Assembly: GCF_014204865.1 (NCBI RefSeq) | Contig: NZ_JACHMG010000001.1 | Coordinates: 6,722,501 to 6,786,500, forward strand | Direction of reading: 5' to 3' | DNA from: Amycolatopsis jiangsuensis | Lineage (GTDB): Bacteria; Actinomycetota; Actinomycetes; Mycobacteriales; Pseudonocardiaceae | DNA length: 64,000 nt | In this document: in pieces, positions 1 through 64,000 of the stretch | Numbering within the stretch: the stretch's first letter is position 1 | Layout: each line of letters begins with the position of its first letter | Made by a program: the position numbers and the translations under genes | Notes under the pieces: model-generated | Told to the model about the DNA's origin: nothing | The model's database searches: none | The model's input: the letters and a program-made list of their open reading frames with translations, nothing else

Positions 1-480
1 GGCGCGGAATACCTCGACGGCAACGGTAAAACCCTCGGCGAGGCGATCAAGAACCTCGGTGATCTCGCGCGCACCGCCGGCGATTCGAAGGACGATCTGT
101 TCGGCACCGTGGATGACCTCGCGAAGTTCACCGGCATGCTGGCCGGCAACAACGAGCAGGTGAAACAGGCCGCCGGCAATCTCTCGTCGATCAGCAAGGT
201 GCTCGCCGACCAGCGGGACCAGTTCTCCGGTGCCCTTGACGAGCTGACCCAGGCACTCGGGGTGGTCCAGCAGTTCGTCCGGGACAACCGCGGCAAGGTG
301 CAGTCCAATGTGGACAAGCTGGCCGACGTGACGAAGGCCCTTTCGGACCAGAAGGAGTCGCTGTCGGAGGCGCTGACCGCGGCGCCGAACGCACTGACGA
401 ACCTGCTCGGCGCCTACGATCCCTCGACCGGGCTGCTGGACGGCCGGGGCAACCTCCTCGAGTTCCCGGAGCCGAAATGA
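1..480 (+). CDS. mceD: Mce family protein, C-terminal part (MceD position)
   Basis: This is an open frame already running at base 1, so the gene is cut at its 5' end and only the last 159 residues are present. The visible part is the long helical tail that follows the MlaD/MCE domain in mycobacterial-type Mce proteins, rich in Leu, Asp, Lys and Gln, and it ends in a proline-containing tail (EFPEPK). Mce proteins form the periplasm-spanning tube of a YrbE/Mce lipid importer. The name mceD rests on position: the next genes are a lipoprotein (MceE) and MceF. Its stop overlaps the mceE start by ATGA, so translation is probably coupled. Confidence 0.85.
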   Translation, partial: GAEYLDGNGKTLGEAIKNLGDLARTAGDSKDDLFGTVDDLAKFTGMLAGNNEQVKQAAGNLSSISKVLADQRDQFSGALDELTQALGVVQQFVRDNRGKVQSNVDKLADVTKALSDQKESLSEALTAAPNALTNLLGAYDPSTGLLDGRGNLLEFPEPK

Positions 481-1448
481 ACCGTGCGCTGAAATCCGCC
501 GCCGTGCTCGCGCTGGTGCTCGGCGCGACCGGATGCGGCAGTGGCCTCAACGTCTACGACCTTCCGTTGCCAGGGGGCGCGCCGGTCGGCGACAACCCGA
601 TTCACCTGACCGCGAGTTTCACCAACGTGCTCGACCTCGTGCCGCAGTCCGCGGTCAAAGTGGACGATGTCGCGGTCGGGAAAGTGAGCGAAATAGAGCT
701 CGCCTCGGACGGGCGCAGCGCGATCGTCGGCCTGACGCTGGATCACACGGTCGACCTCCCGGCCAACTCCGTGGCTCGCGTGCGGCAGGCGAGCATTCTC
801 GGGGAGAAGTTCGTGGAGCTGGCACCGCCGCCGGACGCGACGCCGGCCGGAAAGCTGCGGGACGGCGCGGTGCTGCCGCTCGATACTTCCAGTCTCACGC
901 CGGAGATCGAAGAAGTGTTCGGCGCGTTGTCGTTGCTGCTCAACGGCGGCGGCGTGGCCCAGGTGCAGAACATCAGCCACCAGCTCAACGAAGCACTCGG
1001 TGGCAAGGAGTCCGCCGCGCGCAGCCTGTTGTCGAGTTTGGACACTCTGACGACCGGGCTCGACAGACAGCGTGGCGAGATCACCCACGCGCTGGACAGC
1101 GTCAACAAGCTGGCCGGCACACTCAGTGCGCACCGCGAGGAGATCACCGTCACGCTGAACGATCTCACTCCCGGGATCAAGGTGCTCGACGAGCAGAAGC
1201 AGGCGCTGACCGGCATGCTCGACTCGCTCGACGGACTGACCTCGGTCGCCGTCGACACGGTCAACCGCAGCAAGGACGATCTCGTGGCCGACCTCAAAGC
1301 CCTCGCCCCGCTGCTGCACCGTCTCGCCGATGCGGGGGACCGGCTGCCGAAGGCGATGGAGATGCTGTTCACCTTCCCCTTCCCGGACGCCGCGCTCGAC
1401 GCGATCCGCGGTGATTACCTCAACACGTTCGTGCGGAAGGGGAGCTGA
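477..1448 (+). CDS. mceE: MceE-type lipoprotein of an Mce lipid transporter
   Basis: The 323-residue protein begins with a short lipoprotein signal whose hydrophobic stretch ends at GATGC, with Cys20 as the likely lipidated residue. An MlaD/MCE domain follows at about residues 38-115 and then a long helical region to the C-terminus. This is the MceE/LprK architecture: the lipid-anchored subunit of the Mce complex that carries lipids or steroids across the envelope. It overlaps mceD by ATGA at the start and mceF by one base at TGATG. The substrate cannot be read from the sequence. Confidence 0.9.
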   Translation: MNRALKSAAVLALVLGATGCGSGLNVYDLPLPGGAPVGDNPIHLTASFTNVLDLVPQSAVKVDDVAVGKVSEIELASDGRSAIVGLTLDHTVDLPANSVARVRQASILGEKFVELAPPPDATPAGKLRDGAVLPLDTSSLTPEIEEVFGALSLLLNGGGVAQVQNISHQLNEALGGKESAARSLLSSLDTLTTGLDRQRGEITHALDSVNKLAGTLSAHREEITVTLNDLTPGIKVLDEQKQALTGMLDSLDGLTSVAVDTVNRSKDDLVADLKALAPLLHRLADAGDRLPKAMEMLFTFPFPDAALDAIRGDYLNTFVRKGS

Positions 1449-2551
1449 TGCTGTCGCGGGTCGTCCGGGTCCAGGTCGCGCTGTTCGGGGTGCTCGCGAT
1501 CGGTGGCACCGCGTACGTCGGCGCGAGTTACGCGGGCCTGGACAAGCTCTTCCTCGACCGCGGGTACACCGTGGTCGCGCAGTTCCCCTCCGGCGGCGGC
1601 ATTTTCAGCAACGCCGAGGTGACCTACCGCGGCGTTCCGGTCGGGCGGGTCGGTGATCTGCGGCTGACCGCAGGGGGAATGGAGGCGGACCTGAACCTCG
1701 ATTCCGGTACCCCGGCGGTCCCCGCGGACACCCAGGCAGTGGTCGCGGACCGATCGGCGGTGGGCGAGCAGTACGTGGACCTGCGTCCGCGTACAGACGG
1801 CGGACCGGATCTGCACGACGGTTCGGTGATCACCGAGAAGGACACCGAGATCCCGTTGCGGGTGGACACCGTGCTGGCGACCACTGATTCCTTTGTGGAG
1901 TCGGTGCCGAAACCCGCGCTGCGCACGGTCGTCGACGAGCTCTACGACGCCACCTCCGGAGCGGGTCCGGCGCTGGACGATCTCGTCGGGAAGGGGATCG
2001 AGTTCGTCGAGACCGCGAGCGCGCACGTGGAGCCGTTGACGAATCTGGTCACCGACGCCACCACTGTCCTGGAAACCCAGGTGCAGCAAGCGGATGCGAT
2101 CCGCAGCTTCGGCACGAACGCCGCGCAGGTGGCTGCCGCGCTGAAGCAGGCCGACGGCGACGTGCGTGCGTTGATCCCCGTCGTGCCCGATGCGGTGAAC
2201 GAGGTCAACACCCTGATCCGGGACTCGGGTCCACGGCTCGGCGTGCTGCTGGCGAATCTGCTGACCACGTCGCAGGTTCTGGAAAGCAGGCAGGACGGCG
2301 TGCGGCAGCTGCTCGTCACGGCGCCGAAGGCGGTGCAGGCCGCCAGTTCGGTGATCCGGCCCGACGGGGCGCACGTCGGCCTGGCGTTGAACTTCTTCGA
2401 TCCGTTGCCCTGCACAACCGGATACACCACGACCTACCGCAATGGCCTCGACACCTCGACGCGGCCGTTGAACACCTCCGCTGAATGCGCCTTGCCGAAG
2501 GGTGACCCGACGAACGTGCGCGGTTCGCAGAACGCACCGGGAGGCCGATGA
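1448..2551 (+). CDS. mceF: MceF family protein
   Basis: The 367-residue protein has an N-terminal membrane anchor (about residues 4-27), an MlaD/MCE domain (about 37-112) and a long helical tail ending in a Cys-containing segment, as in MceF proteins. It is the last core subunit of the Mce tube. The ATG overlaps the mceE stop, and its own stop overlaps the start of the downstream Mas gene, so the run from mceD to the second Mas gene is one tightly coupled operon. Function as a lipid or sterol importer is from family knowledge. Confidence 0.9.
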   Translation: MLSRVVRVQVALFGVLAIGGTAYVGASYAGLDKLFLDRGYTVVAQFPSGGGIFSNAEVTYRGVPVGRVGDLRLTAGGMEADLNLDSGTPAVPADTQAVVADRSAVGEQYVDLRPRTDGGPDLHDGSVITEKDTEIPLRVDTVLATTDSFVESVPKPALRTVVDELYDATSGAGPALDDLVGKGIEFVETASAHVEPLTNLVTDATTVLETQVQQADAIRSFGTNAAQVAAALKQADGDVRALIPVVPDAVNEVNTLIRDSGPRLGVLLANLLTTSQVLESRQDGVRQLLVTAPKAVQAASSVIRPDGAHVGLALNFFDPLPCTTGYTTTYRNGLDTSTRPLNTSAECALPKGDPTNVRGSQNAPGGR

Positions 2552-3045
2552 TGAAGATCGTGGTCGCCGCGGTGGCCGTCACCGCTGTCGCTGCTGCCTG
2601 GGGAGGGTTCGACTGGTGGCAGGCGGCACACGACGACGGGGTAGCGCGTGCGAGTTTCCGCGACTCGGCGTTGCAGGACGGGCGAAGTGCGATCGCCGGA
2701 CTGACCACAGTGGACTACCGGAAGGCCGACACGGAGTACCAGCACTGGCTCACCCTCAGCGGTGGGCGGCTGCATGACGACCTGGCCAAGGGACAGAAAG
2801 ACAATCTCGCCCGCATCGCACAGTCGAAAACCGTCACCACGGGTACGGTCACCGACGCCGCGGTGACCCGAGTGGATACCGGCGGCGGGACGGTCGAGCT
2901 GATCGCGTCGGTGGAGCTGTCGGTGACGCCGGACGGTGCGGAGGCCGTCCTGAAGCACAACCGGTACCAGGCGGAGCTGGCTCGTTGTGCCGATGGCTGG
3001 CAGGTGACCGGCCTCGGGCAGCTCCCGGTGGAGGGAACGCGATGA
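2548..3045 (+). CDS. Mce-associated membrane protein (Mas), first
   Basis: The 165-residue protein has one N-terminal membrane segment (about residues 3-20) followed by a soluble domain of the Mas/SnoaL-like type (residues about 45-160), which in mce operons sits after mceF and stabilises or assists the transporter. The start can be ATG 2548 (overlapping the mceF stop as ATGA) or the adjacent ATG 2551. The stop overlaps the next start by ATGA. Assignment rests on position and on the TM-plus-small-domain pattern. Confidence 0.8.
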   Translation: MMKIVVAAVAVTAVAAAWGGFDWWQAAHDDGVARASFRDSALQDGRSAIAGLTTVDYRKADTEYQHWLTLSGGRLHDDLAKGQKDNLARIAQSKTVTTGTVTDAAVTRVDTGGGTVELIASVELSVTPDGAEAVLKHNRYQAELARCADGWQVTGLGQLPVEGTR

Positions 3046-3755
3046 CGAGGATGACCGTGCAGCCGAAGAAGACGGGCGCCCGCAGAGTGCCCAGGGTCGC
3101 CGGACGGGCGCGGCTCGGTACGGCCGTCGAGTCTCCGGCCGGGAAAGAGCCGTCGGAGCCGGGAATCGAGCACGAGTCCGCAGCGGTGGAGCGCGACGCC
3201 GTGGTGACCGCAGACGATCCCGTAGCCGTTGCTGAGACGGAGGAAACGTTCCCGTCGAAGAAGCGTCGCGTCAGGTGGCTCGGTGGGGCAGCAGCGGTCG
3301 TGCTCGCCGGGACCGCAGCGTGGGGTTTCGTTGCCGCGCACGAAGTCCGTGCGGCGGCCTCGGAGAATGCTGCGCTGGTCGACACTGCGACGACCAGCGA
3401 CGTGGCGAAAGCGGTCAGCGATGCGCTCGGCACAGTTTTTTCGTACCGCTACGACGATCCCGGCCACAGCCAGCAGGCTGCGGAGGCCGTGCTGAGCGGT
3501 GCGGCGCGGGGACAGTACGAGAAGCTGTTCGGGGAGGTGCGTCAGCTCGCCGTGCAGCAGAAGCTCGTGGTCACGTCCCGTGCGGTGGCTTCCGGGGTGA
3601 AGCTTCTCGACGGCGAGCACGCGGCCGTGCTGGTGTTCCTCGACCAGACCGGCGTCCGGGGCGACGGGAGCCGCAGCACGGGTGCCGCGCAACTGAGTGT
3701 CACCGCGCAGCGCGAATCGGGGAAGTGGCTGGTCACCGGGATGTCCGCGGTCTGA
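3042..3755 (+). CDS. Mce-associated membrane protein (Mas), second
   Basis: The protein has 237 residues if started at ATG 3042, which overlaps the previous stop; an upstream in-frame ATG exists but lies inside the preceding gene. It has a charged, low-complexity cytoplasmic N-terminus (about 75 residues), one membrane segment (AVVLAGTAAWGFVAA, about residue 85) and a C-terminal SnoaL-like domain. The tandem of two Mas genes after mceF is common in actinobacteria. This is the last gene of the operon and converges on the PucR gene that follows. Confidence 0.8.
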   Translation: MTRMTVQPKKTGARRVPRVAGRARLGTAVESPAGKEPSEPGIEHESAAVERDAVVTADDPVAVAETEETFPSKKRRVRWLGGAAAVVLAGTAAWGFVAAHEVRAAASENAALVDTATTSDVAKAVSDALGTVFSYRYDDPGHSQQAAEAVLSGAARGQYEKLFGEVRQLAVQQKLVVTSRAVASGVKLLDGEHAAVLVFLDQTGVRGDGSRSTGAAQLSVTAQRESGKWLVTGMSAV

Positions 3756-3774
3756 GCGCCCTGCCGCGCGCCGG

Positions 3775-5175
3775 TCAGGAGCTGAGCAGGGCTTCCGCGC
3801 GCAGCGCGATCTCCAGGTCGAGCCGGTCGTCGGGGTTGTCGAGGCGGGCGCCGAACAGGTCCACGATCTGGCGCATGCGGTAGCGGACCGTCTGCGGGTG
3901 CACGCCCAGCCGTTTGCCGATCTCCGGGGCGCTGCCACCACGGGTCTGCAGCCAGACCAGCAGGGTTTCGCCGAGGCGGGCACGTTGTTTCGGGGTCAGG
4001 CCGGCCAGCGGCTCGAGACTGCGGGCACACAGCTCGCGGATGAGGAACTCGTCGGCGAGCAGCCACAGCGTGGACAGGTGATCGGTGCACCGCGTCACCT
4101 GCGCGTCCGGCAGAATGCCGCGCTGGACCAGGCGCAACGTGCGCTGGGCCCACACGAGCGAACGGGACGCGTCGGCCGTCCGCACGGTCGGCCCGACGAC
4201 CATCCGGCGGCCGGGGAAGACCGCGGCGAGGTCGCGCAGGTCGCGCCGCGGATCACCGGTCACCAGGCAGGGCTCGTCGCCGTCGAGGACGGTCAGCACC
4301 TCCGGGTGCAGGTCGGGCGGAATGTCCGGCGCGCGGCCGGGCCGCGGCTCGAGCGCGACGACGGTCACCTCCGCGGGCAGGGTCCACTCCGCCGTCTCGG
4401 CCTGGGCGGCGACCGCTCCGGGCGCCGGCGAGGGATCGGACAGCAGCAGCTCCACCAGCCGGCGGCGACGGCGCACCCGGGTGCCCGCCGCCCGTGCGCG
4501 CGCGGACGTGTAGCCCTCGATGGACAGCGCGGAGATTTCGTTGACGTAGGCGAACACCGCTTCCGCGCCGGTGCACAGCGCTTCGGTGGACATCCCGGTC
4601 GCCCTGGCGAAATCGGAGATGTGCTGCCACGCGACCTGCCCGCCGACGCGGTAGGCGGTCTGCAGGCAGTCCAGGCTGCGGCCCTCCTGGAACTCGATCT
4701 TTCCGAGATTGCGGAACACCGCCGCCCACGCGTCGACCGGCACCGCGGCGGGCACCGTCGCACCGACGCTTTCGAGACACTGCAGTACCGACTGCCGGAC
4801 ACCCTGCGTGATCACCCGCCCGAACCCGCCCTCGAGCGGACGCCGGTACTCCGGCACCGCGCGCTGGACCTCGCGCAGGATTGCTCTGGCGAGCGGGTTG
4901 ACCCGCGGTGTGAACCGGATCGCCAGGTCGCGCGGCAACGAGGCCCACAACCGCATGGCGTCCTGACCCGGATCGTCCGGGGACCGCCGCGGCAGCGGTG
5001 GGACCGCGGCGGCCGGAGGAGGCACCGCACCCCACTGTTGCGTCGGTGCGGCGGGCAGCGAGGACGGGGTCATGGGCACGGCGGCTGATCGCTCCAAGGG
5101 GGTCGGCGAAGCAACGGCGGGGACTGTCCCGGTGGACACCCCGGATGACGCGGTGGAACCTCGCCCGCCGGTCAT
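3775..5175 (-). CDS. PucR/CdaR-type transcriptional regulator
   Basis: The 466-residue protein ends with the PucR C-terminal helix-turn-helix (GSAPEIGKRLGVHPQTVRYR near residue 425). The middle region (about residues 80-400) has the architecture of actinobacterial PucR regulators with a degenerate GGDEF-like segment. The first 75 residues are low-complexity Ser/Thr/Pro/Ala sequence. I chose ATG 5175 because it overlaps the stop of an upstream proline-rich ORF as ATGA. The frame stays open much further upstream, but that extension is a poor coding sequence. It converges on the mce operon and is the first of three PucR paralogues in 5 kb. Effector unknown. Confidence 0.8.
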   Translation of the reverse strand: MTGGRGSTASSGVSTGTVPAVASPTPLERSAAVPMTPSSLPAAPTQQWGAVPPPAAAVPPLPRRSPDDPGQDAMRLWASLPRDLAIRFTPRVNPLARAILREVQRAVPEYRRPLEGGFGRVITQGVRQSVLQCLESVGATVPAAVPVDAWAAVFRNLGKIEFQEGRSLDCLQTAYRVGGQVAWQHISDFARATGMSTEALCTGAEAVFAYVNEISALSIEGYTSARARAAGTRVRRRRRLVELLLSDPSPAPGAVAAQAETAEWTLPAEVTVVALEPRPGRAPDIPPDLHPEVLTVLDGDEPCLVTGDPRRDLRDLAAVFPGRRMVVGPTVRTADASRSLVWAQRTLRLVQRGILPDAQVTRCTDHLSTLWLLADEFLIRELCARSLEPLAGLTPKQRARLGETLLVWLQTRGGSAPEIGKRLGVHPQTVRYRMRQIVDLFGARLDNPDDRLDLEIALRAEALLSS

Positions 5176-5705
5176 GGCGGTGAGCCGCCACCGAACCGCG
5201 CGGTGGCCTTGGCCGGGGTCTTGGCCGGGGATGAGTTTGGGGCGGGCGTCGGGCGGGGCATCGGGGTCACGTCCGCGGCCCGGCGAGGCGAGGGGAACGT
5301 GCGGGGCTCCCGGGCCGAGCCGAGTGCGGGCGTCGGGTCGGGCGCGGGTGCAGGACCGAGTGGCAGGGCTGGGTGGGGCGTGGGGTCCGGGCGAGTCGGC
5401 ATGCTCGGCGGGGGTGCCAAGAGCGGGTGGGGCGCCGGGGTTGCGTCCGTAAGCGTGTCCGGGGCCGGCGCCGGGCCGAGTGTCAGCGCTTGGCCGAGCG
5501 GCACGGCCGGGCCGGGCGCCGGGGCCGGGCGGAGGACCACGGCCGGGCGGGGTGCCGGGGCCGGGTCGGTGGGTAGGGGCACGGGCGGGGTTGAGGGCAG
5601 GGGTGCGAGCCGGGTCGAGGGCCGGACAGTGGGCGTGGACGGGTGGCGGCCGGATCCCTGCCTGGGCCGGCCGGTTCGGGGGAGACCGGTGTCCGCATCC
5701 GTCAT
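5172..5705 (-). CDS. Proline/alanine-rich protein of unknown function, coupled to PucR gene
   Basis: The 177-residue ORF starts at ATG 5705, with a GAGGAC ribosome site seven bases upstream, and ends in an ATGA overlap with the PucR gene start. The protein is dominated by Pro, Ala, Thr and Arg with irregular PAPAP-like runs and has no recognisable domain, signal peptide or membrane segment. Codon third positions are strongly G/C, and the ribosome site plus overlap argue for a real gene. The low complexity means it could also be a spurious frame or a 5' extension of the regulator by frameshift. I do not assign a function. Confidence 0.5.
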   Translation of the reverse strand: MTDADTGLPRTGRPRQGSGRHPSTPTVRPSTRLAPLPSTPPVPLPTDPAPAPRPAVVLRPAPAPGPAVPLGQALTLGPAPAPDTLTDATPAPHPLLAPPPSMPTRPDPTPHPALPLGPAPAPDPTPALGSAREPRTFPSPRRAADVTPMPRPTPAPNSSPAKTPAKATARFGGGSPP

Positions 5706-6413
5706 GGCTACTGTCCTCGCTGGCAACAAAACCGGCCGTGGATTCGGGCCGGGCGATCCGGATTTTGTAGCCTGCGAAACATAAATTCGCGGTTACCGCA
5801 CTGTCAACCAGATCTGGGGGCGGATGACGTCCCCCGTACGGACTACACTCGAACGGGTGGACCGGGTTGATCCAGAGTGACATTTCCCCGGCGCGAACCT
5901 GGTGCGGAAATGACAACTTTCGCGTCGGCCGACAGGGCCGCGGGGAGTGGGGCAAGCCAGGTTTCCGCGGAAAAGCGTGACGGCGCCCCGTCAAGTGTCA
6001 CATGCGACCGCGTGTCGCACCCGCCGGGGCGGGTCCGATCGCGTGCCGGACACAGTCGCGGCGCGCGAGGCGAAGTCCGCCCCTCGTCCCAGGAGCCAGG
6101 GGCGATGCTCGACGGCCGGGACTGGCCGATCACGCACGATCTAGGAGGAGAGTGGACGTCCAGCGTCATCGACGGCTCTGGCGTAGGAGAGTGGCCATCC
6201 AACGTCATCGACGGCTCCGGCGTAGGGAGTGGCCATCCAGCGTCGCCGACAGCCGGCTCAGAGAGCGGCCATCCAGTGTCCATGGCCAGGGCGGAGAGTG
6301 ACCGCCCAGAGCCATCGGCGGCCATTCTCCGCCGGCATTCCCGTCGCGTGTGAAGGCAATTCGCGGAATGCGTGCGCCGAGCCAGGAAAGCGGGAGGGGG
6401 AAACCCGCGCGAA
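5706..6413. other. 708-bp spacer with interspersed short repeats
   Basis: No convincing gene is seen here. The stretch between the proline-rich ORF and the next PucR gene holds a degenerate tandem array (listed separately) and scattered copies of a motif that reads TGAC-x-CTGGATGG or close variants on the minus strand (for example near 5874, 5996, 6165, 6204). A minus-strand frame at 5843-6325 translates these as recurring TLD tripeptides, but its codon use is mixed. The promoter of the proline-rich/PucR pair should lie near 5710-5850, where AT content is locally higher. Confidence 0.5.
6147..6310. repeat. Degenerate tandem repeat, about five units of 33-39 bp
   Basis: Units begin with a GGAGAGTGG-like block followed by CCATCCA and a CGTCATCGACGGCTC-like block. 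The first two units (from 6147 and 6186) are 39 bp and nearly identical. The following ones shorten to 38, 36 and 33 bp and diverge. On the minus strand the first units read as an MTLD-containing peptide. The array lies in the spacer between two PucR-type genes. Confidence 0.75.
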
Positions 6414-7616
6414 TCAGCGGTCGTCCGGAGTGCGTTGTGCCTGCATCAGCCGCTGGGCACGCAGGGCGAGCTGGATGCCGAGCCGGTCGTCCGCGTCACG
6501 CAGCCGGTCGCCGAACAGTTTCTCCAGCTGCCGGAGCCGGTTGCGCACGGTGTGCGGGTGCACGCCGAGCTGCTGGGCGATCTCCGGGGCGCTGCCGCGG
6601 GATTCGAGCCACACCAGCAGGGTCTCGCTGAGCCGTTCCCGCTGTTTCTCGCCCAGTGAGGCGAACGGGTCGAGGCTGCGCCGGGCCAGTTCGGCGGCGA
6701 GGAAGTCCTCGGCGAGCAGCCACAGCACGGCGAGGTGGTCCCGGCACCAGATGATCGGCCCGGGCACTTCCGCGGTGGACAGCCGCAACGCCCGGCGCGC
6801 GGTGCGCAGCGCGGCCGGCGCGTCGGCGAGCGGGACCACCGGCGACACCGCCGCGCGCCAGCCGGCCAGCCGGTCCGCCAGTGGCGGCAAATCCGCGTCC
6901 GGATCGCGGGTGAGCAGATGCGGCTCGGGTGCCTCGAGGTGCGCGAGCACGCCGTCGCCGAGCAGCTCGGCCGGGAAGTCCGCCGCATCCTCCCCGCGCT
7001 CGAGGGCTACCAGCGCCGCGGTCTCCGGCAACGTCCAGCCGGCCCCGCCGGCGAGCTCGGCGATGCTGCTCGCGGCACCCTCCGGGGCCGACGTGATGAG
7101 CTCCAGCAGGCGTCTGCGGCGGACCGGCACGGTGCCCTCCGCGTCGGACTGCGCCGACTGGTACCCCTCGATCGCGGTGGCGCACAGCTCGTCCACGTAG
7201 GCGAAAATCCCCTCGGCGGCGGTGGACACGATGCCCGGGTCGACGCCCGCGGCGACCACCGCCGGGTGCATCGAGCGCCACGCCACCCGCGCACCGATGG
7301 TGGCGCTGTCCTGCAACGCGTCGAGATTACGTCCTTCGAGGAACTCGATCCGCCCGCGGCGGCGGTAGAATTCGACCCAGTGTCCGTGCGGTTGTTCGGG
7401 CGTGCCGACGGAATCGACGCAGTGCTGCACCGCGTACTCCACGCTCTGCACGAGTACCTTTCCGAAAATTCCTCGCAATGGCTGACCATACGCGGGAACC
7501 GTGTTCCGGACCTCGCCGATCATCGCCGCCACGGTGTGGTCGATGTGCGGGCGCATGGCGCTGCCGAAGGAACGCGGCAATGCCGCCAGCAGCCGGAAAC
7601 TGCGGTACTCGACCAC
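6414..7616 (-). CDS. PucR/CdaR-type transcriptional regulator
   Basis: The 400-residue protein starts at GTG 7616 (AAGG ribosome site five bases upstream). It has the same plan as its neighbours: an N-terminal helical region (residues 1-160), a central degenerate GGDEF-like part and a C-terminal PucR helix-turn-helix (SAPEIAQQLGVHPHTVRNRL near residue 355). It is transcribed divergently from the third PucR gene at 7783 across a 166-bp spacer, which suggests mutual or shared control. No effector domain of known specificity is visible. Confidence 0.85.
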   Translation of the reverse strand: MVEYRSFRLLAALPRSFGSAMRPHIDHTVAAMIGEVRNTVPAYGQPLRGIFGKVLVQSVEYAVQHCVDSVGTPEQPHGHWVEFYRRRGRIEFLEGRNLDALQDSATIGARVAWRSMHPAVVAAGVDPGIVSTAAEGIFAYVDELCATAIEGYQSAQSDAEGTVPVRRRRLLELITSAPEGAASSIAELAGGAGWTLPETAALVALERGEDAADFPAELLGDGVLAHLEAPEPHLLTRDPDADLPPLADRLAGWRAAVSPVVPLADAPAALRTARRALRLSTAEVPGPIIWCRDHLAVLWLLAEDFLAAELARRSLDPFASLGEKQRERLSETLLVWLESRGSAPEIAQQLGVHPHTVRNRLRQLEKLFGDRLRDADDRLGIQLALRAQRLMQAQRTPDDR

Positions 7617-7782
7617 GAAAACCTTCCCTTCGGCGACGATGCGGGTCCGAGCCTATCCGAGTGCGCGGTCCCGGCGCGCGCGATTGTCAGCCGCGTGCGG
7701 GGTTTTGACGCGGAACGGGAGACCTCCTACGCTGCCGGGACAGCGCCAGTTCACGGCGCGCTTTGCCGAGTGGGGAGCGGTC

Positions 7783-8958
7783 GTGTCAGCTTTTTCCGTG
7801 TGGTCGAAGCTTCCCCACGAACTCGCCGAGGTGGTGCGGCCCCGGGTCGTCCGGATCGCGCACGACTGCGTGGCCGGTATCGCGCGGGAAGTCCCGGAAT
7901 ACTCCGGGAAGCTGGTCGGTGAGGCGGAACGGGCGGCCGCCGTCGAGGTCAGCCGCCGGGCACTCGAACGGGACCTCGGCCGGGTCGGCACGGCCGAGAC
8001 GTGGCACGCCGAACGCCTCGCCGAATGCCGCGCCCGCGGCCGCCGCGCGTTCCACCAGGGGCTGAGCCGGGAGGCCGCGCAGGCCGCGGTGCGGGTCGGC
8101 AACCGGGTCGCCTGGCGCCGGATCTCCGACCTCGCCCGTGAACACGGATTCTCCGGCGACGTGCTGTTTCTGCTGGCCGAGGGCATGTTCTCGGACGTGG
8201 AGACGTCGATGACCGCGGTCGTCGAGGGCTACACCGCGGCCGAGCTGGCCGCGGCCGGGGACGGCAAGCGTTACCGTGCGTTGCTGCGTGCGCTCCTCGA
8301 CGGCCGTGCGCCCGCCGACGTGGACGGCCTGGCCGCGGCCGCCGGGCTGGTGCTGCCCGAGCGCGCGGCCGCGGTGGCGTTCCGGGCCGGCCCGGACGCG
8401 CCGGCGTTTCCCGCGGACCTCGTCCCCGAGCACGTGCTGGCCGATCCGGACCGGCAGGCGCCCGCGTTGCTCAGCGCCGACCCGGAGAGTGATCTGTCCG
8501 GGCTCGAACGGCTGCCGGCCGGGTGGGTCGCCGCTGTCGGACCGTATGTGTCCTTCGCCGACGCGGCGGAGTCCTACCGGGTCGCGGTGCGGGCCGCCGA
8601 GCTCGCCGAACGGGGTCTGCTCGGCAGCGTCGGGCAGGTCGTGTGGTGCCGTGAGCACGTCACGAAGCTGCTTCTGCTGGCCGACGAGTTCCTGGTCAGC
8701 CAGCTCGCCGAGAAGACGCTCGCGCCGCTGGCCGCGGTGCGCGGGGTCCGGCGGGTGCAGCTGGCCGAGACGTTGCTGGCGCTGGTGCGCACGCGCGGCA
8801 GCGCCCCCGAACTCGGCCGGATACTGGATCTGCATCCGCAGACGGTGCGTGGACGGCTGAAGAAGCTCGGCGAGCTGTTCGGCGACCGGCTGGACGATCC
8901 GGACGAACGGCTGCGGCTGGAGCTGTCCCTGCTCGCGGAAAAGGCACTGTCGGACTGA
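7783..8958 (+). CDS. PucR/CdaR-type transcriptional regulator
   Basis: The 391-residue protein starts at GTG 7783 behind a GGGGAG ribosome site; the frame is open further upstream but that part is not protein-like. The C-terminus carries the PucR helix-turn-helix (GSAPELGRILDLHPQTVRGR near residue 345). The rest resembles the two preceding regulators, so the three are likely paralogues that arose by duplication. None of the three has an obvious adjacent metabolic target apart from the mce operon upstream of the first. Confidence 0.85.
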   Translation: MSAFSVWSKLPHELAEVVRPRVVRIAHDCVAGIAREVPEYSGKLVGEAERAAAVEVSRRALERDLGRVGTAETWHAERLAECRARGRRAFHQGLSREAAQAAVRVGNRVAWRRISDLAREHGFSGDVLFLLAEGMFSDVETSMTAVVEGYTAAELAAAGDGKRYRALLRALLDGRAPADVDGLAAAAGLVLPERAAAVAFRAGPDAPAFPADLVPEHVLADPDRQAPALLSADPESDLSGLERLPAGWVAAVGPYVSFADAAESYRVAVRAAELAERGLLGSVGQVVWCREHVTKLLLLADEFLVSQLAEKTLAPLAAVRGVRRVQLAETLLALVRTRGSAPELGRILDLHPQTVRGRLKKLGELFGDRLDDPDERLRLELSLLAEKALSD

Positions 8959-9001
8959 ACGACGTCGTCAACAGTCAGTTGTTGCGGGTCTGACGGACCG
9001 C

Positions 9002-9113
9002 GCGTCAGCCGCGGGTACGGCTGGTCGAAGGCGAGCATGCCTGTCCGCTCGGCGGATGCGTCAGCCGCGGGTACGGCTGGTCGAAGGTGAGCACGCCTGT
9101 CCGCCCAGCGGAT
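9002..9113. repeat. 56-bp direct tandem duplication with internal hairpins
   Basis: Two copies (9002-9057 and 9058-9113) differ at only a handful of positions. Each contains the inverted repeat CAGCCG-N6-CGGCTG, a short hairpin. The duplication lies between the convergent ends of the PucR gene (+) and a lipoprotein gene (-), so it may act as a bidirectional terminator although no T-tract follows. A length of 56 is not a multiple of three, which argues against coding. Confidence 0.85.
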
Positions 9114-9136
9114 GCATCACCCGCGCCGCGGCCGCT

Positions 9137-9715
9137 TCACTGCTTGCCCCCGTAGGCCTGACGGCACACCGGGGACTCCTCGAACGCCAGCCGCAGCTCG
9201 GGGCTGGTCTTGAGGTCCTTGATCGGTCCGTCCGGATCGGACAGTCCGCTCATCGTGCGGTCCGCCTGTGACACCGCCTGGCGCAGGCCTGCCTGGTCGG
9301 TCACCTTCGCCTGCGCGAGCTGCGTGCGCGCCTGGGCGAGTTTGCCGCGGGTGTCGCGCAGGGTGCCGAGTGCCTTGTCCACTGTGGATTGACCGTCCGG
9401 CACCGGGGGCGCGCCGGCCTCGCGGATGCTGTGGTCCATGCCCTCGAGTGCGGAGCCCAGCCGGTCGAGAAATCCGACCATGGCGTCCTTCGCCGGTGCC
9501 GGCGCGCTCCCGTTCAGCGCGGGCGGCGCGCCGAGTTTCGCCGATCCGGCGGCGACCCCGGTGCACACCTGATCGGCCCAGTGCAGGGCGGCCTGATCGG
9601 CGTGCCTGCCCTGGTTCGCCGGTGCCGGTGCGCCGCAGGCGAGCACCGCGCCCGGGAGGCAGGACAGGATCGCGGCGACCGCGACGGCGCGCACCGCACT
9701 GGGCAAACGGGTCAT
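9137..9715 (-). CDS. Putative lipoprotein of unknown function
   Basis: The 192-residue protein (start ATG 9715 chosen so that the signal peptide is N-terminal) has a hydrophobic signal ending in AVLAC, a good lipobox with Cys27 as the lipid site. The mature part is helical, with Gln/Ala-rich heptad-like stretches and two further cysteines (near QVC and PVC) that could form a disulfide. No family recognised. It is predicted to be anchored on the outer face of the membrane. A longer frame begins upstream but adds only Arg-rich residues. Confidence 0.7.
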   Translation of the reverse strand: MTRLPSAVRAVAVAAILSCLPGAVLACGAPAPANQGRHADQAALHWADQVCTGVAAGSAKLGAPPALNGSAPAPAKDAMVGFLDRLGSALEGMDHSIREAGAPPVPDGQSTVDKALGTLRDTRGKLAQARTQLAQAKVTDQAGLRQAVSQADRTMSGLSDPDGPIKDLKTSPELRLAFEESPVCRQAYGGKQ

Positions 9716-10074
9716 GGTTCGCGACGCTAGGCGCGCGATTCCGCACCGGGCAAGCAAAGCCTGTTCCGAACTCGGCAGTTGCCATCCGGGTACGGGGTGG
9801 AATCGCGATTCTTGTCACCGGCGCACAGCGCCGGAGCAGGCCACTGGTCCGGCGCTGTCAGGAATCCCGGCCCACGGGGTGCACCGGGGTGACAAGTTTC
9901 GCCCCGGCGTCGAACCGGACGTCCGGGAGGTATTGAACCGGCGGATCCACGTGGTTACTTTTTTGTTCGGCAGCATTCGCTTCCGAACCTACCTTCGTGG
10001 ATTCACCCGCGTTTTTCCGCCGGGGAAAAGCGGGTGCCGTACGTATCATCGCCGATACCCGGGAAGGACCCATT
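9716..10074. other. Intergenic region with promoter-like AT-rich segment
   Basis: This 359-bp divergent spacer holds no gene. Around 9955-10000 the base composition drops sharply in G+C, including a T6 run, and an inverted repeat GTTCGG-N12-CCGAAC occupies 9965-9988, about 85 bp before the GTG of the DUF6801-like gene. It is a plausible promoter/operator for that gene. Confidence 0.45.
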
Positions 10075-11340
10075 GTGAAGCATCCCAGAAGTAAGACGGC
10101 CATGGCGGCCGCCGCGACCGGTGTGCTCGGCCTGGTCGCCGCCTCGCTCGTCGCCGGAGCGCAGACCAGTTTCGCGGACCCGGTCTCGCTGAGCCTGAAC
10201 TACCACTGCACTCTCCCGCTGGTGGGTTCGCAGCCGCTGAAGGTGGTGATCAACACCGATCTGCCGGCCTCCGTCCCGACCGGCGAGCCGACCGGCGCGT
10301 TCGACATCCAGGCCGTCGCCACCATCAACGCGGACACCGTGGCCGGGCTCAGCCTGATCGGTGCCACGACGATCGAAGGCCAGGCGATCGCGCAGGCCGC
10401 GGTGGCCGCACCCGGGATCGACCTGCCGGTCAGCGTGCCCACCGACGTGCCGAAAACCGACATCCCGGCCTCCGGCGAGCTCGACGTGAACGCGACCGGC
10501 AGCACGCCGTCGCTGACCTTCGACACGGCGGGCCAGGCGCAGATCACCGTGGGCGACCTGGAGCTGGTGGTCACCCCGCGCAAGGCCGACGGATCGGTCA
10601 CCGGGATCACCCCGGACGGCACGATCGACGCGCCGTGCACCCAGGACGAGGGCCAGGACAACACGCTGGCCACGTTCGACATCACCGACGGCAGCGCCGC
10701 GCCGCAAGCCGTGTCGGAGGAGGCCGCTGTCTCGGACAAGGCCGTCAGCGACAGGGCCGTCGCCGACAAGGCCGTGGTGGACAAGGCCGTCACCGACAAG
10801 ACGGTCGCGGACGAGCGCTCGGTGTCCCCGAAGGACACGATCAAGTACTCCTTCGCCATCGACGGCAGCACCACGTTGAAGGCGCTCGGCAGCACCGCGC
10901 CGATCAAGGGCAGCTTCGACGCCGACGTGGACCTGGCGGGAAAGAAGTTCACGGGTGACCTGAAGGTCGACCCGACGCACACCGACTTCAAGCTGATGGG
11001 CTTCCTCGAGGGCAGCGCGGATGTGCAGGTGACCGAGAACGGGCAGCAGAGCGGCACGTTGGAGGGCACCGGGTTCACCACGGACATCTCCTTCAGCACG
11101 TTCCTGACCACGGTCAACCTCTACGGCATCCCGGTCAGCACGGACCCGAAGTGCGGCACCACCGAGACCTCCACCGCCTCGATGGTCACCGGTCCGGACT
11201 TCGACCTGCTCACCGGCGGGCAGCTGACCGGCAGCTACGCGTTGTCGGACTTCGCGAACTGCGGTGCGTTCAACGACATCATCAGCGGCTTCGCCAAGAG
11301 CGACGGCAACACGATGGATCTCAACCTCACCAAGCAGTGA
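10075..11340 (+). CDS. Secreted DUF6801-like protein with pentapeptide repeats
   Basis: The 421-residue protein starts at GTG 10075 behind a GGAAGGA site. It has a signal peptide (about residues 1-34, cleavage near SFADP), then a beta-rich domain with a YHCTLPL beginning that resembles actinobacterial DUF6801 domains, a linker of DKAV-type pentapeptide repeats (about residues 217-252, roughly seven units) and a second beta-rich domain with paired cysteines (KCGT, NCGA). It is likely a cell-surface or secreted protein. Function unknown; the DUF assignment is from memory of the motif and should be tested. Confidence 0.75.
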   Translation: MKHPRSKTAMAAAATGVLGLVAASLVAGAQTSFADPVSLSLNYHCTLPLVGSQPLKVVINTDLPASVPTGEPTGAFDIQAVATINADTVAGLSLIGATTIEGQAIAQAAVAAPGIDLPVSVPTDVPKTDIPASGELDVNATGSTPSLTFDTAGQAQITVGDLELVVTPRKADGSVTGITPDGTIDAPCTQDEGQDNTLATFDITDGSAAPQAVSEEAAVSDKAVSDRAVADKAVVDKAVTDKTVADERSVSPKDTIKYSFAIDGSTTLKALGSTAPIKGSFDADVDLAGKKFTGDLKVDPTHTDFKLMGFLEGSADVQVTENGQQSGTLEGTGFTTDISFSTFLTTVNLYGIPVSTDPKCGTTETSTASMVTGPDFDLLTGGQLTGSYALSDFANCGAFNDIISGFAKSDGNTMDLNLTKQ

Positions 11341-11492
11341 CCCACCCGGCCGGCCCCTGTCGCACCGCGGCGGGGGCCGGTTCCGACCCGGCCGAGGCTC
11401 GGCGGTCGAGCGAAAACCACGCGAATACCGTCTTGTGCGCGCATTCCGGATTCCGGTAGGCACGAATCAGCCACTGGGGTCCGGGAGGTCGG

Positions 11493-12692
11493 ATGCGCTT
11501 CCTCAGAATCACCGTGTTCGCTGTTGCGACCGTTTTCGGAATCGGCGCCGTCGCCGCGCCGTCCGCTTCGGCGTCTCGGCCCGGCACCGTCACGGCGTGG
11601 GCGCCCGGGATGGCGGACGGAGGCCGTGCCTTCGGCGACGAAACCGTCCGTGCCGTGGTGCCGCCGACAGCATCCGGAACCGGCGCGAGAATCCGGATTT
11701 CGAACACTTACGGCACTGTGCCGCTGGTGATCGATTCGGCCGGGGTCGGGCTACAGGCGAGTGGTCCCGCGGTGGCTCCCGGCACAGCGCGCGAGGTGCG
11801 TTTCACCGGGCGTAAGTCGGTGACCGTCGCGGCCGGGCGCGAGGTGCTGTCCGATCCGGTGCCGCTGACGGTCGGTCCGGACCGCAGCGTGCTGGTCAGC
11901 ATTCACGTCCCGGGCACGACCGGACCGTCGACCTGGCATTCGGACGCGTTCCGCACGTCCTACTCGGCCGACGGGAACCGGGTGCGCGACACCGGCGGGC
12001 AGCCGTTCACCCGGACCGCCACCTCCTGGTTCTTCGTGTCCGGGCTGTACCTGGAATCGGCGGTCACCCACCGCACCGTGGTGGCCTTCGGCGATTCGAT
12101 CACCGACGGTTTCATCACCCCGGTCGACGCCGGGGCGACCTGGCCGGACCGGCTTTCCGGCCGGCTCGGCAGGCAGGCCTCCGTGGTGAACGCCGGAATC
12201 GGCGGCAACCGCGTGCTGACCGACGCGCCCGACATCTGGCAGGGCCTCAGCGCACGGAAGCGGTTCCGGCACGACGCGCTCGACGTGCCGGGCGTGGCGA
12301 CCGTGGTCCTGGTGGAGGGCATCAACGACATCGGGAACAACGCGGGTCCGGGTGGTACGGATCTGACTGCCGCGGACCTGATCGACGGCTACCGGACGCT
12401 GATCGGGCAGGCTCGTGCCGCCGGAATCCGTATCGTGGGCGGAACCCTGTTGCCGATGCGGGGCGCGGAGTACTTCACCGAGCACACCGAAGCGTTGCGC
12501 CAGCAGGTCAATTCGTGGATCCGAACGGCAGGGGCGTTCGACGCGGTGGCCGACTTCGACGCGTCGACCCGCAGCGCCGCGGACCCGATCGCGCTGAACC
12601 CGGCGTACGACTCCGGCGACCACCTGCACCCGAACGCCGCGGGCATGGCGGCGATGGCGAACGCGATCGACCCGGCAACGCTGTTCGGCTGA
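11493..12692 (+). CDS. Secreted SGNH/GDSL-family hydrolase
   Basis: The 399-residue protein starts at ATG 11493 (GGGAGG site) with a signal peptide of about 27 residues (cleavage near ASAS). An N-terminal beta domain (about 30-190) precedes an SGNH hydrolase domain with the four blocks: FGDSITDG (Ser near residue 200), GGNRV (about 235), EGINDIG (about 273) and DHLHPN (Asp/His about 377). The catalytic set is complete. Such proteins are extracellular esterases/lipases acting on acyl groups of polysaccharides or lipids. The substrate is not evident. Confidence 0.9.
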   Translation: MRFLRITVFAVATVFGIGAVAAPSASASRPGTVTAWAPGMADGGRAFGDETVRAVVPPTASGTGARIRISNTYGTVPLVIDSAGVGLQASGPAVAPGTAREVRFTGRKSVTVAAGREVLSDPVPLTVGPDRSVLVSIHVPGTTGPSTWHSDAFRTSYSADGNRVRDTGGQPFTRTATSWFFVSGLYLESAVTHRTVVAFGDSITDGFITPVDAGATWPDRLSGRLGRQASVVNAGIGGNRVLTDAPDIWQGLSARKRFRHDALDVPGVATVVLVEGINDIGNNAGPGGTDLTAADLIDGYRTLIGQARAAGIRIVGGTLLPMRGAEYFTEHTEALRQQVNSWIRTAGAFDAVADFDASTRSAADPIALNPAYDSGDHLHPNAAGMAAMANAIDPATLFG

Positions 12693-12819
12693 GCTTTCCC
12701 TGCCCGGATCCGGGCCGTTCACGGGTACGCGGCCCGGCGCAGGACGAAATGGGCGTGGTACAGCACGCCGCCGGCCTTTTCGCCGCTCGGCCACGCCGTG
12801 GTTTTCCTGGGTGCGCTGC

Positions 12820-12829
12820 GACAAGTGTC
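12820..12829. promoter_or_regulatory. Palindrome GACA-AG-TGTC, candidate PucR-regulon operator
   Basis: This palindrome lies about 100 bp upstream of the S9 peptidase start. The same GACA/G-N2-T/CGTC form recurs upstream of genes at 16766, 17780, 20545 and 23473. The similarity to the 20443 site continues downstream (TGTCG, then GCCACCGG). Binding protein inferred, not known. Confidence 0.4.
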
Positions 12830-12929
12830 GTTTCGCCACCGGTGCACAGTCGGCAATCGTCTGGTGCGCCGTGCCCGGCGTGAGACGAGAATCCGGGCGA
12901 TACCCAGCGGATCCGGCAGGAAGGAAGCC

Positions 12930-14918
12930 ATGGCGCACGACCTGGAGACCACGATGGCTTATCGCACGGTCACCGAACACCTGCGGGCACTGCACGAACC
13001 GGCGTTCGGCCGTCCGCACGCGCTGCGCGAGCCACACGTGACCCGCGACGGCGAGCGCGTCGTGGTGACCGGCGCCGTGTACGACGAGCTGGACGGGCTG
13101 CCCAGAACCGCGGTGTACACCGCCGAGAACGGCGAACTCCGCGAGGTGTCCGCCGGTCGCGGCTCGGCGCGGGCCGCGCGGTTTTCCCCGGACGGCAGCA
13201 CACTCGCGTTCCTCTCCGACCGCCGTGAGGCCGGGGTGTTCCAGCTGCACCTGCTTCTCGGCGGCCGGCTGGGCGAGGCACTGGCCGCCCCCGAGGTGCC
13301 CGGCACCGTGGAGTACGCGCACTGGTCGCCCGACGGCCGCCGGATCCTCCTCGGCGTCGCCGGTCTCGGCGCGGATCTGTCCGGCGGACAGGGATCGGGC
13401 ACGAACTCGAAGCAGAAGTCCGAAAAGCCGTCCTGGTATCCGGAAGTCGAGGACGGCGCGACCGAGGGCACCGACGACGCCGCCTGGCGCAGTCTCTGGG
13501 TCTACACGGTGGCGGACGGCGCACTGACCCGGCTGTCCCCGGAAGGCCTGAACTGCTGGGAAGCCGGATGGTGCGGTCCGGAGCAGGTGGTCACGATCTC
13601 GTCCGCCGAGCCGGGCGAGGACGCCTGGTACCAGGCGCGGCTGAGTCTGCTCGGTGCCGACGGCCGGGTGCGTGAGCTGCTCGGCAGTGCGGTGCAGCTG
13701 GGGTTGCCCGCCGGGGCACCGGACGGGAGCCGGGTCGCGGTCGTCGAGGCGGTGTGCAGCGACCGCTGGATCGTCGCCGGTGACCTGCTGCTCGTCGATC
13801 CGGCCACCGGCGCGGTCGAACGGATCGGCACCGAGGGCACCGACGTCACCGCGCTCGAATGGCTCGACGCGGACCGGCTCGGCTACCTCGGGCAGCGGCG
13901 GCTCGATTCGGTCGCCGGCATCCTCGACGTGCCGGCCGGGAAGGTCCGCGAGGTGGTGAGCACCGAGTTGTCCTTCAGCGGCGGCAGTTTCTACCCGCAC
14001 GGCGCGTTCACCGCGGACGGCCGGGTGCTCACCGTGCAGACCTCCTACGAGCTGCCGCCACAGCTCGTGCTCGCCGGGGAGGAGCGGGCGGAAACGCTCG
14101 CCTCGCTGGCCCACCCCGGCACCAGCTACCTGCGTTCGGTCGCCGGTACCGCCGAGGTGGTGACCTGGACCGCGCCGGACGGGCTGGAGATCGACGGGGT
14201 GCTGTGCCGTCCGGAGGGCGAGGGACCGTTCCCGCTGGTGGTCAACGTCCACGGCGGGCCGATCTGGGCGTTCCAGAACACCTGGTCGATGAACTACGCC
14301 TGGGTGCCGCTGCTGGTCTCGCGGGGCTACGCGGTGCTGAACCCCAATCCGCGCGGCAGCGGCGGCCGCGGGCAGGAGTTCGCCGGCCTGGTGGTCGGGG
14401 ACATGGGCGGCGACGACACCCATGACTACCTGTCCGGCATCGACGCGCTGGTCGAACGCGGCCTCGTGGACAACGACCGGGTCGGGCTGATCGGCGGCAG
14501 CTACGGCGGGTTCATGTCGTCCTGGCTGGTCACCCAGGACCGCCGGTTCGCCGCCGCGGTGCCGATCGCGCCGGTCACCGACTGGTACAGCCAGAGCTTC
14601 ACGAGCAACATCGCCGCGTGGGGCAACCGGTTCCTCGACGCCGATCCGGAACAGCCGGGCACCCGGGCGCACACGCGCAGTCCGGTACTGCAGGCGAGCA
14701 ACGTCCGTACCCCCTGCCTGAACGTCGCCGGCGCACTGGACCGCTGCACGCCGCCCGGCCAGGCCCGGGAGTTCCACCAGGCGTTGCGTGCCCAGGGGGT
14801 GCCGTCGCAGCTGGTGATCTACCCGGAGGAAGGCCACGGCGTACGGGCGTTCCCGGCGCAGCTCGACTTCCTCGCTCGCGCCCTGCAGTGGTTCGACCGG
14901 TACCTGCAGGGTTCCTGA
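12930..14918 (+). CDS. S9 family serine peptidase (acylaminoacyl-peptidase-like)
   Basis: The 662-residue protein starts at ATG 12930 with an AAGGAAG site; the open frame upstream is not protein-like. An N-terminal beta-propeller (TolB/WD-like repeats, residues about 30-390, with SPDGS and SPDGR motifs) is followed by a prolyl-oligopeptidase alpha/beta-hydrolase domain (about 410-660). The nucleophile is Ser526 in GGSYGG, with Asp near 603 and His near 634 (EEGHG). No signal peptide, so it is probably cytoplasmic and trims oligopeptides. It opens the peptide/amino-acid block of the window and has a candidate shared operator about 100 bp upstream. Confidence 0.9.
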   Translation: MAHDLETTMAYRTVTEHLRALHEPAFGRPHALREPHVTRDGERVVVTGAVYDELDGLPRTAVYTAENGELREVSAGRGSARAARFSPDGSTLAFLSDRREAGVFQLHLLLGGRLGEALAAPEVPGTVEYAHWSPDGRRILLGVAGLGADLSGGQGSGTNSKQKSEKPSWYPEVEDGATEGTDDAAWRSLWVYTVADGALTRLSPEGLNCWEAGWCGPEQVVTISSAEPGEDAWYQARLSLLGADGRVRELLGSAVQLGLPAGAPDGSRVAVVEAVCSDRWIVAGDLLLVDPATGAVERIGTEGTDVTALEWLDADRLGYLGQRRLDSVAGILDVPAGKVREVVSTELSFSGGSFYPHGAFTADGRVLTVQTSYELPPQLVLAGEERAETLASLAHPGTSYLRSVAGTAEVVTWTAPDGLEIDGVLCRPEGEGPFPLVVNVHGGPIWAFQNTWSMNYAWVPLLVSRGYAVLNPNPRGSGGRGQEFAGLVVGDMGGDDTHDYLSGIDALVERGLVDNDRVGLIGGSYGGFMSSWLVTQDRRFAAAVPIAPVTDWYSQSFTSNIAAWGNRFLDADPEQPGTRAHTRSPVLQASNVRTPCLNVAGALDRCTPPGQAREFHQALRAQGVPSQLVIYPEEGHGVRAFPAQLDFLARALQWFDRYLQGS

Positions 14919-14932
14919 GCCGCCGAAGAAGT

Positions 14933-14978
14933 CCGTGACGGCCTCCTCCCGGAGCTTCCGGAAGGAGGCCCGTCACGG
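14933..14978. terminator. Bidirectional hairpin terminator between convergent genes
   Basis: An imperfect inverted repeat of about 20 bp per arm (arms CCGTGACGGCCTCCT and its near complement) with a short AGCTT loop lies between the S9 peptidase stop and the stop of the gamma-glutamyltransferase-like gene. The arms share the core ACGGCCTCCT with the hairpin at 45014. Confidence 0.75.
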
Positions 14979-14981
14979 GCC

Positions 14982-16640
14982 TCAGAATCCGCCGGCGACG
15001 CCTTCGCGGCGGGGACCGGTGCAGGTGCTCAGGCTGCCGTCCTCGGCTCGCCAGGCCATCTGGTAGGTGCCCATGTGGTAGTCGTACTCGGGCAGCGGAT
15101 TGGTGAGCACGCCCAGTTTCGCCAGTCCCACCGGGACTTCGGGCGCCACCCGGGATTCGACGGAGATGGTGTGGTCGTCCTCGTAGGGCAGGCAGCGCGG
15201 GGCGTCGTCGGCGGCGTAGGGGTCCATGCCGAAGTCGAGGATGTTGGACAGTACCTGCGGCACCGTGCAGTGCACGTTGCCCGGCGAGCCCAGCGAAAGC
15301 CACGGCTTGCCCTCGCGCAGCACCATCGTGTTCGACAGGATCGAGCGCATCCGTCCGCCGCCGGTGACCCAGCCTTCCATCGGCGAGGCGAGGCTGTTGA
15401 TCCAGTGACTGCCGACCATCGGGACGCCACCGACCACCTCGCCCGGGATTCCGCCGCTCTGCAGGGTGTTCATCATCTGCACCCAGTTGCCCTGCTCGTC
15501 CACAATGGTCAGTTCACAGCTGCCGGCCGGCTGCTTCGAGGCGCCCGACGCGGCCATCGCCGGCACGCCCCGGGTCAGCTTGACGTGCTCGGTGAGGTCG
15601 ATGCGTGCCCGGGCGGCCCGCAGGATGTCGGCGAAACCCTTGATCAGCGCGGGCGAGGTGAGCGGGCCGGTGGTGTCGCCGAAGAGGTCCGGATCGTTGA
15701 GCAGCCCGGTCTCGTGCGCGGCCCGGCGCAGGGCGTGGGCGAGGTAATACAGCGACTCCGCGCTCTGCGACCAGTGCCCGGCCGCGGTGATGTCGAGTTC
15801 CTCCAGGATGCCCAGCACGATCTGGCAGTAGATGCCCTGCCGTTCCGGTGCGGACTGCTGCACGACGGTGGCGCCCTTGTGCTCCCACCGGTGTCCGGAC
15901 GTCCACCGCGGTGGGATCGCGGTCAGATGCTCGAGCTTCACCGGCCAGCCCAGTTCGTTGCCGCGCGCCACGAAGTCCTGTGCCCATTTCCCGGTGATGA
16001 AGTAGTCGGGTCCGTCCGCGGCGAGCCGGCGCATGGTCTCCGCGAGCTCCGGCGAGGCCCAGCGATCCCCGGCCTGCGGCAGGTGCCCGCCGGGGGTGAA
16101 GTGCTTGCGGCCGGATTCGGTGTAGAGGAAGAAGTCCACCGTCTGCGCCATGACGAGGTGTTCGAACGAGGTGACCTGGTGGCCTTCCTCGGCCCAGCGC
16201 ACCGCCGGTTCGCACAGCCGTGCCCAGGGCAGCGTGGCGAACCGTTCGTAGAGTGCCTTCATCCCGGGCATGAAGCCGGGGGTGACCGCGCGCGGCGTGC
16301 CGGGTGCGGCCGCGTACAGGCCCTTGCCTGCCGGTACCGGGGCGAACGGGGCCAGCCCGGGCACGATCCGGCCCATGCTGTTCAGCTCGGCGATGTCCCC
16401 GGTCTTCGCGTCGTGCACGAGCGCGGTGACGGTGCCGGTGTGGTTGGTCATGTCCTGCTGGACGACGGCCTGCACGAGGCTGCCGGCGATGGCTGCGTCG
16501 ACCGCGTTGCCGCCGGCACGCAGGACGTCGAGCATGGTGTCGGTGACGGTCCGGTGCTGGCTCGAAGCCACCGCACGCCTGCCGGTCACGGTTTCCTTCG
16601 GTCCGACCCGGCCCGGTCCGGACGACGTGGTGCTGGTCAT
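14982..16640 (-). CDS. Gamma-glutamyltransferase family protein with Ser nucleophile
   Basis: The 552-residue protein has the gamma-glutamyltransferase/Ntn-hydrolase plan: a large-subunit part (AGGNAVDAAIA near residue 42) and a small-subunit part starting near residue 374. Where typical family members have TTH followed by SVVD at the autoprocessing site, this protein has GSCELTIVD, so the predicted N-terminal nucleophile is Ser374 instead of Thr, as in cephalosporin acylases. The GSPGG block reads GSPGN. No signal peptide is seen. Start ATG 16640 has a strong GAGGAGG site. It probably hydrolyses gamma-glutamyl or related amides; substrate unknown. Confidence 0.8.
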   Translation of the reverse strand: MTSTTSSGPGRVGPKETVTGRRAVASSQHRTVTDTMLDVLRAGGNAVDAAIAGSLVQAVVQQDMTNHTGTVTALVHDAKTGDIAELNSMGRIVPGLAPFAPVPAGKGLYAAAPGTPRAVTPGFMPGMKALYERFATLPWARLCEPAVRWAEEGHQVTSFEHLVMAQTVDFFLYTESGRKHFTPGGHLPQAGDRWASPELAETMRRLAADGPDYFITGKWAQDFVARGNELGWPVKLEHLTAIPPRWTSGHRWEHKGATVVQQSAPERQGIYCQIVLGILEELDITAAGHWSQSAESLYYLAHALRRAAHETGLLNDPDLFGDTTGPLTSPALIKGFADILRAARARIDLTEHVKLTRGVPAMAASGASKQPAGSCELTIVDEQGNWVQMMNTLQSGGIPGEVVGGVPMVGSHWINSLASPMEGWVTGGGRMRSILSNTMVLREGKPWLSLGSPGNVHCTVPQVLSNILDFGMDPYAADDAPRCLPYEDDHTISVESRVAPEVPVGLAKLGVLTNPLPEYDYHMGTYQMAWRAEDGSLSTCTGPRREGVAGGF

Positions 16641-16737
16641 GTTCCTCCTCGGCGCGACGCTGCGGACAATCCCAGCATCCCGGTTCCGCCGGAGCGCGGT
16701 CTGTTGTTGACTGTCGTGAAATCACGGCGGGCGAAGC

Positions 16738-16747
16738 GACGATCGTC
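16738..16747. promoter_or_regulatory. Perfect palindrome GACG-AT-CGTC
   Basis: A perfect 10-bp palindrome in the divergent spacer between the gamma-glutamyltransferase-like gene and the hydrolase gene, 19 bp before the latter's ATG. It fits the same pattern as the sites near 12820, 17672, 20443 and 23391, but its position close to the start codon differs. Confidence 0.3.
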
Positions 16748-16765
16748 GAAAAGCGAGGAGAGTGG

Positions 16766-17656
16766 ATGAATCCGGTGGACGAGTTCCCGGCAGGCGAGAG
16801 CCACCAGGTCACGGGCGGACGGATGGTGCTGCACCGGGCCGGGGCGGGCGCTCCGGCGGTGGTGTTCCTGTCCGGTGGCGGCGCGTACGGCCTGCACTAC
16901 TGGAACGTGCACCGGCTGGTCGCGGAGTTCACCACCAGCGTGCTCTACGACCGGCTCGGTACCGGCTGGAGCGATCCGGCCGACCTGCCGCGCTCCGGCA
17001 CGCAGGTCACCGGCGACCTGCGCGAGCTGCTGCGCGCCGCCGGGCTGGCCGGTCCGTTCGTCCTCGCCGGACATTCACTGGGCGGGCTGTACGCGCGCCT
17101 CTACGCCAAGCGGTTCCCCGGCGAGGTGGCCGGTCTGGTCCTGCTCGATCCCACGCACGAGAGCCTGCCCGCCTACCTGCCGGAAGCGGAGGCTCGGCGG
17201 TTCCGCGAGGACAGCCCGCTCGAGGAGTATCCGCCGGAGCGGCTCGACGAGCTGCGCGCGCTCTACCGGAGCGTCTTCGCCCGCGCGCTCGCCGGCTGGC
17301 CGGCCGCGCTGCGGGACGGGCTGCTGGACCGGAACCTGAGCCGGGAAGGCTTTCGCCGGATGCTGCAGGAGTCCTCCGGTCTCGCTGCGCTGTTCACCGA
17401 GGTCCGGGCGGCCGGGCCGGATCCGGACGTACCGGTGGTCTTCCTGTCCGCGATGGGCACCGACGCGTTCGCCGCGGAGCTGACGCCGCCGGGAACGGCC
17501 GAGCGCAACGAGCGCAAGTTCCGCATGTACGAGGACGCCGCCGCGGCGTTGCCCCGCGCGGAGAACCGCCGCGTCGACGACGCCGGGCACTCGGGGCTCG
17601 CCTGGGTGCGGCCGGACGCGGTGGTACGGGCCGTGCGTGACGTGCTCGCCCGCTGA
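16766..17656 (+). CDS. Alpha/beta hydrolase
   Basis: The 296-residue protein starts at ATG 16766 behind GAGGAGAG. It is a single alpha/beta-hydrolase fold domain: oxyanion-loop region FLSGGGAYG near residue 38, nucleophile Ser104 in GHSLGG, and a C-terminal His in DDAGHSG (about residue 273). No signal peptide. It is divergent from the gamma-glutamyltransferase-like gene and upstream of the oxidase gene, so it may hydrolyse an ester, amide or lactone in the same pathway. The specific reaction is not known. Confidence 0.85.
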   Translation: MNPVDEFPAGESHQVTGGRMVLHRAGAGAPAVVFLSGGGAYGLHYWNVHRLVAEFTTSVLYDRLGTGWSDPADLPRSGTQVTGDLRELLRAAGLAGPFVLAGHSLGGLYARLYAKRFPGEVAGLVLLDPTHESLPAYLPEAEARRFREDSPLEEYPPERLDELRALYRSVFARALAGWPAALRDGLLDRNLSREGFRRMLQESSGLAALFTEVRAAGPDPDVPVVFLSAMGTDAFAAELTPPGTAERNERKFRMYEDAAAALPRAENRRVDDAGHSGLAWVRPDAVVRAVRDVLAR

Positions 17657-17671
17657 ACCCGGCGCCGCGGC

Positions 17672-17681
17672 TACAGATGTC
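17672..17681. promoter_or_regulatory. TACA-GA-TGTC element followed by GCG, candidate shared operator
   Basis: An imperfect palindrome about 99 bp upstream of the oxidase ATG. Its ATGTCGCG half is identical to the half-sites upstream of the transporter gene at 20545. Confidence 0.35.
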
Positions 17682-17779
17682 GCGTCCGCCCCGCTCCGGA
17701 CTCGACGCTTGGTGGCTGTCCCCCGGTGCCCCGCCGATCACACTGGAGGCGCACGGAAAACGCAGGGAGGACGAAAACC

Positions 17780-19090
17780 ATGAGCTCGGAAATCAGCGCG
17801 GACGCGGTGGTGGTCGGCGCGGGGGTGATCGGTTCGGCGATCGCGCTGGAACTGGCCCGCACGGATCGCCGGGTGGTCGTCGTGGACCGCGCGGCCGGTG
17901 CCGGGCAGGGCTCGACGAGCGCCTCCAGCGCGGTCGTGCGGTACAACTTCTCCACCCTCGCCGGGGTGGCCGCCGCCTGGGAAGCGCACTTCAGCTGGTC
18001 GGCGTGGGCCGAGCACCTGGGTCACGACGTCGGTGATCTCGCCCGGTTCGAACGCAGCGGCCTGGTCATGCTCGACGTCGCCGCGGCCCCGCGGGCGGCC
18101 TGGCTGCCGCTGTTCGACCAGGTCGGCGTGCGGTACGAGGAATGGGACGCGGCCACGCTCGCCGAACGGGTGCCCGGTGTCGACCCCGGCAGGTACTGGC
18201 CGCCCAAGCGGATCGACGACGACCGGTTCTGGGCGGACAGCGAGGAGACCCTCGGCGGGGTCTACACCCCGGACGCCGGGTACGTCACCGATCCCCAGCT
18301 GGCGGCGCGCAATCTGGCCGACGCCGCGGCCGCCGAAGGCGCCGAGTTCCGGTTCCGCGCCGACGTGCGCGCGATCGAGCGGGCTGGTGACCGAGTCGGC
18401 GCGGTCGTGCTCGCCGACGGTACGCGGATTTCCGCACCCGTCGTGGTGAACGCCGCCGGCCCGTGGTCGGGGAAGCTGAACGTGCTGGCCGGGGTCGGTG
18501 CGGACTTCACCGTCGGCGTGCGGCCGATGCGCCAGGAGGTCGCGCACGTGCTCGCCCCCGAGGGCTACCACCCGCCCGGCGGGGTCGGGCCGTCGATCGC
18601 CGACATGGACCTCGGCACCTACTTCCGCGGCGAGGTCGGCGGCGGGCTGCTCGTCGGCGGCACCGAACCGGAGTGCGATCCGCTCCAGTGGCTCGACGAT
18701 CCGGACGAGGCGAGCCCCCATCCGACGATGGCGGTGTTCGAAGCGCAGGTGACGCGTGCGGCGCGGCGGCTGCCCGGGCTGCGGGTGCCGAACCGTGCTC
18801 GCGGAGTGGTCGGCGTCTACGACGTCGCCGACGACTGGACGCCGATCTACGACCGCACCGAACTGCCCGGCTTCTACGTCGCGATCGGCACCAGCGGCAA
18901 CCAGTTCAAGAACGCGCCGGTGGCGGGCAGGCTGATGGCCACGCTCGTGGAGCAGGTCGAAGCCGGCGCCGACCACGATCACGAACCCGTGCAGTACAAG
19001 GGGCAGCACACCGGGCTGTCGATCGACCTCGGCGCGTTCTCCCGCAAACGCGAGCGCAACGAGGGCAGCTCCGGCACCGTGATGGGCTGA
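17780..19090 (+). CDS. DAO-type FAD-dependent oxidoreductase
   Basis: The 436-residue protein starts at ATG 17780 (GGGAGG site). It has an N-terminal dinucleotide-binding motif (GAGVIG, residues 13-18) and an acidic residue after the second strand (VVVDR). It has the D-amino-acid-oxidase/sarcosine-oxidase-beta/glycine-oxidase fold, with the C-terminal FAD-binding segment near YVAIGTSGNQFKNAP. Such enzymes oxidise amines or amino acids with release of ammonia and H2O2 or electron transfer. Its neighbours (gamma-glutamyltransferase-like protein, peptidases, transporter, PucR regulator) fit amino-acid or amine catabolism. Exact substrate unknown. Confidence 0.85.
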   Translation: MSSEISADAVVVGAGVIGSAIALELARTDRRVVVVDRAAGAGQGSTSASSAVVRYNFSTLAGVAAAWEAHFSWSAWAEHLGHDVGDLARFERSGLVMLDVAAAPRAAWLPLFDQVGVRYEEWDAATLAERVPGVDPGRYWPPKRIDDDRFWADSEETLGGVYTPDAGYVTDPQLAARNLADAAAAEGAEFRFRADVRAIERAGDRVGAVVLADGTRISAPVVVNAAGPWSGKLNVLAGVGADFTVGVRPMRQEVAHVLAPEGYHPPGGVGPSIADMDLGTYFRGEVGGGLLVGGTEPECDPLQWLDDPDEASPHPTMAVFEAQVTRAARRLPGLRVPNRARGVVGVYDVADDWTPIYDRTELPGFYVAIGTSGNQFKNAPVAGRLMATLVEQVEAGADHDHEPVQYKGQHTGLSIDLGAFSRKRERNEGSSGTVMG

Positions 19091-19185
19091 CCACCCGGGC
19101 GGGGACGGGCGGGCGCGTCCGGCCCGGTCTAGCGTGGGCGCCAGGTGGTGGGCGGCACCACCGGTGACGCAGCGGAAGGGATGCC

Positions 19186-20406
19186 ATGCCCGACGGCGAT
19201 CTCCAGTCCATTGTGGATGAACTTGCCGAGCGGCTGCGCCGTTCGGTCGCGATCGACGACCCGTCGATCCGGCTGCTCGCGGCGAGCAGGCACTTCGGCG
19301 ACGAGGACGCGCTCCGCGTCGCATCGGTGATCAACCGGGCGGTCGAGCCAGGCGTCACCGACCGGATTTTCGCGCAGGGCATCGCCAAGTGGACCGCGCC
19401 GGGTGTCGTGGCCGTCGAGGGTGCGATGAGCCGGCTGTGCGCCCCGGTTCGCTGCAACGGGATGTTGCTGGGCTATCTGTGGCTGATCGACCGCGAAGGC
19501 GAATTCACCGAACGCGAGATGGCTGCTGCGGCGGAGGCGGCGGCCACCGCGGGCACGATGCTCTACCGCAGGCTGCTGCTCCACGAGCGTTCCAAGGCCC
19601 GGCAGGAAGGCATTCTGCGCGAACTGGTGTCGCCGGACGGTGCGGTACGCGCACAGGCGGTCGAAGATCTGCGTGCCGAGCAGCTTTTCGACGCCGACTG
19701 CGCGAGTTTCACCGTGCTCGCCGTGCAGTGCCGAATGACCCAGCCGGCTTCGGCCCCGCAGCAGGTCGCCTTCGAAGCGGCGATCGAGGACGGCGTCCGC
19801 TGCGTCGGCGACGACGTGGCCCTGATGGTGGCCAACCGCTCGCGCGCGTGGATCCTGCTGGGCCAGCGCCTTCCGCCGGGGAAGACGCTGGTGGACTCGG
19901 TGGCCGAGCGGATCACCAGCAGGTTCCGCGGTCTCACCGACGACCGGATGCGGCTGGTGTTCGGCCTCGGCGGCACGGTCGGCGAGCTCGGCGCGGTCGC
20001 CACCTCCTACGAGCAGGCGCAGCTGGCCGCCCGCGCCGCGCTGCTGCTGCCGAGCATCGGCGAGCTGGCCCGGTGGGGTGAGCTGGGCCCCTACGAACTC
20101 CTGCTGAAGCTCCCGCTCGAAGATCTGCTCGGCACCTCCCCGGTGCCCGCGCTGGTGGCGCTGGAGAAGGAGGACAACCACCACGTGCTCATCGACACCC
20201 TGAACGACTTCTTCGACCACGGCGGCAACATCCAGCGCACCGCGGATTCCCTGCGCATCCACCGGGCCACGCTGTACCAGCGGATCAAGCGCGTGGAGCA
20301 GATCACCGGCTGCAGCCTCGACAACGGGGACGACCGGCTCATGCTGCACCTGGGTCTCAAGCTGCGCACCATCACCACCGCCTACCGCGACCAGTTCGGC
20401 GGTTGA
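19186..20406 (+). CDS. PucR/CdaR-type regulator with GAF-like N-terminus
   Basis: The 406-residue protein starts at ATG 19186 (GAAGGGA site). It has a GAF-like sensor region (residues about 20-130), a degenerate GGDEF-like middle and a C-terminal PucR helix-turn-helix (NIQRTADSLRIHRATLYQRI near residue 350). It differs clearly from the three paralogues at 3775-8958. It lies between the oxidase and the transporter gene, both of which carry ATGTCGCG elements upstream, and is the best candidate to control them. In PucR-type regulators the effector is usually the substrate of the pathway. Confidence 0.88.
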   Translation: MPDGDLQSIVDELAERLRRSVAIDDPSIRLLAASRHFGDEDALRVASVINRAVEPGVTDRIFAQGIAKWTAPGVVAVEGAMSRLCAPVRCNGMLLGYLWLIDREGEFTEREMAAAAEAAATAGTMLYRRLLLHERSKARQEGILRELVSPDGAVRAQAVEDLRAEQLFDADCASFTVLAVQCRMTQPASAPQQVAFEAAIEDGVRCVGDDVALMVANRSRAWILLGQRLPPGKTLVDSVAERITSRFRGLTDDRMRLVFGLGGTVGELGAVATSYEQAQLAARAALLLPSIGELARWGELGPYELLLKLPLEDLLGTSPVPALVALEKEDNHHVLIDTLNDFFDHGGNIQRTADSLRIHRATLYQRIKRVEQITGCSLDNGDDRLMLHLGLKLRTITTAYRDQFGG

Positions 20407-20442
20407 CCCGGCCGCCGGCACCGTCCACAGCGGACGCCGGGT

Positions 20443-20479
20443 GACACATGTCGCGATCGGCCACCGGGTGCCGCGACAT
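20443..20479. promoter_or_regulatory. GACA-CA-TGTC palindrome and inverted ATGTCGCG pair
   Basis: GACACATGTC (20443-20452) overlaps the first arm of a larger perfect inverted repeat ATGTCGCG (20448-20455) / CGCGACAT (20472-20479), with a 16-bp spacer. It lies 66-100 bp upstream of the transporter ATG and 37 bp after the PucR stop. A strong operator candidate. Confidence 0.55.
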
Positions 20480-20544
20480 CTTGCGATGGATCCGGAAGGG
20501 CTCGCTGCCCACACTCGAACGGTCCATCTTCTCGCGGAGGTGTC

Positions 20545-21855
20545 ATGAACCAGTCCGCACCACCACCGACAGTCGCCGCCACGACGGCGAAAACCTCGCG
20601 ACGGGCGGTCATGCTCGCCTCGTCGATCGGGAACTTCGTCGAATGGTTCGACTTCACGCTCTACGGTTACGCCGCGGCCGCGATCGCCGCGACCTTCTTT
20701 CCCTCCGGCGACCACATCGCCGGGCTGATCGGCGCCTTCGCGGTGTATGGCGTCGCGTTCGTCGCCCGGCCGCTGGGCGCGGTCGTGTTCGGGCGGATCG
20801 GTGACCGGCGCGGACGGCGTACCGCGCTGGGCACCTCCGTGGTGCTGATGGGCGCGGCGACCGCGGCGATCGGGCTGATCCCGGGCTGGGCGCAGATCGG
20901 CGTCGCGGCCCCGATCCTGTTGCTGTTCTGCCGCCTGGTGCAGGGTTTCTCGGCGGGCGGCGAGTACACCGGCGCGATGGCGTTCAGCATCGAGCACGCC
21001 CCCGACGACCGGCGAGCCTGGTACTCGGCACTGGTCGGCGCGTCCACCTGGCTCGGCACCATCGGCGCGACCGGCGTCATGCTCGCGTTCCAGGCGATCA
21101 CCGGCGACGGGTTCACCGGCGGGGGCTGGCGGTGGCCGTTCCTCATCGGCGGTCTACTGGCAGTGGTCGGGCTGGTGCTGCGCATGCGGGTGGACGAGAC
21201 ACCCGCGTTCAAGGCCATGCAGGCGAACGCCCCGGCCCAGCAGCCGGCGCGGCCCTTCCGTGAGCTGCTGCGCGGACACTGGCGGACGCTGCTGACCCTG
21301 TTCGCCTACTTCGCGGTGCTCGGGCTGTTCACCCACAGCTTCCTCGGGTACATGCCGACCTACCTCGCACAGGCAGGCGGGTTTTCCGCGTCCGCGGTGC
21401 TCTGGCTCGTGACGATCGCGAACGTGGTGTCCGTCCCGGCCGGGTTCGCGCTGGCCGTCCTCGCCGACCGGCACGGCCGCCGTATCCAGCTCCGACTGGG
21501 CGCGGTCGCCGCGATCGTGCTGGTGATCCCGGCTTACCTCCTGGTCGGCACGGGCAACCTGGTGGCGGTGGTGGCGGCGCTGCTGATCCTGCTGCTGGCG
21601 GTGACCCTGCTGAGCACGGGCGCGATCTCCGTACTGGAGCTGTACCCGACGAACGTGCGCTTCAGCGGAACGGCGTTGCCCTACAACGTCGCCTACGCGA
21701 TCTTCGGGGGAACCGCCCCGCTGGTCAGCCAGCTGCTGGTGGACGGAACCGGAAGCCTTGTCGCGCCGGCGATCTACGCCAGCGTGGTCGCGTTGATCGC
21801 GCTCCCGCTGCTGCTGCGCATTCCCGAGACGCGCGGCACCAGCCTGCTGCGCTGA
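20545..21855 (+). CDS. MHS-type MFS transporter (metabolite:proton symporter)
   Basis: The 436-residue protein has twelve predicted membrane segments and the signature of the metabolite:H+ symporter group (ShiA/ProP/KgtP-like): NFVEWFDFTLYGY near residue 36, the loop motif GRIGDRRGRR (about 90) and GFSAGGEYTGA (about 140), the cytoplasmic region RVDETPAF and the C-terminal ELYPTNVR. ATG 20545 has a CGGAGGTG site. Given its neighbours it may import an amino-acid-like or betaine-like substrate that the oxidase next to it degrades. Substrate inferred only. Confidence 0.88.
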   Translation: MNQSAPPPTVAATTAKTSRRAVMLASSIGNFVEWFDFTLYGYAAAAIAATFFPSGDHIAGLIGAFAVYGVAFVARPLGAVVFGRIGDRRGRRTALGTSVVLMGAATAAIGLIPGWAQIGVAAPILLLFCRLVQGFSAGGEYTGAMAFSIEHAPDDRRAWYSALVGASTWLGTIGATGVMLAFQAITGDGFTGGGWRWPFLIGGLLAVVGLVLRMRVDETPAFKAMQANAPAQQPARPFRELLRGHWRTLLTLFAYFAVLGLFTHSFLGYMPTYLAQAGGFSASAVLWLVTIANVVSVPAGFALAVLADRHGRRIQLRLGAVAAIVLVIPAYLLVGTGNLVAVVAALLILLLAVTLLSTGAISVLELYPTNVRFSGTALPYNVAYAIFGGTAPLVSQLLVDGTGSLVAPAIYASVVALIALPLLLRIPETRGTSLLR

Positions 21856-21865
21856 GGCCGGTGCC

Positions 21866-21893
21866 GGCCCTGACCGCCGCGGTGGTCAGGGCC
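21866..21893. terminator. Hairpin between convergent transporter and TetR genes
   Basis: A perfect 10-bp inverted repeat, GGCCCTGACC / GGTCAGGGCC with an 8-nt loop, follows the transporter stop and includes the TetR stop codon. Likely bidirectional terminator. Confidence 0.7.
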
Positions 21894-22485
21894 ATTCCGG
21901 TGCCGGATGGGGCAGCGCCGTGGCGCCCTCGGGACTCAACCCGTCCACGATGATGCCGAGGTAGCGCCGCCACAGGTCCGGATGCGGAGTCGGCGAAAAC
22001 CCGGCCGCGTGCACCGGAGCGCAGATCAGCAGGAACACGTCGGCCCCGGTGAGATCCGGCCGGACGGCGCCCGCTTCGCGGGCTCGCTCGACCAGCACTT
22101 CGATGCTGGTGTGGAGCTGGTTGCGCAGCTCGGTCACCCTCGAGTCGCCCTCGCTGATCGTCTGCAGGGCGGTCAGGTCCTGGTTCAGCCCGTCCGCGGC
22201 CACGGTGAGGAACTCCCGCAGCGCCGCACCCGGATCGGCCGAGTCCAGGAGTCCGCGCGCGACGGCGATGAGCGCGGCGAAGTGGCCGCCGACGATCGCC
22301 GCGACCAGCTCCTCCTTCGTGGCGAAGTGGCGGAAGACGGTGCCCTTCGCCACCCCCGCCCGGCGGGCGATGTCGGCGATCGAGGCGTCCGGCCCCTGCT
22401 CGGCGAAAACCTCCTCGGCCGCGGCCAGCAGCAGTTCACGGTTGCGTGCCGCGTCCGCACGCAGCGAGGGACCGGGTGTCGTCAC
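21886..22485 (-). CDS. TetR family repressor
   Basis: The 199-residue protein (GTG start 22485, GGGGAC site) has an N-terminal TetR helix-turn-helix (SIADIARRAGVAKGTVFRHF, residues about 36-55) and a C-terminal ligand domain of the SBP_bac/TetR_C type common in actinobacterial repressors of SDR genes. It is divergent from the SDR gene at 22606. The spacer holds two near-identical 14-bp palindromes, so it very probably represses itself and the SDR gene. The inducer is unknown but may be the SDR substrate. Confidence 0.92.
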   Translation of the reverse strand: MTTPGPSLRADAARNRELLLAAAEEVFAEQGPDASIADIARRAGVAKGTVFRHFATKEELVAAIVGGHFAALIAVARGLLDSADPGAALREFLTVAADGLNQDLTALQTISEGDSRVTELRNQLHTSIEVLVERAREAGAVRPDLTGADVFLLICAPVHAAGFSPTPHPDLWRRYLGIIVDGLSPEGATALPHPAPEWP

Positions 22486-22504
22486 AGTCCCCAGCCTAAC
22501 AAGT

Positions 22505-22518
22505 TGACCGCGCGGTCA
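22505..22518. promoter_or_regulatory. TetR operator, perfect palindrome TGACCGCGCGGTCA
   Basis: A perfect 14-bp palindrome 20 bp from the TetR start codon. With the second copy at 22546 it forms a pair 41 bp apart (about four helical turns), typical for autoregulated TetR/target pairs whose repressors recognise TGACCG-type half-sites. Confidence 0.85.
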
Positions 22519-22545
22519 TGTTGTGGTTCTCTGGTCGAGTCAACC

Positions 22546-22559
22546 TGACCGCACGGTCA
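22546..22559. promoter_or_regulatory. TetR operator, second copy TGACCGCACGGTCA
   Basis: This site differs from the first by one base in the centre and lies 47 bp upstream of the SDR start codon, overlapping the expected core promoter of that gene. Confidence 0.85.
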
Positions 22560-22605
22560 TCTTATGCCGGAGTCTTCTCCGGCCCGGTTTTCGGGAGAAA
22601 CATCC

Positions 22606-23337
22606 ATGGAACTGCGTGGCGCCACTGCTCTGGTCACCGGCGCGAACCGCGGAATCGGCCACCATTTCGCCGTCGAACTGCTGCGGCGCGGGGCGAAGGT
22701 GTACGCCACCGCCCGCCGTCCCGAACTCGTCGACGTCCCCGGTGCCGAGGTGCTGCGTCTGGACATCACCGACCAGGCCTCCGTCGACGCCGTCGCCGAG
22801 GTCGCCACCGATGTCGACGTCCTGGTCAACAATGCCGCGTCCACAGCGGGCGGGAGCCTCGTCACCGGTGACCTCGACGCGATCCGGGAGGTGATGGACT
22901 CGAACTACTACGGCACCCTCGCGATGATCCGGGCGTTCGCCCCCGTACTGGCGCACAACGGCGGCGGGGCCGTCCTCAACGTGCTGTCCGCGGTGGCCTG
23001 GACCACGGTCGCGGGCAACACCGCCTACGCCGCCGCGAAATCCGCCGAATGGGGCCTGACCAACGGGGTCCGGATCGAACTCGCCGACCAGGGCACGCTC
23101 GTCGCCGCGTTGGTTCCCGGACTCGTGGCGACCGAGACACTGCGTGACTTCGCGGCCGGCGCCGGAGTCACCCTCCCGGAGGGCGTCCTGAACGACCCAG
23201 CCGACCTCGTGCGCCTCGCCCTGGACGGAATCGAGGCCGGTGAGGTCGAAATCCTCGACCGCCTCGCGTCCGAGGCGAAAGCCACCCTCAGCGGTGCACC
23301 ACAAACCTTCGATCTGGCCGCGGTCGCCGGCGCGTGA
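22606..23337 (+). CDS. Short-chain dehydrogenase/reductase (SDR)
   Basis: The 243-residue protein starts at ATG 22606 (GGGAGA site); the longer frame adds an unlikely N-terminus. It is a classical SDR: cofactor motif TGANRGIG (residues 11-18), NNAAS near residue 80 and the catalytic triad Ser128, Tyr141 and Lys145 (YAAAK). The Arg after the glycine motif suggests NADP(H). The position of the triad is earlier than in most SDRs because the protein is short. It is controlled with the divergent TetR repressor, and the substrate may be a xenobiotic carbonyl or alcohol. Confidence 0.9.
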   Translation: MELRGATALVTGANRGIGHHFAVELLRRGAKVYATARRPELVDVPGAEVLRLDITDQASVDAVAEVATDVDVLVNNAASTAGGSLVTGDLDAIREVMDSNYYGTLAMIRAFAPVLAHNGGGAVLNVLSAVAWTTVAGNTAYAAAKSAEWGLTNGVRIELADQGTLVAALVPGLVATETLRDFAAGAGVTLPEGVLNDPADLVRLALDGIEAGEVEILDRLASEAKATLSGAPQTFDLAAVAGA

Positions 23338-23358
23338 CGCGGCGACCGTCAGCCGGGC

Positions 23359-23400
23359 GACGTTCGTCAACCGGGGCGTCGGCAAGAGGCGACGTTTGTC
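23359..23400. promoter_or_regulatory. Two direct copies of GCGACGTTYGTC, candidate operator
   Basis: GCGACGTTCGTC (23357-23368) and GCGACGTTTGTC (23389-23400) repeat with a 32-bp period, three helical turns, 73 bp and more upstream of the peptidase start. Each contains a GACG-TT-C/TGTC palindrome related to the sites upstream of 12930, 17780 and 20545. Confidence 0.5.
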
Positions 23401-23472
23401 GTCCGCATTCGGCGGGGGAGGTGCGGCACCATCGGGTGGAACGACGGGCCGTTCTGCGGAGGAGACCATTCA

Positions 23473-25701
23473 ATGACGACTGGGCATGCCGAATTCGACC
23501 GATTCATCGACGGTTTCGGCGAATTGGTGACCGGTGGCGCGATCCTGCCCGCCTGGTCGCCGGACGGGAAGGCGCTCGCCTTTCTCGACGGGACGCCGGA
23601 AAACCGCACCGGCCGCCTGGTCGATCTCGAGTCCGGGGAGAACCGGCCGCTGTTCGCGGACGTCGCGGTGCTGCGTGACGCGGTTCGCGCGGCCACCGGG
23701 CAAACCCCGCCCGGCCGCGGAGTGCCGTTCGAGCACATCGGCTTCGCGGGGCCGCGGACGCTGGTCGCGGTCGTCGGCACTGCCCGGCTGACGGTCGACC
23801 TCGACAGCGGCGAGGTCGTCAAGCTACCAGCGGAAAGCCCGGACGACGTCCACTTCGGACATGCGGACAGCGTGCGTCGGGATCCGCAGAAGTTCTTGCG
23901 CACCATGCCGTTGACGGATCCGACGCCCGCACGGGAACTCGTGTCGCCGGACGGAAGTGTGTTCGCTTCGACCGTCGATGGCAACGTCGTGCTGCGCGCG
24001 GTCGCGGACAACCGGACGGTTCCGCTGACCACGGACGGGACGCCCGAGCACGAGTACCGCTTCGACCTGGTGGATCCGATGTTGGCCATGCTGGGCTTGG
24101 GTTTCCCGGTGTGCAACTGGTCGCCGGACGGTTCGCGCTTCGCCGTCCACCGGGTGGACAACCGCGGCGTGCACCAGTCTCCGCAGGTGCACAACCTCAA
24201 GCGGGAAGACGAGGTGGTGAATCGGTACCACGCTCAGGCCGGAGGCCGGCTCGAACGCACCACGCTGCACGTGCTCGACGTCTACGGCCACGATCCCGTG
24301 CAGCTCGATCTCGGCGACACGACCGACATCTACCCGGTGCACGCGGCGTGGCTTCCCGACGGCGCGCAGCTGGTGGTCTTCCTGATGAGCCGGGATTGCC
24401 GCCGCGCCGAGGTCCTGCTCGCCGACGCGGTGACCGGCGCGACGCGGTCGTTGTTCACCGAGGAGAGCGAGACCTTCGTCCGCATTCACCACGACGTGTA
24501 CTTCGGCAAGAAGATCGGGCTGTTCCTGACTCCGGACGGCACCCGGCTGCTGTGGTTGTCCGAGCGTTCCGGCTGGAAGCAGCTGTACCTCTACGACCTC
24601 GACGGCACTTTGATCCGGCAGCTGACCGACGGGGAGTGGCCGGTCGATTACGTGCACCGGGTCGACGGCGAATACGCCTACTTCACCGCGCATCTCGACC
24701 AGGATCGGCCCTACGACGTGCACTTGGCGCGAGTCCCGCTCGCCGGTGGCCCGGTCGAGCAGCTCTCGGAGCAGCCGGGCGTGCACTCCGCGATGTTCGC
24801 CCCGCACGGTGAGGTCTTCGTGGACACATGGTCGACGCCCGCCGAAGCTCCGCGCAGTGTCCTGCGGCGATCGGATGGCTCACTGGTCTGTGAACTGTCC
24901 GCTGCGGACACTTCGCGACTGAACTGGGTACCGCCGCGGGAGTTCACCGCCATCGCCGCGGACGGGGAGACCGAGCTGTGGGGCACGCTGTTCTTTCCGG
25001 TGGATTTCGACGAGACAAAGCAGTACCCGTTGATCGAGCACGTTTACGGCGGCCCGCAGATCGCGGTGGCACCGCATTCATTCCAGGGAATGTTCACCAC
25101 CACCGCGCAGGCGCTGGCGCAACTCGGCTACGTCACCTTCGTGGTCGACGGACGGGGCACTCCGGAGCGTTCGAAGGCGTTCCACGATGTGGTGTACCGG
25201 GACTGGGCCGGTGGCCTGGTGCCGGATCACGCCGCGGTGGTCGAGCAGCTGAAGGCCCGGTACGCTTTCCTTTCCGAGGCGAAGGTCGGCGTGACCGGGC
25301 ACAGCTGGGGCGGGTATTCCGCGTTCCGGCTCGCCGCCGAGCGCCCCGACGTGTACACCGCCGCAATCTCCTCGGCGCCAGGCTTCGATCCCTACTCCTC
25401 GGTGCTGTACGAGTGCTATCTGGGCTTTCCGCAGACGGACGCCGAGGCGTATCGAGAAGCCGCCCTTTACCCGCTTGCCGACCAGCTGAGTGCGGAGTTC
25501 CTGATCGCCTGCGGGACCATCGACCACGCGACCTGGACCGACTCCGTCAAGATGGTCGATGCGCTGATCCGGGCCGGCAAGAAGCACGAGTTCGTACTCC
25601 TTTCCGGACAGCCGCACGGCTACACCTCGGTCCACAACAGCTACTTCTGGCGCAAAGCCGCTGACTTCTTCCGCACCCACCTGACGAAGGAGAACCAGTG
25701 A
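23473..25701 (+). CDS. S9 family dipeptidyl-peptidase IV-like peptidase
   Basis: The 742-residue protein starts at ATG 23473 (GGAGGAG site). An N-terminal eight-bladed propeller of the DPP-IV type (residues about 30-500) carries a prolyl-oligopeptidase catalytic domain. The nucleophile is Ser611 (GHSWGG), Asp lies near 684 (CGTIDHATW) and His is 715 (QPHGYTS). No signal peptide is seen. It probably releases N-terminal dipeptides or processes short peptides in the cytoplasm. Its stop overlaps the next gene's GTG, so it forms a two-gene peptidase operon with the DUF885 protein. Confidence 0.9.
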   Translation: MTTGHAEFDRFIDGFGELVTGGAILPAWSPDGKALAFLDGTPENRTGRLVDLESGENRPLFADVAVLRDAVRAATGQTPPGRGVPFEHIGFAGPRTLVAVVGTARLTVDLDSGEVVKLPAESPDDVHFGHADSVRRDPQKFLRTMPLTDPTPARELVSPDGSVFASTVDGNVVLRAVADNRTVPLTTDGTPEHEYRFDLVDPMLAMLGLGFPVCNWSPDGSRFAVHRVDNRGVHQSPQVHNLKREDEVVNRYHAQAGGRLERTTLHVLDVYGHDPVQLDLGDTTDIYPVHAAWLPDGAQLVVFLMSRDCRRAEVLLADAVTGATRSLFTEESETFVRIHHDVYFGKKIGLFLTPDGTRLLWLSERSGWKQLYLYDLDGTLIRQLTDGEWPVDYVHRVDGEYAYFTAHLDQDRPYDVHLARVPLAGGPVEQLSEQPGVHSAMFAPHGEVFVDTWSTPAEAPRSVLRRSDGSLVCELSAADTSRLNWVPPREFTAIAADGETELWGTLFFPVDFDETKQYPLIEHVYGGPQIAVAPHSFQGMFTTTAQALAQLGYVTFVVDGRGTPERSKAFHDVVYRDWAGGLVPDHAAVVEQLKARYAFLSEAKVGVTGHSWGGYSAFRLAAERPDVYTAAISSAPGFDPYSSVLYECYLGFPQTDAEAYREAALYPLADQLSAEFLIACGTIDHATWTDSVKMVDALIRAGKKHEFVLLSGQPHGYTSVHNSYFWRKAADFFRTHLTKENQ

Positions 25702-27374
25702 CCCACCCGGTGCTCGCTCGCGCGGCAGACGAAGCATGGGCACACGTGCTGGCGACCCAGCCGGAGTTCGCGTTGCGCGACAGCCGGCCGGTCGAGCAGC
25801 TGCCGCGCGGGTCGATCGAGGAGGCGCAGCGGGAAGCCGCGCTGGGCCGGTCGGTCCGGGCCCGGCTGGCGGGTATCGACGCCACCACGCTGTCCCCGGA
25901 CGACCGGAACACTCTCGCGCTGCTGAACCATCTGGGCACCGAATGGGGCGCTGCCGAGGAAAGCTGGTGGTGGCAGTTCCCGGTCGCGCCCTATCAGGCT
26001 TATGCCCTGGCTTCCTACGGCAGGCAGATCCTGCAGCCCTTTTCGCCGGCCGACGCCGCCGAGGTCGACCGCTATCTCTCGCTGGCCACCGACCTCGCCG
26101 GGTGGGCACGCGGCGCGCGGGAAAAGTTGGTCCGCCAAGCGGAACGGGGCTGGGGCGTACCGCAAGCGGCACTCGAAGGCTTCGTCACGACGGTCCGTGG
26201 GCACCGCGCCGGTGCCACGCAATGGCTCCGGCCCGGCGAGCTTCCTGAGCTCGGCCAAGCCGATCGTGGCCGGCTGACCGACGGCGTCGAGAAAATCCTC
26301 TCCGGTGAAGTCCTGCCTGCGTTCGACGCGTTGCTGGAGTATCTGACCGGGCCGGCGGAGCGCACCGCGGTCGACGGAGTCGGGCTCGCCCAGTATCCCG
26401 GAGGGGAGTCCGCTTACCGCCGTCTCGTCGAAAGCTACGCGACGTACGCGATCAGTCCCGAGCAAGTGCACGAACTCGGCCTGGAGCAGGTCGCTCTGCT
26501 GGACGAGCAGATGGCCCAGGCGCGCGCGGAGGCCGGATTCGACGGTGGGGAAGGGCAATACCGGAAGGTCTTGGAAGCCGACCCGCGGTTTCACGCGGCG
26601 GATCCCGGCGCGGTCGAGGCGGCGTACCGCAAGCACCTCGCCGTGGTGGAACCGGTCGTCGGCCGATGGTTCCGCACGCTGCCGCGGGCCGCGTACGACG
26701 TGCAGCGGCTCGACGCGGAGCTCGAGGCGGGCATGTCCTTCGGCTACTACGAGACGCCGACCCCGCAGGTCCCGGTGGGCCGGTACCGCTACAACGGATC
26801 GGGGTTGGACACTCGCTCGCAGCTCAACGCCGCACCGCTGATCCTCCACGAGCTCGTTCCGGGGCACCACTTCCACCTCGCCCGACAGGCCGAGGACACC
26901 AGCCTGCACCCGATCCGTGGCCGGCTGGCGCCGCTGATGCTCGGCGCCTACACCGAGGGCTGGGGCGAGTACGCGGCTTCGCTCGGGTTCGAAATGGGCG
27001 TGTACAACGATCCTTGGGACCGTTACGGGGCATACGTGCACCAGCGGTTCGTGGCGCAGCGGCTGGTCGTGGACACCGGGCTGAACCTGTACGGCTGGTC
27101 ACGAGAGAAGGCCGGGGAGTTTCTGGCCGCGAAGACGATGGAGTCGCCGCAGCAGGTCCGCACCGAGGTGCTGCGGTACTCCACGGACATGCCCGGCCAG
27201 GCCCTGGGCTACCGCCTCGGCTGGTGCAAACTGTGGCAACTGCGCGAACGGGCGGCCGACGCACTGGGCGCGGACTTCGACGTCCGCGACTACCACGAAC
27301 TGGTCCTGGGCGCCGGTGCGTTGCCGTTCACCGCGGTCGAGGCGAACGTGGAACGGTGGATCACCGGCCACTGA
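25698..27374 (+). CDS. DUF885 family metallopeptidase-like protein
   Basis: The 558-residue protein starts at GTG 25698, which overlaps the stop of the preceding peptidase (GTGA). It belongs to the DUF885 family, related to zincin carboxypeptidases. The metal motif reads HELVPGHHFH (from about residue 385) in place of the HExxH form, and the third ligand is probably the Glu in AYTEGWGEY (about residue 420). It is likely a zinc-dependent peptidase acting together with the DPP-IV-like enzyme. The coupled arrangement supports a joint role in oligopeptide breakdown. Confidence 0.85.
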   Translation: MTHPVLARAADEAWAHVLATQPEFALRDSRPVEQLPRGSIEEAQREAALGRSVRARLAGIDATTLSPDDRNTLALLNHLGTEWGAAEESWWWQFPVAPYQAYALASYGRQILQPFSPADAAEVDRYLSLATDLAGWARGAREKLVRQAERGWGVPQAALEGFVTTVRGHRAGATQWLRPGELPELGQADRGRLTDGVEKILSGEVLPAFDALLEYLTGPAERTAVDGVGLAQYPGGESAYRRLVESYATYAISPEQVHELGLEQVALLDEQMAQARAEAGFDGGEGQYRKVLEADPRFHAADPGAVEAAYRKHLAVVEPVVGRWFRTLPRAAYDVQRLDAELEAGMSFGYYETPTPQVPVGRYRYNGSGLDTRSQLNAAPLILHELVPGHHFHLARQAEDTSLHPIRGRLAPLMLGAYTEGWGEYAASLGFEMGVYNDPWDRYGAYVHQRFVAQRLVVDTGLNLYGWSREKAGEFLAAKTMESPQQVRTEVLRYSTDMPGQALGYRLGWCKLWQLRERAADALGADFDVRDYHELVLGAGALPFTAVEANVERWITGH

Positions 27375-27412
27375 CGCCACTGACGCTCATGCGCCGAAAC
27401 GCGCCGAGCCGG

Positions 27413-28273
27413 TCAGCCGCGAGGCACGGGTGCCTCGGTCACCAGGATCCGGGCCGACCGGCGTTGCTGCACCGCCTGCATCTGGTCGACGCCCTCGAAC
27501 TCGTTGCAGAGCAGGAACAACTGCTTGCCGTCCGGGCCGCCGAGGGTGCAGGCGAAGCACGCGGGGTCGGTCTCCACCCGATGGGTGACCTCGCCGCCTT
27601 CGAGTACCCGGACACAGGCGCCGGCCGCGGCGTCCGGGTTGCCGGTGTGCGCGGCGGTGTCGGCCGTCTGGACCCAGATGCCCGAGTCCGCGTCCACGCA
27701 GATGCCGTCCGGGCCGAGGCCTTCGGCCCACGTCCGGCGGCCGCCGAGTGAGCCGTCCTCGCGGATGTCGAACGCGGTCAGCCGTCCGGCGAACGATTCG
27801 GAGACGACCAGCGTGGCGCCGTCCGGGGTGACGACCATGCCGTTGGGGAATTCGAGGCCACCGGCCACCCGCCGGTGACCCCCGTCCGGCTCGACGAGGT
27901 CGATCCAGCCGGGTTCCGGCGCCCCGCCACCGAGGAAGTCGAAGTCGAAGCCGTTGATGTACACGCGGCCCCGCGGATCGACCACGATTTCACCGCAGCT
28001 GCGCGCGCAGTGCGTCACCTGGGTGCCGTCGGTTTCCTGGCGGGTCAGGGTCGGGCCGGTGGTGAGCATCCGTCCGTCGGGCAGCCAGTCGATCGCCCAG
28101 CCCATCTGTTTCGGCCCCTCCGCCATCACCTCGGCCGTACCGTCCGCGTCGACGGCGATGACCTCCCCGGCGCCCCAGTGCGCGAACCACAACCGCTCGT
28201 CGTGCCACCGAGCGGATTCGACCATGGCGAAACCGGTGAGCAGAGTCCGCGGCGGAGCCAGGCGTTCGACCAT
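27413..28273 (-). CDS. SMP-30/gluconolactonase-like protein
   Basis: The 286-residue protein starts at ATG 28273 (AGGATC site); a longer frame adds an Arg-rich tail and is rejected. It is a six-bladed SMP-30/gluconolactonase/LRE propeller: VESARWHDE near residue 20 (metal-binding Glu), INGFDFD (about 106) and FPNGMVVTPDG (about 142), then DGICVDADSGIWV (about 190). Such enzymes hydrolyse sugar or other lactones with a divalent metal. Its gene converges on the DUF885 gene and has no close functional partner. Confidence 0.85.
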   Translation of the reverse strand: MVERLAPPRTLLTGFAMVESARWHDERLWFAHWGAGEVIAVDADGTAEVMAEGPKQMGWAIDWLPDGRMLTTGPTLTRQETDGTQVTHCARSCGEIVVDPRGRVYINGFDFDFLGGGAPEPGWIDLVEPDGGHRRVAGGLEFPNGMVVTPDGATLVVSESFAGRLTAFDIREDGSLGGRRTWAEGLGPDGICVDADSGIWVQTADTAAHTGNPDAAAGACVRVLEGGEVTHRVETDPACFACTLGGPDGKQLFLLCNEFEGVDQMQAVQQRRSARILVTEAPVPRG

Positions 28274-28412
28274 GGCCGACGATCCTACGCCGACCCGAGC
28301 GCCACGCGGCCCGAAACGGTGAAACACCGCCGGGACCGGCGCACCTTCTCGCATCAGGCGAGTGCCCCGCCTGCCCGGATCGGCTGCCGGCAGACGGGTC
28401 GCCTCCGGACGG

Positions 28413-29054
28413 TCAGCCGCCGGACGAGGCCATGGCGATGATGGCTCCCCGGGTGCGGGCGATGGCCTGCCGTACGGCGGGGCTGATGTTCTGGCCTTCC
28501 GAGATCTCCCGCATCTGTGCCTTGACCTGGCCGCGTTCCCCTTCGGGCACTGCCTTCCGCCACAGTTTTCCGCTGTAGAGCAGACCGATCAGAGCTGCGG
28601 TGCGGTCATCCGCCGGCTGTCCTTTCACGACCGTCTCGGCGAGCCGGGCGCGCACCTCCGCCTCGGCCGCGCCTTCCCGCTGGGGATACCGGTGTGTCGG
28701 GAACACGCCGAGTACCCGTGCCCGCTCCTGGTGCAGGACCCCGCGTTCCACGAGCGCGGCGATGGCTGCGCGGGAAGCGCTCCGGCGGGTACGGCGCAAT
28801 GCCTTGGCCACCTTGGTGTTCTTGCCGCGGGTGATCGCCTCCAGCGTCCGGTCCAGGTGCGGGGTGCCGGTCGGGGTGGGCTGCACGACGGTGATCACGT
28901 CGTCGTCGCCGACGGTGATTCGTTGTGCGAGCACGAGGTCGACGAGACACGCACCGGCCACGGCGTAGTCGACACCCAGGCGCGACGCGCCAGCCCCCTT
29001 CTCGTCGTCGAGTGCGATCAGCACGACTTCCTCGGCGATGGTCAGTTCGGGCAC
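28413..29054 (-). CDS. GPP34 (GOLPH3/Vps74) family protein
   Basis: The 213-residue protein starts at GTG 29054; the AGGA site eight bases upstream decides the start. It is a helical GPP34 domain (ELTIAEEVVLIALDDEKG at the N-terminus, DRTLEAITRG near residue 75), the bacterial counterpart of the phosphoinositide-binding GOLPH3/Vps74. Actinobacteria carry many copies whose role is unknown; a membrane-associated or stress-related role is often guessed. It is 35 bp downstream of the lipoprotein esterase on the same strand, so co-transcription is likely. Confidence 0.85.
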   Translation of the reverse strand: MPELTIAEEVVLIALDDEKGAGASRLGVDYAVAGACLVDLVLAQRITVGDDDVITVVQPTPTGTPHLDRTLEAITRGKNTKVAKALRRTRRSASRAAIAALVERGVLHQERARVLGVFPTHRYPQREGAAEAEVRARLAETVVKGQPADDRTAALIGLLYSGKLWRKAVPEGERGQVKAQMREISEGQNISPAVRQAIARTRGAIIAMASSGG

Positions 29055-29089
29055 AGGCAAAGTCCTTTCTCGGAGTGACGGAGGTGCGA

Positions 29090-30694
29090 TCAGCGGGCGT
29101 CGAATTCCGCCCAGAAACGGCAGTGGTCCTGTGTTGCCAGATCGACCGGATGAATGCCACCGGCACCCGGGGCCAGCGCCTGGACGTACGGCGGATGCGC
29201 ACCCGGGCGGAACCGTGACCACGACGGGGCGTCCGGCGCCCGCGGGACGCCGGAGGCCGCGAAACCCGCCCAGTAGCCGATCATCCGGTCGGACAGCCGT
29301 TGCTGCTCCGGCGTGAACTCCGGCGCCCGGCCCTGGAGGTCGAACAGCGACCACAGGTCTGACGCGTGCTGTGCTCCCATCGGCATTTTCGGCGGCAACG
29401 GGGAAAGCAGTGGCGGGGCGGGGTCGGCGAATTCGTACTGGTACACCGGAACACGTCGCGCCAGGTCGCCCGCGGTGCGGTACTGGGTGCACGCCCATTT
29501 GCGGTCCGTGGTGAGCGCGGCCCAGGCCAGCGCGGCCGAATCGTAGGCTGCCCGCGGGTATTCGGCCTCGACCGCGGCCCGGTCGGTGCCGAAGGTCTCG
29601 CTCATCACCGCCTGGTAGGTCTGTTCGGTCATGGGCTCACCCGCGTCGTAGAACGAGGTGGACTGGGTCATCTCGTCGTGGGTGTTCCCGGACAGCACAG
29701 GAACCCGGTGTACCCGTCCACTGTGGACGGCCGTGGCCGGGTCCTCGGGCAGCAGCGGTGTGCCATACGCGGGTTGGATGAACTTCCCGAGCTGTGGCAG
29801 CAACGCGTCCACCGGGAGTCCACGCAGGCAGGAAAGGACGGCCGCGTTGTCGGTGCCGGTACAACCGAGTTCGGCCGCGGCCTTGTCGCCCTGGGCTTCG
29901 AGCGCGGGCAGCGGTTCGTAGATCGCATCGGCCGGCTGCCCGCGGTACTCGAAGTTGCCGAGCCAGCTCGTCGCGCACGAACCGCTCTGCAACACCGCCT
30001 TGTCGAACAGGCCGGTCGCGGCCGGCGAGGTCAGGTGCGCGCAGGCGCTGATCGCACCGGCGGACTGGCCGGCCACCGTGACGTTGCCGGGGTCGCCGCC
30101 GAACCGCGCGGCGTTTCGGTGCACCCAAGCCATCGCCGCCTGCTGGTCGCGCAGGCCGAAGGTGCCCGACCCGGGAAGCCCGGGATGGCCGAAGAAGCCG
30201 AACACGCCGAGCCGGTAGTTGATCGTCACGACGACCAGGTCCCCGCGTTCGGCCAGCCGGCGTGCGTCGTAGTTGCTGCCGGCGCCCTGGAAGAAGCCAC
30301 CGCCGTGAATCCACACCACCACCGGCTTGGGTTTCACCGATTCGTGGGACGGTGCGGTGACGTTGAGGTACAGGCAGTCCTCGCTCTTGCTGCCGCTCGG
30401 AATCTCGGTCGGGCCCTGGGCGCACGCGGAGCCGGGATGGGTCCCGTCCCGCTCCGCTGTCCAGTGGGCCGCCGGTTTCGGGTCCTGCCAGCGCAACGCG
30501 CCGACCGGAGGCGCGGCGTACGGGATTCCTTGAAAAGTCCGTACTCCGCCGGAAACCGTGCCGCGCACCGGCCCACCCTCGGTGTGCACGAGCGCGTCGT
30601 CCGGTACCGCGCCGGCGGCCGTGCCGCACCCGCCGATCCCGATTCCGGCCGCGGCGACGAGCGCCAGTGCCGCCTGGTGTTTCCCTCGCATCAC
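29090..30694 (-). CDS. Type-B carboxylesterase lipoprotein
   Basis: The 534-residue protein starts at GTG 30694, nine bases after a perfect AGGAGG; an ATG follows directly. A lipoprotein signal ends in GIGGC (Cys23). The rest is a full carboxylesterase/para-nitrobenzyl esterase domain: EDCLYLNV near residue 108, oxyanion loop HGGGF (about 130), nucleophile Ser211 in GQSAG, Glu near 340 and a C-terminal His. It should be tethered outside the cytoplasm and hydrolyse carboxylic esters. Its ribosome site overlaps the stop of the upstream hydrolase gene, placing it in a four-gene run. Confidence 0.9.
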   Translation of the reverse strand: MMRGKHQAALALVAAAGIGIGGCGTAAGAVPDDALVHTEGGPVRGTVSGGVRTFQGIPYAAPPVGALRWQDPKPAAHWTAERDGTHPGSACAQGPTEIPSGSKSEDCLYLNVTAPSHESVKPKPVVVWIHGGGFFQGAGSNYDARRLAERGDLVVVTINYRLGVFGFFGHPGLPGSGTFGLRDQQAAMAWVHRNAARFGGDPGNVTVAGQSAGAISACAHLTSPAATGLFDKAVLQSGSCATSWLGNFEYRGQPADAIYEPLPALEAQGDKAAAELGCTGTDNAAVLSCLRGLPVDALLPQLGKFIQPAYGTPLLPEDPATAVHSGRVHRVPVLSGNTHDEMTQSTSFYDAGEPMTEQTYQAVMSETFGTDRAAVEAEYPRAAYDSAALAWAALTTDRKWACTQYRTAGDLARRVPVYQYEFADPAPPLLSPLPPKMPMGAQHASDLWSLFDLQGRAPEFTPEQQRLSDRMIGYWAGFAASGVPRAPDAPSWSRFRPGAHPPYVQALAPGAGGIHPVDLATQDHCRFWAEFDAR

Positions 30695-30707
30695 GATCAG
30701 GTTCCTC

Positions 30708-31586
30708 CTACTCCGGCCGTCCGGCCAGTTCAGCGAGGACGGCGACCAGTTCCGGCCGGTGGAACGGGCCGACGTGCGGCGCCGCGATGTCGCGTACGTC
30801 GGTCGGGTTGTCCGGGGTGAGGCGATCGGCCTCGGCGATGAACCGGTCCTGGAGCGCGGGCGGGATCAACCGGTCCTCGGTGAACCGCACGTACGTGCGC
30901 GGAATCCGGCCCCAGGTGTGCGCCTCGCCCCGGGCCTCGGACCGCGGGATGGTGGCGGTCTCATCCGGTTCGAGCACAGCGGCGAGCCGGCGCACGGCGT
31001 CGTCGGTGAAGTCGCCCGCCAGACAGCGCTTGATGGCCGACAGGGCAGCCGGGTCCGCCGACCGCCAGTTGAGCCTGCTGACGCCCAACGCCGCCGGATC
31101 GCCGACCTTCAGCGCTTCGATCAGGTGCAGCAGGCTCTCGCTGTTCTCCGGGGTTTCCAGGTACGACACCATGTTCGGCAGGTCGACGCAGCAGTACGCG
31201 GCGACGTAGACGACCCGCTCGAGCAGTTCGGGTACCGCGTTGCCGACGCGGCTCACGGTGACGCCGCCCTGGCTGGAACCGACCAGGATCACCGGCCCGA
31301 GGCGGCGCGCGCGGCGCACCACCCGTACTACGTGGTCGACGTAGTCGTCGATGGTGAAGCCGGCCAGCGGAGAAGGTTCGGTCGCCAGCGCTTCGAGATC
31401 CTGCGGCGCCTGGTAAGCGTGGGGGATGAACTGCCGGTCCCCGTGTCCGGGCAGGTCGAGCGCGAGGCACCGGTGCCCGCGCAGGGTCAGCTCGGTGATC
31501 AGCCCGGTCCACCCGTAGGCGTTCGCATTGGTGCCGTGGATGAACACCAGCGTCGGTCGCCGCCCCGCACTTTCCTCGGTGGCCAT
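30708..31586 (-). CDS. Alpha/beta hydrolase
   Basis: The 292-residue protein (ATG 31586; the alternative ATG 31622 overlaps the GNAT stop as ATGA but lacks a ribosome site) is an alpha/beta hydrolase of the EstC/salicylate-esterase-like group: FIHGTNANAYGW near the N-terminus, nucleophile in GSSQGG (about residue 107) and a C-terminal His (AAPHVGPFHRPE). It lies between the GNAT and the esterase genes on the same strand. The substrate is unknown. Confidence 0.85.
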   Translation of the reverse strand: MATEESAGRRPTLVFIHGTNANAYGWTGLITELTLRGHRCLALDLPGHGDRQFIPHAYQAPQDLEALATEPSPLAGFTIDDYVDHVVRVVRRARRLGPVILVGSSQGGVTVSRVGNAVPELLERVVYVAAYCCVDLPNMVSYLETPENSESLLHLIEALKVGDPAALGVSRLNWRSADPAALSAIKRCLAGDFTDDAVRRLAAVLEPDETATIPRSEARGEAHTWGRIPRTYVRFTEDRLIPPALQDRFIAEADRLTPDNPTDVRDIAAPHVGPFHRPELVAVLAELAGRPE

Positions 31587-31618
31587 GGGTTTCTCGCTTT
31601 CTGGCAGTCGTACGGTGG

Positions 31619-32182
31619 TCATCGGGCGGGCTCGCGCCACATCGGCCACAGCACCGGGCCGCCGGCCAGGCGAACCGGGGCGCCGAGGTCCGCGAATCCG
31701 TGCCGCTGGTAGAGCGCGCGGCTTCGGGCCGAACTGGCTTCGAGGTAGGCGCCGAGCCCGTCGGCGTCCGCTCGCGCCAGCCGGTCGCGCACCATCGCCG
31801 AGCCGAGGCCGCCGCCCTGGTGCCCGGTCGCGACGCCCATGCAGAACAGGTAGAGGTGTGGTCTGCCGGCGGGATGCCGCGGTGCCAGCATTCGGCCCAG
31901 CTCCCGCAACCGCGAGCCGATCTCCCCGGACGGTGGTTCGACGGTGGCGCCGGACGCGGGGAGGAGGTGCCACACCGCGGCACTGGCAGCGTCGCCGATC
32001 AGGTAGGTCTCCGCGGCGGAGTGGGTGAGCTGCTGGAGGTAGAAGCGGGTCTGGAGCCGGACGCGCTGTCGCAGGTCGGGAAAGAGCCAACGGGCGAGGG
32101 GGTCACCGGAGAACGCCTCGCTCAGCACGGCCACCACCGCGTCCTGGTCCTCGACGCGCGCTCGCCGGATTGGTGCGGACAT
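31619..32182 (-). CDS. GNAT family N-acetyltransferase
   Basis: The 187-residue protein has the GNAT acetyl-CoA-binding motif (GVATGHQGGGLGSAMV, about residues 115-130, matching Q/RxxGxG/A) and a C-terminal ASSARSRALYQRHGF block. It is the first gene of a likely operon (GNAT, hydrolase, esterase, GPP34) that diverges from the GntR-TetR hybrid regulator. GNAT enzymes acetylate amines on antibiotics, proteins or small molecules. With a dedicated repressor and esterases next to it, a detoxification role is plausible. Confidence 0.85.
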   Translation of the reverse strand: MSAPIRRARVEDQDAVVAVLSEAFSGDPLARWLFPDLRQRVRLQTRFYLQQLTHSAAETYLIGDAASAAVWHLLPASGATVEPPSGEIGSRLRELGRMLAPRHPAGRPHLYLFCMGVATGHQGGGLGSAMVRDRLARADADGLGAYLEASSARSRALYQRHGFADLGAPVRLAGGPVLWPMWREPAR

Positions 32183-32208
32183 CCACGTTCCCCCTGCTAC
32201 CGTGTGCG

Positions 32209-32241
32209 TACGGTGTATCGAACAGCTCGAGTACAGTGTAT
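32209..32241. promoter_or_regulatory. Two TACRGTGTAT direct repeats upstream of GNAT gene
   Basis: TACGGTGTAT (32209-32218) and TACAGTGTAT (32232-32241) repeat with a 23-bp period within the divergent spacer, 27-60 bp upstream of the GNAT start. Such GTGTA-type sequences are common half-sites of actinobacterial TetR-like repressors. They are candidate targets of the TetR domain of the hybrid regulator. Confidence 0.5.
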
Positions 32242-32286
32242 GCGTGGCTCGAGCGATTTCAACGCGATAGCGCAGTAAAAGGAAAG

Positions 32287-32319
32287 AAGTGTCCTAGTAA
32301 GCTGGGAAGTGAACTAGTA
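32287..32319. promoter_or_regulatory. Two AAGTGNNCTAGTA direct repeats upstream of hybrid regulator
   Basis: AAGTGTCCTAGTA (32287-32299) and AAGTGAACTAGTA (32307-32319) repeat with a 20-bp period just before the regulator gene in a markedly AT-rich stretch. The CTAGTA core resembles GntR-type (YtrA/FadR-like) operators and can also serve as -10 sequence. Candidate autoregulatory site for the GntR domain. Confidence 0.55.
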
Positions 32320-32359
32320 CATTTTGTGATGAGGTTGATGTCTCGGACAGGAGGTGGTC

Positions 32360-33424
32360 ATGCCGTCGGCGTCCCGTCCGGACCCGCCTTATCTGCGCAT
32401 CGCCGCGGAGATCGGCGAGAAGATCCGCTCCGGCGAACTCCGGCCCGGCGCGCGGCTCCCGTCCGTCCGGCAGATCGCCGGCCGCTGGGGTGTCGCGGTG
32501 GCGACCGCGACGCGAGTGGTTGCCACCCTGCGCGACGAGGGACTGGTCGAAACGAAGGTCGGTGCCGGCACGGTGGTCAACCTGCGCCGGCCGCGGTCTG
32601 CGACTGTCCCGGATTCCCCTGTACCTGATTCCGCCGGCGGGGTGGACCGCGCCAGGCCCGGGGGAGAATCGACACTCCCCACCGACTCCACGAGCTTTGG
32701 CAGCCGCACAAACTCTGCCAGCACCACAAACCCGCCTCCACCGCAGTCGGCCGGTGTCGCCGCGCGGGCGCCGAAACGGGAGACGCTGCTTCGCCGGGCG
32801 ATCACCGTTGCTGATGTGGAGGGGCTGGGCGCGGTGTCCATGCGGCGGCTCGCGGCCGAACTCGGGGTCGGGCCGATGTCGTTGTACCGCTATGTCTCGA
32901 CCAAGGACGAACTGGTCACCGAGATGGCCGACGAGGTCATGCGCGAAGCGCTGCTGCCGGTGCCGGGGCCCGACGGGTGGCGGGCCAAGCTCGAATTCGC
33001 TGCCCGCGCGCAGTGGACGCTGTGCCGTCGGCATCCGTGGCTGGCCGGTGCGGTGTCGTTCACCCGGCCCGCGTTCGTGCCCGGCATGATGGCTCACACC
33101 GAATGGCTCCTGCGGGCCCTCGACGGACTCGGGCTGTCCATGACCACGCGGATGCACGAAGCTCTCGCGGTGCACTCGCTGGTCATCGCCGCCGCACTGT
33201 CCGAATCGGACGAACGGGAAGCCGAGCAGGAGACCGGTCTGACGCTCGCCCGGTGGCAGCATATCCAGCGGAAGCGAGCCGACGACCTGTTCGCCGGCGG
33301 CAGTTTCCCGCTGCTGGCGGTCGCGCACGAGGAAACGGTGCCGGATCTGGACGCATTGTTCGAGTACAGCCTGGCGCGGCACCTCGACGGTTTCGCCGTG
33401 CTGCTGCAGGAACACTGCGCCTGA
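32360..33424 (+). CDS. GntR-TetR hybrid transcriptional regulator
   Basis: The 354-residue protein starts at ATG 32360, five bases after a perfect AGGAGG. Residues 1-75 form a GntR winged helix (IRSGELRPGARLPSVRQIAG). A Pro/Ser/Thr-rich linker follows (about 76-135). Residues about 140-200 form a TetR helix-turn-helix (SMRRLAAELGVGPMSLYRYV), followed by a TetR C-terminal ligand domain. Two DNA-binding domains in one chain occur in some actinobacterial regulators but are unusual. It diverges from the GNAT-hydrolase-esterase-GPP34 run, with two different pairs of direct repeats between, one next to each gene. Confidence 0.9.
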   Translation: MPSASRPDPPYLRIAAEIGEKIRSGELRPGARLPSVRQIAGRWGVAVATATRVVATLRDEGLVETKVGAGTVVNLRRPRSATVPDSPVPDSAGGVDRARPGGESTLPTDSTSFGSRTNSASTTNPPPPQSAGVAARAPKRETLLRRAITVADVEGLGAVSMRRLAAELGVGPMSLYRYVSTKDELVTEMADEVMREALLPVPGPDGWRAKLEFAARAQWTLCRRHPWLAGAVSFTRPAFVPGMMAHTEWLLRALDGLGLSMTTRMHEALAVHSLVIAAALSESDEREAEQETGLTLARWQHIQRKRADDLFAGGSFPLLAVAHEETVPDLDALFEYSLARHLDGFAVLLQEHCA

Positions 33425-34855
33425 TCAGGTCCACTCCGGACGCGAGCTGCCCAGCTCCGGGATGGTGCGCGACCACCGCGGCGGCGTCTCGCTCATCCGG
33501 ATCACCGGGCCGAGGCTCTTGAGATCGCCGTAGCCGGAAGAATCGTCCACGACGGCGTAGCGCTCGAACTCGTCGGGGCGCAGCCGGCCCGGTGCACCGG
33601 AGAAGTCGTCGAGAAGACCCTGCCGCTGCACGAGCATCGCGGACTGGCACAGCGAAACCTGCACGTGGTACGAGCCGCCTTCGCGGGCCCGGCGGGCGAG
33701 GGCGAGCATGGCGCCGTAACCGCCGAGGAAACCGGTCAGGAAATCGCACAGGTACACCGGCGTCAGCTGCGGGCGCCCGGCGGTGCCCTGGATCTCGCAG
33801 CAGCCGGTCACGGCTTGGGCGACCTGGTCCCAGCCCGCGCGGGTGGCGAACGGGCCACCGGAGCCGAAGCAGTTGACGGTCACGTACACGACGCCGGGCC
33901 GCAGCTGCGCGAGGTCCTCGGGCCCGAAACCGTGCGCCGACATGCGGCCCGGCCGGTAGCCCTCGACGAACACGTCGGCGCCGGCGGCCAGTTCACGCAG
34001 CTTCGCGGCCTCGTCGGCCCGGGTGTAGTCGAGGTAGGTGCTGCGCTTGCCGTGACTGGTGTCGCGCACGAACGGCGGCACCTGCGGCAGCTGCGGCGCG
34101 GTCACCATCAGCACGTCCGCGCCGTGTTCGGCCAGGCTCAGCGCGGCGGTGGGACCGGCGAGAATGCGCGTCAGATCGAGTACGCGGACACCGGACAGCG
34201 GCTGGGTGGCCCGTGCCCCGCCGGACAGCGATTCCGGTTCGCTGTCACCGATTTTGGTGATCTCCACGACCGGGCGGGTGGCGAGGTGGGCGCCGTGCGG
34301 ATGCGCCAGCCACTCGGCGGGCGAGCGGACCACGCCGCCGCACGCGTCCGCCGCGGCGATGGCGTCCTCCAGATCGTCGGCCTTCCACTTCCGCACCGCG
34401 GCCCGCACCGATTCGGGCGTCGGCGAGCAGCGCAGCACGTCGAGCACGCGTCGTTCGAGGTGCGGAAGGTTGAAGTGCGGCAGGAAGAACCGGCCGTCCG
34501 CGGTCTCCCACGGCTGGGTCAGCGAGACCATGTGCTCCACATCGGGTGACAGCGGTACGGGGTGATACGCGCCGTCGGGACCGCGAACGAGCGTCATGTC
34601 TTCGCCGCCGAGCGCGGTCGCGGCGGCGGCACGGACGTCGACGCTGATCTGCTGACGGCGTCCGGTGCGCAGTTCCCACAGGTCGTTGGCAGCGACGGCA
34701 CGCGCGGCGAGTGCGTCGGCGAGCGTCGACCCGATCCGCAGCGGCGAGGCGAACAGCGGATCCGAGCCGGTGATCGTCACCTCGCCTGCGTCCGGGCGAG
34801 GAGCGTCACGCACGGTCATGAGCTCCTCGAACGCGCTGGGACTTGCCGATTTCAT
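33425..34855 (-). CDS. CaiB/BaiF-type (family III) CoA-transferase-like protein
   Basis: The 476-residue protein contains the family III CoA-transferase start motif GVRVLDLTRILAGPTAALSL, but only at about residue 218. The first 210 residues resemble the later part of a CaiB protein (RTGRRQQISVDV near 66, EWLAHPHG near 180), so the chain looks like a partial C-terminal domain placed before a partial N-terminal domain. At the position where formyl-CoA transferase has its catalytic Asp (VSMQDA) the second half reads VSLCQSA. It may therefore be a non-classical or inactive transferase. A LysR gene is divergent and probably its regulator. Confidence 0.8.
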   Translation of the reverse strand: MKSASPSAFEELMTVRDAPRPDAGEVTITGSDPLFASPLRIGSTLADALAARAVAANDLWELRTGRRQQISVDVRAAAATALGGEDMTLVRGPDGAYHPVPLSPDVEHMVSLTQPWETADGRFFLPHFNLPHLERRVLDVLRCSPTPESVRAAVRKWKADDLEDAIAAADACGGVVRSPAEWLAHPHGAHLATRPVVEITKIGDSEPESLSGGARATQPLSGVRVLDLTRILAGPTAALSLAEHGADVLMVTAPQLPQVPPFVRDTSHGKRSTYLDYTRADEAAKLRELAAGADVFVEGYRPGRMSAHGFGPEDLAQLRPGVVYVTVNCFGSGGPFATRAGWDQVAQAVTGCCEIQGTAGRPQLTPVYLCDFLTGFLGGYGAMLALARRAREGGSYHVQVSLCQSAMLVQRQGLLDDFSGAPGRLRPDEFERYAVVDDSSGYGDLKSLGPVIRMSETPPRWSRTIPELGSSRPEWT

Positions 34856-34925
34856 GCTGCGTCACCGTCCTTTTCGGAGCTTCCCTCGCGTCTTCCACGG
34901 TAGGAAGCCCGGCACCGGCTGGGAA

Positions 34926-34947
34926 ATGCCTGTCGTGGCGAGGGCAT
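34926..34947. promoter_or_regulatory. ATGCC-N12-GGCAT inverted repeat, candidate LysR site
   Basis: A dyad with 12-bp spacing, as expected for LysR-type boxes (T-N11-A class), lies in the 120-bp spacer between the CoA-transferase-like gene and the LysR gene, 29 bp before the LysR start. Confidence 0.45.
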
Positions 34948-34975
34948 GCGTCTCCGGCATAGGTAGGCTTCGGCC

Positions 34976-35821
34976 ATGGAGGTGGAGTTACGGCACTTGC
35001 GCGCGTTCGTCGCGGTCGCGACCCGCGGTACGTTCACCGCCGCCGGCCGGGAGCTGCGGATCACCCAGCCGGCGCTGACCCGCACGATCCAGCAGCTCGA
35101 GGACGCGGTGGGGGCGCGGCTGCTGGAACGCACCCCGCGTGGTGCCGAACCGACGCCGGCCGGCGGGGAGCTGCTCGAACGGCTGCGGGTGCTGCTGACC
35201 GACCTGGACGCGGCGCTGGCCGCCGCCGGGGGCCACGCCGGGCTGCGGATCGGGTTCCAGTGGGCCCTGCCCGATCCGTGGATCGGTGACCTGCTCGCCG
35301 CGTTCGAATCGTCGGCAGGCGCGCGGGCGAGGCTGGTGCGCCGCGACGACATCGTGGCCGCCCTGCACGCCGGCGAGGTCGATGCCGCGCTGGTGCGCGG
35401 AAACGTCCAGGCCGCCGGCATCGCCGGCACGCTGCTGTTCGAGGAGGACCGCGTCGCCGCGGTCGCGGCCGGGTCGGAGCTCGCCGCCCGCACCGAACTG
35501 GAGTGGACGGAACTGGCCCGGCACCCGCTGGTCGTCAACACTGTCAGCGGGGCGACGAGTCCGGCGGACTGGTCCGGCGGAGACCGGCCCGGCCGGCTGA
35601 TCGAATGCGGCAGCTACGACGAGTGGCTGACCATCGTCGCAGCCGGCCGCGGCATCGGCTCCACCACGGCTTCCGCGGCCAGGGCCCATACGCACGCCGG
35701 CGTGACCCACGTGCCGCTGCGGGGTGCCCCCACGGTGCCGCTGCGGTTGCTGTGGCCCTCCCGGCGCAGCAGCGACCGGCTGCTGCGCCGGTTCGCCGAG
35801 CTGGCGTCGCCGCCGCGCTGA
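34976..35821 (+). CDS. LysR family transcriptional regulator
   Basis: The 281-residue protein has the N-terminal LysR helix-turn-helix (LRHLRAFVAVATRGTFTAAG, residues about 6-25, continuing to LERTPRG) and a periplasmic-binding-protein-like effector domain (about 90-280). ATG 34976 has no good ribosome site. It diverges from the CaiB-like gene, the classical arrangement for a LysR activator and its target. The effector is unknown, perhaps an acyl-CoA or free acid. Confidence 0.9.
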   Translation: MEVELRHLRAFVAVATRGTFTAAGRELRITQPALTRTIQQLEDAVGARLLERTPRGAEPTPAGGELLERLRVLLTDLDAALAAAGGHAGLRIGFQWALPDPWIGDLLAAFESSAGARARLVRRDDIVAALHAGEVDAALVRGNVQAAGIAGTLLFEEDRVAAVAAGSELAARTELEWTELARHPLVVNTVSGATSPADWSGGDRPGRLIECGSYDEWLTIVAAGRGIGSTTASAARAHTHAGVTHVPLRGAPTVPLRLLWPSRRSSDRLLRRFAELASPPR

Positions 35822-35834
35822 GGACCGTGCCTGC

Positions 35835-36770
35835 TCACACCTGCGCAGGAGGCAGCTTCGCGGCCCAAGTCGTCACGGCGTCGGCGAAGCGGGCCGGCTC
35901 GGTGGCGTGCATCGCATGCGCCGCGTCGGGGAACGACTGGTAGGTCACCTCGACGCCGGCCGTGCGCATGATCGTCTGAGCCTGGGTGGCCTGGAGATCC
36001 GACAACGCACCGATGTTCGCGCCGGTCTCCGGGTCGACGCTGTGCGCGTGGTGTGTGAGCAGCACCGGGGTCTTCACCTGCGCGAGCATCCGGTCGTGCG
36101 GGCAGTTCACCCCGACCGTGCCCTCGAAGAACACGCGGCTCCATTCGGGGTCGTATTCCTTCAGGTTCTGCGTCGGCTCCGCGGGCAGGTCGAACATGCT
36201 CAGCATCTTGTCCGAGGACGCCTGCGCGGCAGCGGCGAGCCCGGCCCAGTTGCCCACCGACCACTGGTCGCCGAGGTAGTCGCGGTACAGCTCGAAGACC
36301 GGTCCCGCACCCTGGCGGATCCCGTGCCCGTGGGCCGGCGCGAGTTCGGAGGAGAACAGCGGCGGGTCCTCGCAGACCGCGCCGCGGATCTGACCGGGCA
36401 TCGCGTACGCCGACAGCCAGGCCGCCAGCACCCCACCGGAGGAGCAGCCCGACACGATGACCGGCTTCCCGATCGCCAGCGCGATGAACCGCACCAGGTC
36501 GTTGCCGAAGTTGTCGAGGCTGTAGCGCTTGGGGGTCCAGCTGCTGCGTCCCTGGCCACGGAGGTCGACCGCGAACACGTGGAAGTCCTCGGCGAGCAGG
36601 CCCATGGCGGACTCGTAGATCCACCACGAACTGGTCTGCTCCGGCAGCAGGAGCAGCGCGGGCTTGTCCGGCGTGCCGGCCTCGGCGTAGTTGAGCACGA
36701 CCTCGCCGAGGTCGATCTGCTTCTCCGGGAACGCATGGGGAACGAACACGTCTCGCTCCGGTACGGACAT
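35835..36770 (-). CDS. Alpha/beta hydrolase
   Basis: The 311-residue protein starts at ATG 36770, seven bases after AAGGAG; a GTG directly upstream is an alternative. It is an alpha/beta hydrolase with the nucleophile in SGCSSGG (about residue 109), DLRGQGRSS near residue 72 and a C-terminal HAMHATEP block with the catalytic His. The start overlaps the stop of the Xre regulator by one base (TGATG), so the two are translated together. Probable ester or C-C bond hydrolase. Substrate not known. Confidence 0.87.
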   Translation of the reverse strand: MSVPERDVFVPHAFPEKQIDLGEVVLNYAEAGTPDKPALLLLPEQTSSWWIYESAMGLLAEDFHVFAVDLRGQGRSSWTPKRYSLDNFGNDLVRFIALAIGKPVIVSGCSSGGVLAAWLSAYAMPGQIRGAVCEDPPLFSSELAPAHGHGIRQGAGPVFELYRDYLGDQWSVGNWAGLAAAAQASSDKMLSMFDLPAEPTQNLKEYDPEWSRVFFEGTVGVNCPHDRMLAQVKTPVLLTHHAHSVDPETGANIGALSDLQATQAQTIMRTAGVEVTYQSFPDAAHAMHATEPARFADAVTTWAAKLPPAQV

Positions 36771-37621
36771 CACAGTTCTCCTTGGTGGATGCTTCGGCGT
36801 TCTTCGGTGGCGTGCAGGCTGCCCAGCAGCGCCAGCGCTTCCGAGCCGGGACTGCCCGGCTCGGCCAGGTGGACGACCAGCTGCAGGCCGGGGTGGTCGT
36901 GGAGGTCGAAGGTGTGCCGGTGCAGGGTGAGTTCGCCGACCTCTGGGTGGCGGAACCGGTCAGCGCCACCGAGTGCGGTGGCTTGCACCCGCCGGCTGCT
37001 CACCAGCTCGGCGAACTCCCGGCTGCGGTGCGTCAGGGTCGCCATCAACTCCGTCAGCCGGGCGTGCTCCGCGTCGGCCACGCACGCCCGGCGCAAGCCC
37101 ACCACCGCGGCGTGCGCCGCACGTTCCCACGGCTGGTGGAACTCGCGCGCGGCGGGAACGAGGAAGGTCATCAGCGCCAGGTTGTCCAGCCTGCCCAGCG
37201 GCGAGTACAGGGCGCGGGCGAGCACATTGGACGCGAGCACGTCCAGCCGGGAGTCGAGGACCAGGGCGGGCCCGTGCACGCCGTGTTCGAGCATGGTCAG
37301 CACTTCCGGCGGGACGGTTTCCGGCCGGCCCGGCGTCGCGTCCGGTGCCACGGTGCCGGCGATCTGGTGCAGGTGGGCGCGAGCCTCGTCGTCGAGGAGC
37401 AGCGCACGGGCCAGCCCTTCGACGACCTGTACCGAAGGATTGCGCTCCCGGCCCTGTTCCAGCCGGGCGTAGTAGTCCGCGTTGATCCCGGCCACGGCGG
37501 CGACCTCCTCGCGGCGCAACCCCGGAACCCGGCGGCTGCCGGCCGAGGGCAGCCCGAGTTCGTCGGGACGCACCTGCGCACGGCGAACCCGCAGGAATCC
37601 GGCCAGTGCAGTGCTGATCAC
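36770..37621 (-). CDS. Xre-family regulator with MmyB-like ligand domain
   Basis: The 283-residue protein (GTG start 37621) has an N-terminal Xre helix-turn-helix (VPGLRREEVAAVAGINADYY, residues about 32-51) and a C-terminal MmyB-like domain (about 100-275) that in related proteins binds fatty-acid-like ligands. It is coupled to the downstream alpha/beta hydrolase gene by a TGATG overlap. The pair is probably an autoregulated detoxification or lipid-ester unit, as seen with other MmyB-like regulators and adjacent oxidoreductases or hydrolases. Confidence 0.88.
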   Translation of the reverse strand: MISTALAGFLRVRRAQVRPDELGLPSAGSRRVPGLRREEVAAVAGINADYYARLEQGRERNPSVQVVEGLARALLLDDEARAHLHQIAGTVAPDATPGRPETVPPEVLTMLEHGVHGPALVLDSRLDVLASNVLARALYSPLGRLDNLALMTFLVPAAREFHQPWERAAHAAVVGLRRACVADAEHARLTELMATLTHRSREFAELVSSRRVQATALGGADRFRHPEVGELTLHRHTFDLHDHPGLQLVVHLAEPGSPGSEALALLGSLHATEERRSIHQGEL

Positions 37622-37680
37622 GTGTCCAGCTTAGGCGGCCACAGCGGGCGTACCAGGACGTGTGACACCCAGGCTGCCGA

Positions 37681-39093
37681 TCACCGCCGATCCGGAGACA
37701 TCGCCCGGACCAGCGACAAGCCCAGCAGCACACAGCCGAGCAACGCCGCGGTCAGGCACGCCTCGCCGGTGGCCAGCGCGGTGCTGTGCGCGTGCGGTCC
37801 GAGGTGGGTGCCCAGCGTGGCGGACACGACGGTGCCGAATCCGGCCACGCCCGCGGCCGAGCCGATCTGCATCGCGCAGATCACCAACGCGGAGATCTGC
37901 CCGGACCGGTGAGGTTCGACCCCGAGCAGGAGGACCCGGGTCAGTGCGGACAGGACCAGCCCGTGCCCGGCACCGGCCACGACCAGCCCGGTGACCAGGA
38001 CCGCCCCCGGCCGGTCCCCGTCGGCCAGTGCGCCGACCTGGGTCGCGAAGCCCGCGGCCAACAGCGTGAAGCCGATCGGCACCGTCCACTCGCGAAGCAG
38101 CGCCACCAGCTTCGGCACCGGGAGCGGGCCGGCGAGGAAGCCCGCGAATAACGGGAGGTACAGCAACGCGGCAGCGGTCGGGCTCCACCCGAGACCGTCC
38201 TGCAGGTATTCGCCGAATCCCAGGAAGAACACGCTGTCGGTGTAGAACCAGAAGGCGAGCAGCAGCCCCCGCCACACGACGGGACGCCGGACCAAGGAGA
38301 TGTCCACCAGTGGCCGGACCGTGCGCCGGCGCCGCTGGAACCGCACGAACCACCACCCCAGTGCCGGTGCCGTCGCCAGACCCGCGAACGTCCACAGTGG
38401 CCACCCCAGCGAACTTCCCAGCGACAACGGGACGAGTACCAGCCCGAGCAGCACGCAGAGCACGCCGACTCCGGCGAGGTCGACCGCGCTGGTGCGGTCG
38501 CCGAAGTTCTCCCGGACCCAGGCCAGTGCCCCGGCCAGCGCGACCAGCCCGATCGGGACGTTCACCCAGAAAATCGCCCGCCACCCGAGCCCGAACACGT
38601 CCGCGTGCAACAGCAGCCCGCCGCCCGCCTGCCCGATGATCGCGCCCAGCCCGAACACGAAACCGTAGGCGGCGATCACCGGCGTCTGCCGGCGTTCGGG
38701 CAGCACCGAACGGATCGTCGCCAGCACCTGCGGCGACAGCATCGCCGCGCACAGTCCTTGGAGAAAGCGTTCGGCGATGAGAGCCGGCACGTGCGTCGAC
38801 AGACCACAAAGGACGGACGCGGCGACGAAACCGGCCAACCCCAGTGTGAAGACCCGCCGGCGACCGAATCGGTCCCCCAGACGTCCGCCCGGGATGAGCC
38901 CGACCGCGTATGCGGAGACGACGAACGACAGCTCCCCGCTGCCTGCCCGCAGGTCAGCGCGGATGTCGGGGAGCGCGAGGTTCACCACGAAGTAGTCGAT
39001 CGGGCCGAGCACGGCGCCCACCAGCAGCGGGCCGACCGAGAGCAGGTCACGGCGGCTCGTGGTGGCTCGAGCCGCTGCGGAAACGTCGGGCAC
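37681..39093 (-). CDS. MFS transporter of the EmrB/QacA (DHA2) type
   Basis: The 470-residue protein (GTG 39093; GGAGG is close upstream) has about 12-14 membrane segments, LGPIDYFVVNLALPDIRADL in TM1 and GGRLGDRFGRRR in the loop after TM2, typical of DHA2 drug:H+ antiporters. It is the last gene of the operon that begins with the DauR-like regulator, 36 bp downstream of the SelA-like gene. In this context it may export a toxic amino acid, its acetylated form or an elimination product. That role is inference. Confidence 0.85.
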   Translation of the reverse strand: MPDVSAAARATTSRRDLLSVGPLLVGAVLGPIDYFVVNLALPDIRADLRAGSGELSFVVSAYAVGLIPGGRLGDRFGRRRVFTLGLAGFVAASVLCGLSTHVPALIAERFLQGLCAAMLSPQVLATIRSVLPERRQTPVIAAYGFVFGLGAIIGQAGGGLLLHADVFGLGWRAIFWVNVPIGLVALAGALAWVRENFGDRTSAVDLAGVGVLCVLLGLVLVPLSLGSSLGWPLWTFAGLATAPALGWWFVRFQRRRRTVRPLVDISLVRRPVVWRGLLLAFWFYTDSVFFLGFGEYLQDGLGWSPTAAALLYLPLFAGFLAGPLPVPKLVALLREWTVPIGFTLLAAGFATQVGALADGDRPGAVLVTGLVVAGAGHGLVLSALTRVLLLGVEPHRSGQISALVICAMQIGSAAGVAGFGTVVSATLGTHLGPHAHSTALATGEACLTAALLGCVLLGLSLVRAMSPDRR

Positions 39094-39128
39094 ATGCCTC
39101 CGATGCCGGGTTCGCCGGAGTCGGTTCG

Positions 39129-40247
39129 CTAGGCCGGAAGCAGACCGGCCAGCCGGTCCAGGATCAGCTCGATCTCGGCACCGGTGAGCGGCACGAGTTC
39201 GAACGTCAGCTCTCCCCGTTCCTGGCCCTGGGTCATGACCCAGATCGGGGGAGCGCCCTGGGCCAGCGCTTCGGCCACACCGGTGGCGCTCAGGCCGGCC
39301 GAGTCCGCGTCGATCGTGAGGCGCGCCCGGGGGACCGGCAGCCCGGTGGGGTCGGCTACCGGTTCGGCCGTGACGCCGCGGAGCGTGCCGGCGCGCTCGG
39401 TGAAGCGGACGACCTTGTCGTGCTGGTGTCGTTCCCAGCTGTGCCGGTCCATTCCGTGCCGCGCCCGCAGCGCGGCGACCACGCCGAGGATCGCTTCCTT
39501 GCTCGGCTTCATGGCCCGGCCGATCCCCTTCTCCTGGGCACGGACCGCGCGGACCGCCTCGGCGCGCCCGAGCACCAGTCCTGCGGTCGGCGAGCCCAGG
39601 TACTTCTGCCCGCTCACGATCACCAGATCGGCTCCGGTACCGAGCAGCTCCTCGATCCGGAAGTCCTGTGCCGCGCCGTCGACGATCACCGGGATCCCAC
39701 GCCGGTGCGCCACCGCCACCGCGGCCGGGAGCGAAACGGGTTCGCCGCGGGTCAGCCGGGAGGACACCAGCAGCAGGCACGCCACGTCCGGCGGGGACAC
39801 GGCTTCCCGCAGATCCGCGAGGGAACACACCGTTTCCCTGCCGGCGAGCACCGGGGTGGCACCGGCCAGGAGGATGTCCTGGGTGATCGGATGCCCGTAG
39901 TCGACGGCGTGTCCGGCCGGGAGGACGACGCCGGAGGGCAGACCCGTGGTGTCCGGCAGCGCGGCGATGCGGGATGGCGAAACCCCGGTCATCGTGGCCG
40001 CCACCGCCAGCGTGATCCCGGCCGAGGCGCAGTGCACGACGGTGCCCGACGGAGCGCCGGTGACCTCGGTGATGGTGCGCTCGGCGAGCTCCTTGAGCTC
40101 CTCCAGCACGAAGAACTCCGACAGCGCTTCCCCGGTCGCCGCGGCGACTTCGGCACTGCTGCGCGACACTCCGAGCGGGGTGAACGTGCCCCGCGCGTTG
40201 ACCACGGCGGTCAGGCCGTACCGGTCGTGGATTCCCGTCATTTCCAC
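39129..40247 (-). CDS. SelA-like PLP-dependent enzyme (probable amino-acid/amino-sugar lyase)
   Basis: The 372-residue protein (ATG 40247, GAGAGG site) belongs to the SelA/DgaE group of fold-type I PLP enzymes. It has VNARGTFTPLG near the N-terminus, VIVDGAAQD (the Asp that contacts the PLP ring nitrogen, about residue 190) and SGQKYLGSP, whose Lys (about residue 215) is the predicted Schiff-base residue. No selenocysteine system is seen nearby, so it is unlikely to be SelA. DgaE-type members remove ammonia from aminosugar acids via enamine intermediates. The co-transcribed RidA domain and permease support an ammonia-lyase or dehydratase role. Confidence 0.82.
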   Translation of the reverse strand: MEMTGIHDRYGLTAVVNARGTFTPLGVSRSSAEVAAATGEALSEFFVLEELKELAERTITEVTGAPSGTVVHCASAGITLAVAATMTGVSPSRIAALPDTTGLPSGVVLPAGHAVDYGHPITQDILLAGATPVLAGRETVCSLADLREAVSPPDVACLLLVSSRLTRGEPVSLPAAVAVAHRRGIPVIVDGAAQDFRIEELLGTGADLVIVSGQKYLGSPTAGLVLGRAEAVRAVRAQEKGIGRAMKPSKEAILGVVAALRARHGMDRHSWERHQHDKVVRFTERAGTLRGVTAEPVADPTGLPVPRARLTIDADSAGLSATGVAEALAQGAPPIWVMTQGQERGELTFELVPLTGAEIELILDRLAGLLPA

Positions 40248-40250
40248 CTC

Positions 40251-41729
40251 TCAGATCGACTGGAGCTCGGGTTTGTCCCCGAGCACCCGGCGGCGTACCG
40301 CGAACCAGCCGAGAACCAGTACCAGCGCCAGCGCCGGGATGCCGAACACGACGACGATGAAGTCCTTCTTCTCCCAGAACCGCGGGGAACTCTGCCACCC
40401 CGAGACCGCCATCCCGGCGATCACGAACACCAGGAACCCCAGTCCGGCGTAGCTCGACCACGGCGCGAACGGCGCGCGGAACGGCCGCACCGGCAGCAGG
40501 CCACGGTCGGTGAGCTGCCGCAGGCGGATCTGTGCCGCGAAGATCATCGCCCAGATGAGGATGGTGCCGATGGACGAGGCCTCGATCGCGATCTCGAAGG
40601 CCTCGCCGGGAAAGAGGAAGTTCAGCAGCGCACCCAGGAGGCAGACCGCGGTGGTCGCCAGGATACCGGCCCGGGGAACACCGGACGCGCTCATCCGCGT
40701 GGTCAGCCGCGGGGCCGCCCGGCTCGTGCCGAGGCTGCGCAGTACCCGGCCGGTGGTGTAGAGGCCCGAGTTCAGCCCGGACATCGCCGCGATGATGATC
40801 ACCGCCTGGATGACGTCGGCCATCCAGCCGATGCCCAGCCTGGTGAAGACCGCCACGAACGGCGAGACGTTGACGCCGTTGACCTTCTCGCCGTAGACGG
40901 CGGTGGGAAGGAGACAGACCAGCACCAGGATGGTGCCGCAGTAGAAGACCGCGATCCGGAAGACGACCGACCGGATGGCCTTGGGCACCTCCCGTTCCGG
41001 ATCCTTCGTCTCGCCGGCGGCCACGCCGAGCAGCTCGATCCCGGAATAGGCGAACACCACCCCGGACATCACGAGAATCGGCCCGTACCAGTGGAAGCCG
41101 CCGCCGCTGGGCCAGAATCCGCCCGCGTTCTCCCACAGGTTGGCGATGCCGGCCTGGTGCGCCCCGGGGCCGGAACCCAGCCGGAAGGAGCCTGCGACCA
41201 GGACCACCCCGACCACGAGGAAGACCACGATCGCACCGACCTTGAGCACCGAGGCCCAGAACTCGAACTCGCCGAACGCCCGTGCGGACAGCAGGTTGAC
41301 CGACAGGACCACGGCGAGCGCGATGACGACGGTGAGCCAGGACGGCATGTCCGCCCACCAGTGCTTCACGTAGACGGCGACCGCGGACGGTTCGGCGATA
41401 CCGGTCAGCGTCCAGTGCAGCCAGTAGACCCAGCCGGTCGCGAAAGCGGCCCTTTCGCCGAAGAATTCGCGGGCGTAGGAAACGAAGGCGCCGGAAGACG
41501 CGCGGTGGAGGATCAGCTCACCCAGGGCGCGCATGAGGAAGAACGCGACGATTCCGACCACGACGTAACTGAGGATCAGCGCGGGGCCGGTGCTTCCGAG
41601 CCGGGAAGCCGAACCGAGGAAAAGGCCGGTGCCGATGGTGCCGCCGATGGCGATCATCTGCACCTGACGGCGGCCGAGGGATTTCCGGTACCCTTCTTGC
41701 TCAGCCGCGAACCTGTCGACATGCGTCAT
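40251..41729 (-). CDS. APC-family amino-acid permease (CycA/GabP-like)
   Basis: The 492-residue protein has twelve membrane segments and the AAT-family signature at the start (MIAIGGTIGTGLFLGSAS, residues about 25-42) and SGIELLGVAAGETKDPEREV near residue 230. It resembles CycA (D-serine/D-alanine/glycine) and GABA permeases. Its stop lies 3 bp before the SelA-like gene's start. With that enzyme and a DauR-like regulator it probably imports the amino acid that the operon degrades, possibly a D-amino acid. Confidence 0.88.
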   Translation of the reverse strand: MTHVDRFAAEQEGYRKSLGRRQVQMIAIGGTIGTGLFLGSASRLGSTGPALILSYVVVGIVAFFLMRALGELILHRASSGAFVSYAREFFGERAAFATGWVYWLHWTLTGIAEPSAVAVYVKHWWADMPSWLTVVIALAVVLSVNLLSARAFGEFEFWASVLKVGAIVVFLVVGVVLVAGSFRLGSGPGAHQAGIANLWENAGGFWPSGGGFHWYGPILVMSGVVFAYSGIELLGVAAGETKDPEREVPKAIRSVVFRIAVFYCGTILVLVCLLPTAVYGEKVNGVNVSPFVAVFTRLGIGWMADVIQAVIIIAAMSGLNSGLYTTGRVLRSLGTSRAAPRLTTRMSASGVPRAGILATTAVCLLGALLNFLFPGEAFEIAIEASSIGTILIWAMIFAAQIRLRQLTDRGLLPVRPFRAPFAPWSSYAGLGFLVFVIAGMAVSGWQSSPRFWEKKDFIVVVFGIPALALVLVLGWFAVRRRVLGDKPELQSI

Positions 41730-41772
41730 GGGACATCACTTTCTTCGCGAGTTCTCCGCGGGTGATTCCGGA

Positions 41773-42639
41773 TCACGCGTTCCGGAGGTCGATTTTCATT
41801 CCGGCGTGCGAATGGGTCATGCCGAGCGATTCGTAGAACCGGATGGCGTCGGCGCGCCGCAGATCGGACGTGAGCTGGGCGAGTCCCGCGCCGCGGCGAC
41901 GCGCCTCGTCCAGGGCCCAGCGCAGCAGGAGCGTTCCCAGGCCGTGGCCCCGCATCGTGCTCGACACGCGGACGCCTTCGATCTGCGCGCGCCGGACCGC
42001 CTGCCTGCTCAGGCCGGGGATGATGGACAGTTGTAGCGTGCCGACCAGGTCCTGCCCGTGCCGCGCGGCCACCAGGAGCTGACGAGGATCCGCGTCCAGC
42101 TCCGCGAACGCGGTGAGGTACGGCTCCAGCGCCGTGGTGTTCTCCCGGCTCGCGCCCAGCTCGTCGTCGGCCAGCAGCCTGACGAGTGCGGGAATGTCCG
42201 CGGCGCCGGCCCGATGCAGCTGCACCGCACCGGCCGGCGTGTCCAGGGAACCGAGCGGTTCGTGGCCGGTCAGCCCGGAAGTGGCGACCGCCTCGATTTC
42301 CACCAGCAAGCCGTCACGCAGCGGCGGAGTGGGGACGACAATGCGTGCGGGTGTGTGCTCACCACACCACCTCGCGAACAGCTCGTCGAATTCCGCCCGG
42401 TGGGCCGGCTCGGCGAGGAATACGCGTACCGAAACGAGATTCCGTCGTTCCGCGGCGACCCCGCGAAGGCAATGGTCGAGCCGCTCGAGAACCGATTCGG
42501 CCTGTTCCCGAAACGGTGCTTCGCTTCCGGTCGTCGGCAGCTGCCCGCTGATCCAGGCCAGCCCGCGCGCAATGGCGGTGTGGGCGTAATGGCCGCGCGG
42601 TGGTGGCAGGTCGGACGGATTGACGTTGACGATGCTCAT
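41773..42639 (-). CDS. RidA-GNAT fusion protein
   Basis: The 288-residue protein starts at ATG 42639, overlapping the stop of the regulator gene (ATGA). Residues about 1-122 are a YjgF/RidA domain (WISGQLPT near 30, RVFLAEP near 74, ARIVVPTPPLRDGLLVEIEA near 100, with the Arg at the position that holds the imine substrate). Residues about 137-285 are a GNAT acetyltransferase (GVRVSSTMRGHGLGTLLLRW near 223, FYESLGM). RidA hydrolyses reactive enamines/imines released by PLP lyases, and GNAT may acetylate the parent amine. Fused detoxification modules next to a PLP lyase gene make strong functional sense. I do not know of a described RidA-GNAT fusion. Confidence 0.85.
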   Translation of the reverse strand: MSIVNVNPSDLPPPRGHYAHTAIARGLAWISGQLPTTGSEAPFREQAESVLERLDHCLRGVAAERRNLVSVRVFLAEPAHRAEFDELFARWCGEHTPARIVVPTPPLRDGLLVEIEAVATSGLTGHEPLGSLDTPAGAVQLHRAGAADIPALVRLLADDELGASRENTTALEPYLTAFAELDADPRQLLVAARHGQDLVGTLQLSIIPGLSRQAVRRAQIEGVRVSSTMRGHGLGTLLLRWALDEARRRGAGLAQLTSDLRRADAIRFYESLGMTHSHAGMKIDLRNA

Positions 42640-43271
42640 GTGTCCGGCCCCAGATCCTTGTAGACAGTCGCCCGCCCGACGCCCAGCGCGTCGGCGATGC
42701 GGGGCACTGCGCGCTTCTGGCTCAGGAAACCCTCGTCGGAAAGGGTTTGCACCACGCGTTTGCGGTCCTGCGCGTCGAGCCCGGTCGGCTGCCGGCCGAA
42801 CTGGAGCGCCAGCTCCTGGGCGCGTTCTTCGAGCGCGCCCGGGGAATGCGGCGACAGCGTGTCCGGCACCGGGGGCGTGTCCTCGTAGCTGAGCATCTGG
42901 TCCATCAGGGATCGCAGCGGTTCGAGCAGTGAGGTGTCGAGGTTCAGGCACAGCGCGGCGATGTACCGCCCGGATTCGCCGCGGATGCCGATCGATGTGG
43001 AGATCGCGGTGCGCCCGTCCGGGAAGGCGCTTCGGTACCTGGAAACGACTTCCGGCACGTCCGGATCGCCGGAGCGGGCCCAGCCGAGGGTCGTGGTCGG
43101 ATCACCGACGGCACGGCCGCTCTGCGCGTTGTGGATCGCGAGCACCGCCCGCGCGGGGGTGGTCAGATCGTGGACGACCACCTCGCACGAGGGAAACATC
43201 TGCCCCAGTGCCTTGGCGATCTGCATGACGGTGTCGACCGTCCGCTGTTCGGATTCGCTGCGGCGCGCCAC
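42636..43271 (-). CDS. DauR/YheO-type regulator (PAS + HTH)
   Basis: The 211-residue protein starts at GTG 43271, eight bases after AGGAGG. It has a YheO-like PAS domain (residues about 14-125, with CEVVVHDL and SIGIRGESGRY) and a C-terminal DauR-type helix-turn-helix (AVPRIADALGVGRATVYKDL near the end). DauR of Pseudomonas represses D-arginine catabolism. By homology this protein senses an amino-acid-like ligand and controls the operon it heads (RidA-GNAT, permease, PLP enzyme, MFS). Confidence 0.85.
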   Translation of the reverse strand: MARRSESEQRTVDTVMQIAKALGQMFPSCEVVVHDLTTPARAVLAIHNAQSGRAVGDPTTTLGWARSGDPDVPEVVSRYRSAFPDGRTAISTSIGIRGESGRYIAALCLNLDTSLLEPLRSLMDQMLSYEDTPPVPDTLSPHSPGALEERAQELALQFGRQPTGLDAQDRKRVVQTLSDEGFLSQKRAVPRIADALGVGRATVYKDLGPDT

Positions 43272-43363
43272 TCGCGGTACCTCCTGTCGCCGGCCGGACA
43301 GGACGCTACGCGAGTGGCGACAGTTTGTATACTGGACGAGACGGTCTGTCTCGATCGGCCCCG

Positions 43364-44446
43364 CTAAGGGAGGTTGAGCAGCGTGCGGTAGTTCTCGACG
43401 CGCAAATGGTTCCCCTTGAGCTGCGCGGTCTGCTCCGGGCCGAGGATGCCGGTCGCGTGCCGGTAGGACGCCCCGCCGTTCGGGCCCAGTGGCAGCGAGA
43501 TCCCGGGCGGTCCTGGCGTGTAGGTGGCCGGCTCGCCACCGGTGAGGCGGGCGCGAATGGTCGCGGCCACGACTTTGGCGTGGAGCTCCGCGGCCTTGGC
43601 CATCTTCGGCTCGGCGATGGCGGTGATGTCGCCGATCGCGAACACGTGGGGGTGGCCTTCGAGGTGGAGCTCGGGCGTCACGGCGAGATGCCCGCTCGGG
43701 GTGCGTGCGGAGGCGAGGTCCGCGGCGAGGTAGGACGTGGCCGGAGTGGTTCCGTGGCAGCGGAACCAGATGTCCGCGCTCAGGGTCGCGCCCTCGCCGG
43801 TGGTCACCGTGAACGCGGCGGTGGTGCCGGGCTCGGTGGGCGGGGCCGCGGTGAGCGAGCTGCCGGTCAGCACTGTCACTTCGAGTGCGGTGAGTTGGCG
43901 GCGGATTTCGTCGCGGAATTCGTCCGGGAGCCCGGTGCCGAGCAGGATGTCCGCGGCCGGGTCGACGATGGTGACCTGTTTGCCCGGCCACGCCGAGACG
44001 ATCTCGCCGGCCAGCTCCAGCCCGGCCGGCCCTGCGCCGAGCAGGAGTACCCGCTCGGCCGCGGCGAGCTGGTCGCGGGTGGCCCGGAGTTTCGCCACCG
44101 CATCGGCGGTGTCGAGAACGTCGATCTTCGCCGGGTACGGGTACGACGAGCCGGTGGCCAGCACGAGATGGCCGGCCGTGATCCGCTCACCCGAGCCGAG
44201 CGTGACGCCCCCGGCGTCCGCGGAGACGGCGTGGTCGCGGACCACCCGGCCCCGCCGGAGCAGCCTGCCGTAGGGCAGGAAGAGCCGATGAGTCCACTGC
44301 GGATCGACCAGTCCGCGCAAGGTGGCCACGGTGTGCGCGAACGCCTCGCGCGGCTCGACCAGGACGACGTCGGCCACGTCGTCCAGCTCCTTCGCCACGG
44401 TACTGCCGCCGTATCCGCCACCGAGCACAGTCACGGTCTCGTTCAA
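43364..44446 (-). CDS. NAD(P)H dehydrogenase-like FAD oxidoreductase (NDH-2/FSP1 type)
   Basis: The 360-residue protein begins at TTG 44446 (VTVLGGGYGG directly after); another TTG at 44476 is possible and neither has a strong ribosome site. It has two dinucleotide-binding motifs, GGGYGG (residues 9-14, FAD) and GAGPAG (about 138-143, NAD(P)H), and the FAD-binding block VFAIGDI near residue 275. It resembles type II NADH dehydrogenases and FSP1/AIFM2-like quinone reductases. It diverges from a MarR gene with palindromic sites between, consistent with redox- or phenol-inducible control. Confidence 0.85.
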   Translation of the reverse strand: MNETVTVLGGGYGGSTVAKELDDVADVVLVEPREAFAHTVATLRGLVDPQWTHRLFLPYGRLLRRGRVVRDHAVSADAGGVTLGSGERITAGHLVLATGSSYPYPAKIDVLDTADAVAKLRATRDQLAAAERVLLLGAGPAGLELAGEIVSAWPGKQVTIVDPAADILLGTGLPDEFRDEIRRQLTALEVTVLTGSSLTAAPPTEPGTTAAFTVTTGEGATLSADIWFRCHGTTPATSYLAADLASARTPSGHLAVTPELHLEGHPHVFAIGDITAIAEPKMAKAAELHAKVVAATIRARLTGGEPATYTPGPPGISLPLGPNGGASYRHATGILGPEQTAQLKGNHLRVENYRTLLNLP

Positions 44447-44476
44447 GGTTGCTCGTCGGTGTCCTGGGCAGGTCAA

Positions 44477-44513
44477 TTGATGTCTTTATGACATGATTAC
44501 ATGACGACATCAA
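44477..44513. promoter_or_regulatory. MarR operator region with nested inverted repeats
   Basis: TTGATGTC (44477-44484) and GACATCAA (44506-44513) form an outer inverted repeat. ATGTC-TTTAT-GACAT (44480-44494) is a 15-bp inner palindrome of the kind MarR dimers bind. The site covers the start region of the flavoprotein gene and lies 26 bp upstream of the MarR start, so both genes are probably repressed by MarR. Confidence 0.65.
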
Positions 44514-44538
44514 GACGTCCACAGGATAGGATTCCGGT

Positions 44539-45006
44539 ATGGAGCACCCCGAGCTGCGCCCGCCGACGCTGCTGGCCCTGCCCTCGTACCTGGCCGGGCA
44601 CGTCGCCCGCATCGGGCACCGGACGCTGGCCGAGGCCCTTGCCGGGTACGAGCTGCGGTTGCCGCATTTCGCCGTGCTGGCCGGACTGGCCGACTTCGGG
44701 GCGCTCGCGCAGCACGAACTGGCCCACCGGCTCGGGCTCAACCGCAGCCATCTCGTGGGTTACCTCGACGAGCTGGAACGGCGGGACCTGGTGGGCAGGG
44801 AGCGTGATCCGGCCGACCGGCGCCGTCAGCGGGTCACGCTGACGGCGTCGGGGAAGACGATGACGCGGCGGTTCAAGGGCATCGCCCGCCGTTCACAGGA
44901 TGCCTTCCTCGCCGAGCTGTCCGAGTCCGAGCGGGAAACCCTGCTCTCGTTGCTGCGACGGGTGGTCGTGGCCGACGACGCGACACGCACAGCGACCGGC
45001 GCCTGA
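44539..45006 (+). CDS. MarR family transcriptional regulator
   Basis: The 155-residue protein has the MarR winged helix: ELAHRLGLNRSHLVGYLDEL (about residues 60-79) and the wing RERDPADRRRQRVTLT (about 90-106) with the family DxRxxR motif. It is divergent from the NADH dehydrogenase-like gene and followed by a strong hairpin. The ligand is unknown; MarR proteins with flavoprotein targets often sense phenolics or oxidants. Confidence 0.9.
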   Translation: MEHPELRPPTLLALPSYLAGHVARIGHRTLAEALAGYELRLPHFAVLAGLADFGALAQHELAHRLGLNRSHLVGYLDELERRDLVGRERDPADRRRQRVTLTASGKTMTRRFKGIARRSQDAFLAELSESERETLLSLLRRVVVADDATRTATGA

Positions 45007-45013
45007 TCCGGTT

Positions 45014-45062
45014 CGTAACGGCCTCCTTCGGGGAAGCTGGTTCCCCGAAGGAGGCCGTTACG
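45014..45062. terminator. Perfect 22-bp hairpin terminator
   Basis: Arms of 22 bp (45014-45035 and 45041-45062) are perfectly complementary with a 5-nt loop GCTGG. It lies between the convergent MarR (+) and HyuB-like (-) genes. The arm core ACGGCCTCCT is shared with the hairpin at 14933, suggesting a dispersed terminator element. Confidence 0.85.
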
Positions 45063-45083
45063 GATTCACTCCAGCGCCGGGGG

Positions 45084-47387
45084 TCAGCCGGTGGTCACGG
45101 TCAGCCGGCCGAGTCCGGTCGCCAGGTCAGGGTGGTCTGCCGGGACCACTCCCGACCACAGTGCCGTCCAGCAGGACGGGCAGCTGTACTGCCGGAACAC
45201 CACGGGCGCGTCGATGTAGTCGCTCGCGGTGGCCAGGATCTGCGGTCCCGCTTCGGTCGGCGCGCCGTCGTAGACCGCGAGGGCGAGCGGGTTTTCTCCG
45301 GTGTCGCCGAGGATTTCGCCGCAGTGCCGGCAGGCGATGTGGTCACCGGCCTGGACGAGGTTGTCGTCGATGCGGTGGCCCGCCGAGAGATCCGCCCGGC
45401 CGCCGGACTCCCCGAGCAGCCGGGACCGGCTCTTGCGCGCCTCTCGCTGCCGCGAGCGCTCGGCGTCGGTCCCGCCGGAATCGACCGCGTCGGCTCGCAC
45501 CACGACCCCGTAGACCGAACGGGCGGCGTCCGCGGTGATCTTCTCCTCGCGCACGTCCCTGGCCACCGCTTCGGGTTCGCGGGCCAGCGGGTCACCGTAC
45601 CCTCCGCCGCCCTGCCAGGTCATGGCGAACACCTCGCCCGGCGCCAGGTAGCTCGAGGCGTAGTTCTGCGCCGGTTCGATGGTTCCGTCCACTTCGGACA
45701 GCTCGCCGGGCAGCGTCCCGGCGGCCAGCAGCTCCTTCACGCGGCTTTCCCTGGCGACCACGTCGAGCCCGGTGTTGCCCGGCAGGCCACCGGAAAGGCC
45801 GCTGTTCTGCGCGACGGCCTTGCCCGCCGACGCCAGCACCAGCCCCATCGGCAGGCTGGTGCCGTGCGGGGTGATCGCCATCGAGGCGCCGAGCCCGCCG
45901 CGGTGTCGGCCCGGTCCACCGGAATCCGGGACCTCACGCCGCCAGAGGGTGAGCACCGGATAGAGGAACTCGGTCATCTCGACGTCCGGGACCCGCCCCA
46001 TCGGAATGCAGAACAGCCCGCCGGTGTCGACGCCGTCGGCCTGCGGGCGCGCACCGTACCCGCCCGCCATCGGCTCCATCATGATCGACAGGAACGGCGC
46101 GGGCTGCTCCCCGCGTTCGTCCAGTCCGGCGATCACCGCGGTGTCCCAGGTCCCGCAACAGGTCGCCTGCACGTTCTTGCCGAGTTCGAGATCGCGGTCG
46201 AGCATCTGGGACAGGCAGTCGGCGATCAGGTTGCCGGTCAGCCACGCCGGCCCGATCGGGCCGCGGCCGACGGCGGCGGGGAACGTCGCGTTGTTGAGCG
46301 TGCCCTCCTCGGTGACGAGATCGAAGCAGCGCATCAGCCCGCCCGCCGACCACGGGATGTCGCCGGCCAGGATGGGCAGCAGGGCGAGCATCACCCCGCC
46401 GCGCATCCCGGCGTACGTGCAGTTGACCACGCCCGCCTGCGGATCGGTACCGGTGAAGTCGAACGTGAGGTGGTCGCCGCTCTTGGTCGTGGTCACCGTG
46501 ATCTTGTGCAGGTTCCGGTCGCCCTCGTGGGACTGGTCCTGGTAACCGGTGGCGCTCCAGCTGCCGTCCGGCAGCGCGGTGAGCTTGCCGCGCAACCGGG
46601 ATTCGGCGTCGGACATCATCCGCTTCATCACGGCCTTGACGGTGTCCGCGCCGTAGTGCTCGATCAGCGCGTGCAGCCGTTCGGCGCCGACGTTGTTCGC
46701 GCCGATCTTGGCGCGCAGGTCGAGGCCGATCAGCATCGGCACCCGGGAACGGCGCACCCAGGCATCCGCGACGTCGCGCTGCAGGGTGCCGCCGCGGACC
46801 ACCTTGATCGGCGGGGTCGGCAGCGATTCGGAGAACACGTCCTCGGCCGCGGGGGAGAACGAGCCGATGCCGACGCCGCCGAGGTCGGGCTGGTGCGCGA
46901 TGGCGCTGGTCCAGGCGAACAGCTTCCCGTCGTGGAACACCGGCTGGTACACGATCACGTCGTTCTGGTGCAGGCCGCCGCCGACCCAGGGATCGTTGCA
47001 CAGGAACATGTCGCCGGACTCGATGCCCGGATTGCTCGCGCGGTGCCGCAGCGTCCAGTAGATCGCCAGGTCGACCGCGCCGACCAGCATCGTGTTGTAG
47101 AGCCCGACCTGGACCTCCTGGCCGAGCTCGTCGGAGATGGCGAAGTCGAAGTCGTTGGCGTCGGTGACGATCGGCGAGCCGGACATCCGCTTCAGCGCCT
47201 CGCCCATCTCGTCGGTCACCGACCAGAGCCGGTGCCGGATCACCTCGTAGGTGAGCGGGTCGAGCGCGTCGATCTGCTCGTCGGTGACGCTGTGCACCGG
47301 CAGCGAAGCGGGCAGCGAGCGGGCGAGCTCGGCCGGGTCGACGGGGCGGCTGGAGAAGACCTCCGAGCCGGGGATCGGCATGCTCAT
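45084..47387 (-). CDS. HyuB-like carboxylase/hydantoinase subunit with acetone-carboxylase-gamma-like tail
   Basis: The 767-residue protein starts at ATG 47387 (GGAGGACC site), overlapping the HyuA-like stop. Residues about 40-580 are a hydantoinase-B/acetone-carboxylase-alpha domain (LDPLTYEVIRHRLWSVTDEM at the start, CNDPWVGGGLHQNDV near 128, FDFTGTDPQAGVVN near 315). The last 90 residues hold a zinc-ribbon pattern, CRHCGEILGDTGEN then CPSCWTAL, as in the separate gamma subunit of acetone carboxylases. This fused tail favours an ATP-dependent carboxylase (acetone/acetophenone type) over a plain hydantoinase. It forms a complex with the HyuA-like subunit. Confidence 0.85.
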   Translation of the reverse strand: MSMPIPGSEVFSSRPVDPAELARSLPASLPVHSVTDEQIDALDPLTYEVIRHRLWSVTDEMGEALKRMSGSPIVTDANDFDFAISDELGQEVQVGLYNTMLVGAVDLAIYWTLRHRASNPGIESGDMFLCNDPWVGGGLHQNDVIVYQPVFHDGKLFAWTSAIAHQPDLGGVGIGSFSPAAEDVFSESLPTPPIKVVRGGTLQRDVADAWVRRSRVPMLIGLDLRAKIGANNVGAERLHALIEHYGADTVKAVMKRMMSDAESRLRGKLTALPDGSWSATGYQDQSHEGDRNLHKITVTTTKSGDHLTFDFTGTDPQAGVVNCTYAGMRGGVMLALLPILAGDIPWSAGGLMRCFDLVTEEGTLNNATFPAAVGRGPIGPAWLTGNLIADCLSQMLDRDLELGKNVQATCCGTWDTAVIAGLDERGEQPAPFLSIMMEPMAGGYGARPQADGVDTGGLFCIPMGRVPDVEMTEFLYPVLTLWRREVPDSGGPGRHRGGLGASMAITPHGTSLPMGLVLASAGKAVAQNSGLSGGLPGNTGLDVVARESRVKELLAAGTLPGELSEVDGTIEPAQNYASSYLAPGEVFAMTWQGGGGYGDPLAREPEAVARDVREEKITADAARSVYGVVVRADAVDSGGTDAERSRQREARKSRSRLLGESGGRADLSAGHRIDDNLVQAGDHIACRHCGEILGDTGENPLALAVYDGAPTEAGPQILATASDYIDAPVVFRQYSCPSCWTALWSGVVPADHPDLATGLGRLTVTTG

Positions 47388-49480
47388 GCGGTCCTCCGGA
47401 TGGTCAGGTTGCCCAGGTGGTCGACGGTGCCGGCGGTACCGCCGGGGACGACGACGGTGGTGGTCGGCACCTCGACGACGGCCGGGCCGGTCAGCACGTG
47501 ACCCGCCCGCAGGGTGCGGTAGTCGTAGATCGGGGTGTCGGCGTAGCCGGTCGCCGCGTCGAGGCATACCGGCCGGGTGGTGAAGGGTTCCGGTTCGCCT
47601 TCGGCCGCCGGCACGCCGGGCAGCTGCGGGCTGAACGGCAGGACTCCGACGCCGCGCACCCGGAACGTGATTGCCTGGATTCCCGCTTCGCGGAATCCGG
47701 CGTCGGCGCCAAACAGTTCGGCGTAGCGCTTCTCGAACGCGGTCGCGGCGTCCTCGATCGCCTGCCGGTCCAGCTCCCCGCCTGCGACCGGGGCGGTGAC
47801 CTCGGCCAGCTGCATGGTGTAGCGCATGTCGATTTCGCGCACCACTTCGATCTTCTCGAACTGCACGCCCTGGCGCGCCAGCCCGTCGCGGACCCGCTGT
47901 TCCAGCTCCGCGAAGTTCTGCTGGGCGCGGACCGGGTCGAACGGGACGACGGTCGGGTCGGACAGCTCCGCGGCGAGCGCGATGTCCGACGAGGCGAGCC
48001 CGAACGCGGAGAACGCCGAGGCCACCGAGCCGAGCGGGACCACCACCTCGTCGCAGCCGACCTCCGCGGCGTAGCCGGCGCAGTGCGCCGGGCCCGCGCC
48101 GCCGAAGGCGTAGAGCACGAAACCACGCGGGTCGTGCCCGGCTTCCACGACGGTTTTGCGCAGCAGGTCACCGGTTTGCGCGTTCTGCACGGTGTAGATC
48201 GCCGCCGCGGCCTCCTCGACCGAGAGCCCCAGCGGCTTGGCGATCCGGATGTCGATGGCCTGACGGGCCAGCTCCAGCGACAGCGGTTTGCGCCCGCCGA
48301 GCAGGCCACGTTCGGGCAGGATGCCCAGCACGAGGTTGGCGTCGGTGTTGGTCGGCTCGGTGCCGCCGTTGCCGTAACAGGCCGGGCCGGGAACGGCCTG
48401 CGCGCTGTGCGGCCCGATGCGGAGGTTGCCGCCGCTGTCGAGCCAGGCGATCGCGCCGCCGCCGGAACCGATCGCGTCGACCCGCAGGGTGGGCACGTTG
48501 ATCGGATGATGGTTGATCACCGTGGTGGTGTCGCGGACCGGTTCGCCGTCGACGATGAGCCCGGCGAGGAAGGTCGTCCCGCCGACGTCGGTGGAGATGA
48601 TGTTGCGGTGGCCGAGCTGGCGGCCGAGCGCCACCGAACCGACCACGCCGCCGGTCAGCACCGAGCCGACCGTGCTGATTGCGGCGGCCGGGGCCTCGGC
48701 GGCCGCGACCGCTCCGCCGTTGGACTGCATGACCAGCAGCGGACCGCGCAAACCGTTGTCCCGCAACGAGGTTTCCAGGGTGCCGAGGTAGTCGCGCAGG
48801 CCGGGGCCGACCTGGGTGCTCATGATCGTGGTGGCGTTGCGGGCGAACTCGCGGATGCGCGGGCTCACCTCCGAGGAGAGCGCCACGAACAGCTCCGGTG
48901 CTTCCTCCCGGATCAGCTCCCGCAGGCGCTGTTCGTGCACCGGGTTGCGGAAGGACCAGAGCAGCGAGACCGCGATGGCCTGCACACCTTCGGCGACCAG
49001 CGCGCGGATCGCGGTGCGGGCCTGCTGCTCGTCCAGTGCGACGACCACGGTGCCGTCGCGGTCGATGCGCTCGGTGACCTCCAGTGCGTGCCGTTTCGGC
49101 AGCAGTGCGTGGTTCTTGTCCTGGCCGAGCACGTGCTGCAGCTCGTGCGGTGCGCGGCCGAGGTACCGGCCCTCGACGTTCATGATGAAGATCGAGTCGC
49201 GGTGGCCCTTGGTGGTGAGAAAACCGACCGGTGGCACGTTGCCCATCACCAGCGCGTTGAGCGAGGAGGTGGTGCCGTGGGCGATGTGGTGGGTCTGCGC
49301 CAGCATCTCCGGCAGCGTCGTGCCGAGCTGTTCGGCGAGCAGCCCGAGGACGTCGAGCACGCCCTGGGAGTAGTCCGGCGGGGTGGACGGGGACTTGGCG
49401 GCGAGCACCGTCCCGGCGTCGTCGTCGACCACGGCGTCGGTGAACGTGCCGCCCACGTCCACGCCGATGACATAGGCCAT
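47384..49480 (-). CDS. HyuA-like carboxylase/hydantoinase subunit
   Basis: The 698-residue protein (ATG 49480, AAGGAG site) is a hydantoinase-A/acetone-carboxylase-beta protein with the ASKHA ATPase fold: GVDVGGTFTDAVVDDDAG at the N-terminus (phosphate loop), GTTSSLNALV near residue 70, STDVGGTTFLAGLIVDG near 292 (second phosphate motif) and YAFGGAGPAHCAGYAAEVG near 455. It should phosphorylate or otherwise activate the substrate with ATP while the partner catalyses carboxylation or hydrolysis. It is transcribed before the HyuB-like gene and diverges from the flavoprotein operon. Confidence 0.88.
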   Translation of the reverse strand: MAYVIGVDVGGTFTDAVVDDDAGTVLAAKSPSTPPDYSQGVLDVLGLLAEQLGTTLPEMLAQTHHIAHGTTSSLNALVMGNVPPVGFLTTKGHRDSIFIMNVEGRYLGRAPHELQHVLGQDKNHALLPKRHALEVTERIDRDGTVVVALDEQQARTAIRALVAEGVQAIAVSLLWSFRNPVHEQRLRELIREEAPELFVALSSEVSPRIREFARNATTIMSTQVGPGLRDYLGTLETSLRDNGLRGPLLVMQSNGGAVAAAEAPAAAISTVGSVLTGGVVGSVALGRQLGHRNIISTDVGGTTFLAGLIVDGEPVRDTTTVINHHPINVPTLRVDAIGSGGGAIAWLDSGGNLRIGPHSAQAVPGPACYGNGGTEPTNTDANLVLGILPERGLLGGRKPLSLELARQAIDIRIAKPLGLSVEEAAAAIYTVQNAQTGDLLRKTVVEAGHDPRGFVLYAFGGAGPAHCAGYAAEVGCDEVVVPLGSVASAFSAFGLASSDIALAAELSDPTVVPFDPVRAQQNFAELEQRVRDGLARQGVQFEKIEVVREIDMRYTMQLAEVTAPVAGGELDRQAIEDAATAFEKRYAELFGADAGFREAGIQAITFRVRGVGVLPFSPQLPGVPAAEGEPEPFTTRPVCLDAATGYADTPIYDYRTLRAGHVLTGPAVVEVPTTTVVVPGGTAGTVDHLGNLTIRRTA

Positions 49481-49525
49481 GACTGGCGCTCCTTTGCGCA
49501 GTGAGGGCTTGCTTACGGGAGCGTA

Positions 49526-49589
49526 GACTATTCAACACATGTGAAGAGAGTCAACCTTGACTTCGCGCTGTCCGTATCGTCGAATAGTC
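49526..49589. promoter_or_regulatory. Divergent promoter region with several dyads
   Basis: GACTATTC (49526-49533) and GAATAGTC (49582-49589) form an inverted pair flanking a perfect palindrome AGTCAA-CC-TTGACT (49549-49562). The sequence AGAGTCAACC (49547-49556) recurs as AGACTCAACC at 54287-54296 upstream of the VOC gene. These are probable binding sites of the local TetR-type regulator (53511) coordinating both divergent operons. Confidence 0.55.
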
Positions 49590-49626
49590 GACGTTCGTGT
49601 AAATTCATCTTCTTCGGAGGTCCGTG

Positions 49627-51147
49627 ATGCAGCCACGACGGGTCGCGGTGCTGGGCGGCGGCCCAGGCGGGCTCTACGCCGCCCGCCTGCTCAAACTCGC
49701 GTTTCCCGCCAGCGACATCCGCGTGTACGAACAGGGGGACCCGGACACCACGTTCGGGTTCGGCGTCGGCTTGGCCGCGGGTACCCAGCGCAATCTGGAA
49801 CGGGCGGACCCGGACACGTTGCGTGACCTGGTCACCGCCGGCGCGCGGCACGACATGACGATGCAGGTCGGCGACCAGCTGGTGCGGGTACGCAACGACC
49901 ACCTCGTCGGCGTGGCCCGCACCGAACTGCTGGCGATCCTGCAGCGGCACGCGGAAAAAGCCGGTGTACAGCTGGAATTCGGGACCCGGCACACGGCGGG
50001 CGAGCTGGACGCCGAGCTGGTGATCGCGGCCGACGGGGTCAGCAGCGCGACCCGCGAAGGCGGCGGATTCGGCACCCGGATCGAGACCGGGGCCGGGCTC
50101 TACCTGTGGTGTGGTGCGGGTTTCGCCCTGCCGGACGCGGTTTTCGCGCCGGTGCGGACCGAGTTCGGCACCTTCGTCACCCACGCCTACCCGTACTCCG
50201 GTGGCCGTTCGACCTTCCTGATCGAGACCGACGAGCGGACGTGGCGGCGCGCCGGATTCGACGCGACGACGACCGCGCTGGAGCAGCCCGGCATCCCTTC
50301 CGGTGCGTCGGACGAGATTTCCTTGCGGTACCTGGAGAAGATCTTCTCCGAACAGCTGCACGGCCATCCGCTGATCGGCAACCGGACGCGGTGGCAGCGC
50401 TTCCGGACGGTCCGGTGCGACCGCTGGTCCGCGGGGAACGTCGTGCTGCTGGGCGATGCCGCGCACACCGCGCACTTCTCGATCGGCTCGGGGACGAAAC
50501 TGGCGATGGAGGACGCCATCGGGCTGGTCGACGCGCTGCGCGAGGCACCCGACGCGGCCACCGCGTTCGCGCGGTACGAGCGCTCCCGGCGTCCGGCGGT
50601 CGAGCGGATGCAGGAGCTGGCCCGGCGCAGCCAGCTGTGGTGGGAATCGTTCCCGTCGCGGATCGGGCTGCCGGTGGAGCGCCTGATCGTGGCCTACATG
50701 TCGCGGGCGGGCAACGTCTCGCTGGACCGCTTCGCCCGCACCAGCCCCGACGCCGTGGGCACTGCCCTTCGCCAGTACGGCGGGCAGCCGCCTGAGGGGG
50801 ACCTCGTCGAATGGGTGCTCGACCGTCCGCTGACGCACGGCGGGCGCGTCTTCCCGAACCGAGTCACCGTCCCGGAACTCGAGCGGCTGCACGTCGACCT
50901 TCGCGACCCGTGGTCGGCGGAGGCCGACGCACTCGTGGGCCGTGGCCGAGCGGCCGGCGGTGTCCTGGTCACCGGTCCACCGGTGCGCGAAGCTGTGCTC
51001 ACCCGGCTCGACGTGGCCGAACGGATCCGGCTGGAGACCGGGGCGCTGACCGCGGTCGAGGCGCCGGCCGGACTGCGGGACGACCTGGCCGCCGGTCTGG
51101 TCAGCGGCCGCACCGATCTGGTGCGGATGACCGAGGAGGTCGCATGA
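49627..51147 (+). CDS. FAD monooxygenase, salicylyl-CoA-5-hydroxylase-like
   Basis: The 506-residue protein starts at ATG 49627 (CGGAGG six bases upstream; a GTG just before is an alternative). It is a PHBH-fold flavin monooxygenase: GGGPGG (residues 10-15), DTTFGFGVGL near 40, and the second FAD motif GDAAHTAHFSIGSGTK from about residue 276. The last block is typical of CoA-thioester hydroxylases (salicylyl-CoA 5-hydroxylase, anthraniloyl-CoA monooxygenase N-domain). It is coupled by ATGA to an acyl-CoA ligase gene, so the likely substrate is an aromatic acyl-CoA. Which one is inference. Confidence 0.87.
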   Translation: MQPRRVAVLGGGPGGLYAARLLKLAFPASDIRVYEQGDPDTTFGFGVGLAAGTQRNLERADPDTLRDLVTAGARHDMTMQVGDQLVRVRNDHLVGVARTELLAILQRHAEKAGVQLEFGTRHTAGELDAELVIAADGVSSATREGGGFGTRIETGAGLYLWCGAGFALPDAVFAPVRTEFGTFVTHAYPYSGGRSTFLIETDERTWRRAGFDATTTALEQPGIPSGASDEISLRYLEKIFSEQLHGHPLIGNRTRWQRFRTVRCDRWSAGNVVLLGDAAHTAHFSIGSGTKLAMEDAIGLVDALREAPDAATAFARYERSRRPAVERMQELARRSQLWWESFPSRIGLPVERLIVAYMSRAGNVSLDRFARTSPDAVGTALRQYGGQPPEGDLVEWVLDRPLTHGGRVFPNRVTVPELERLHVDLRDPWSAEADALVGRGRAAGGVLVTGPPVREAVLTRLDVAERIRLETGALTAVEAPAGLRDDLAAGLVSGRTDLVRMTEEVA

Positions 51148-52775
51148 GTACCGTTCCCTATCCCGCCGCGGCGATCCGGCGCTACCGCGAAGCCGGGCTG
51201 TGGGGGACCGAAACCATCGCCACGGCGTTCCACCGGGTCGCGCGGGCGCATCCGGAGCGGGACGCGGTCGTCGCGCTGGACGGGCGGCTCACCTTCGCCG
51301 AGCTGGACGAGCGCACCGACCTGCTCGCCGCCGGCCTCGCCGGGCTGGGGCTGCGTCCCGGTGATCCGGTGCTGTTCCAGGTCGGGAACCGGCTCGCCGC
51401 GGTGGTCGCGTGGTACGGCGTGCTGAAGGCGGGGCTCGTCCCGGTCGCCACGCTCGCCGCGCACCGCGGGCACGAGATCGGCGAGATCAGCAGGCGGGTC
51501 GGCGCGGTGGCGCATCTGGTCGAGGCCGGGCTGCCCGGGTTCGACCTCGTCGGATTCGCCGAGCAGCAGCGCCGTGGCCACCCGAGCCTGCGGCACGTTC
51601 TCGTACTGGGGACCGATCCACGGGGCATTTCCGTCCAGGACCTCGAATCCGGGACGAGCCCGGAGGTGGCCCGCGCCCTGGTCGAGCGGATCCAAGCCGG
51701 CCTCGATCCGGACGGCGTCGCGGTGCACCAGCTTTCCGGCGGCACCACCGGCGTGCCCAAGGTCATCCCGCGGCTGCACGCCGAATACTGGTACAACGCC
51801 GCCGAATACGCACGTTCCTGGGGATGGACGGCGGAAACCCGGGTGGCCCACCTGATCCCGATCATCCACAACGCGGGCGTCGTCTGCGCGGTGCACGGTC
51901 CGCACAGCGTGGGGGCCTGTCTCGTGCTGGGCGTGCCGGACCTCGACGAATCGTTGCCGCTGATGGCGCGGGAAGCCGTGACGCACGTGCTGCTCGGGCA
52001 CGGCCACTACCGCGCCGCCGACCATCCCGGCTTCGCCGCGGCCACCGAGGCGGTCACGCAGATCGTCTTGTCCGGCAGCAAGGTTCCGCCGTCGCTGTTC
52101 GACACACTGGAGTCCCGCGGGTTCTGGTCGGGGCAGCTTTTCGGGATGGGTGAAGGGCTTTTCCTCACGACCAGGCCGGGAGCGCCGCGCGACGCGCGGC
52201 TCACCACGGTCGGCACTCCGCTGTCCGCGCTCGACGAGGTACGCATCCTGGAGCCCGGCACGGAAACCGAAGTGCCGCCGGGAGAAGTGGGCGAACTGTG
52301 CGCCCGTGGTCCCTACACGCTGCGCGGCTACTTCGACGCGGCCGAGCACAACGCCAGGGCCTTCACCTCGGACGGCTTCTACCGCACCGGCGACCTCGCC
52401 GCTCTCGTGGAGATCGAGGGCGCGCGGTACGTGTCCATCGAAGGCCGGATCAAGGACCTGATCAACCGCGGTGGCGAGAAGGTCAACGCCGAGGAGATCG
52501 AGCTGCTGCTACTGCGCCACCCGCGAATCACCGGCGCCGCCGTCGTTCCGATGCCGGACCCGCGGCTCGGTGAACGGGCCTGCGCCTACCTCGTCGTGGA
52601 CGGTCCCGAGCTGACGCTGCCGGAGATCCAGCAGCACTTTGCCGCGCTCGAGGTCGCGAAATTCAAGTGGCCCGAACGTGTCGAGCACCTTTCGCAGATT
52701 CCCCGCACCCTGGTCGGCAAGGCGGACAAGAAGAGCCTGACGGCCGACATCGCCCGGAAAGTGAGTGCCGGATGA
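51144..52775 (+). CDS. Aryl/acyl-CoA ligase (AMP-binding family)
   Basis: The 543-residue protein starts at ATG 51144 with GAGGAGG, overlapping the monooxygenase stop. It is an ANL adenylating enzyme: LSGGTTGVPKVIPR (about residue 197), GMGEGLF (about 335), the hinge and lysine region GRIKDLINRGGEKVNAEE (about 435) and the C-terminal Lys in GKADKKSL. It resembles 2,3-dihydroxybenzoate-AMP ligases and salicylate-CoA ligases. Paired with the preceding flavoprotein it would activate an aromatic acid for ring hydroxylation as a CoA thioester. Confidence 0.87.
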   Translation: MSTVPYPAAAIRRYREAGLWGTETIATAFHRVARAHPERDAVVALDGRLTFAELDERTDLLAAGLAGLGLRPGDPVLFQVGNRLAAVVAWYGVLKAGLVPVATLAAHRGHEIGEISRRVGAVAHLVEAGLPGFDLVGFAEQQRRGHPSLRHVLVLGTDPRGISVQDLESGTSPEVARALVERIQAGLDPDGVAVHQLSGGTTGVPKVIPRLHAEYWYNAAEYARSWGWTAETRVAHLIPIIHNAGVVCAVHGPHSVGACLVLGVPDLDESLPLMAREAVTHVLLGHGHYRAADHPGFAAATEAVTQIVLSGSKVPPSLFDTLESRGFWSGQLFGMGEGLFLTTRPGAPRDARLTTVGTPLSALDEVRILEPGTETEVPPGEVGELCARGPYTLRGYFDAAEHNARAFTSDGFYRTGDLAALVEIEGARYVSIEGRIKDLINRGGEKVNAEEIELLLLRHPRITGAAVVPMPDPRLGERACAYLVVDGPELTLPEIQQHFAALEVAKFKWPERVEHLSQIPRTLVGKADKKSLTADIARKVSAG

Positions 52776-53494
52776 CCCACCGGATCGGCCTGATCGTGCC
52801 CAGCTCCAATGTCACCGTGGAAACCGAGATCCCGGCGCTGCTCGCCCGCCGTCCCGAACGGTTTTCCTTCCACAGCAGCCGGATGCGGATGCACCAGGTG
52901 TCGCCCGAGGAACTGAAGGCGATGAACGCCCAGCGCGAACGGTGTGTCGGCGAGCTGGCCGACGCGCACGTCGACGCGCTGCTGTACGCCTGCCTCGTCG
53001 CACTGATGGCCCAGGGGCCGGGCGAGCACCAGCGGGTCGAACACGAAGTCCGCGGACAGCTTCCGGAGACCGCGGTGCTGTCCAGCGCGGGTGCGCTAGT
53101 CGACGGCCTGGAGGCGCTCGGCGCCTCCCGGATCGCGCTGGTCACGCCGTACTTGCGGCCACTCGCCGAACAGGTCGTCGGCTACCTGGAGTCCGAAGGA
53201 TTCACCGTCGTCGACTGGGCCGCACTGGAAGTCGGCGACAACACCGAGGTCGGGTGCATCCCCGGGGACCGGGTCATGGCGGCCGCCCGGGGTCTCGACC
53301 TTTCGTCCGCGGACGCGCTGGTCATCTCGGCGTGCGTGCAGATGCCGTCGCTGGAGCTGGTCGGGCCGGCGGAGGAGGAGTTCGGGCTTCCGGTGCTCTC
53401 CGCGGCCACCGCGGGGGCCTACGCCCTGCTCACCGGGCTCGGGCTCGACCCCGTGCTGCCCGGTGCCGGACGACTGCTCGCGGGGCCGCGGTGA
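52772..53494 (+). CDS. Maleate isomerase / arylmalonate decarboxylase family protein
   Basis: The 240-residue protein starts at ATG 52772, overlapping the ligase stop (ATGA). It has the Asp/Glu-racemase fold with GLIVPSSNVTVETEIPALL at the N-terminus and the two catalytic cysteines Cys74 (YACLV) and Cys188 (SACVQ), both present as in maleate cis-trans isomerases. Conversion of maleate to fumarate is a closing step after ring cleavage of gentisate-like or pyridine compounds, which fits the upstream hydroxylase and ligase. An arylmalonate decarboxylase or racemase role is less likely with two Cys. Confidence 0.85.
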   Translation: MTHRIGLIVPSSNVTVETEIPALLARRPERFSFHSSRMRMHQVSPEELKAMNAQRERCVGELADAHVDALLYACLVALMAQGPGEHQRVEHEVRGQLPETAVLSSAGALVDGLEALGASRIALVTPYLRPLAEQVVGYLESEGFTVVDWAALEVGDNTEVGCIPGDRVMAAARGLDLSSADALVISACVQMPSLELVGPAEEEFGLPVLSAATAGAYALLTGLGLDPVLPGAGRLLAGPR

Positions 53495-53510
53495 GCCCTA
53501 CGATCAGCAC

Positions 53511-54221
53511 ATGAGCGGCAACGGGTCCGGACGCAAGCGCAGCACGGCGAGCACCGCGCGCCGGGAGCTGGTGGAGAACGAGCTGTACGAACACGCCACC
53601 CGGCTGTTCGCCGAACGCGGGTTCGCCGGTACCAGCCTGCAGGACATCGCGGACGCGATCGGGATGACCCGGCCGGCGCTCTACTACTACGTCAAAAGCA
53701 AGGACGAGCTGCTGGCCAAGCTGGTCGCCGAGGTGACCAGCGGGCCGCTCGACGAGCTGACCGCGGTGTCCGCGCGCGGTCTCGATCCGGTCGAGACGCT
53801 GCGCGCGATGGTGGCGGTGCTCGCCGGGCGCCAGGCGCGCCAGCCCGAGCGGTTCCGGCTGCTGATCCGTTCCGAGGCGGAGCTGCCCGAGGAGCTGACC
53901 GAGGCCTACGACCAGGGTCGTCGCGCGGTGCTGAAGGCCGTTGCCGGAGTGATCGACGGCGGCGTGCGGGCAGGCCGGTTCCGGCCGGTCGACGCGCGCG
54001 TCGCGGCGCTCGGGGTGCTCGGCATGTGCAACTGGGTGGCCTGGTGGTTCCATCCGGGTGGACGGGACACCGCCGAGAGCGTGACCGCTCAGCTCGCCGA
54101 TATGGCGGTGTTCGCGTTGCAGCGGCCCGACCGCCAGGCCGTGGACGACGACAGCCCCGCCGCCGCGCTCAAGCTGCTGCGCCAAGACCTCGACCACCTG
54201 GAACGCCTGCTGGACCAGTAA
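53511..54221 (+). CDS. TetR family regulator
   Basis: The 236-residue protein (ATG 53511; no clear ribosome site, 16 bp after the isomerase stop) has a Lys/Ser/Arg-rich N-terminal tail, the TetR helix-turn-helix (SLQDIADAIGMTRPALYYYV, residues about 43-62) and a TetR_C ligand domain of the type found with acyl-CoA-responsive regulators. It sits inside the catabolic operon and is the obvious candidate regulator for both the divergent hyu-like operon and the VOC operon, whose promoters share an AGASTCAACC element. Confidence 0.9.
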   Translation: MSGNGSGRKRSTASTARRELVENELYEHATRLFAERGFAGTSLQDIADAIGMTRPALYYYVKSKDELLAKLVAEVTSGPLDELTAVSARGLDPVETLRAMVAVLAGRQARQPERFRLLIRSEAELPEELTEAYDQGRRAVLKAVAGVIDGGVRAGRFRPVDARVAALGVLGMCNWVAWWFHPGGRDTAESVTAQLADMAVFALQRPDRQAVDDDSPAAALKLLRQDLDHLERLLDQ

Positions 54222-54275
54222 CCGCCCCCGGCGCCGCCCGGCCGGGTACCGGTCTGCCGTGCGTTTCGTCTCACC

Positions 54276-54296
54276 AGTCAAACTATAGACTCAACC
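54276..54296. promoter_or_regulatory. Candidate operator upstream of VOC gene
   Basis: AGTC-N8-GACT (54276-54291) overlaps AGACTCAACC (54287-54296), which nearly matches AGAGTCAACC in the divergent promoter at 49547-49556. It lies about 57 bp upstream of the VOC gene start in an AT-rich segment. Confidence 0.5.
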
Positions 54297-54352
54297 GTAA
54301 ATTCGCGCGTATGGTCGAGGGCGGATCACCAGACCGCTCCTGGAGGTAGCAA

Positions 54353-54997
54353 GTGACTGAGCTCGAGCACCGTGTACAGGGCGTCGACCACGTCGCCTTC
54401 CCGACCTTCGACCCGGCCGGGACCGTCCGGTTCTACCGGGACGTCCTCGGCTTCCCGGTCGTCCACTCGATCTGCGCGGCGGGCTGGGGACCCGAGGATC
54501 ACCCGGACTTCATCCACTTCTTCTTCGACATCGGCAACGACGACCGGATCGCGTTCTTCTACTACTTCGGCACCGCACCCGATGTCGGCGGCGCGGAGGG
54601 CGTGAAGGGCGACGTGTACGCGCGGTTCGGCGCCGACGTGCCCGACTTCTTCGTGCGCTCGCGGCACCTCGCGATCCACGTCGACAACGAGGAAGACCTG
54701 CTGGAGTACCGGCGCCGGCTCGACGCGAGCGACTGGCCGGTGGAGATGCAGATCCAGCACGAGACCATCGAATCCATCTACACCCACGATCCGAACGGGT
54801 ACATGTTCGAGATCACCCGGGCGATGCGGCCGGTCACCCCGCAGGAGGACCTCGACGCGAACCTCACCATCGACGCGCTGCTGGACGTCGTCGGCGAGCC
54901 GGAGCCGTCCTTCGGGAAACTGCTGGCGCGCAAGGCGGAGCTGATCGTGGAACGGGCCGCGGACTGGGCGGCGGCGCCGTCGGAGGCCGGCCGATGA
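54353..54997 (+). CDS. VOC superfamily protein (glyoxalase/extradiol dioxygenase-like)
   Basis: The 214-residue protein starts at GTG 54353 with GGAGG six bases upstream. It has a single-chain paired beta-alpha-beta-beta-beta fold: VDHVAF (His13), RHLAIHVDN (His109) and NGYMFEITR (Glu153), giving a metal triad as in glyoxalases and extradiol ring-cleavage dioxygenases. The C-terminal 55 residues form a helical extension. With an aromatic hydroxylase upstream it may open the ring or act on the cleavage product. It is coupled by ATGA to the next small gene. Confidence 0.85.
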   Translation: MTELEHRVQGVDHVAFPTFDPAGTVRFYRDVLGFPVVHSICAAGWGPEDHPDFIHFFFDIGNDDRIAFFYYFGTAPDVGGAEGVKGDVYARFGADVPDFFVRSRHLAIHVDNEEDLLEYRRRLDASDWPVEMQIQHETIESIYTHDPNGYMFEITRAMRPVTPQEDLDANLTIDALLDVVGEPEPSFGKLLARKAELIVERAADWAAAPSEAGR

Positions 54998-55242
54998 CCG
55001 TGCTCTACGTCCTCGACGTCCCGGAGAACACCGCGGTGGCGAAGGTCGCCGGCCAGGACCCGGTGGTCACGGTCGGGCAGCTCGGGCCGTACTTCACGAT
55101 CAGCTCCGACGGCCCGATCGTGATCGACCGGCGGGCCACCGGCTGCCGGCACGCCGTCTGGTACTCGTGCGTTGCCGGAGTGTCCCGCGATTCCCGGATC
55201 ACCCAGCACGACAAGGACGCACTGCGCGTGGAGCGCGGATGA
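54994..55242 (+). CDS. Small 82-residue protein of unknown function
   Basis: Start ATG 54994 has a GGAGG site and overlaps the VOC stop (ATGA), and its stop overlaps the hydrolase start (ATGA), so it is firmly part of the operon. The sequence is beta-rich with two cysteines (GCRHAVWYSC) and a repeated Val/Asp-rich N-terminus. I do not recognise a family. It may be a small subunit or chaperone for a neighbouring enzyme. Its position between tightly overlapped genes argues strongly that it is real. Confidence 0.7.
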   Translation: MTVLYVLDVPENTAVAKVAGQDPVVTVGQLGPYFTISSDGPIVIDRRATGCRHAVWYSCVAGVSRDSRITQHDKDALRVERG

Positions 55243-56486
55243 CCGCGCCGGCCCGCCTGGGCGAGGGCCGCTACCTGAGCGCCGGGGAACGCCCCGGCGC
55301 CACGGTCACTTCGGTACACGAACTGACCACATCGGACGGTGCGACGGTGCGGGGTGTCCTCGCCACGGTCCCGGGTGCGCGAACCGTGGTGTGCCTGATG
55401 CACCCGCGGCAGGACCTGTCGCACCATCCGCTGGTGCCTTTGCTGCTGCGGGCCGGCGCCGCGGTGTGGACCCAGCACACCCGCTCGGTGAACAACGACC
55501 TGAACCTGCTCCACGAACAGGCCCTTCTGGACGTCGCAGCGGGGCAGGTTTTCTTGCGTGACAAGGGTTTCGAGCAGGTGGTCGTGCTGGGCCACTCCGG
55601 TGGCGGGACGCTGTTCGCGTTCTACGCCGAACAGGCCGCGCTTCCGGCGGCCGAGCGGATCGCGGTCACGCCGGGCGGTCGCCCGGTCGGGCTCGCCGAG
55701 GCCACCATGCCGGTGCCGGACGGTGCGGTGTTCCTCGCCCCGCATCCCGGGCAGGGAAAGCTGTTGCTGGCGTGCATCGACCCTTCGGTGGCCGACGAGG
55801 GCGATCCGCTTTCGGTCGTGCCGGAGCTGGATCCGTGGAGCCCGGCCAACGGCTTCGTGGAACCTCCCGGAAGTTCGCGGTATACCGAGGATTTCCTGCA
55901 GCGCTACCGCGCCGCGCAGCGTGCCCGGGTCGCCCGGATCGATGCGGTGGCCCGCGAAGCACTGGCCCGCACCGTGGAAGCCCGCGCGGCGTTCAAGAAG
56001 TCCGGCGCGGCGGCCGACCGGCGGCGCAGCCTCGCGCCGAAGATCATCACCGTCTTCCGCACCGACGCCGATCCGCGCTGCGTCGACCTTTCACTGGACC
56101 CGAGTGAGCGGCCCTATGGCTCGCTGTTCGGCAAACGCCCGGATCTCATCGACTACGGCCAGGTCGGCTTCGGCCGGTTGAGCACTCCGGAAGCCTGGCT
56201 GTCCACCTGGTCCGGACTCAGCTCGAACGCCGATTTCGCCCGGTGCGCACCGGGTGTCACGGCACCGACGCTGTTTCTCGAACTCACCGGCGACCAAGCC
56301 GCGTTCCCCGCCGACAGCCGGCGCATGGCCGAGGCGCTCGGCGCGGAGGACCGCACCGTGGCGACCGTGCGCGGCCTGCACTTCGGCGGCGCGATCGCGG
56401 AAGGCGAACCGACCGGCAACCAGCTCGCTGCCGAGGAAATCGTCCATTGGCTGGACCACCGGTTTCCCCTCGCACCAGTGAAGTGA
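55239..56486 (+). CDS. Alpha/beta hydrolase, large variant
   Basis: The 415-residue protein starts at ATG 55239, overlapping the small gene's stop. It is an alpha/beta hydrolase with HPRQDLSHHP near residue 53, nucleophile in GHSGGG (about residue 112), a long lid insertion (about 150-300, rich in Arg/Ala) and a C-terminal GLHFGGA block with the catalytic His near 385. It may hydrolyse an ester, thioester or C-C bond in the aromatic pathway, perhaps releasing gentisate-like acid from its CoA ester. That role is inference. Confidence 0.82.
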   Translation: MTAPARLGEGRYLSAGERPGATVTSVHELTTSDGATVRGVLATVPGARTVVCLMHPRQDLSHHPLVPLLLRAGAAVWTQHTRSVNNDLNLLHEQALLDVAAGQVFLRDKGFEQVVVLGHSGGGTLFAFYAEQAALPAAERIAVTPGGRPVGLAEATMPVPDGAVFLAPHPGQGKLLLACIDPSVADEGDPLSVVPELDPWSPANGFVEPPGSSRYTEDFLQRYRAAQRARVARIDAVAREALARTVEARAAFKKSGAAADRRRSLAPKIITVFRTDADPRCVDLSLDPSERPYGSLFGKRPDLIDYGQVGFGRLSTPEAWLSTWSGLSSNADFARCAPGVTAPTLFLELTGDQAAFPADSRRMAEALGAEDRTVATVRGLHFGGAIAEGEPTGNQLAAEEIVHWLDHRFPLAPVK

Positions 56487-56514
56487 TTCGCGCTCGAAAC
56501 AGCGGCCGCCGCGC

Positions 56515-56604
56515 TCAGGGCTTGAGAATGAGCTTGCCCGTGGAGGAACCACTCTCCAGGAGGCGATGTGCTTCGGCGGCTTCGGTCAGCGGGTCACGGT
56601 GCAC
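56515..56604 (-). pseudogene. C-terminal remnant of a zinc-type alcohol dehydrogenase/quinone oxidoreductase
   Basis: The minus strand reads DPLTEAAEAHRLLESGSSTG, then KLILKP and a stop, the typical C-terminus of an MDR-family quinone oxidoreductase. The 30-codon match ends abruptly upstream (beyond 56604 the frame is unrelated and soon meets a stop). No start, cofactor motif or other domain is present, so this is a truncated relic. It lies between the hydrolase and the GH38 gene, marking a former insertion/deletion junction. Confidence 0.75.
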
Positions 56605-56673
56605 CGCGCCGCCGTCGTCGACCTGCTGCGCGCCGCCGGGCCGCACCGGCGCTGCGGCCCGGCGAGCGCTCGA

Positions 56674-59600
56674 TCACTCCCGCGTACACCTGGACGCCCT
56701 GACCGCTCCCGAAAGGTCGGCAGACCTGGAATACGTGTCACCGAGTACCGCACACCAACCTGCGGACGGTTTCAGCCCGACGGTCACGATACCGTGCGCA
56801 TCCACCGGAACAGTGACCTCCGAACCGGTGCCGGATTCCGTTACCTGCAGCCGTTTCCCGGTCGGGGATTCGGACGGGGTCTCCAGTTGGGCCTCCGCTG
56901 TCTTGAACGGCAGCCGCAGTTTTACGGTTCCTCCCTTTCCGGTGACTTCGAGTAGTCGCACCGTCAGTGGCAGAGCAGGCGAGCTCGCGTCGGCGTACGC
57001 CTGTTTCACGGTCTGTACGAAGACGTTCTGCGCGTCCACTGACACGAGCGACTGTGCCCCGGCTGCGAAAGCACCCTCCTGCGAGGGGGAGAGCGCCGCT
57101 GATTCGAGGGGTGTCCGGACACTCCGGCCGTAGCCGGTCGCGGCCACCGGCTCGAACGCGCCGTCGTGGCTGGTGATCGAGTAGTGGTAGCTGATCGGCC
57201 CGGACTGCGCCTGCCGGTAGTTCGTGTTCCAGATGCTGTTGAAGGCGTAGGAGAACGCCGAACCGTTGTCCGGCAGCGGCGCTGCCGGGTCGGGGCCGGA
57301 CCGGTCGAGGCGGCCGGGCCGGGGTTGCAGTTCCATGGTGCGGATGTGCCCGAACTCCATGAGCGGAGCGTCCTGACTGGACAGCGTCACCCCGGACTGG
57401 TGGTTCGACACGTCCGCATAGCCGCGCACGCCCTGCCAGTCCATTGCGGATCCGGGCATCTGACCCGAGCCCAGCGTCACCGGCGTACCGGGAGCCTCGT
57501 AGGTCACCGTGGGTTTGCGCACCTCGAACGGGAAGGCGAAGTAGCCCTCCTCCGGTGTGGTCACCCAGGTCTTGTCGATGTCGTCGGTGATGTCCAGCCG
57601 TTTCGTGTTCGCGTACAGGGTGAGCGTGGCCGCCGCCGACTCGACGCCGGTTGCCGCGCCGTGCGGGTCCTTGCCGCCGGGGGTGTCGGGATACGCGACC
57701 TTGAGGCTGACGCTGACCGGGCCCTGTGACTGCACGGAGACCGTCGCGCTCTTCGGGGACCACTGCTTCTCCGGCGTGGTGTGGCCGTCGCGCTTCGGAT
57801 TCGGCCGGTACACGTACTGGTTCAGCGCGAACTCCGACCGGGAGTCGACGAGCTGACGATGGGCTTGCTTGTCGTACACCGAAGTCACCGCACCGGTGCT
57901 GGTCGACAGGGTCACCCGGTAGTACTGGTTCTCCAGCGTCCCGGTTCGGGCGTCCCAGTGCAACGCCGGATCCGGCTTGCTCGCCTGGTTCGCGCCGGCC
58001 CGCAACTCGTAGGTCCGGTAGCCGTCGGAGGGCACCTTCGCCGCGACGAACCGGATCTTTCCCTTGCCGGCCGGTTCGTAGGGCGTGGCCGCATCCGTGG
58101 CGACATCGACGAGCTGACCGGACCAGCCGTCCGGCACCGTCGCGGTCACGACGTCACTGCGTACCACCGACACCGGGTTGAACACGGCAAGTCCCGGACT
58201 GCCGGAAGGATTCGCGATCTTCCCGCCCAGCGAGCGGGTGGCCGAGTCCATGGCCTCGGTACTGAGCCGGGAAGCCTTGTCCGCGTGGGCTTTCTTCACC
58301 GCCCATTGTGGATCGTCGGCCTGCAGGTCCGGACTCGCCCAGGTGTGCTCGGTATAGAGTTCAGCCTCCCGGTCGGCGGAGTCGACGACACGTTGCAGGT
58401 CCGGGTCCGAGCCGAGCGTGCCCAGCGTTTCCGCGGCCGTGATACGGGACTGCGCTCGCGTCGTCTCGGCGGTTTCGGCGGCCGAGGATCCCGCGCCGTC
58501 GGACCACCAGTCGGGGTAGTCGCCGTGCTTGACCGGCAACTGCCCGACGTCCTGGGAGGTCGGGTCGGGGGAGTACCCGGACTCGGAGACCTCGCCGTGC
58601 GGGGTGGTGGCGTCGGCGAGGTAGCGCGACGGCGTCGACATCTTCAGCTTCGGCCAGCTGTACTGCTGGCTGTAGGCGTGGATCACGTCCGAGATGCCGT
58701 TCATCGGCGGTGTCGTGTCCTGGAAAAACATCAACGGGTACACCGACTGCGGGTACCTGCTGACCTGCAGCCCCGGGGCGCGGTTGACGAGCCCGTCGGC
58801 CATCTTGCCGGCGAGGGTCGCGACCGTGGCGGACGAGGGTGCCTCCACCGGGTGGTAGGGCAGTTCCGGCGTGATGCCGCACGGGTCGGTCGGGTCATCG
58901 GTCGGCCACGGCGCCATGGTGCATTTGAAGGCCTCGTCGAGACCGTATCCCTCGTTGTAGGAGTTGGCGCCGAAGAAGGTCAGGACCTTGCTGCCGTCCG
59001 GGGCCTTCCAGTGGAACAACGCCGGCGAGTTCTGGTCGCTCGCCGGTTCCGTCCAGCGTCCGGTGTGGTCCGGATTGGTCCCGTTGACCAGCAGCTTCAC
59101 CCCGTCCTTCGCGAGCGTCTGGATCTTCTGCGCGGTCACGCCCGCGATGTCCTCCTGCATCGCGGTGGTCGCCGGCACACCGAACTTCTCCGCGAACGTC
59201 CGGACTCCCTTGTTCTGGGAACGGATCAGCTGCTCGGTGCTCGACAGGTCACCCAGGTTGTTGTCGTACCCCGCGGTGTTCTCGATCTGCCCGGAGGCGA
59301 CGCACTTGCCCAGCGCGGCGACCTTGTCGGCCGGGCGGTCCTGCACGTAGGAGTCCAGCATCCACGCCTGCTCGTTGGTCCAGCGGAACCGCTCCGCGTC
59401 CGGACGGTGCGCGGTGGCCTGGCATTGGGACACCGCCTGGTCGAGATAGGCGTCGCTGAGCTGACGGGTGGTCGCCTGGTCGTAGTGGTAGCCGATGTCC
59501 AGGTGGTTGCCGTGGAGGATCTCGAAGGTCCAGCGCCGCTGGTAGGGCAGGCTCATCGGGTACGTGCCGGCCGGCTGCCCGGTGAGCGACGGAGTGACCT

Positions 59601-60516
59601 CGAGCTTCGCCGCGGCGAGCGAAGGCGCCGGAGGCACCTCGATCCGCTGCGTCGACCGTCCCTTGGGCAGCGAGGCGATCTTGGTCTCGGAAGTCGCCTC
59701 GCCGAGCGTGGAGCTGACGACGGCAGGACCGGTGTCCGCGGTGTTGTCGACGGCCACGTCCACGAGCTGGCGATCCTGCCCGCCGACGGATTTGAACAGC
59801 ACTGTGGGCGTCATCGACAGGACCCGCACCGCGCCGGGCTTCGCCGGAGCCGGCACGAGCCGCACCGAGTCGTAGGCAGCCCAGGAACCCGCGGTGGTGC
59901 GCAGGGAAATGCTGTTCTGCCCGGCGTTCAGCGTGTCCTTCGGAATCAGGACACCGATCTCGTGCGGTTGGTCGGAATAGCCGACGGTGCCTTCGAAGTA
60001 GCCGACGCCGTACGCGCCGGCACCACCACCCGCCGGCAATGTCACCGACTCGACCGGGCGCCCGTTGGACAGAACCTCGATGGTGGGCGGGTCCGTGTCG
60101 TGCGTGTCCACGTAGTCGACCTGGAGGAGCAGATCGCCGGCGTTCCCGTTTTCCAGTCCATAGTGGATGGTGGCCGTGTGGTCCTTGCCGCCCGCCCAGG
60201 CGTCGGCCGGGCCGGGCTGCACATAGGACCAGTCCTTCTCAGGCGTGCTGTGGCCCACGGTGTAGTCCACGTCGTGGGGGAAAGCCGACGCGTACTTCTG
60301 GAAGTCGCCCGGCGCCAATGCCAGTTCCGCGTCGGACCGGTCCGCCGCGCCGATGGCGAAGACCGACGGCTGGGTGTATCCGCCGGAGGCGGCTGCGCCT
60401 GTTCCGCTGGTACCGGCCTCGCTGACCGCCGGCACCGACGCCGTGACCACCACTGCGACGAGCGCGTAGACGAACCACCACCGCGAACGGCGTTTTCCAG
60501 CTGCGTGTGACTGCAT
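56674..60516 (-). CDS. Secreted GH38 alpha-mannosidase
   Basis: The 1280-residue protein (ATG 60516, AAGGAGG site) has a signal peptide (about residues 1-34), an N-terminal beta-sandwich that resembles the carbohydrate-binding domain of rhamnogalacturonan lyases (about 60-220), and a GH38 catalytic part beginning with HGNHLDIGYHYDQ (about 334) and NEQAWMLD (about 379). The mannosidase C-terminal beta domain follows (to about 1250). It should remove alpha-mannose from glycans outside the cell. A LacI-type operator candidate lies about 110 bp upstream. The last 25 residues (after VGLKPSAGW) look unlike the family and abut the remnant region. Confidence 0.88.
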   Translation of the reverse strand: MQSHAAGKRRSRWWFVYALVAVVVTASVPAVSEAGTSGTGAAASGGYTQPSVFAIGAADRSDAELALAPGDFQKYASAFPHDVDYTVGHSTPEKDWSYVQPGPADAWAGGKDHTATIHYGLENGNAGDLLLQVDYVDTHDTDPPTIEVLSNGRPVESVTLPAGGGAGAYGVGYFEGTVGYSDQPHEIGVLIPKDTLNAGQNSISLRTTAGSWAAYDSVRLVPAPAKPGAVRVLSMTPTVLFKSVGGQDRQLVDVAVDNTADTGPAVVSSTLGEATSETKIASLPKGRSTQRIEVPPAPSLAAAKLEVTPSLTGQPAGTYPMSLPYQRRWTFEILHGNHLDIGYHYDQATTRQLSDAYLDQAVSQCQATAHRPDAERFRWTNEQAWMLDSYVQDRPADKVAALGKCVASGQIENTAGYDNNLGDLSSTEQLIRSQNKGVRTFAEKFGVPATTAMQEDIAGVTAQKIQTLAKDGVKLLVNGTNPDHTGRWTEPASDQNSPALFHWKAPDGSKVLTFFGANSYNEGYGLDEAFKCTMAPWPTDDPTDPCGITPELPYHPVEAPSSATVATLAGKMADGLVNRAPGLQVSRYPQSVYPLMFFQDTTPPMNGISDVIHAYSQQYSWPKLKMSTPSRYLADATTPHGEVSESGYSPDPTSQDVGQLPVKHGDYPDWWSDGAGSSAAETAETTRAQSRITAAETLGTLGSDPDLQRVVDSADREAELYTEHTWASPDLQADDPQWAVKKAHADKASRLSTEAMDSATRSLGGKIANPSGSPGLAVFNPVSVVRSDVVTATVPDGWSGQLVDVATDAATPYEPAGKGKIRFVAAKVPSDGYRTYELRAGANQASKPDPALHWDARTGTLENQYYRVTLSTSTGAVTSVYDKQAHRQLVDSRSEFALNQYVYRPNPKRDGHTTPEKQWSPKSATVSVQSQGPVSVSLKVAYPDTPGGKDPHGAATGVESAAATLTLYANTKRLDITDDIDKTWVTTPEEGYFAFPFEVRKPTVTYEAPGTPVTLGSGQMPGSAMDWQGVRGYADVSNHQSGVTLSSQDAPLMEFGHIRTMELQPRPGRLDRSGPDPAAPLPDNGSAFSYAFNSIWNTNYRQAQSGPISYHYSITSHDGAFEPVAATGYGRSVRTPLESAALSPSQEGAFAAGAQSLVSVDAQNVFVQTVKQAYADASSPALPLTVRLLEVTGKGGTVKLRLPFKTAEAQLETPSESPTGKRLQVTESGTGSEVTVPVDAHGIVTVGLKPSAGWCAVLGDTYSRSADLSGAVRASRCTRE

Positions 60517-60627
60517 CCAAGAGCCTCCTTCGGCTCCGTTCCGGACAACCCTGTCACGGAAGGCACCGCTTTCGCGGTTCGCCTCGGCAGCTGTCGCAAC
60601 GCAGCCCGCCTCCCGCCGGGAGCGATT

Positions 60628-60639
60628 GTTAACGATAAC
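60628..60639. promoter_or_regulatory. LacI-type operator candidate GTTAACGATAAC
   Basis: A near-palindrome of 12 bp (10 of 12 positions symmetric) with the context TTGTTAACGATAACG, upstream of the GH38 gene. It closely resembles the GTTAACGTTAC site at 61927. Confidence 0.6.
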
Positions 60640-60663
60640 GTCCGGTTGTGCAAGGGTCGGTTC

Positions 60664-61824
60664 TCACTCGCCGACAGTCGCGCTGAAGAGCGTGCCGGTC
60701 CCGTGCACGACGGCTTCGCCGTGCTCGCGCGCCGGTACGAACACCGACTCCCCGCTGGTCAGCGCCACTGTCTCCGTGTGCAGCCGTACGACGACCCGGC
60801 CGTGCGTGCACAGCAGAATTCGCGGGCCGGCGCCGCGGATCGTCCGCGTCTCTCCGTTCAGCACGCGACGGGACAGCCGGAAGTCCTTCGCCGGACTGGG
60901 GTAGACCTCCTCGTCGTCGACCTCGATGGGACGCACGAGCCGCGGTTCCTTCGGCTCGAAGCGGACCACGTTCAGCAGTCCGGGTACATCGATGTGCTTG
61001 CCGGTCAGGCCGCACCGCAGCACGTTGTCCGAATTGGCCATCACTTCCACTCCCAAGCCGGACACGTAGGCGTGCGGCACGCCCGGCTCCAGGTAGAGCG
61101 CTTCGCCGGGCCGCAACCGCACCGGGTTCAGCAGGAGCGCGGCCAGCACGCCGGGATCGCCGGGGAACCTGCGTGCGAGGTCGGCGTAAATCCGGTGCGG
61201 CCCTGCGGAAAACGTCTGCGCCACCAGCTCGACCAGCTCCGCCGTGCGGGCGCGTTCCTGGGTCAGGAACGCGATCAGCACGGTGGCCAGCGCGTCCGGT
61301 TCGGTGCGCAGGAGCTCGACGTGCCGCCGTGCTGCCTCGATGTCCAGCTCGGCCAGGAGATCCGCCGCCGCGGCCGGAGCGCGGAAGCCGCACAGGCCGG
61401 TGAAGGGCGTCAGCGCGCACAGCAGTTCCGGTTTGTGATTGGTGTCCCGGTAAGTGCGCTGCGACGCGTCGATCGGGATCCCGCGCCGTTCCTCGTCCGC
61501 GAAACCGGCGGCGGCCTGCTCGAGATTCGGGTGCACCTGCAGGGAGAGTGGACGATCCGCCGCGAGCACCTTGAGCAGAAACGGCAGCCGTGGCCCGAAA
61601 CCACGCACGACATGAGTGCCGAGTTCGGCCACCGGGTCCGCCTCGATCGCGGCGGACAGCGACACCGGGCCGTCGCCCCGGTCGATCCTCGACGACGCAC
61701 TCGCGTGGGCGCCGATCCACAACTCCGCCTGCGGCCGTCCGTCCGGTGGCAGGCCGCGCAACGCGGGAATCGCGGTGACCGAACCCCAATCGTAGCGACG
61801 CACAGTGTTGACAAGACGGTCCAT
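60664..61824 (-). CDS. manA: Mannose-6-phosphate isomerase, class I
   Basis: The 386-residue protein (ATG 61824, AAGGAAG site) is a type I phosphomannose isomerase: YDWGS near residue 11, ELWIGAHASA (about 34), the zinc motif PLSLQVHPN (about 92), NHKPELLCAL (Glu ligand, about 130) and EPGVPHAYVSG (about 245). It converts mannose 6-phosphate to fructose 6-phosphate. The gene is upstream of the GH38 gene on the same strand and diverges from a second PMI-like gene, so released mannose would be channelled into glycolysis. Confidence 0.95.
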   Translation of the reverse strand: MDRLVNTVRRYDWGSVTAIPALRGLPPDGRPQAELWIGAHASASSRIDRGDGPVSLSAAIEADPVAELGTHVVRGFGPRLPFLLKVLAADRPLSLQVHPNLEQAAAGFADEERRGIPIDASQRTYRDTNHKPELLCALTPFTGLCGFRAPAAAADLLAELDIEAARRHVELLRTEPDALATVLIAFLTQERARTAELVELVAQTFSAGPHRIYADLARRFPGDPGVLAALLLNPVRLRPGEALYLEPGVPHAYVSGLGVEVMANSDNVLRCGLTGKHIDVPGLLNVVRFEPKEPRLVRPIEVDDEEVYPSPAKDFRLSRRVLNGETRTIRGAGPRILLCTHGRVVVRLHTETVALTSGESVFVPAREHGEAVVHGTGTLFSATVGE

Positions 61825-61924
61825 CCGGCAACTTCCTTACCGCGTGACAGAAGAGGCGACTCTCCGGCGCCGGGGTACTGGCCCTTGACGCGCGAGCCCG
61901 GTCAGGGTCATTGTTAGCGCGTCG

Positions 61925-61940
61925 TTGTTAACGTTACCAA
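61925..61940. promoter_or_regulatory. LacI-type operator candidate TTGTTAACGTTACC
   Basis: GTTAACGTTAC (61927-61937) lies in the divergent spacer between manA and the PMI-like gene, 40 bp before the latter's GTG. A related half-site TTGTTAGCGC lies just upstream (61911-61920). The same sequence type occurs upstream of the GH38 gene, indicating one LacI-family regulator for the module; no regulator gene is in the window. Confidence 0.6.
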
Positions 61941-61976
61941 CCGCGTTACCCACCGTCCGGCTGCAACGGAGGCTTC

Positions 61977-63680
61977 GTGACCCGCCGCTACGACCGCGAT
62001 CCGCGTTATTCCCCGGCGTTCGGGAGCGTTTCCCGTGGCTGGGCCGCCGCCGTGCGGGAGCTGCCCAGGACGCCGGTCGTGCTGGCGGTCGACGGGCCGG
62101 CCGCGCTCGACTGGCCGGCCGCGCTCGCCGGTCTCCGGGAAAGCCTTGCCGCGGAAGGGATCGCGCACCGGACGTTGGATCTGCGGGAGTACGAAGCGGA
62201 CTGGTCCACCGTCCGCGCCCGCACCGGCGACGACGGCACCGACCCGTACTACCTGAAACTCGCCCGCAACAGCGTCGCGGACGTGTACCGCGAGCTTCCG
62301 CGCCCCGCGCGTCCCGCCGCGGGCGTGCTGATGGTCTGCGGGCCCGGCGCCGCGCTGGTCGACCACGATGTGCTGTGGTACGCGGATCTGCCCAAGCGGT
62401 ATGCCGAAGCGGCGGTCGCGGCGGGGGAGCTGCCGGTGGGGGTGAACCTCGGCCGCCACCGCGAACCCGGCGACCTGCGCCGGCTGTTCTACGCCGACTG
62501 GCCGATGCTCGACGCGCACCGCGACCGCCTCGCCGGGGACGTCGATCGCTGGTTCGACGCCCGGCAGCCGGAAAGCCCGGCGTCGCTCAGTGGCGCGGCG
62601 ATGCGGGTGACACTGGCGGCTCTCGCCACGCAGCCGGTACGGACCCGGCCCTACTTCAATTCGACGCCGTGGGGCGGCCAGTGGGCTGCGCGCGAACTCG
62701 GTTTCGCGCCGCAGCGGGGAAATACCGCACTCGGCTACGAGCTGATCGCGCCCGAGTCCGGGGTGGTGGTCGGCAGCGACGCGGAAGCCGAGGTCGAGCT
62801 GCCGTTCCAGCTGCTGTGCGTGCTGTACCCGGTGGAGATGCTCGGCGCCGAGGTGCACGCGGAGTTCGGCACCTCGTTCCCGATCCGGTTCGACTACCTC
62901 GACACCGTCGACGGCGGCAACCTCTCGCTGCATCTGCACCCGCGCGCGGACTACATGCGTGCCCACTTCGGCTGGCCCTACACCCAGCACGAGTCCTACT
63001 ACGTCACCGAAAGCGCCGGTGCGCGCGTCTATCTCGGCCTGCAGGAGGACGCCGACCTCGGCTTGATGCGCAAGCAGGTCGAGGTGGCGATCGAACGCGG
63101 CGAGCAGCTGGAGGTGGAGCGCTTCGTGCAGCACCACCGCGCGCGAACGGGACAGCTCTACCTCATCCCGGCGGGCACCCCGCACGCTTCCGGCGCCGGC
63201 AATCTCGTGCTGGAGATCAGTGCGACGCCCTACTTGTACTCGCTGCGGTTCTACGACTGGCTGCGCAAGGACGCGCAGGGGAGGTCCCGTCCGCTGCCCT
63301 ACGCGCACGGGTTCGCCAACCTCGAGCACGCACGCCGGGGCACCGCCGTCGTCGACGACCTGATCCAGAGCCCGGAAACGCTTCGCGGCGGCCGGGGCTG
63401 GCGGGAAGAACTCCTCGGCGCGAATGCGGAGATGTTCTACGAGGTGCGGCGTTTCGTACTGGACGCGGACGCCGAGGAATCGGCCGAGGACGACACGGCC
63501 GGGCGGTTCCACGTTCTCAACGTTTCCGCGGGGGACGGGGTGCTGCTCGAAACCGCCGGCGGCGCGCGTCACGACCTGGTGTTCGCGGAAACGCTCACGG
63601 TCCCCGCCGCGACGGGTGCCTACCGGCTCCGCCCCCTGGGCTCCCGGCCGGTTCATGTGGTCAAAGCCCTGGTCCGCTGA
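61977..63680 (+). CDS. PMI-like cupin protein with extra N-terminal domain
   Basis: The 567-residue protein starts at GTG 61977 (GGAGG site). The C-terminal half (about 235-560) is a type I PMI/cupin: LHLHPRADYMR (His319, His321), TQHESYYV (Gln337, His338, Glu339) and AGTPHASG (about 405), a full set of metal ligands. The N-terminal 225 residues (VLAVDGPAALDWPAALAGL near 35, DPYYLKLARN near 88) look like a degenerate nucleoside/uridine-kinase fold without a P-loop. It probably isomerises a hexose phosphate or related sugar. It diverges from manA and precedes a sugar porter gene. Confidence 0.8.
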   Translation: MTRRYDRDPRYSPAFGSVSRGWAAAVRELPRTPVVLAVDGPAALDWPAALAGLRESLAAEGIAHRTLDLREYEADWSTVRARTGDDGTDPYYLKLARNSVADVYRELPRPARPAAGVLMVCGPGAALVDHDVLWYADLPKRYAEAAVAAGELPVGVNLGRHREPGDLRRLFYADWPMLDAHRDRLAGDVDRWFDARQPESPASLSGAAMRVTLAALATQPVRTRPYFNSTPWGGQWAARELGFAPQRGNTALGYELIAPESGVVVGSDAEAEVELPFQLLCVLYPVEMLGAEVHAEFGTSFPIRFDYLDTVDGGNLSLHLHPRADYMRAHFGWPYTQHESYYVTESAGARVYLGLQEDADLGLMRKQVEVAIERGEQLEVERFVQHHRARTGQLYLIPAGTPHASGAGNLVLEISATPYLYSLRFYDWLRKDAQGRSRPLPYAHGFANLEHARRGTAVVDDLIQSPETLRGGRGWREELLGANAEMFYEVRRFVLDADAEESAEDDTAGRFHVLNVSAGDGVLLETAGGARHDLVFAETLTVPAATGAYRLRPLGSRPVHVVKALVR

Positions 63681-63735
63681 CCGGGGATCGGGAGTGCCCG
63701 CGCCTCGCGGCGGCCGAAGGAGAAGGGGAAGTCAC

Positions 63736-64000
63736 GTGAACCGTTCGCCCGCACCGTCCCGCGCGCGTCCCGGCGCCGCTCCGTCCCGTTCGCTCATCGT
63801 CATCGCCGGCGTCAGCAGCCTCGGCGGCCTGCTCTTCGGTTATGACACCGGGATCATCTCCGGCGCGCTGCCGGCCATCGCCGGGGCGTTCGACCTGGCT
63901 GAGACCGGTCAGCAGCTGGTCACCAGCGCCATCGTGGTCGGGGCCATCCTCGGCGCGTACGCCTCGGGACGACTGTCCGACCGGCTCGGCCGCCGCCCGG
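63736..64000 (+). CDS. Sugar porter (MFS) N-terminal part, cut by window end
   Basis: The frame from GTG 63736 (AAGGAGAAGGGG site) encodes an N-terminal tail rich in Ser, Pro, Arg and Ala, then GGLLFGYDTGIISGALP in the first membrane segment and GRLSDRLGRRP in the loop after TM2, the classical sugar porter signatures (XylE/GLUT family). Only 88 residues are visible. It is 55 bp downstream of the PMI-like gene and likely imports mannose or another hexose released by the alpha-mannosidase. Confidence 0.85.
   Translation, partial: MNRSPAPSRARPGAAPSRSLIVIAGVSSLGGLLFGYDTGIISGALPAIAGAFDLAETGQQLVTSAIVVGAILGAYASGRLSDRLGRRP

Follow-up and report, generated by a model that had tools for sequence, protein, structure and literature searches.

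In maleate isomerases two cysteines are catalytic; PDB entry 2xec is presumably the enzyme of Nocardia farcinica. The salicylyl-CoA 5-hydroxylase/gentisate route is, as we take it, the one encoded by the Streptomyces sdg genes, and the usual lower pathway consists of a cupin/GST/FAH set. We know of no oxygenase effector of MmoB/DmpM fold outside the diiron enzymes. Acetone and acetophenone carboxylases possess a gamma subunit that, in the excerpts of PMC5214803, is found in no hydantoinase complex, and the zinc site of the carboxylase gamma subunit is formed by four cysteines according to the excerpts of PMC5543143.

This work describes a nine-gene soil-bacterial module whose probable function is to degrade an aromatic ketone to fumarate. 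It lies in the window, the whole 64,000-nucleotide stretch of Amycolatopsis jiangsuensis DNA analysed here. All genes named in the original prediction were recovered at positions 45084-56486 by sequence and profile matches (Table 1). Overlaps of 4 bp connect hyuA with hyuB, FMO with LIG and AMD, and VOC with ORP and HYD; the TetR gene is flanked by gaps on both sides. The start of hyuB was placed at the Met of MSMPIPG, inside a longer ORF that extends to 47567. In the parts of the open-licence literature covered, no description of this nine-gene module was found; one may be in print elsewhere.

Table 1. Features of the locus (positions within the window)
Feature	Position	Strand	Description	Basis
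hyuB	45084..47387	-	Beta subunit, hydantoinase/ketone-carboxylase type, with C-terminal gamma-like four-Cys domain	PF02538
Gamma-like zinc domain within hyuB	45087..45437	-	Cys 36, 39, 86, 89 of that piece	
hyuA	47384..49480	-	Alpha subunit, ATP-binding	PF01968, PF05378, PF19278
Putative divergent promoter region	49481..49623	.		Sequence inspection
FMO	49624..51147	+	Flavoprotein like salicylyl-CoA 5-hydroxylase, 507 aa	PF01494, NF006101
LIG	51144..52775	+	Acyl-CoA (or AMP) ligase, aryl-acid type	PF00501, 5wm2
AMD	52772..53494	+	Maleate cis-trans isomerase	2xec
TetR	53511..54221	+	TetR-type regulator	PF00440, PF17932
VOC	54353..54997	+	Candidate ring-cleavage dioxygenase	9u42 profile match, extradiol pattern
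ORP	54994..55242	+	Effector-like, predicted MmoB/DmpM fold, 82 aa	Model, Foldseek, VIA-align, hhalign
HYD	55239..56486	+	Alpha/beta hydrolase, presumed C-C hydrolase	Weak PF00561, conserved Ser, Asp and His

Conservation of the module

Loci were collected with an FMO scan, from which the best 80 among the matches listed were taken and the first 48 examined for gene content. All nine genes are present in 38 of these 48 loci, and the remaining 10 lack one or more of them, some being cut by contig ends. In the genome of L013, HyuA is located ~23 kb away from the other module genes. Among 298 genomes of the order, HYD (E ≤ 1e-60) and VOC (E ≤ 1e-40) occur in the same 12; 11 of these 12 have FMO at E < 1e-100, and 11 of the 12 have a close HyuA (query: the HyuA paralog of L189). 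The 38 complete loci and this co-occurrence show that the assembly is not a chance one. The divergent halves, whose lack of joint conservation would have counted against the original prediction, are conserved together. Two arms, hyuA-hyuB-LIG-FMO-TetR and a divergent AMD-VOC-ORP-HYD, are seen in 20 of 55 loci. One duplicate (L137, of L046) is contained in the 55 loci, and likewise in the sets of 50 VOC loci, 52 VOC rows and 50 HYD/AMD rows. HyuAB is dispensable for the rest of the module, since three genomes (G191, G299 and G300, with loci L134, L026 and L032) retain FMO, VOC, AMD and HYD and have no HyuA at E ≤ 1e-120.

Enzymes of the module

HyuB matches PF02538 (E 2.1e-133) and its metal site (His140, Asp143, His165) is kept in 44 of 45 rows, the remaining row being gapped. 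HyuA displays two related motifs, DVGGTFTD (residue 8) and DVGGT (residue 298). Both CxxC pairs of the gamma-like domain occur in 45/45 HyuB rows (L053 left out), which departs from the alpha-beta composition of ATP-dependent hydantoinases and lactamases, and the four cysteines are invariant in 21 rows. Alignment of the domain with the acetone carboxylase gamma set gave 97.3% and a score of 69.6 in hhalign, against a maximum of 16.0 for 30 column-shuffled controls; PF08882 gave 14 bits, under its cut-off of 21, and PDB sequence searches with the domain returned nothing meaningful. In L221 the domain is a gene of its own immediately after hyuB, the acxABC order given in the excerpts of PMC5214803. 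The four-cysteine gamma subunit of ketone carboxylases has its counterpart here in a fused domain, which supports, and does not prove, the ketone carboxylase that had been predicted. After a paralogous gamma-fused HyuAB in L189 come genes for a ligase and a thiolase, then an Oxidored_FMN gene and an FMO. The notion that every gamma-type HyuAB locus carries a ligase and a thiolase was rejected, as neither is found by the references used in 8 further loci (L190, L221-L227); the gamma motif was not found in L222-L225.

The predicted CoA ligase of the salicylate kind and salicylyl-CoA-hydroxylase-like flavoprotein are both supported at the sequence level. Salicylate-AMP ligase 5wm2 is the closest solved sequence to LIG (336 bits). 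Compared with the salicylate pocket, LIG keeps HN and a late Cys, with Phe replaced by Ala and VPP by GHG. A pocket of GH[GVA] with SG[AST] characterizes 46 of the 48 ligases from HyuA-containing clusters (exceptions L133 and L189b), and also the ligase of L036, a locus scored as HyuA-less solely because its hyuA is cut by a contig end. Five ligases have VPP/GGQ, which is close to the VPP/GGS of 5wm2, and all of them belong to clusters that lack HyuAB. FMO scores 298 bits against NF006101 over residues 6-371 only, under the curated cut-off of 1078, and its closest solved sequence is VioD.

The closest solved sequence to VOC is 9u42 (profile match, E 9.5e-12), titled homogentisate 1,2-dioxygenase. 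Residues His13, His105, His136, Tyr143 and Glu153 align with His, His, His, Tyr and Glu of 9u42; the predicted VOC model has a pLDDT of 76. The extradiol signature, which we take to be PS00082, is present in 52/52 VOC rows, with the putative metal ligands His13 in 51 and His105 and Glu153 in all 52. The fold search singled out no dioxygenases: 9u42 ranked first in Foldseek and is absent from the 50 rows listed by VIA-align. VOC had been put forward as a possible ring-opening enzyme of a new kind; it is likely the ring-opening enzyme, but the novelty of such ring opening by a VOC protein is not supported, given the title of 9u42. HYD matches PF00561 weakly (E 0.0012) and its Ser120, Asp352 and His381 are found in 50/50 rows; the best PDB sequence match has an E-value of 0.07. 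AMD is identical to 2xec at 170 of 234 positions (73%, 340 bits) and Cys74 and Cys188 are kept in 49/50 and 50/50 rows, which bears out the predicted two-cysteine maleate isomerase at the level of homology. In L193, an AMD paralog adjoins an isochorismatase/hydrolase gene, a Mo-hydroxylase, an MFS gene and an FMO, presumably a nicotinate-type cluster; no model gave a name to its presumed ring-opening gene.

The effector-like protein ORP

The gene described as an orphan is indeed present, but the resemblance of its product's fold to effectors of diiron monooxygenases had been overlooked. The predicted ORP model (pLDDT 97.8) displays the MmoB/DmpM fold, known from the effectors of methane and phenol oxygenases, across all 82 residues in Foldseek and VIA-align. 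Two readings of this fold were weighed. ORP may be a true effector of MmoB/DmpM descent, passed from a diiron monooxygenase to the mononuclear VOC ring-cleavage dioxygenase or the coupled hydrolase, a tentative reading to which we give less than an even chance. Alternatively, it may be a mere fold look-alike with an unrelated task: even at E 10 the ORP of the window matches no Pfam family, its PDB sequence matches reach no better than E 1.2, and its profile match is moderate (77%). We consider this doubtful in view of the Z gap (10.2 to 4.7), the hhalign score of 31.3 (30 shuffled controls gave 15.1 at most) and, in G142, an ORP gene that is the best PF02406 match below the cut-off of 25 among 150 genomes (20.7 bits). 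No diiron hydroxylase was found among the eight cluster proteins scanned, and in 6 of the 12 module-bearing genomes, this one included, nothing matches PF02332 at E ≤ 1e-5. An orphan MmoB/DmpM effector was not found in the open-licence literature and may be in print elsewhere. If the descent and the transfer hold, no earlier case of an oxygenase effector with this fold working outside diiron enzymes is known to us.

Proposed pathway and related systems

The analysis shows which genes are present, how they are linked, their homologies and conserved catalytic residues, and the predicted ORP fold; the substrate, the order of steps, each reaction and the partner of ORP are inferred. HyuA and the gamma-fused HyuB would use ATP and bicarbonate to carboxylate the ketone, and LIG would turn the resulting beta-keto acid into its CoA ester. 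FMO would hydroxylate the ring para to the existing hydroxyl and so produce a ring of the hydroquinone type; it would act either on the beta-ketoacyl-CoA itself or, if an unlinked thiolase comes first, on salicyl-CoA. VOC may then open the ring at the bond linking the side-chain carbon to the adjacent C-OH, in the manner of homogentisate dioxygenase; HYD would split the maleyl compound into maleate and a side-chain fragment, and AMD would turn maleate into fumarate. ORP, made from the same coupled message, may bind VOC and/or HYD (or FMO) as effector. We give this complete reading, in which the locus serves to break down an ortho-hydroxyaryl methyl ketone of the 2'-hydroxyacetophenone type, a probability of about 0.45. 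The ketone carboxylation step is suggested by the fused gamma-like domain, a component absent from hydantoinase complexes in the excerpts of PMC5214803. The ketone route is further suggested by the correspondence between HyuA and ligase pocket, the separate gamma gene of L221, the HyuAB-ligase-thiolase cluster of L189 and the two-arm layout. The lower pathway reading draws on the AMD and VOC matches.

HyuAB may instead merely feed a core of LIG, FMO, VOC, ORP, HYD and AMD that is a gentisyl-CoA-type salicylate route: 2'-hydroxyacetophenone, once carboxylated and activated, would be cleaved by a housekeeping thiolase to give salicyl-CoA, and the later steps would be those of the clusters without HyuAB. 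In its favour, the FMO, VOC and AMD of L026 and L032 are 57%, 76-83% and 69-71% identical to those of the window, while their ligases are 46-47% identical and have a salicylate-like pocket; their clusters carry an MFS gene of putative aromatic-acid type, and the L189 thiolase adjoins a paralogous HyuAB-ligase pair. However, their HYD is likewise only 49% identical, and no thiolase family is common to at least 4 of the 48 clustered loci, which makes this reading unlikely, if worth keeping in view. More improbable still is the reading of HyuAB as an enzyme that hydrolyses lactams or imides at the expense of ATP, the substrate being an N-heteroaromatic, as in anaerobic indoleacetate breakdown (IaaCE). 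Caprolactamase models are the top score for both subunits, above the acetophenone carboxylase models; the PDB scores are tied (solved N-methylhydantoinase 380, 5-oxoprolinase 370 and acetophenone carboxylase 382 bits); near relatives without gamma exist (L222-L225); and a gamma-lactamase of the same family acts in indoleacetate metabolism (PMC5214803, in part). Against it stands the gamma-like domain of every HyuB row. HyuAB could also act last, on a methyl ketone freed by HYD, as hydrolysis of a maleyl 1,3-diketone would be expected to leave one. This has very little to commend it, since in the two-arm loci HyuAB shares an arm with LIG and FMO, and the type of ligase pocket follows the presence of HyuAB.

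The preferred ketone-to-fumarate reading would mean that Actinobacteria can take hydroxyaryl ketones aerobically all the way to fumarate, joining a gamma-fused ketone carboxylase to a VOC/hydrolase/maleate-isomerase lower pathway that replaces the cupin/GST/FAH set. It raises the question whether an MmoB-type effector can control a non-diiron oxygenase, or a hydrolase.

In the acetophenone carboxylase and benzoylacetate-CoA ligase system of Aromatoleum aromaticum there are likewise alpha, beta and gamma parts, and a gene for a CoA ligase adjoins them (PMC5214803, in part), whereas here gamma is fused to beta, alpha' and epsilon were not seen among the nine genes, no thiolase is present, and FMO and a ring-cleavage candidate follow. 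VOC shares its aligned residues with 9u42, known here by title and printed alignment alone, but is only ~23% identical in the structural alignment, and its substrate here is a proposed one. The locus resembles the Streptomyces sdg route in its salicylate-type ligase and flavoprotein, yet has VOC, HYD and a maleate isomerase and no cupin dioxygenase among its nine genes. AMD resembles 2xec in overall sequence and in both cysteines. ORP has the predicted fold of MmoB, T4moD and DmpM, effectors of bacterial multicomponent monooxygenases, over its whole length; unlike them, it falls below the Pfam cut-off, its cluster lacks a diiron hydroxylase and its gene is coupled to those of VOC and a hydrolase.

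Layout and conservation of the locus

Nine genes diverge from a 143-bp gap. The hyuA and hyuB genes are transcribed leftward, and the genes for a flavoprotein (FMO), an acyl-CoA ligase (LIG), a putative maleate isomerase (AMD), TetR, VOC, an 82-aa protein (ORP) and a hydrolase (HYD) are transcribed rightward, with four-base overlaps at hyuA/hyuB, FMO/LIG, LIG/AMD, VOC/ORP and ORP/HYD. The genome comprises 8.05 Mb in two contigs, and its named relatives and kinship groups suggest Pseudonocardiaceae, perhaps Amycolatopsis. A scan with FMO gave at least 80 named loci, and all nine genes were found in 38 of the first 48 (L008-L055); the incomplete ones are L009, L011, L013, L020, L023, L026, L032, L036, L050 and L052, some of which end at contig ends. 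In the commonest order (20 of the 55 loci compared, one a duplicate), hyuA-hyuB-LIG-FMO-TetR is divergent from AMD-VOC-ORP-HYD. Several other orders occur among these 55 loci, and thus the genes remain together despite rearrangement. Of 298 genomes in the order, the same 12 encode both HYD and VOC; 11 of these carry FMO (E below 1e-100) and 11 a close HyuA. The locus is real and coherent, and its best available reading is a route from a hydroxyaryl ketone to fumarate, of which we infer the substrate and the order of steps.

Coordinates of the locus, its surroundings and related loci (C, contig; G000, genome of the window)
Feature	Position	Observation
Window	C1:6722501-6786500	
Nine-gene locus	window 45084-56486	
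Inverted repeat, arms GACTATTC/GAATAGTC	window 49526-49533 and 49582-49589	perfect, 8 bp, in the divergent promoter gap, spotted by eye; possible regulator site
DgaE-type PLP ammonia lyase relative	window 39129-40247	match below cut-off; adjoins the permease gene
Amino-acid permease gene	window 40251-41729	
Long ORF (1280 aa)	window 56674-60516, minus strand	directly past the cluster
Second VOC-ORP-HYD set (L131)	G000:C1:1533000-1552900	
Second gamma-fused HyuAB of the genome (L190)	G000:C1:7270000-7289900, 8765-13803	near VOC-domain and hydrolase genes
Paralogous gamma-fused HyuAB (L189)	G298:C12:322901-342800, 127-11392	with ligase, thiolase, Oxidored_FMN and FMO genes; candidate route from 2-aminoacetophenone to anthraniloyl-CoA
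AMD paralog, 54% identical (L193)	G000:C1:7694000-7713900	beside isochorismatase/hydrolase, Mo-hydroxylase, MFS and FMO genes; resembles a nicotinate-type cluster

HyuAB as carboxylase or lactam hydrolase

Sequence scores of HyuAB do not decide between a lactam hydrolase and a ketone carboxylase and lean slightly towards caprolactamase; PMC5214803, in its warning on this family, states that sequence cannot assign function with certainty. The same source, where it treats the gamma subunit, places it in acetophenone and acetone carboxylases and not in hydantoinase complexes, and the gamma passages of PMC5543143 describe four zinc-binding cysteines. The C-terminal 117 residues of HyuB hold two CxxC pairs, invariant in all 21 rows of one alignment and present in 45/45 rows when L053 is left out. 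Profile comparison of this domain with eight sequences of other genomes, comprising gamma proteins and gamma-like domains, gave 97.3% and a score of 69.6, whereas 30 column-shuffled controls scored 16.0 at most; with a stricter set limited to four gamma proteins the value was 87.0%, and PF08882 reached 14 bits, under the cut-off of 21. In L221 the gamma-like domain has a gene of its own, which follows hyuB, and the motif is absent from the HyuAB relatives in L222-L225. The metal residues His140, Asp143 and His165, with roles as given in the relevant part of PMC8453981, are common to both enzyme kinds and are kept in 44 of 45 rows, the remaining row being gapped there. On this evidence a ketone carboxylase is favoured, though not firmly.

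Ligase pocket and a candidate portable core

The nearest solved relative of LIG is the salicylate-AMP ligase 5wm2. The acyl pocket reads GH[GVA] and SG[AST] in 46 of the 48 ligases from HyuA-bearing clusters (exceptions L133, GPF/SGK, and L189b, NAT/GPQ), the 5wm2 equivalent being VPP and GGS. All five VPP/GGQ ligases (L020, L023, L026, L032 and L134) lie in clusters without HyuAB; they form one clade (support 1.0), and therefore represent one evolutionary split rather than five. The genomes of L020 and L023 carry a full cluster elsewhere (L039, L044). Other ligases from HyuAB-less clusters are those of L131 (GPF/SGK) and L139 (LTT/AIP); L036 (GHG/SGA) was counted as HyuA-less solely since its hyuA is cut off. 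This pocket pattern fits HyuAB producing the acid that LIG would activate.

L026, L032 and L134 hold the module without HyuAB, and their genomes (G299, G300, G191) showed no HyuA elsewhere at E ≤ 1e-120. Genome G142 lacks AMD; its LIG-HyuAB-VOC-ORP-HYD set is accompanied by an FMO that is more distant, a MaoC gene and a gene of the FMN-reductase type. In L131, VOC, ORP and HYD (64%, 49% and 63% identical to the window set) stand with genes for a ligase and a P450, a Fer2-domain gene interpreted as encoding the P450's reductase, and genes of the FMN-reductase and TetR types. Since these variants pair VOC-ORP-HYD with differing gene sets, it looks like a portable core supplied by different upper pathways.

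Proposed ring hydroxylation and ring opening, and the effector-like protein

FMO residues 6-371 match positions 2-370 of the 768-position 'salicylyl-CoA 5-hydroxylase/oxidoreductase' model, so FMO lacks the second half; a separate 786-aa frame in the genome matches more weakly. The VOC rows (52, one a duplicate) all carry a pattern that we take to be the extradiol signature, with His13 in 51 and His105, His136, Tyr143 and Glu153 in 52. Among solved sequences 9u42 comes closest (profile E 9.5e-12); its record title names an Acinetobacter homogentisate 1,2-dioxygenase. The structural model (pLDDT 76) supports the VOC fold only, and its fold comparison singled out no class, dioxygenases, epimerases and others scoring alike. 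Ser120, Asp352 and His381 of HYD are present in 50/50 rows (one a duplicate), and a PDB sequence search returned no solved relative better than E 0.07; cleavage of a maleyl compound by hydrolysis, giving maleate, would fit. AMD is by sequence a maleate isomerase (170/234 residues identical to 2xec), and maleate is therefore a probable intermediate. The most surprising part of the locus is ORP, left as an orphan in the original prediction and read here as an effector-like protein of the MmoB/DmpM fold.
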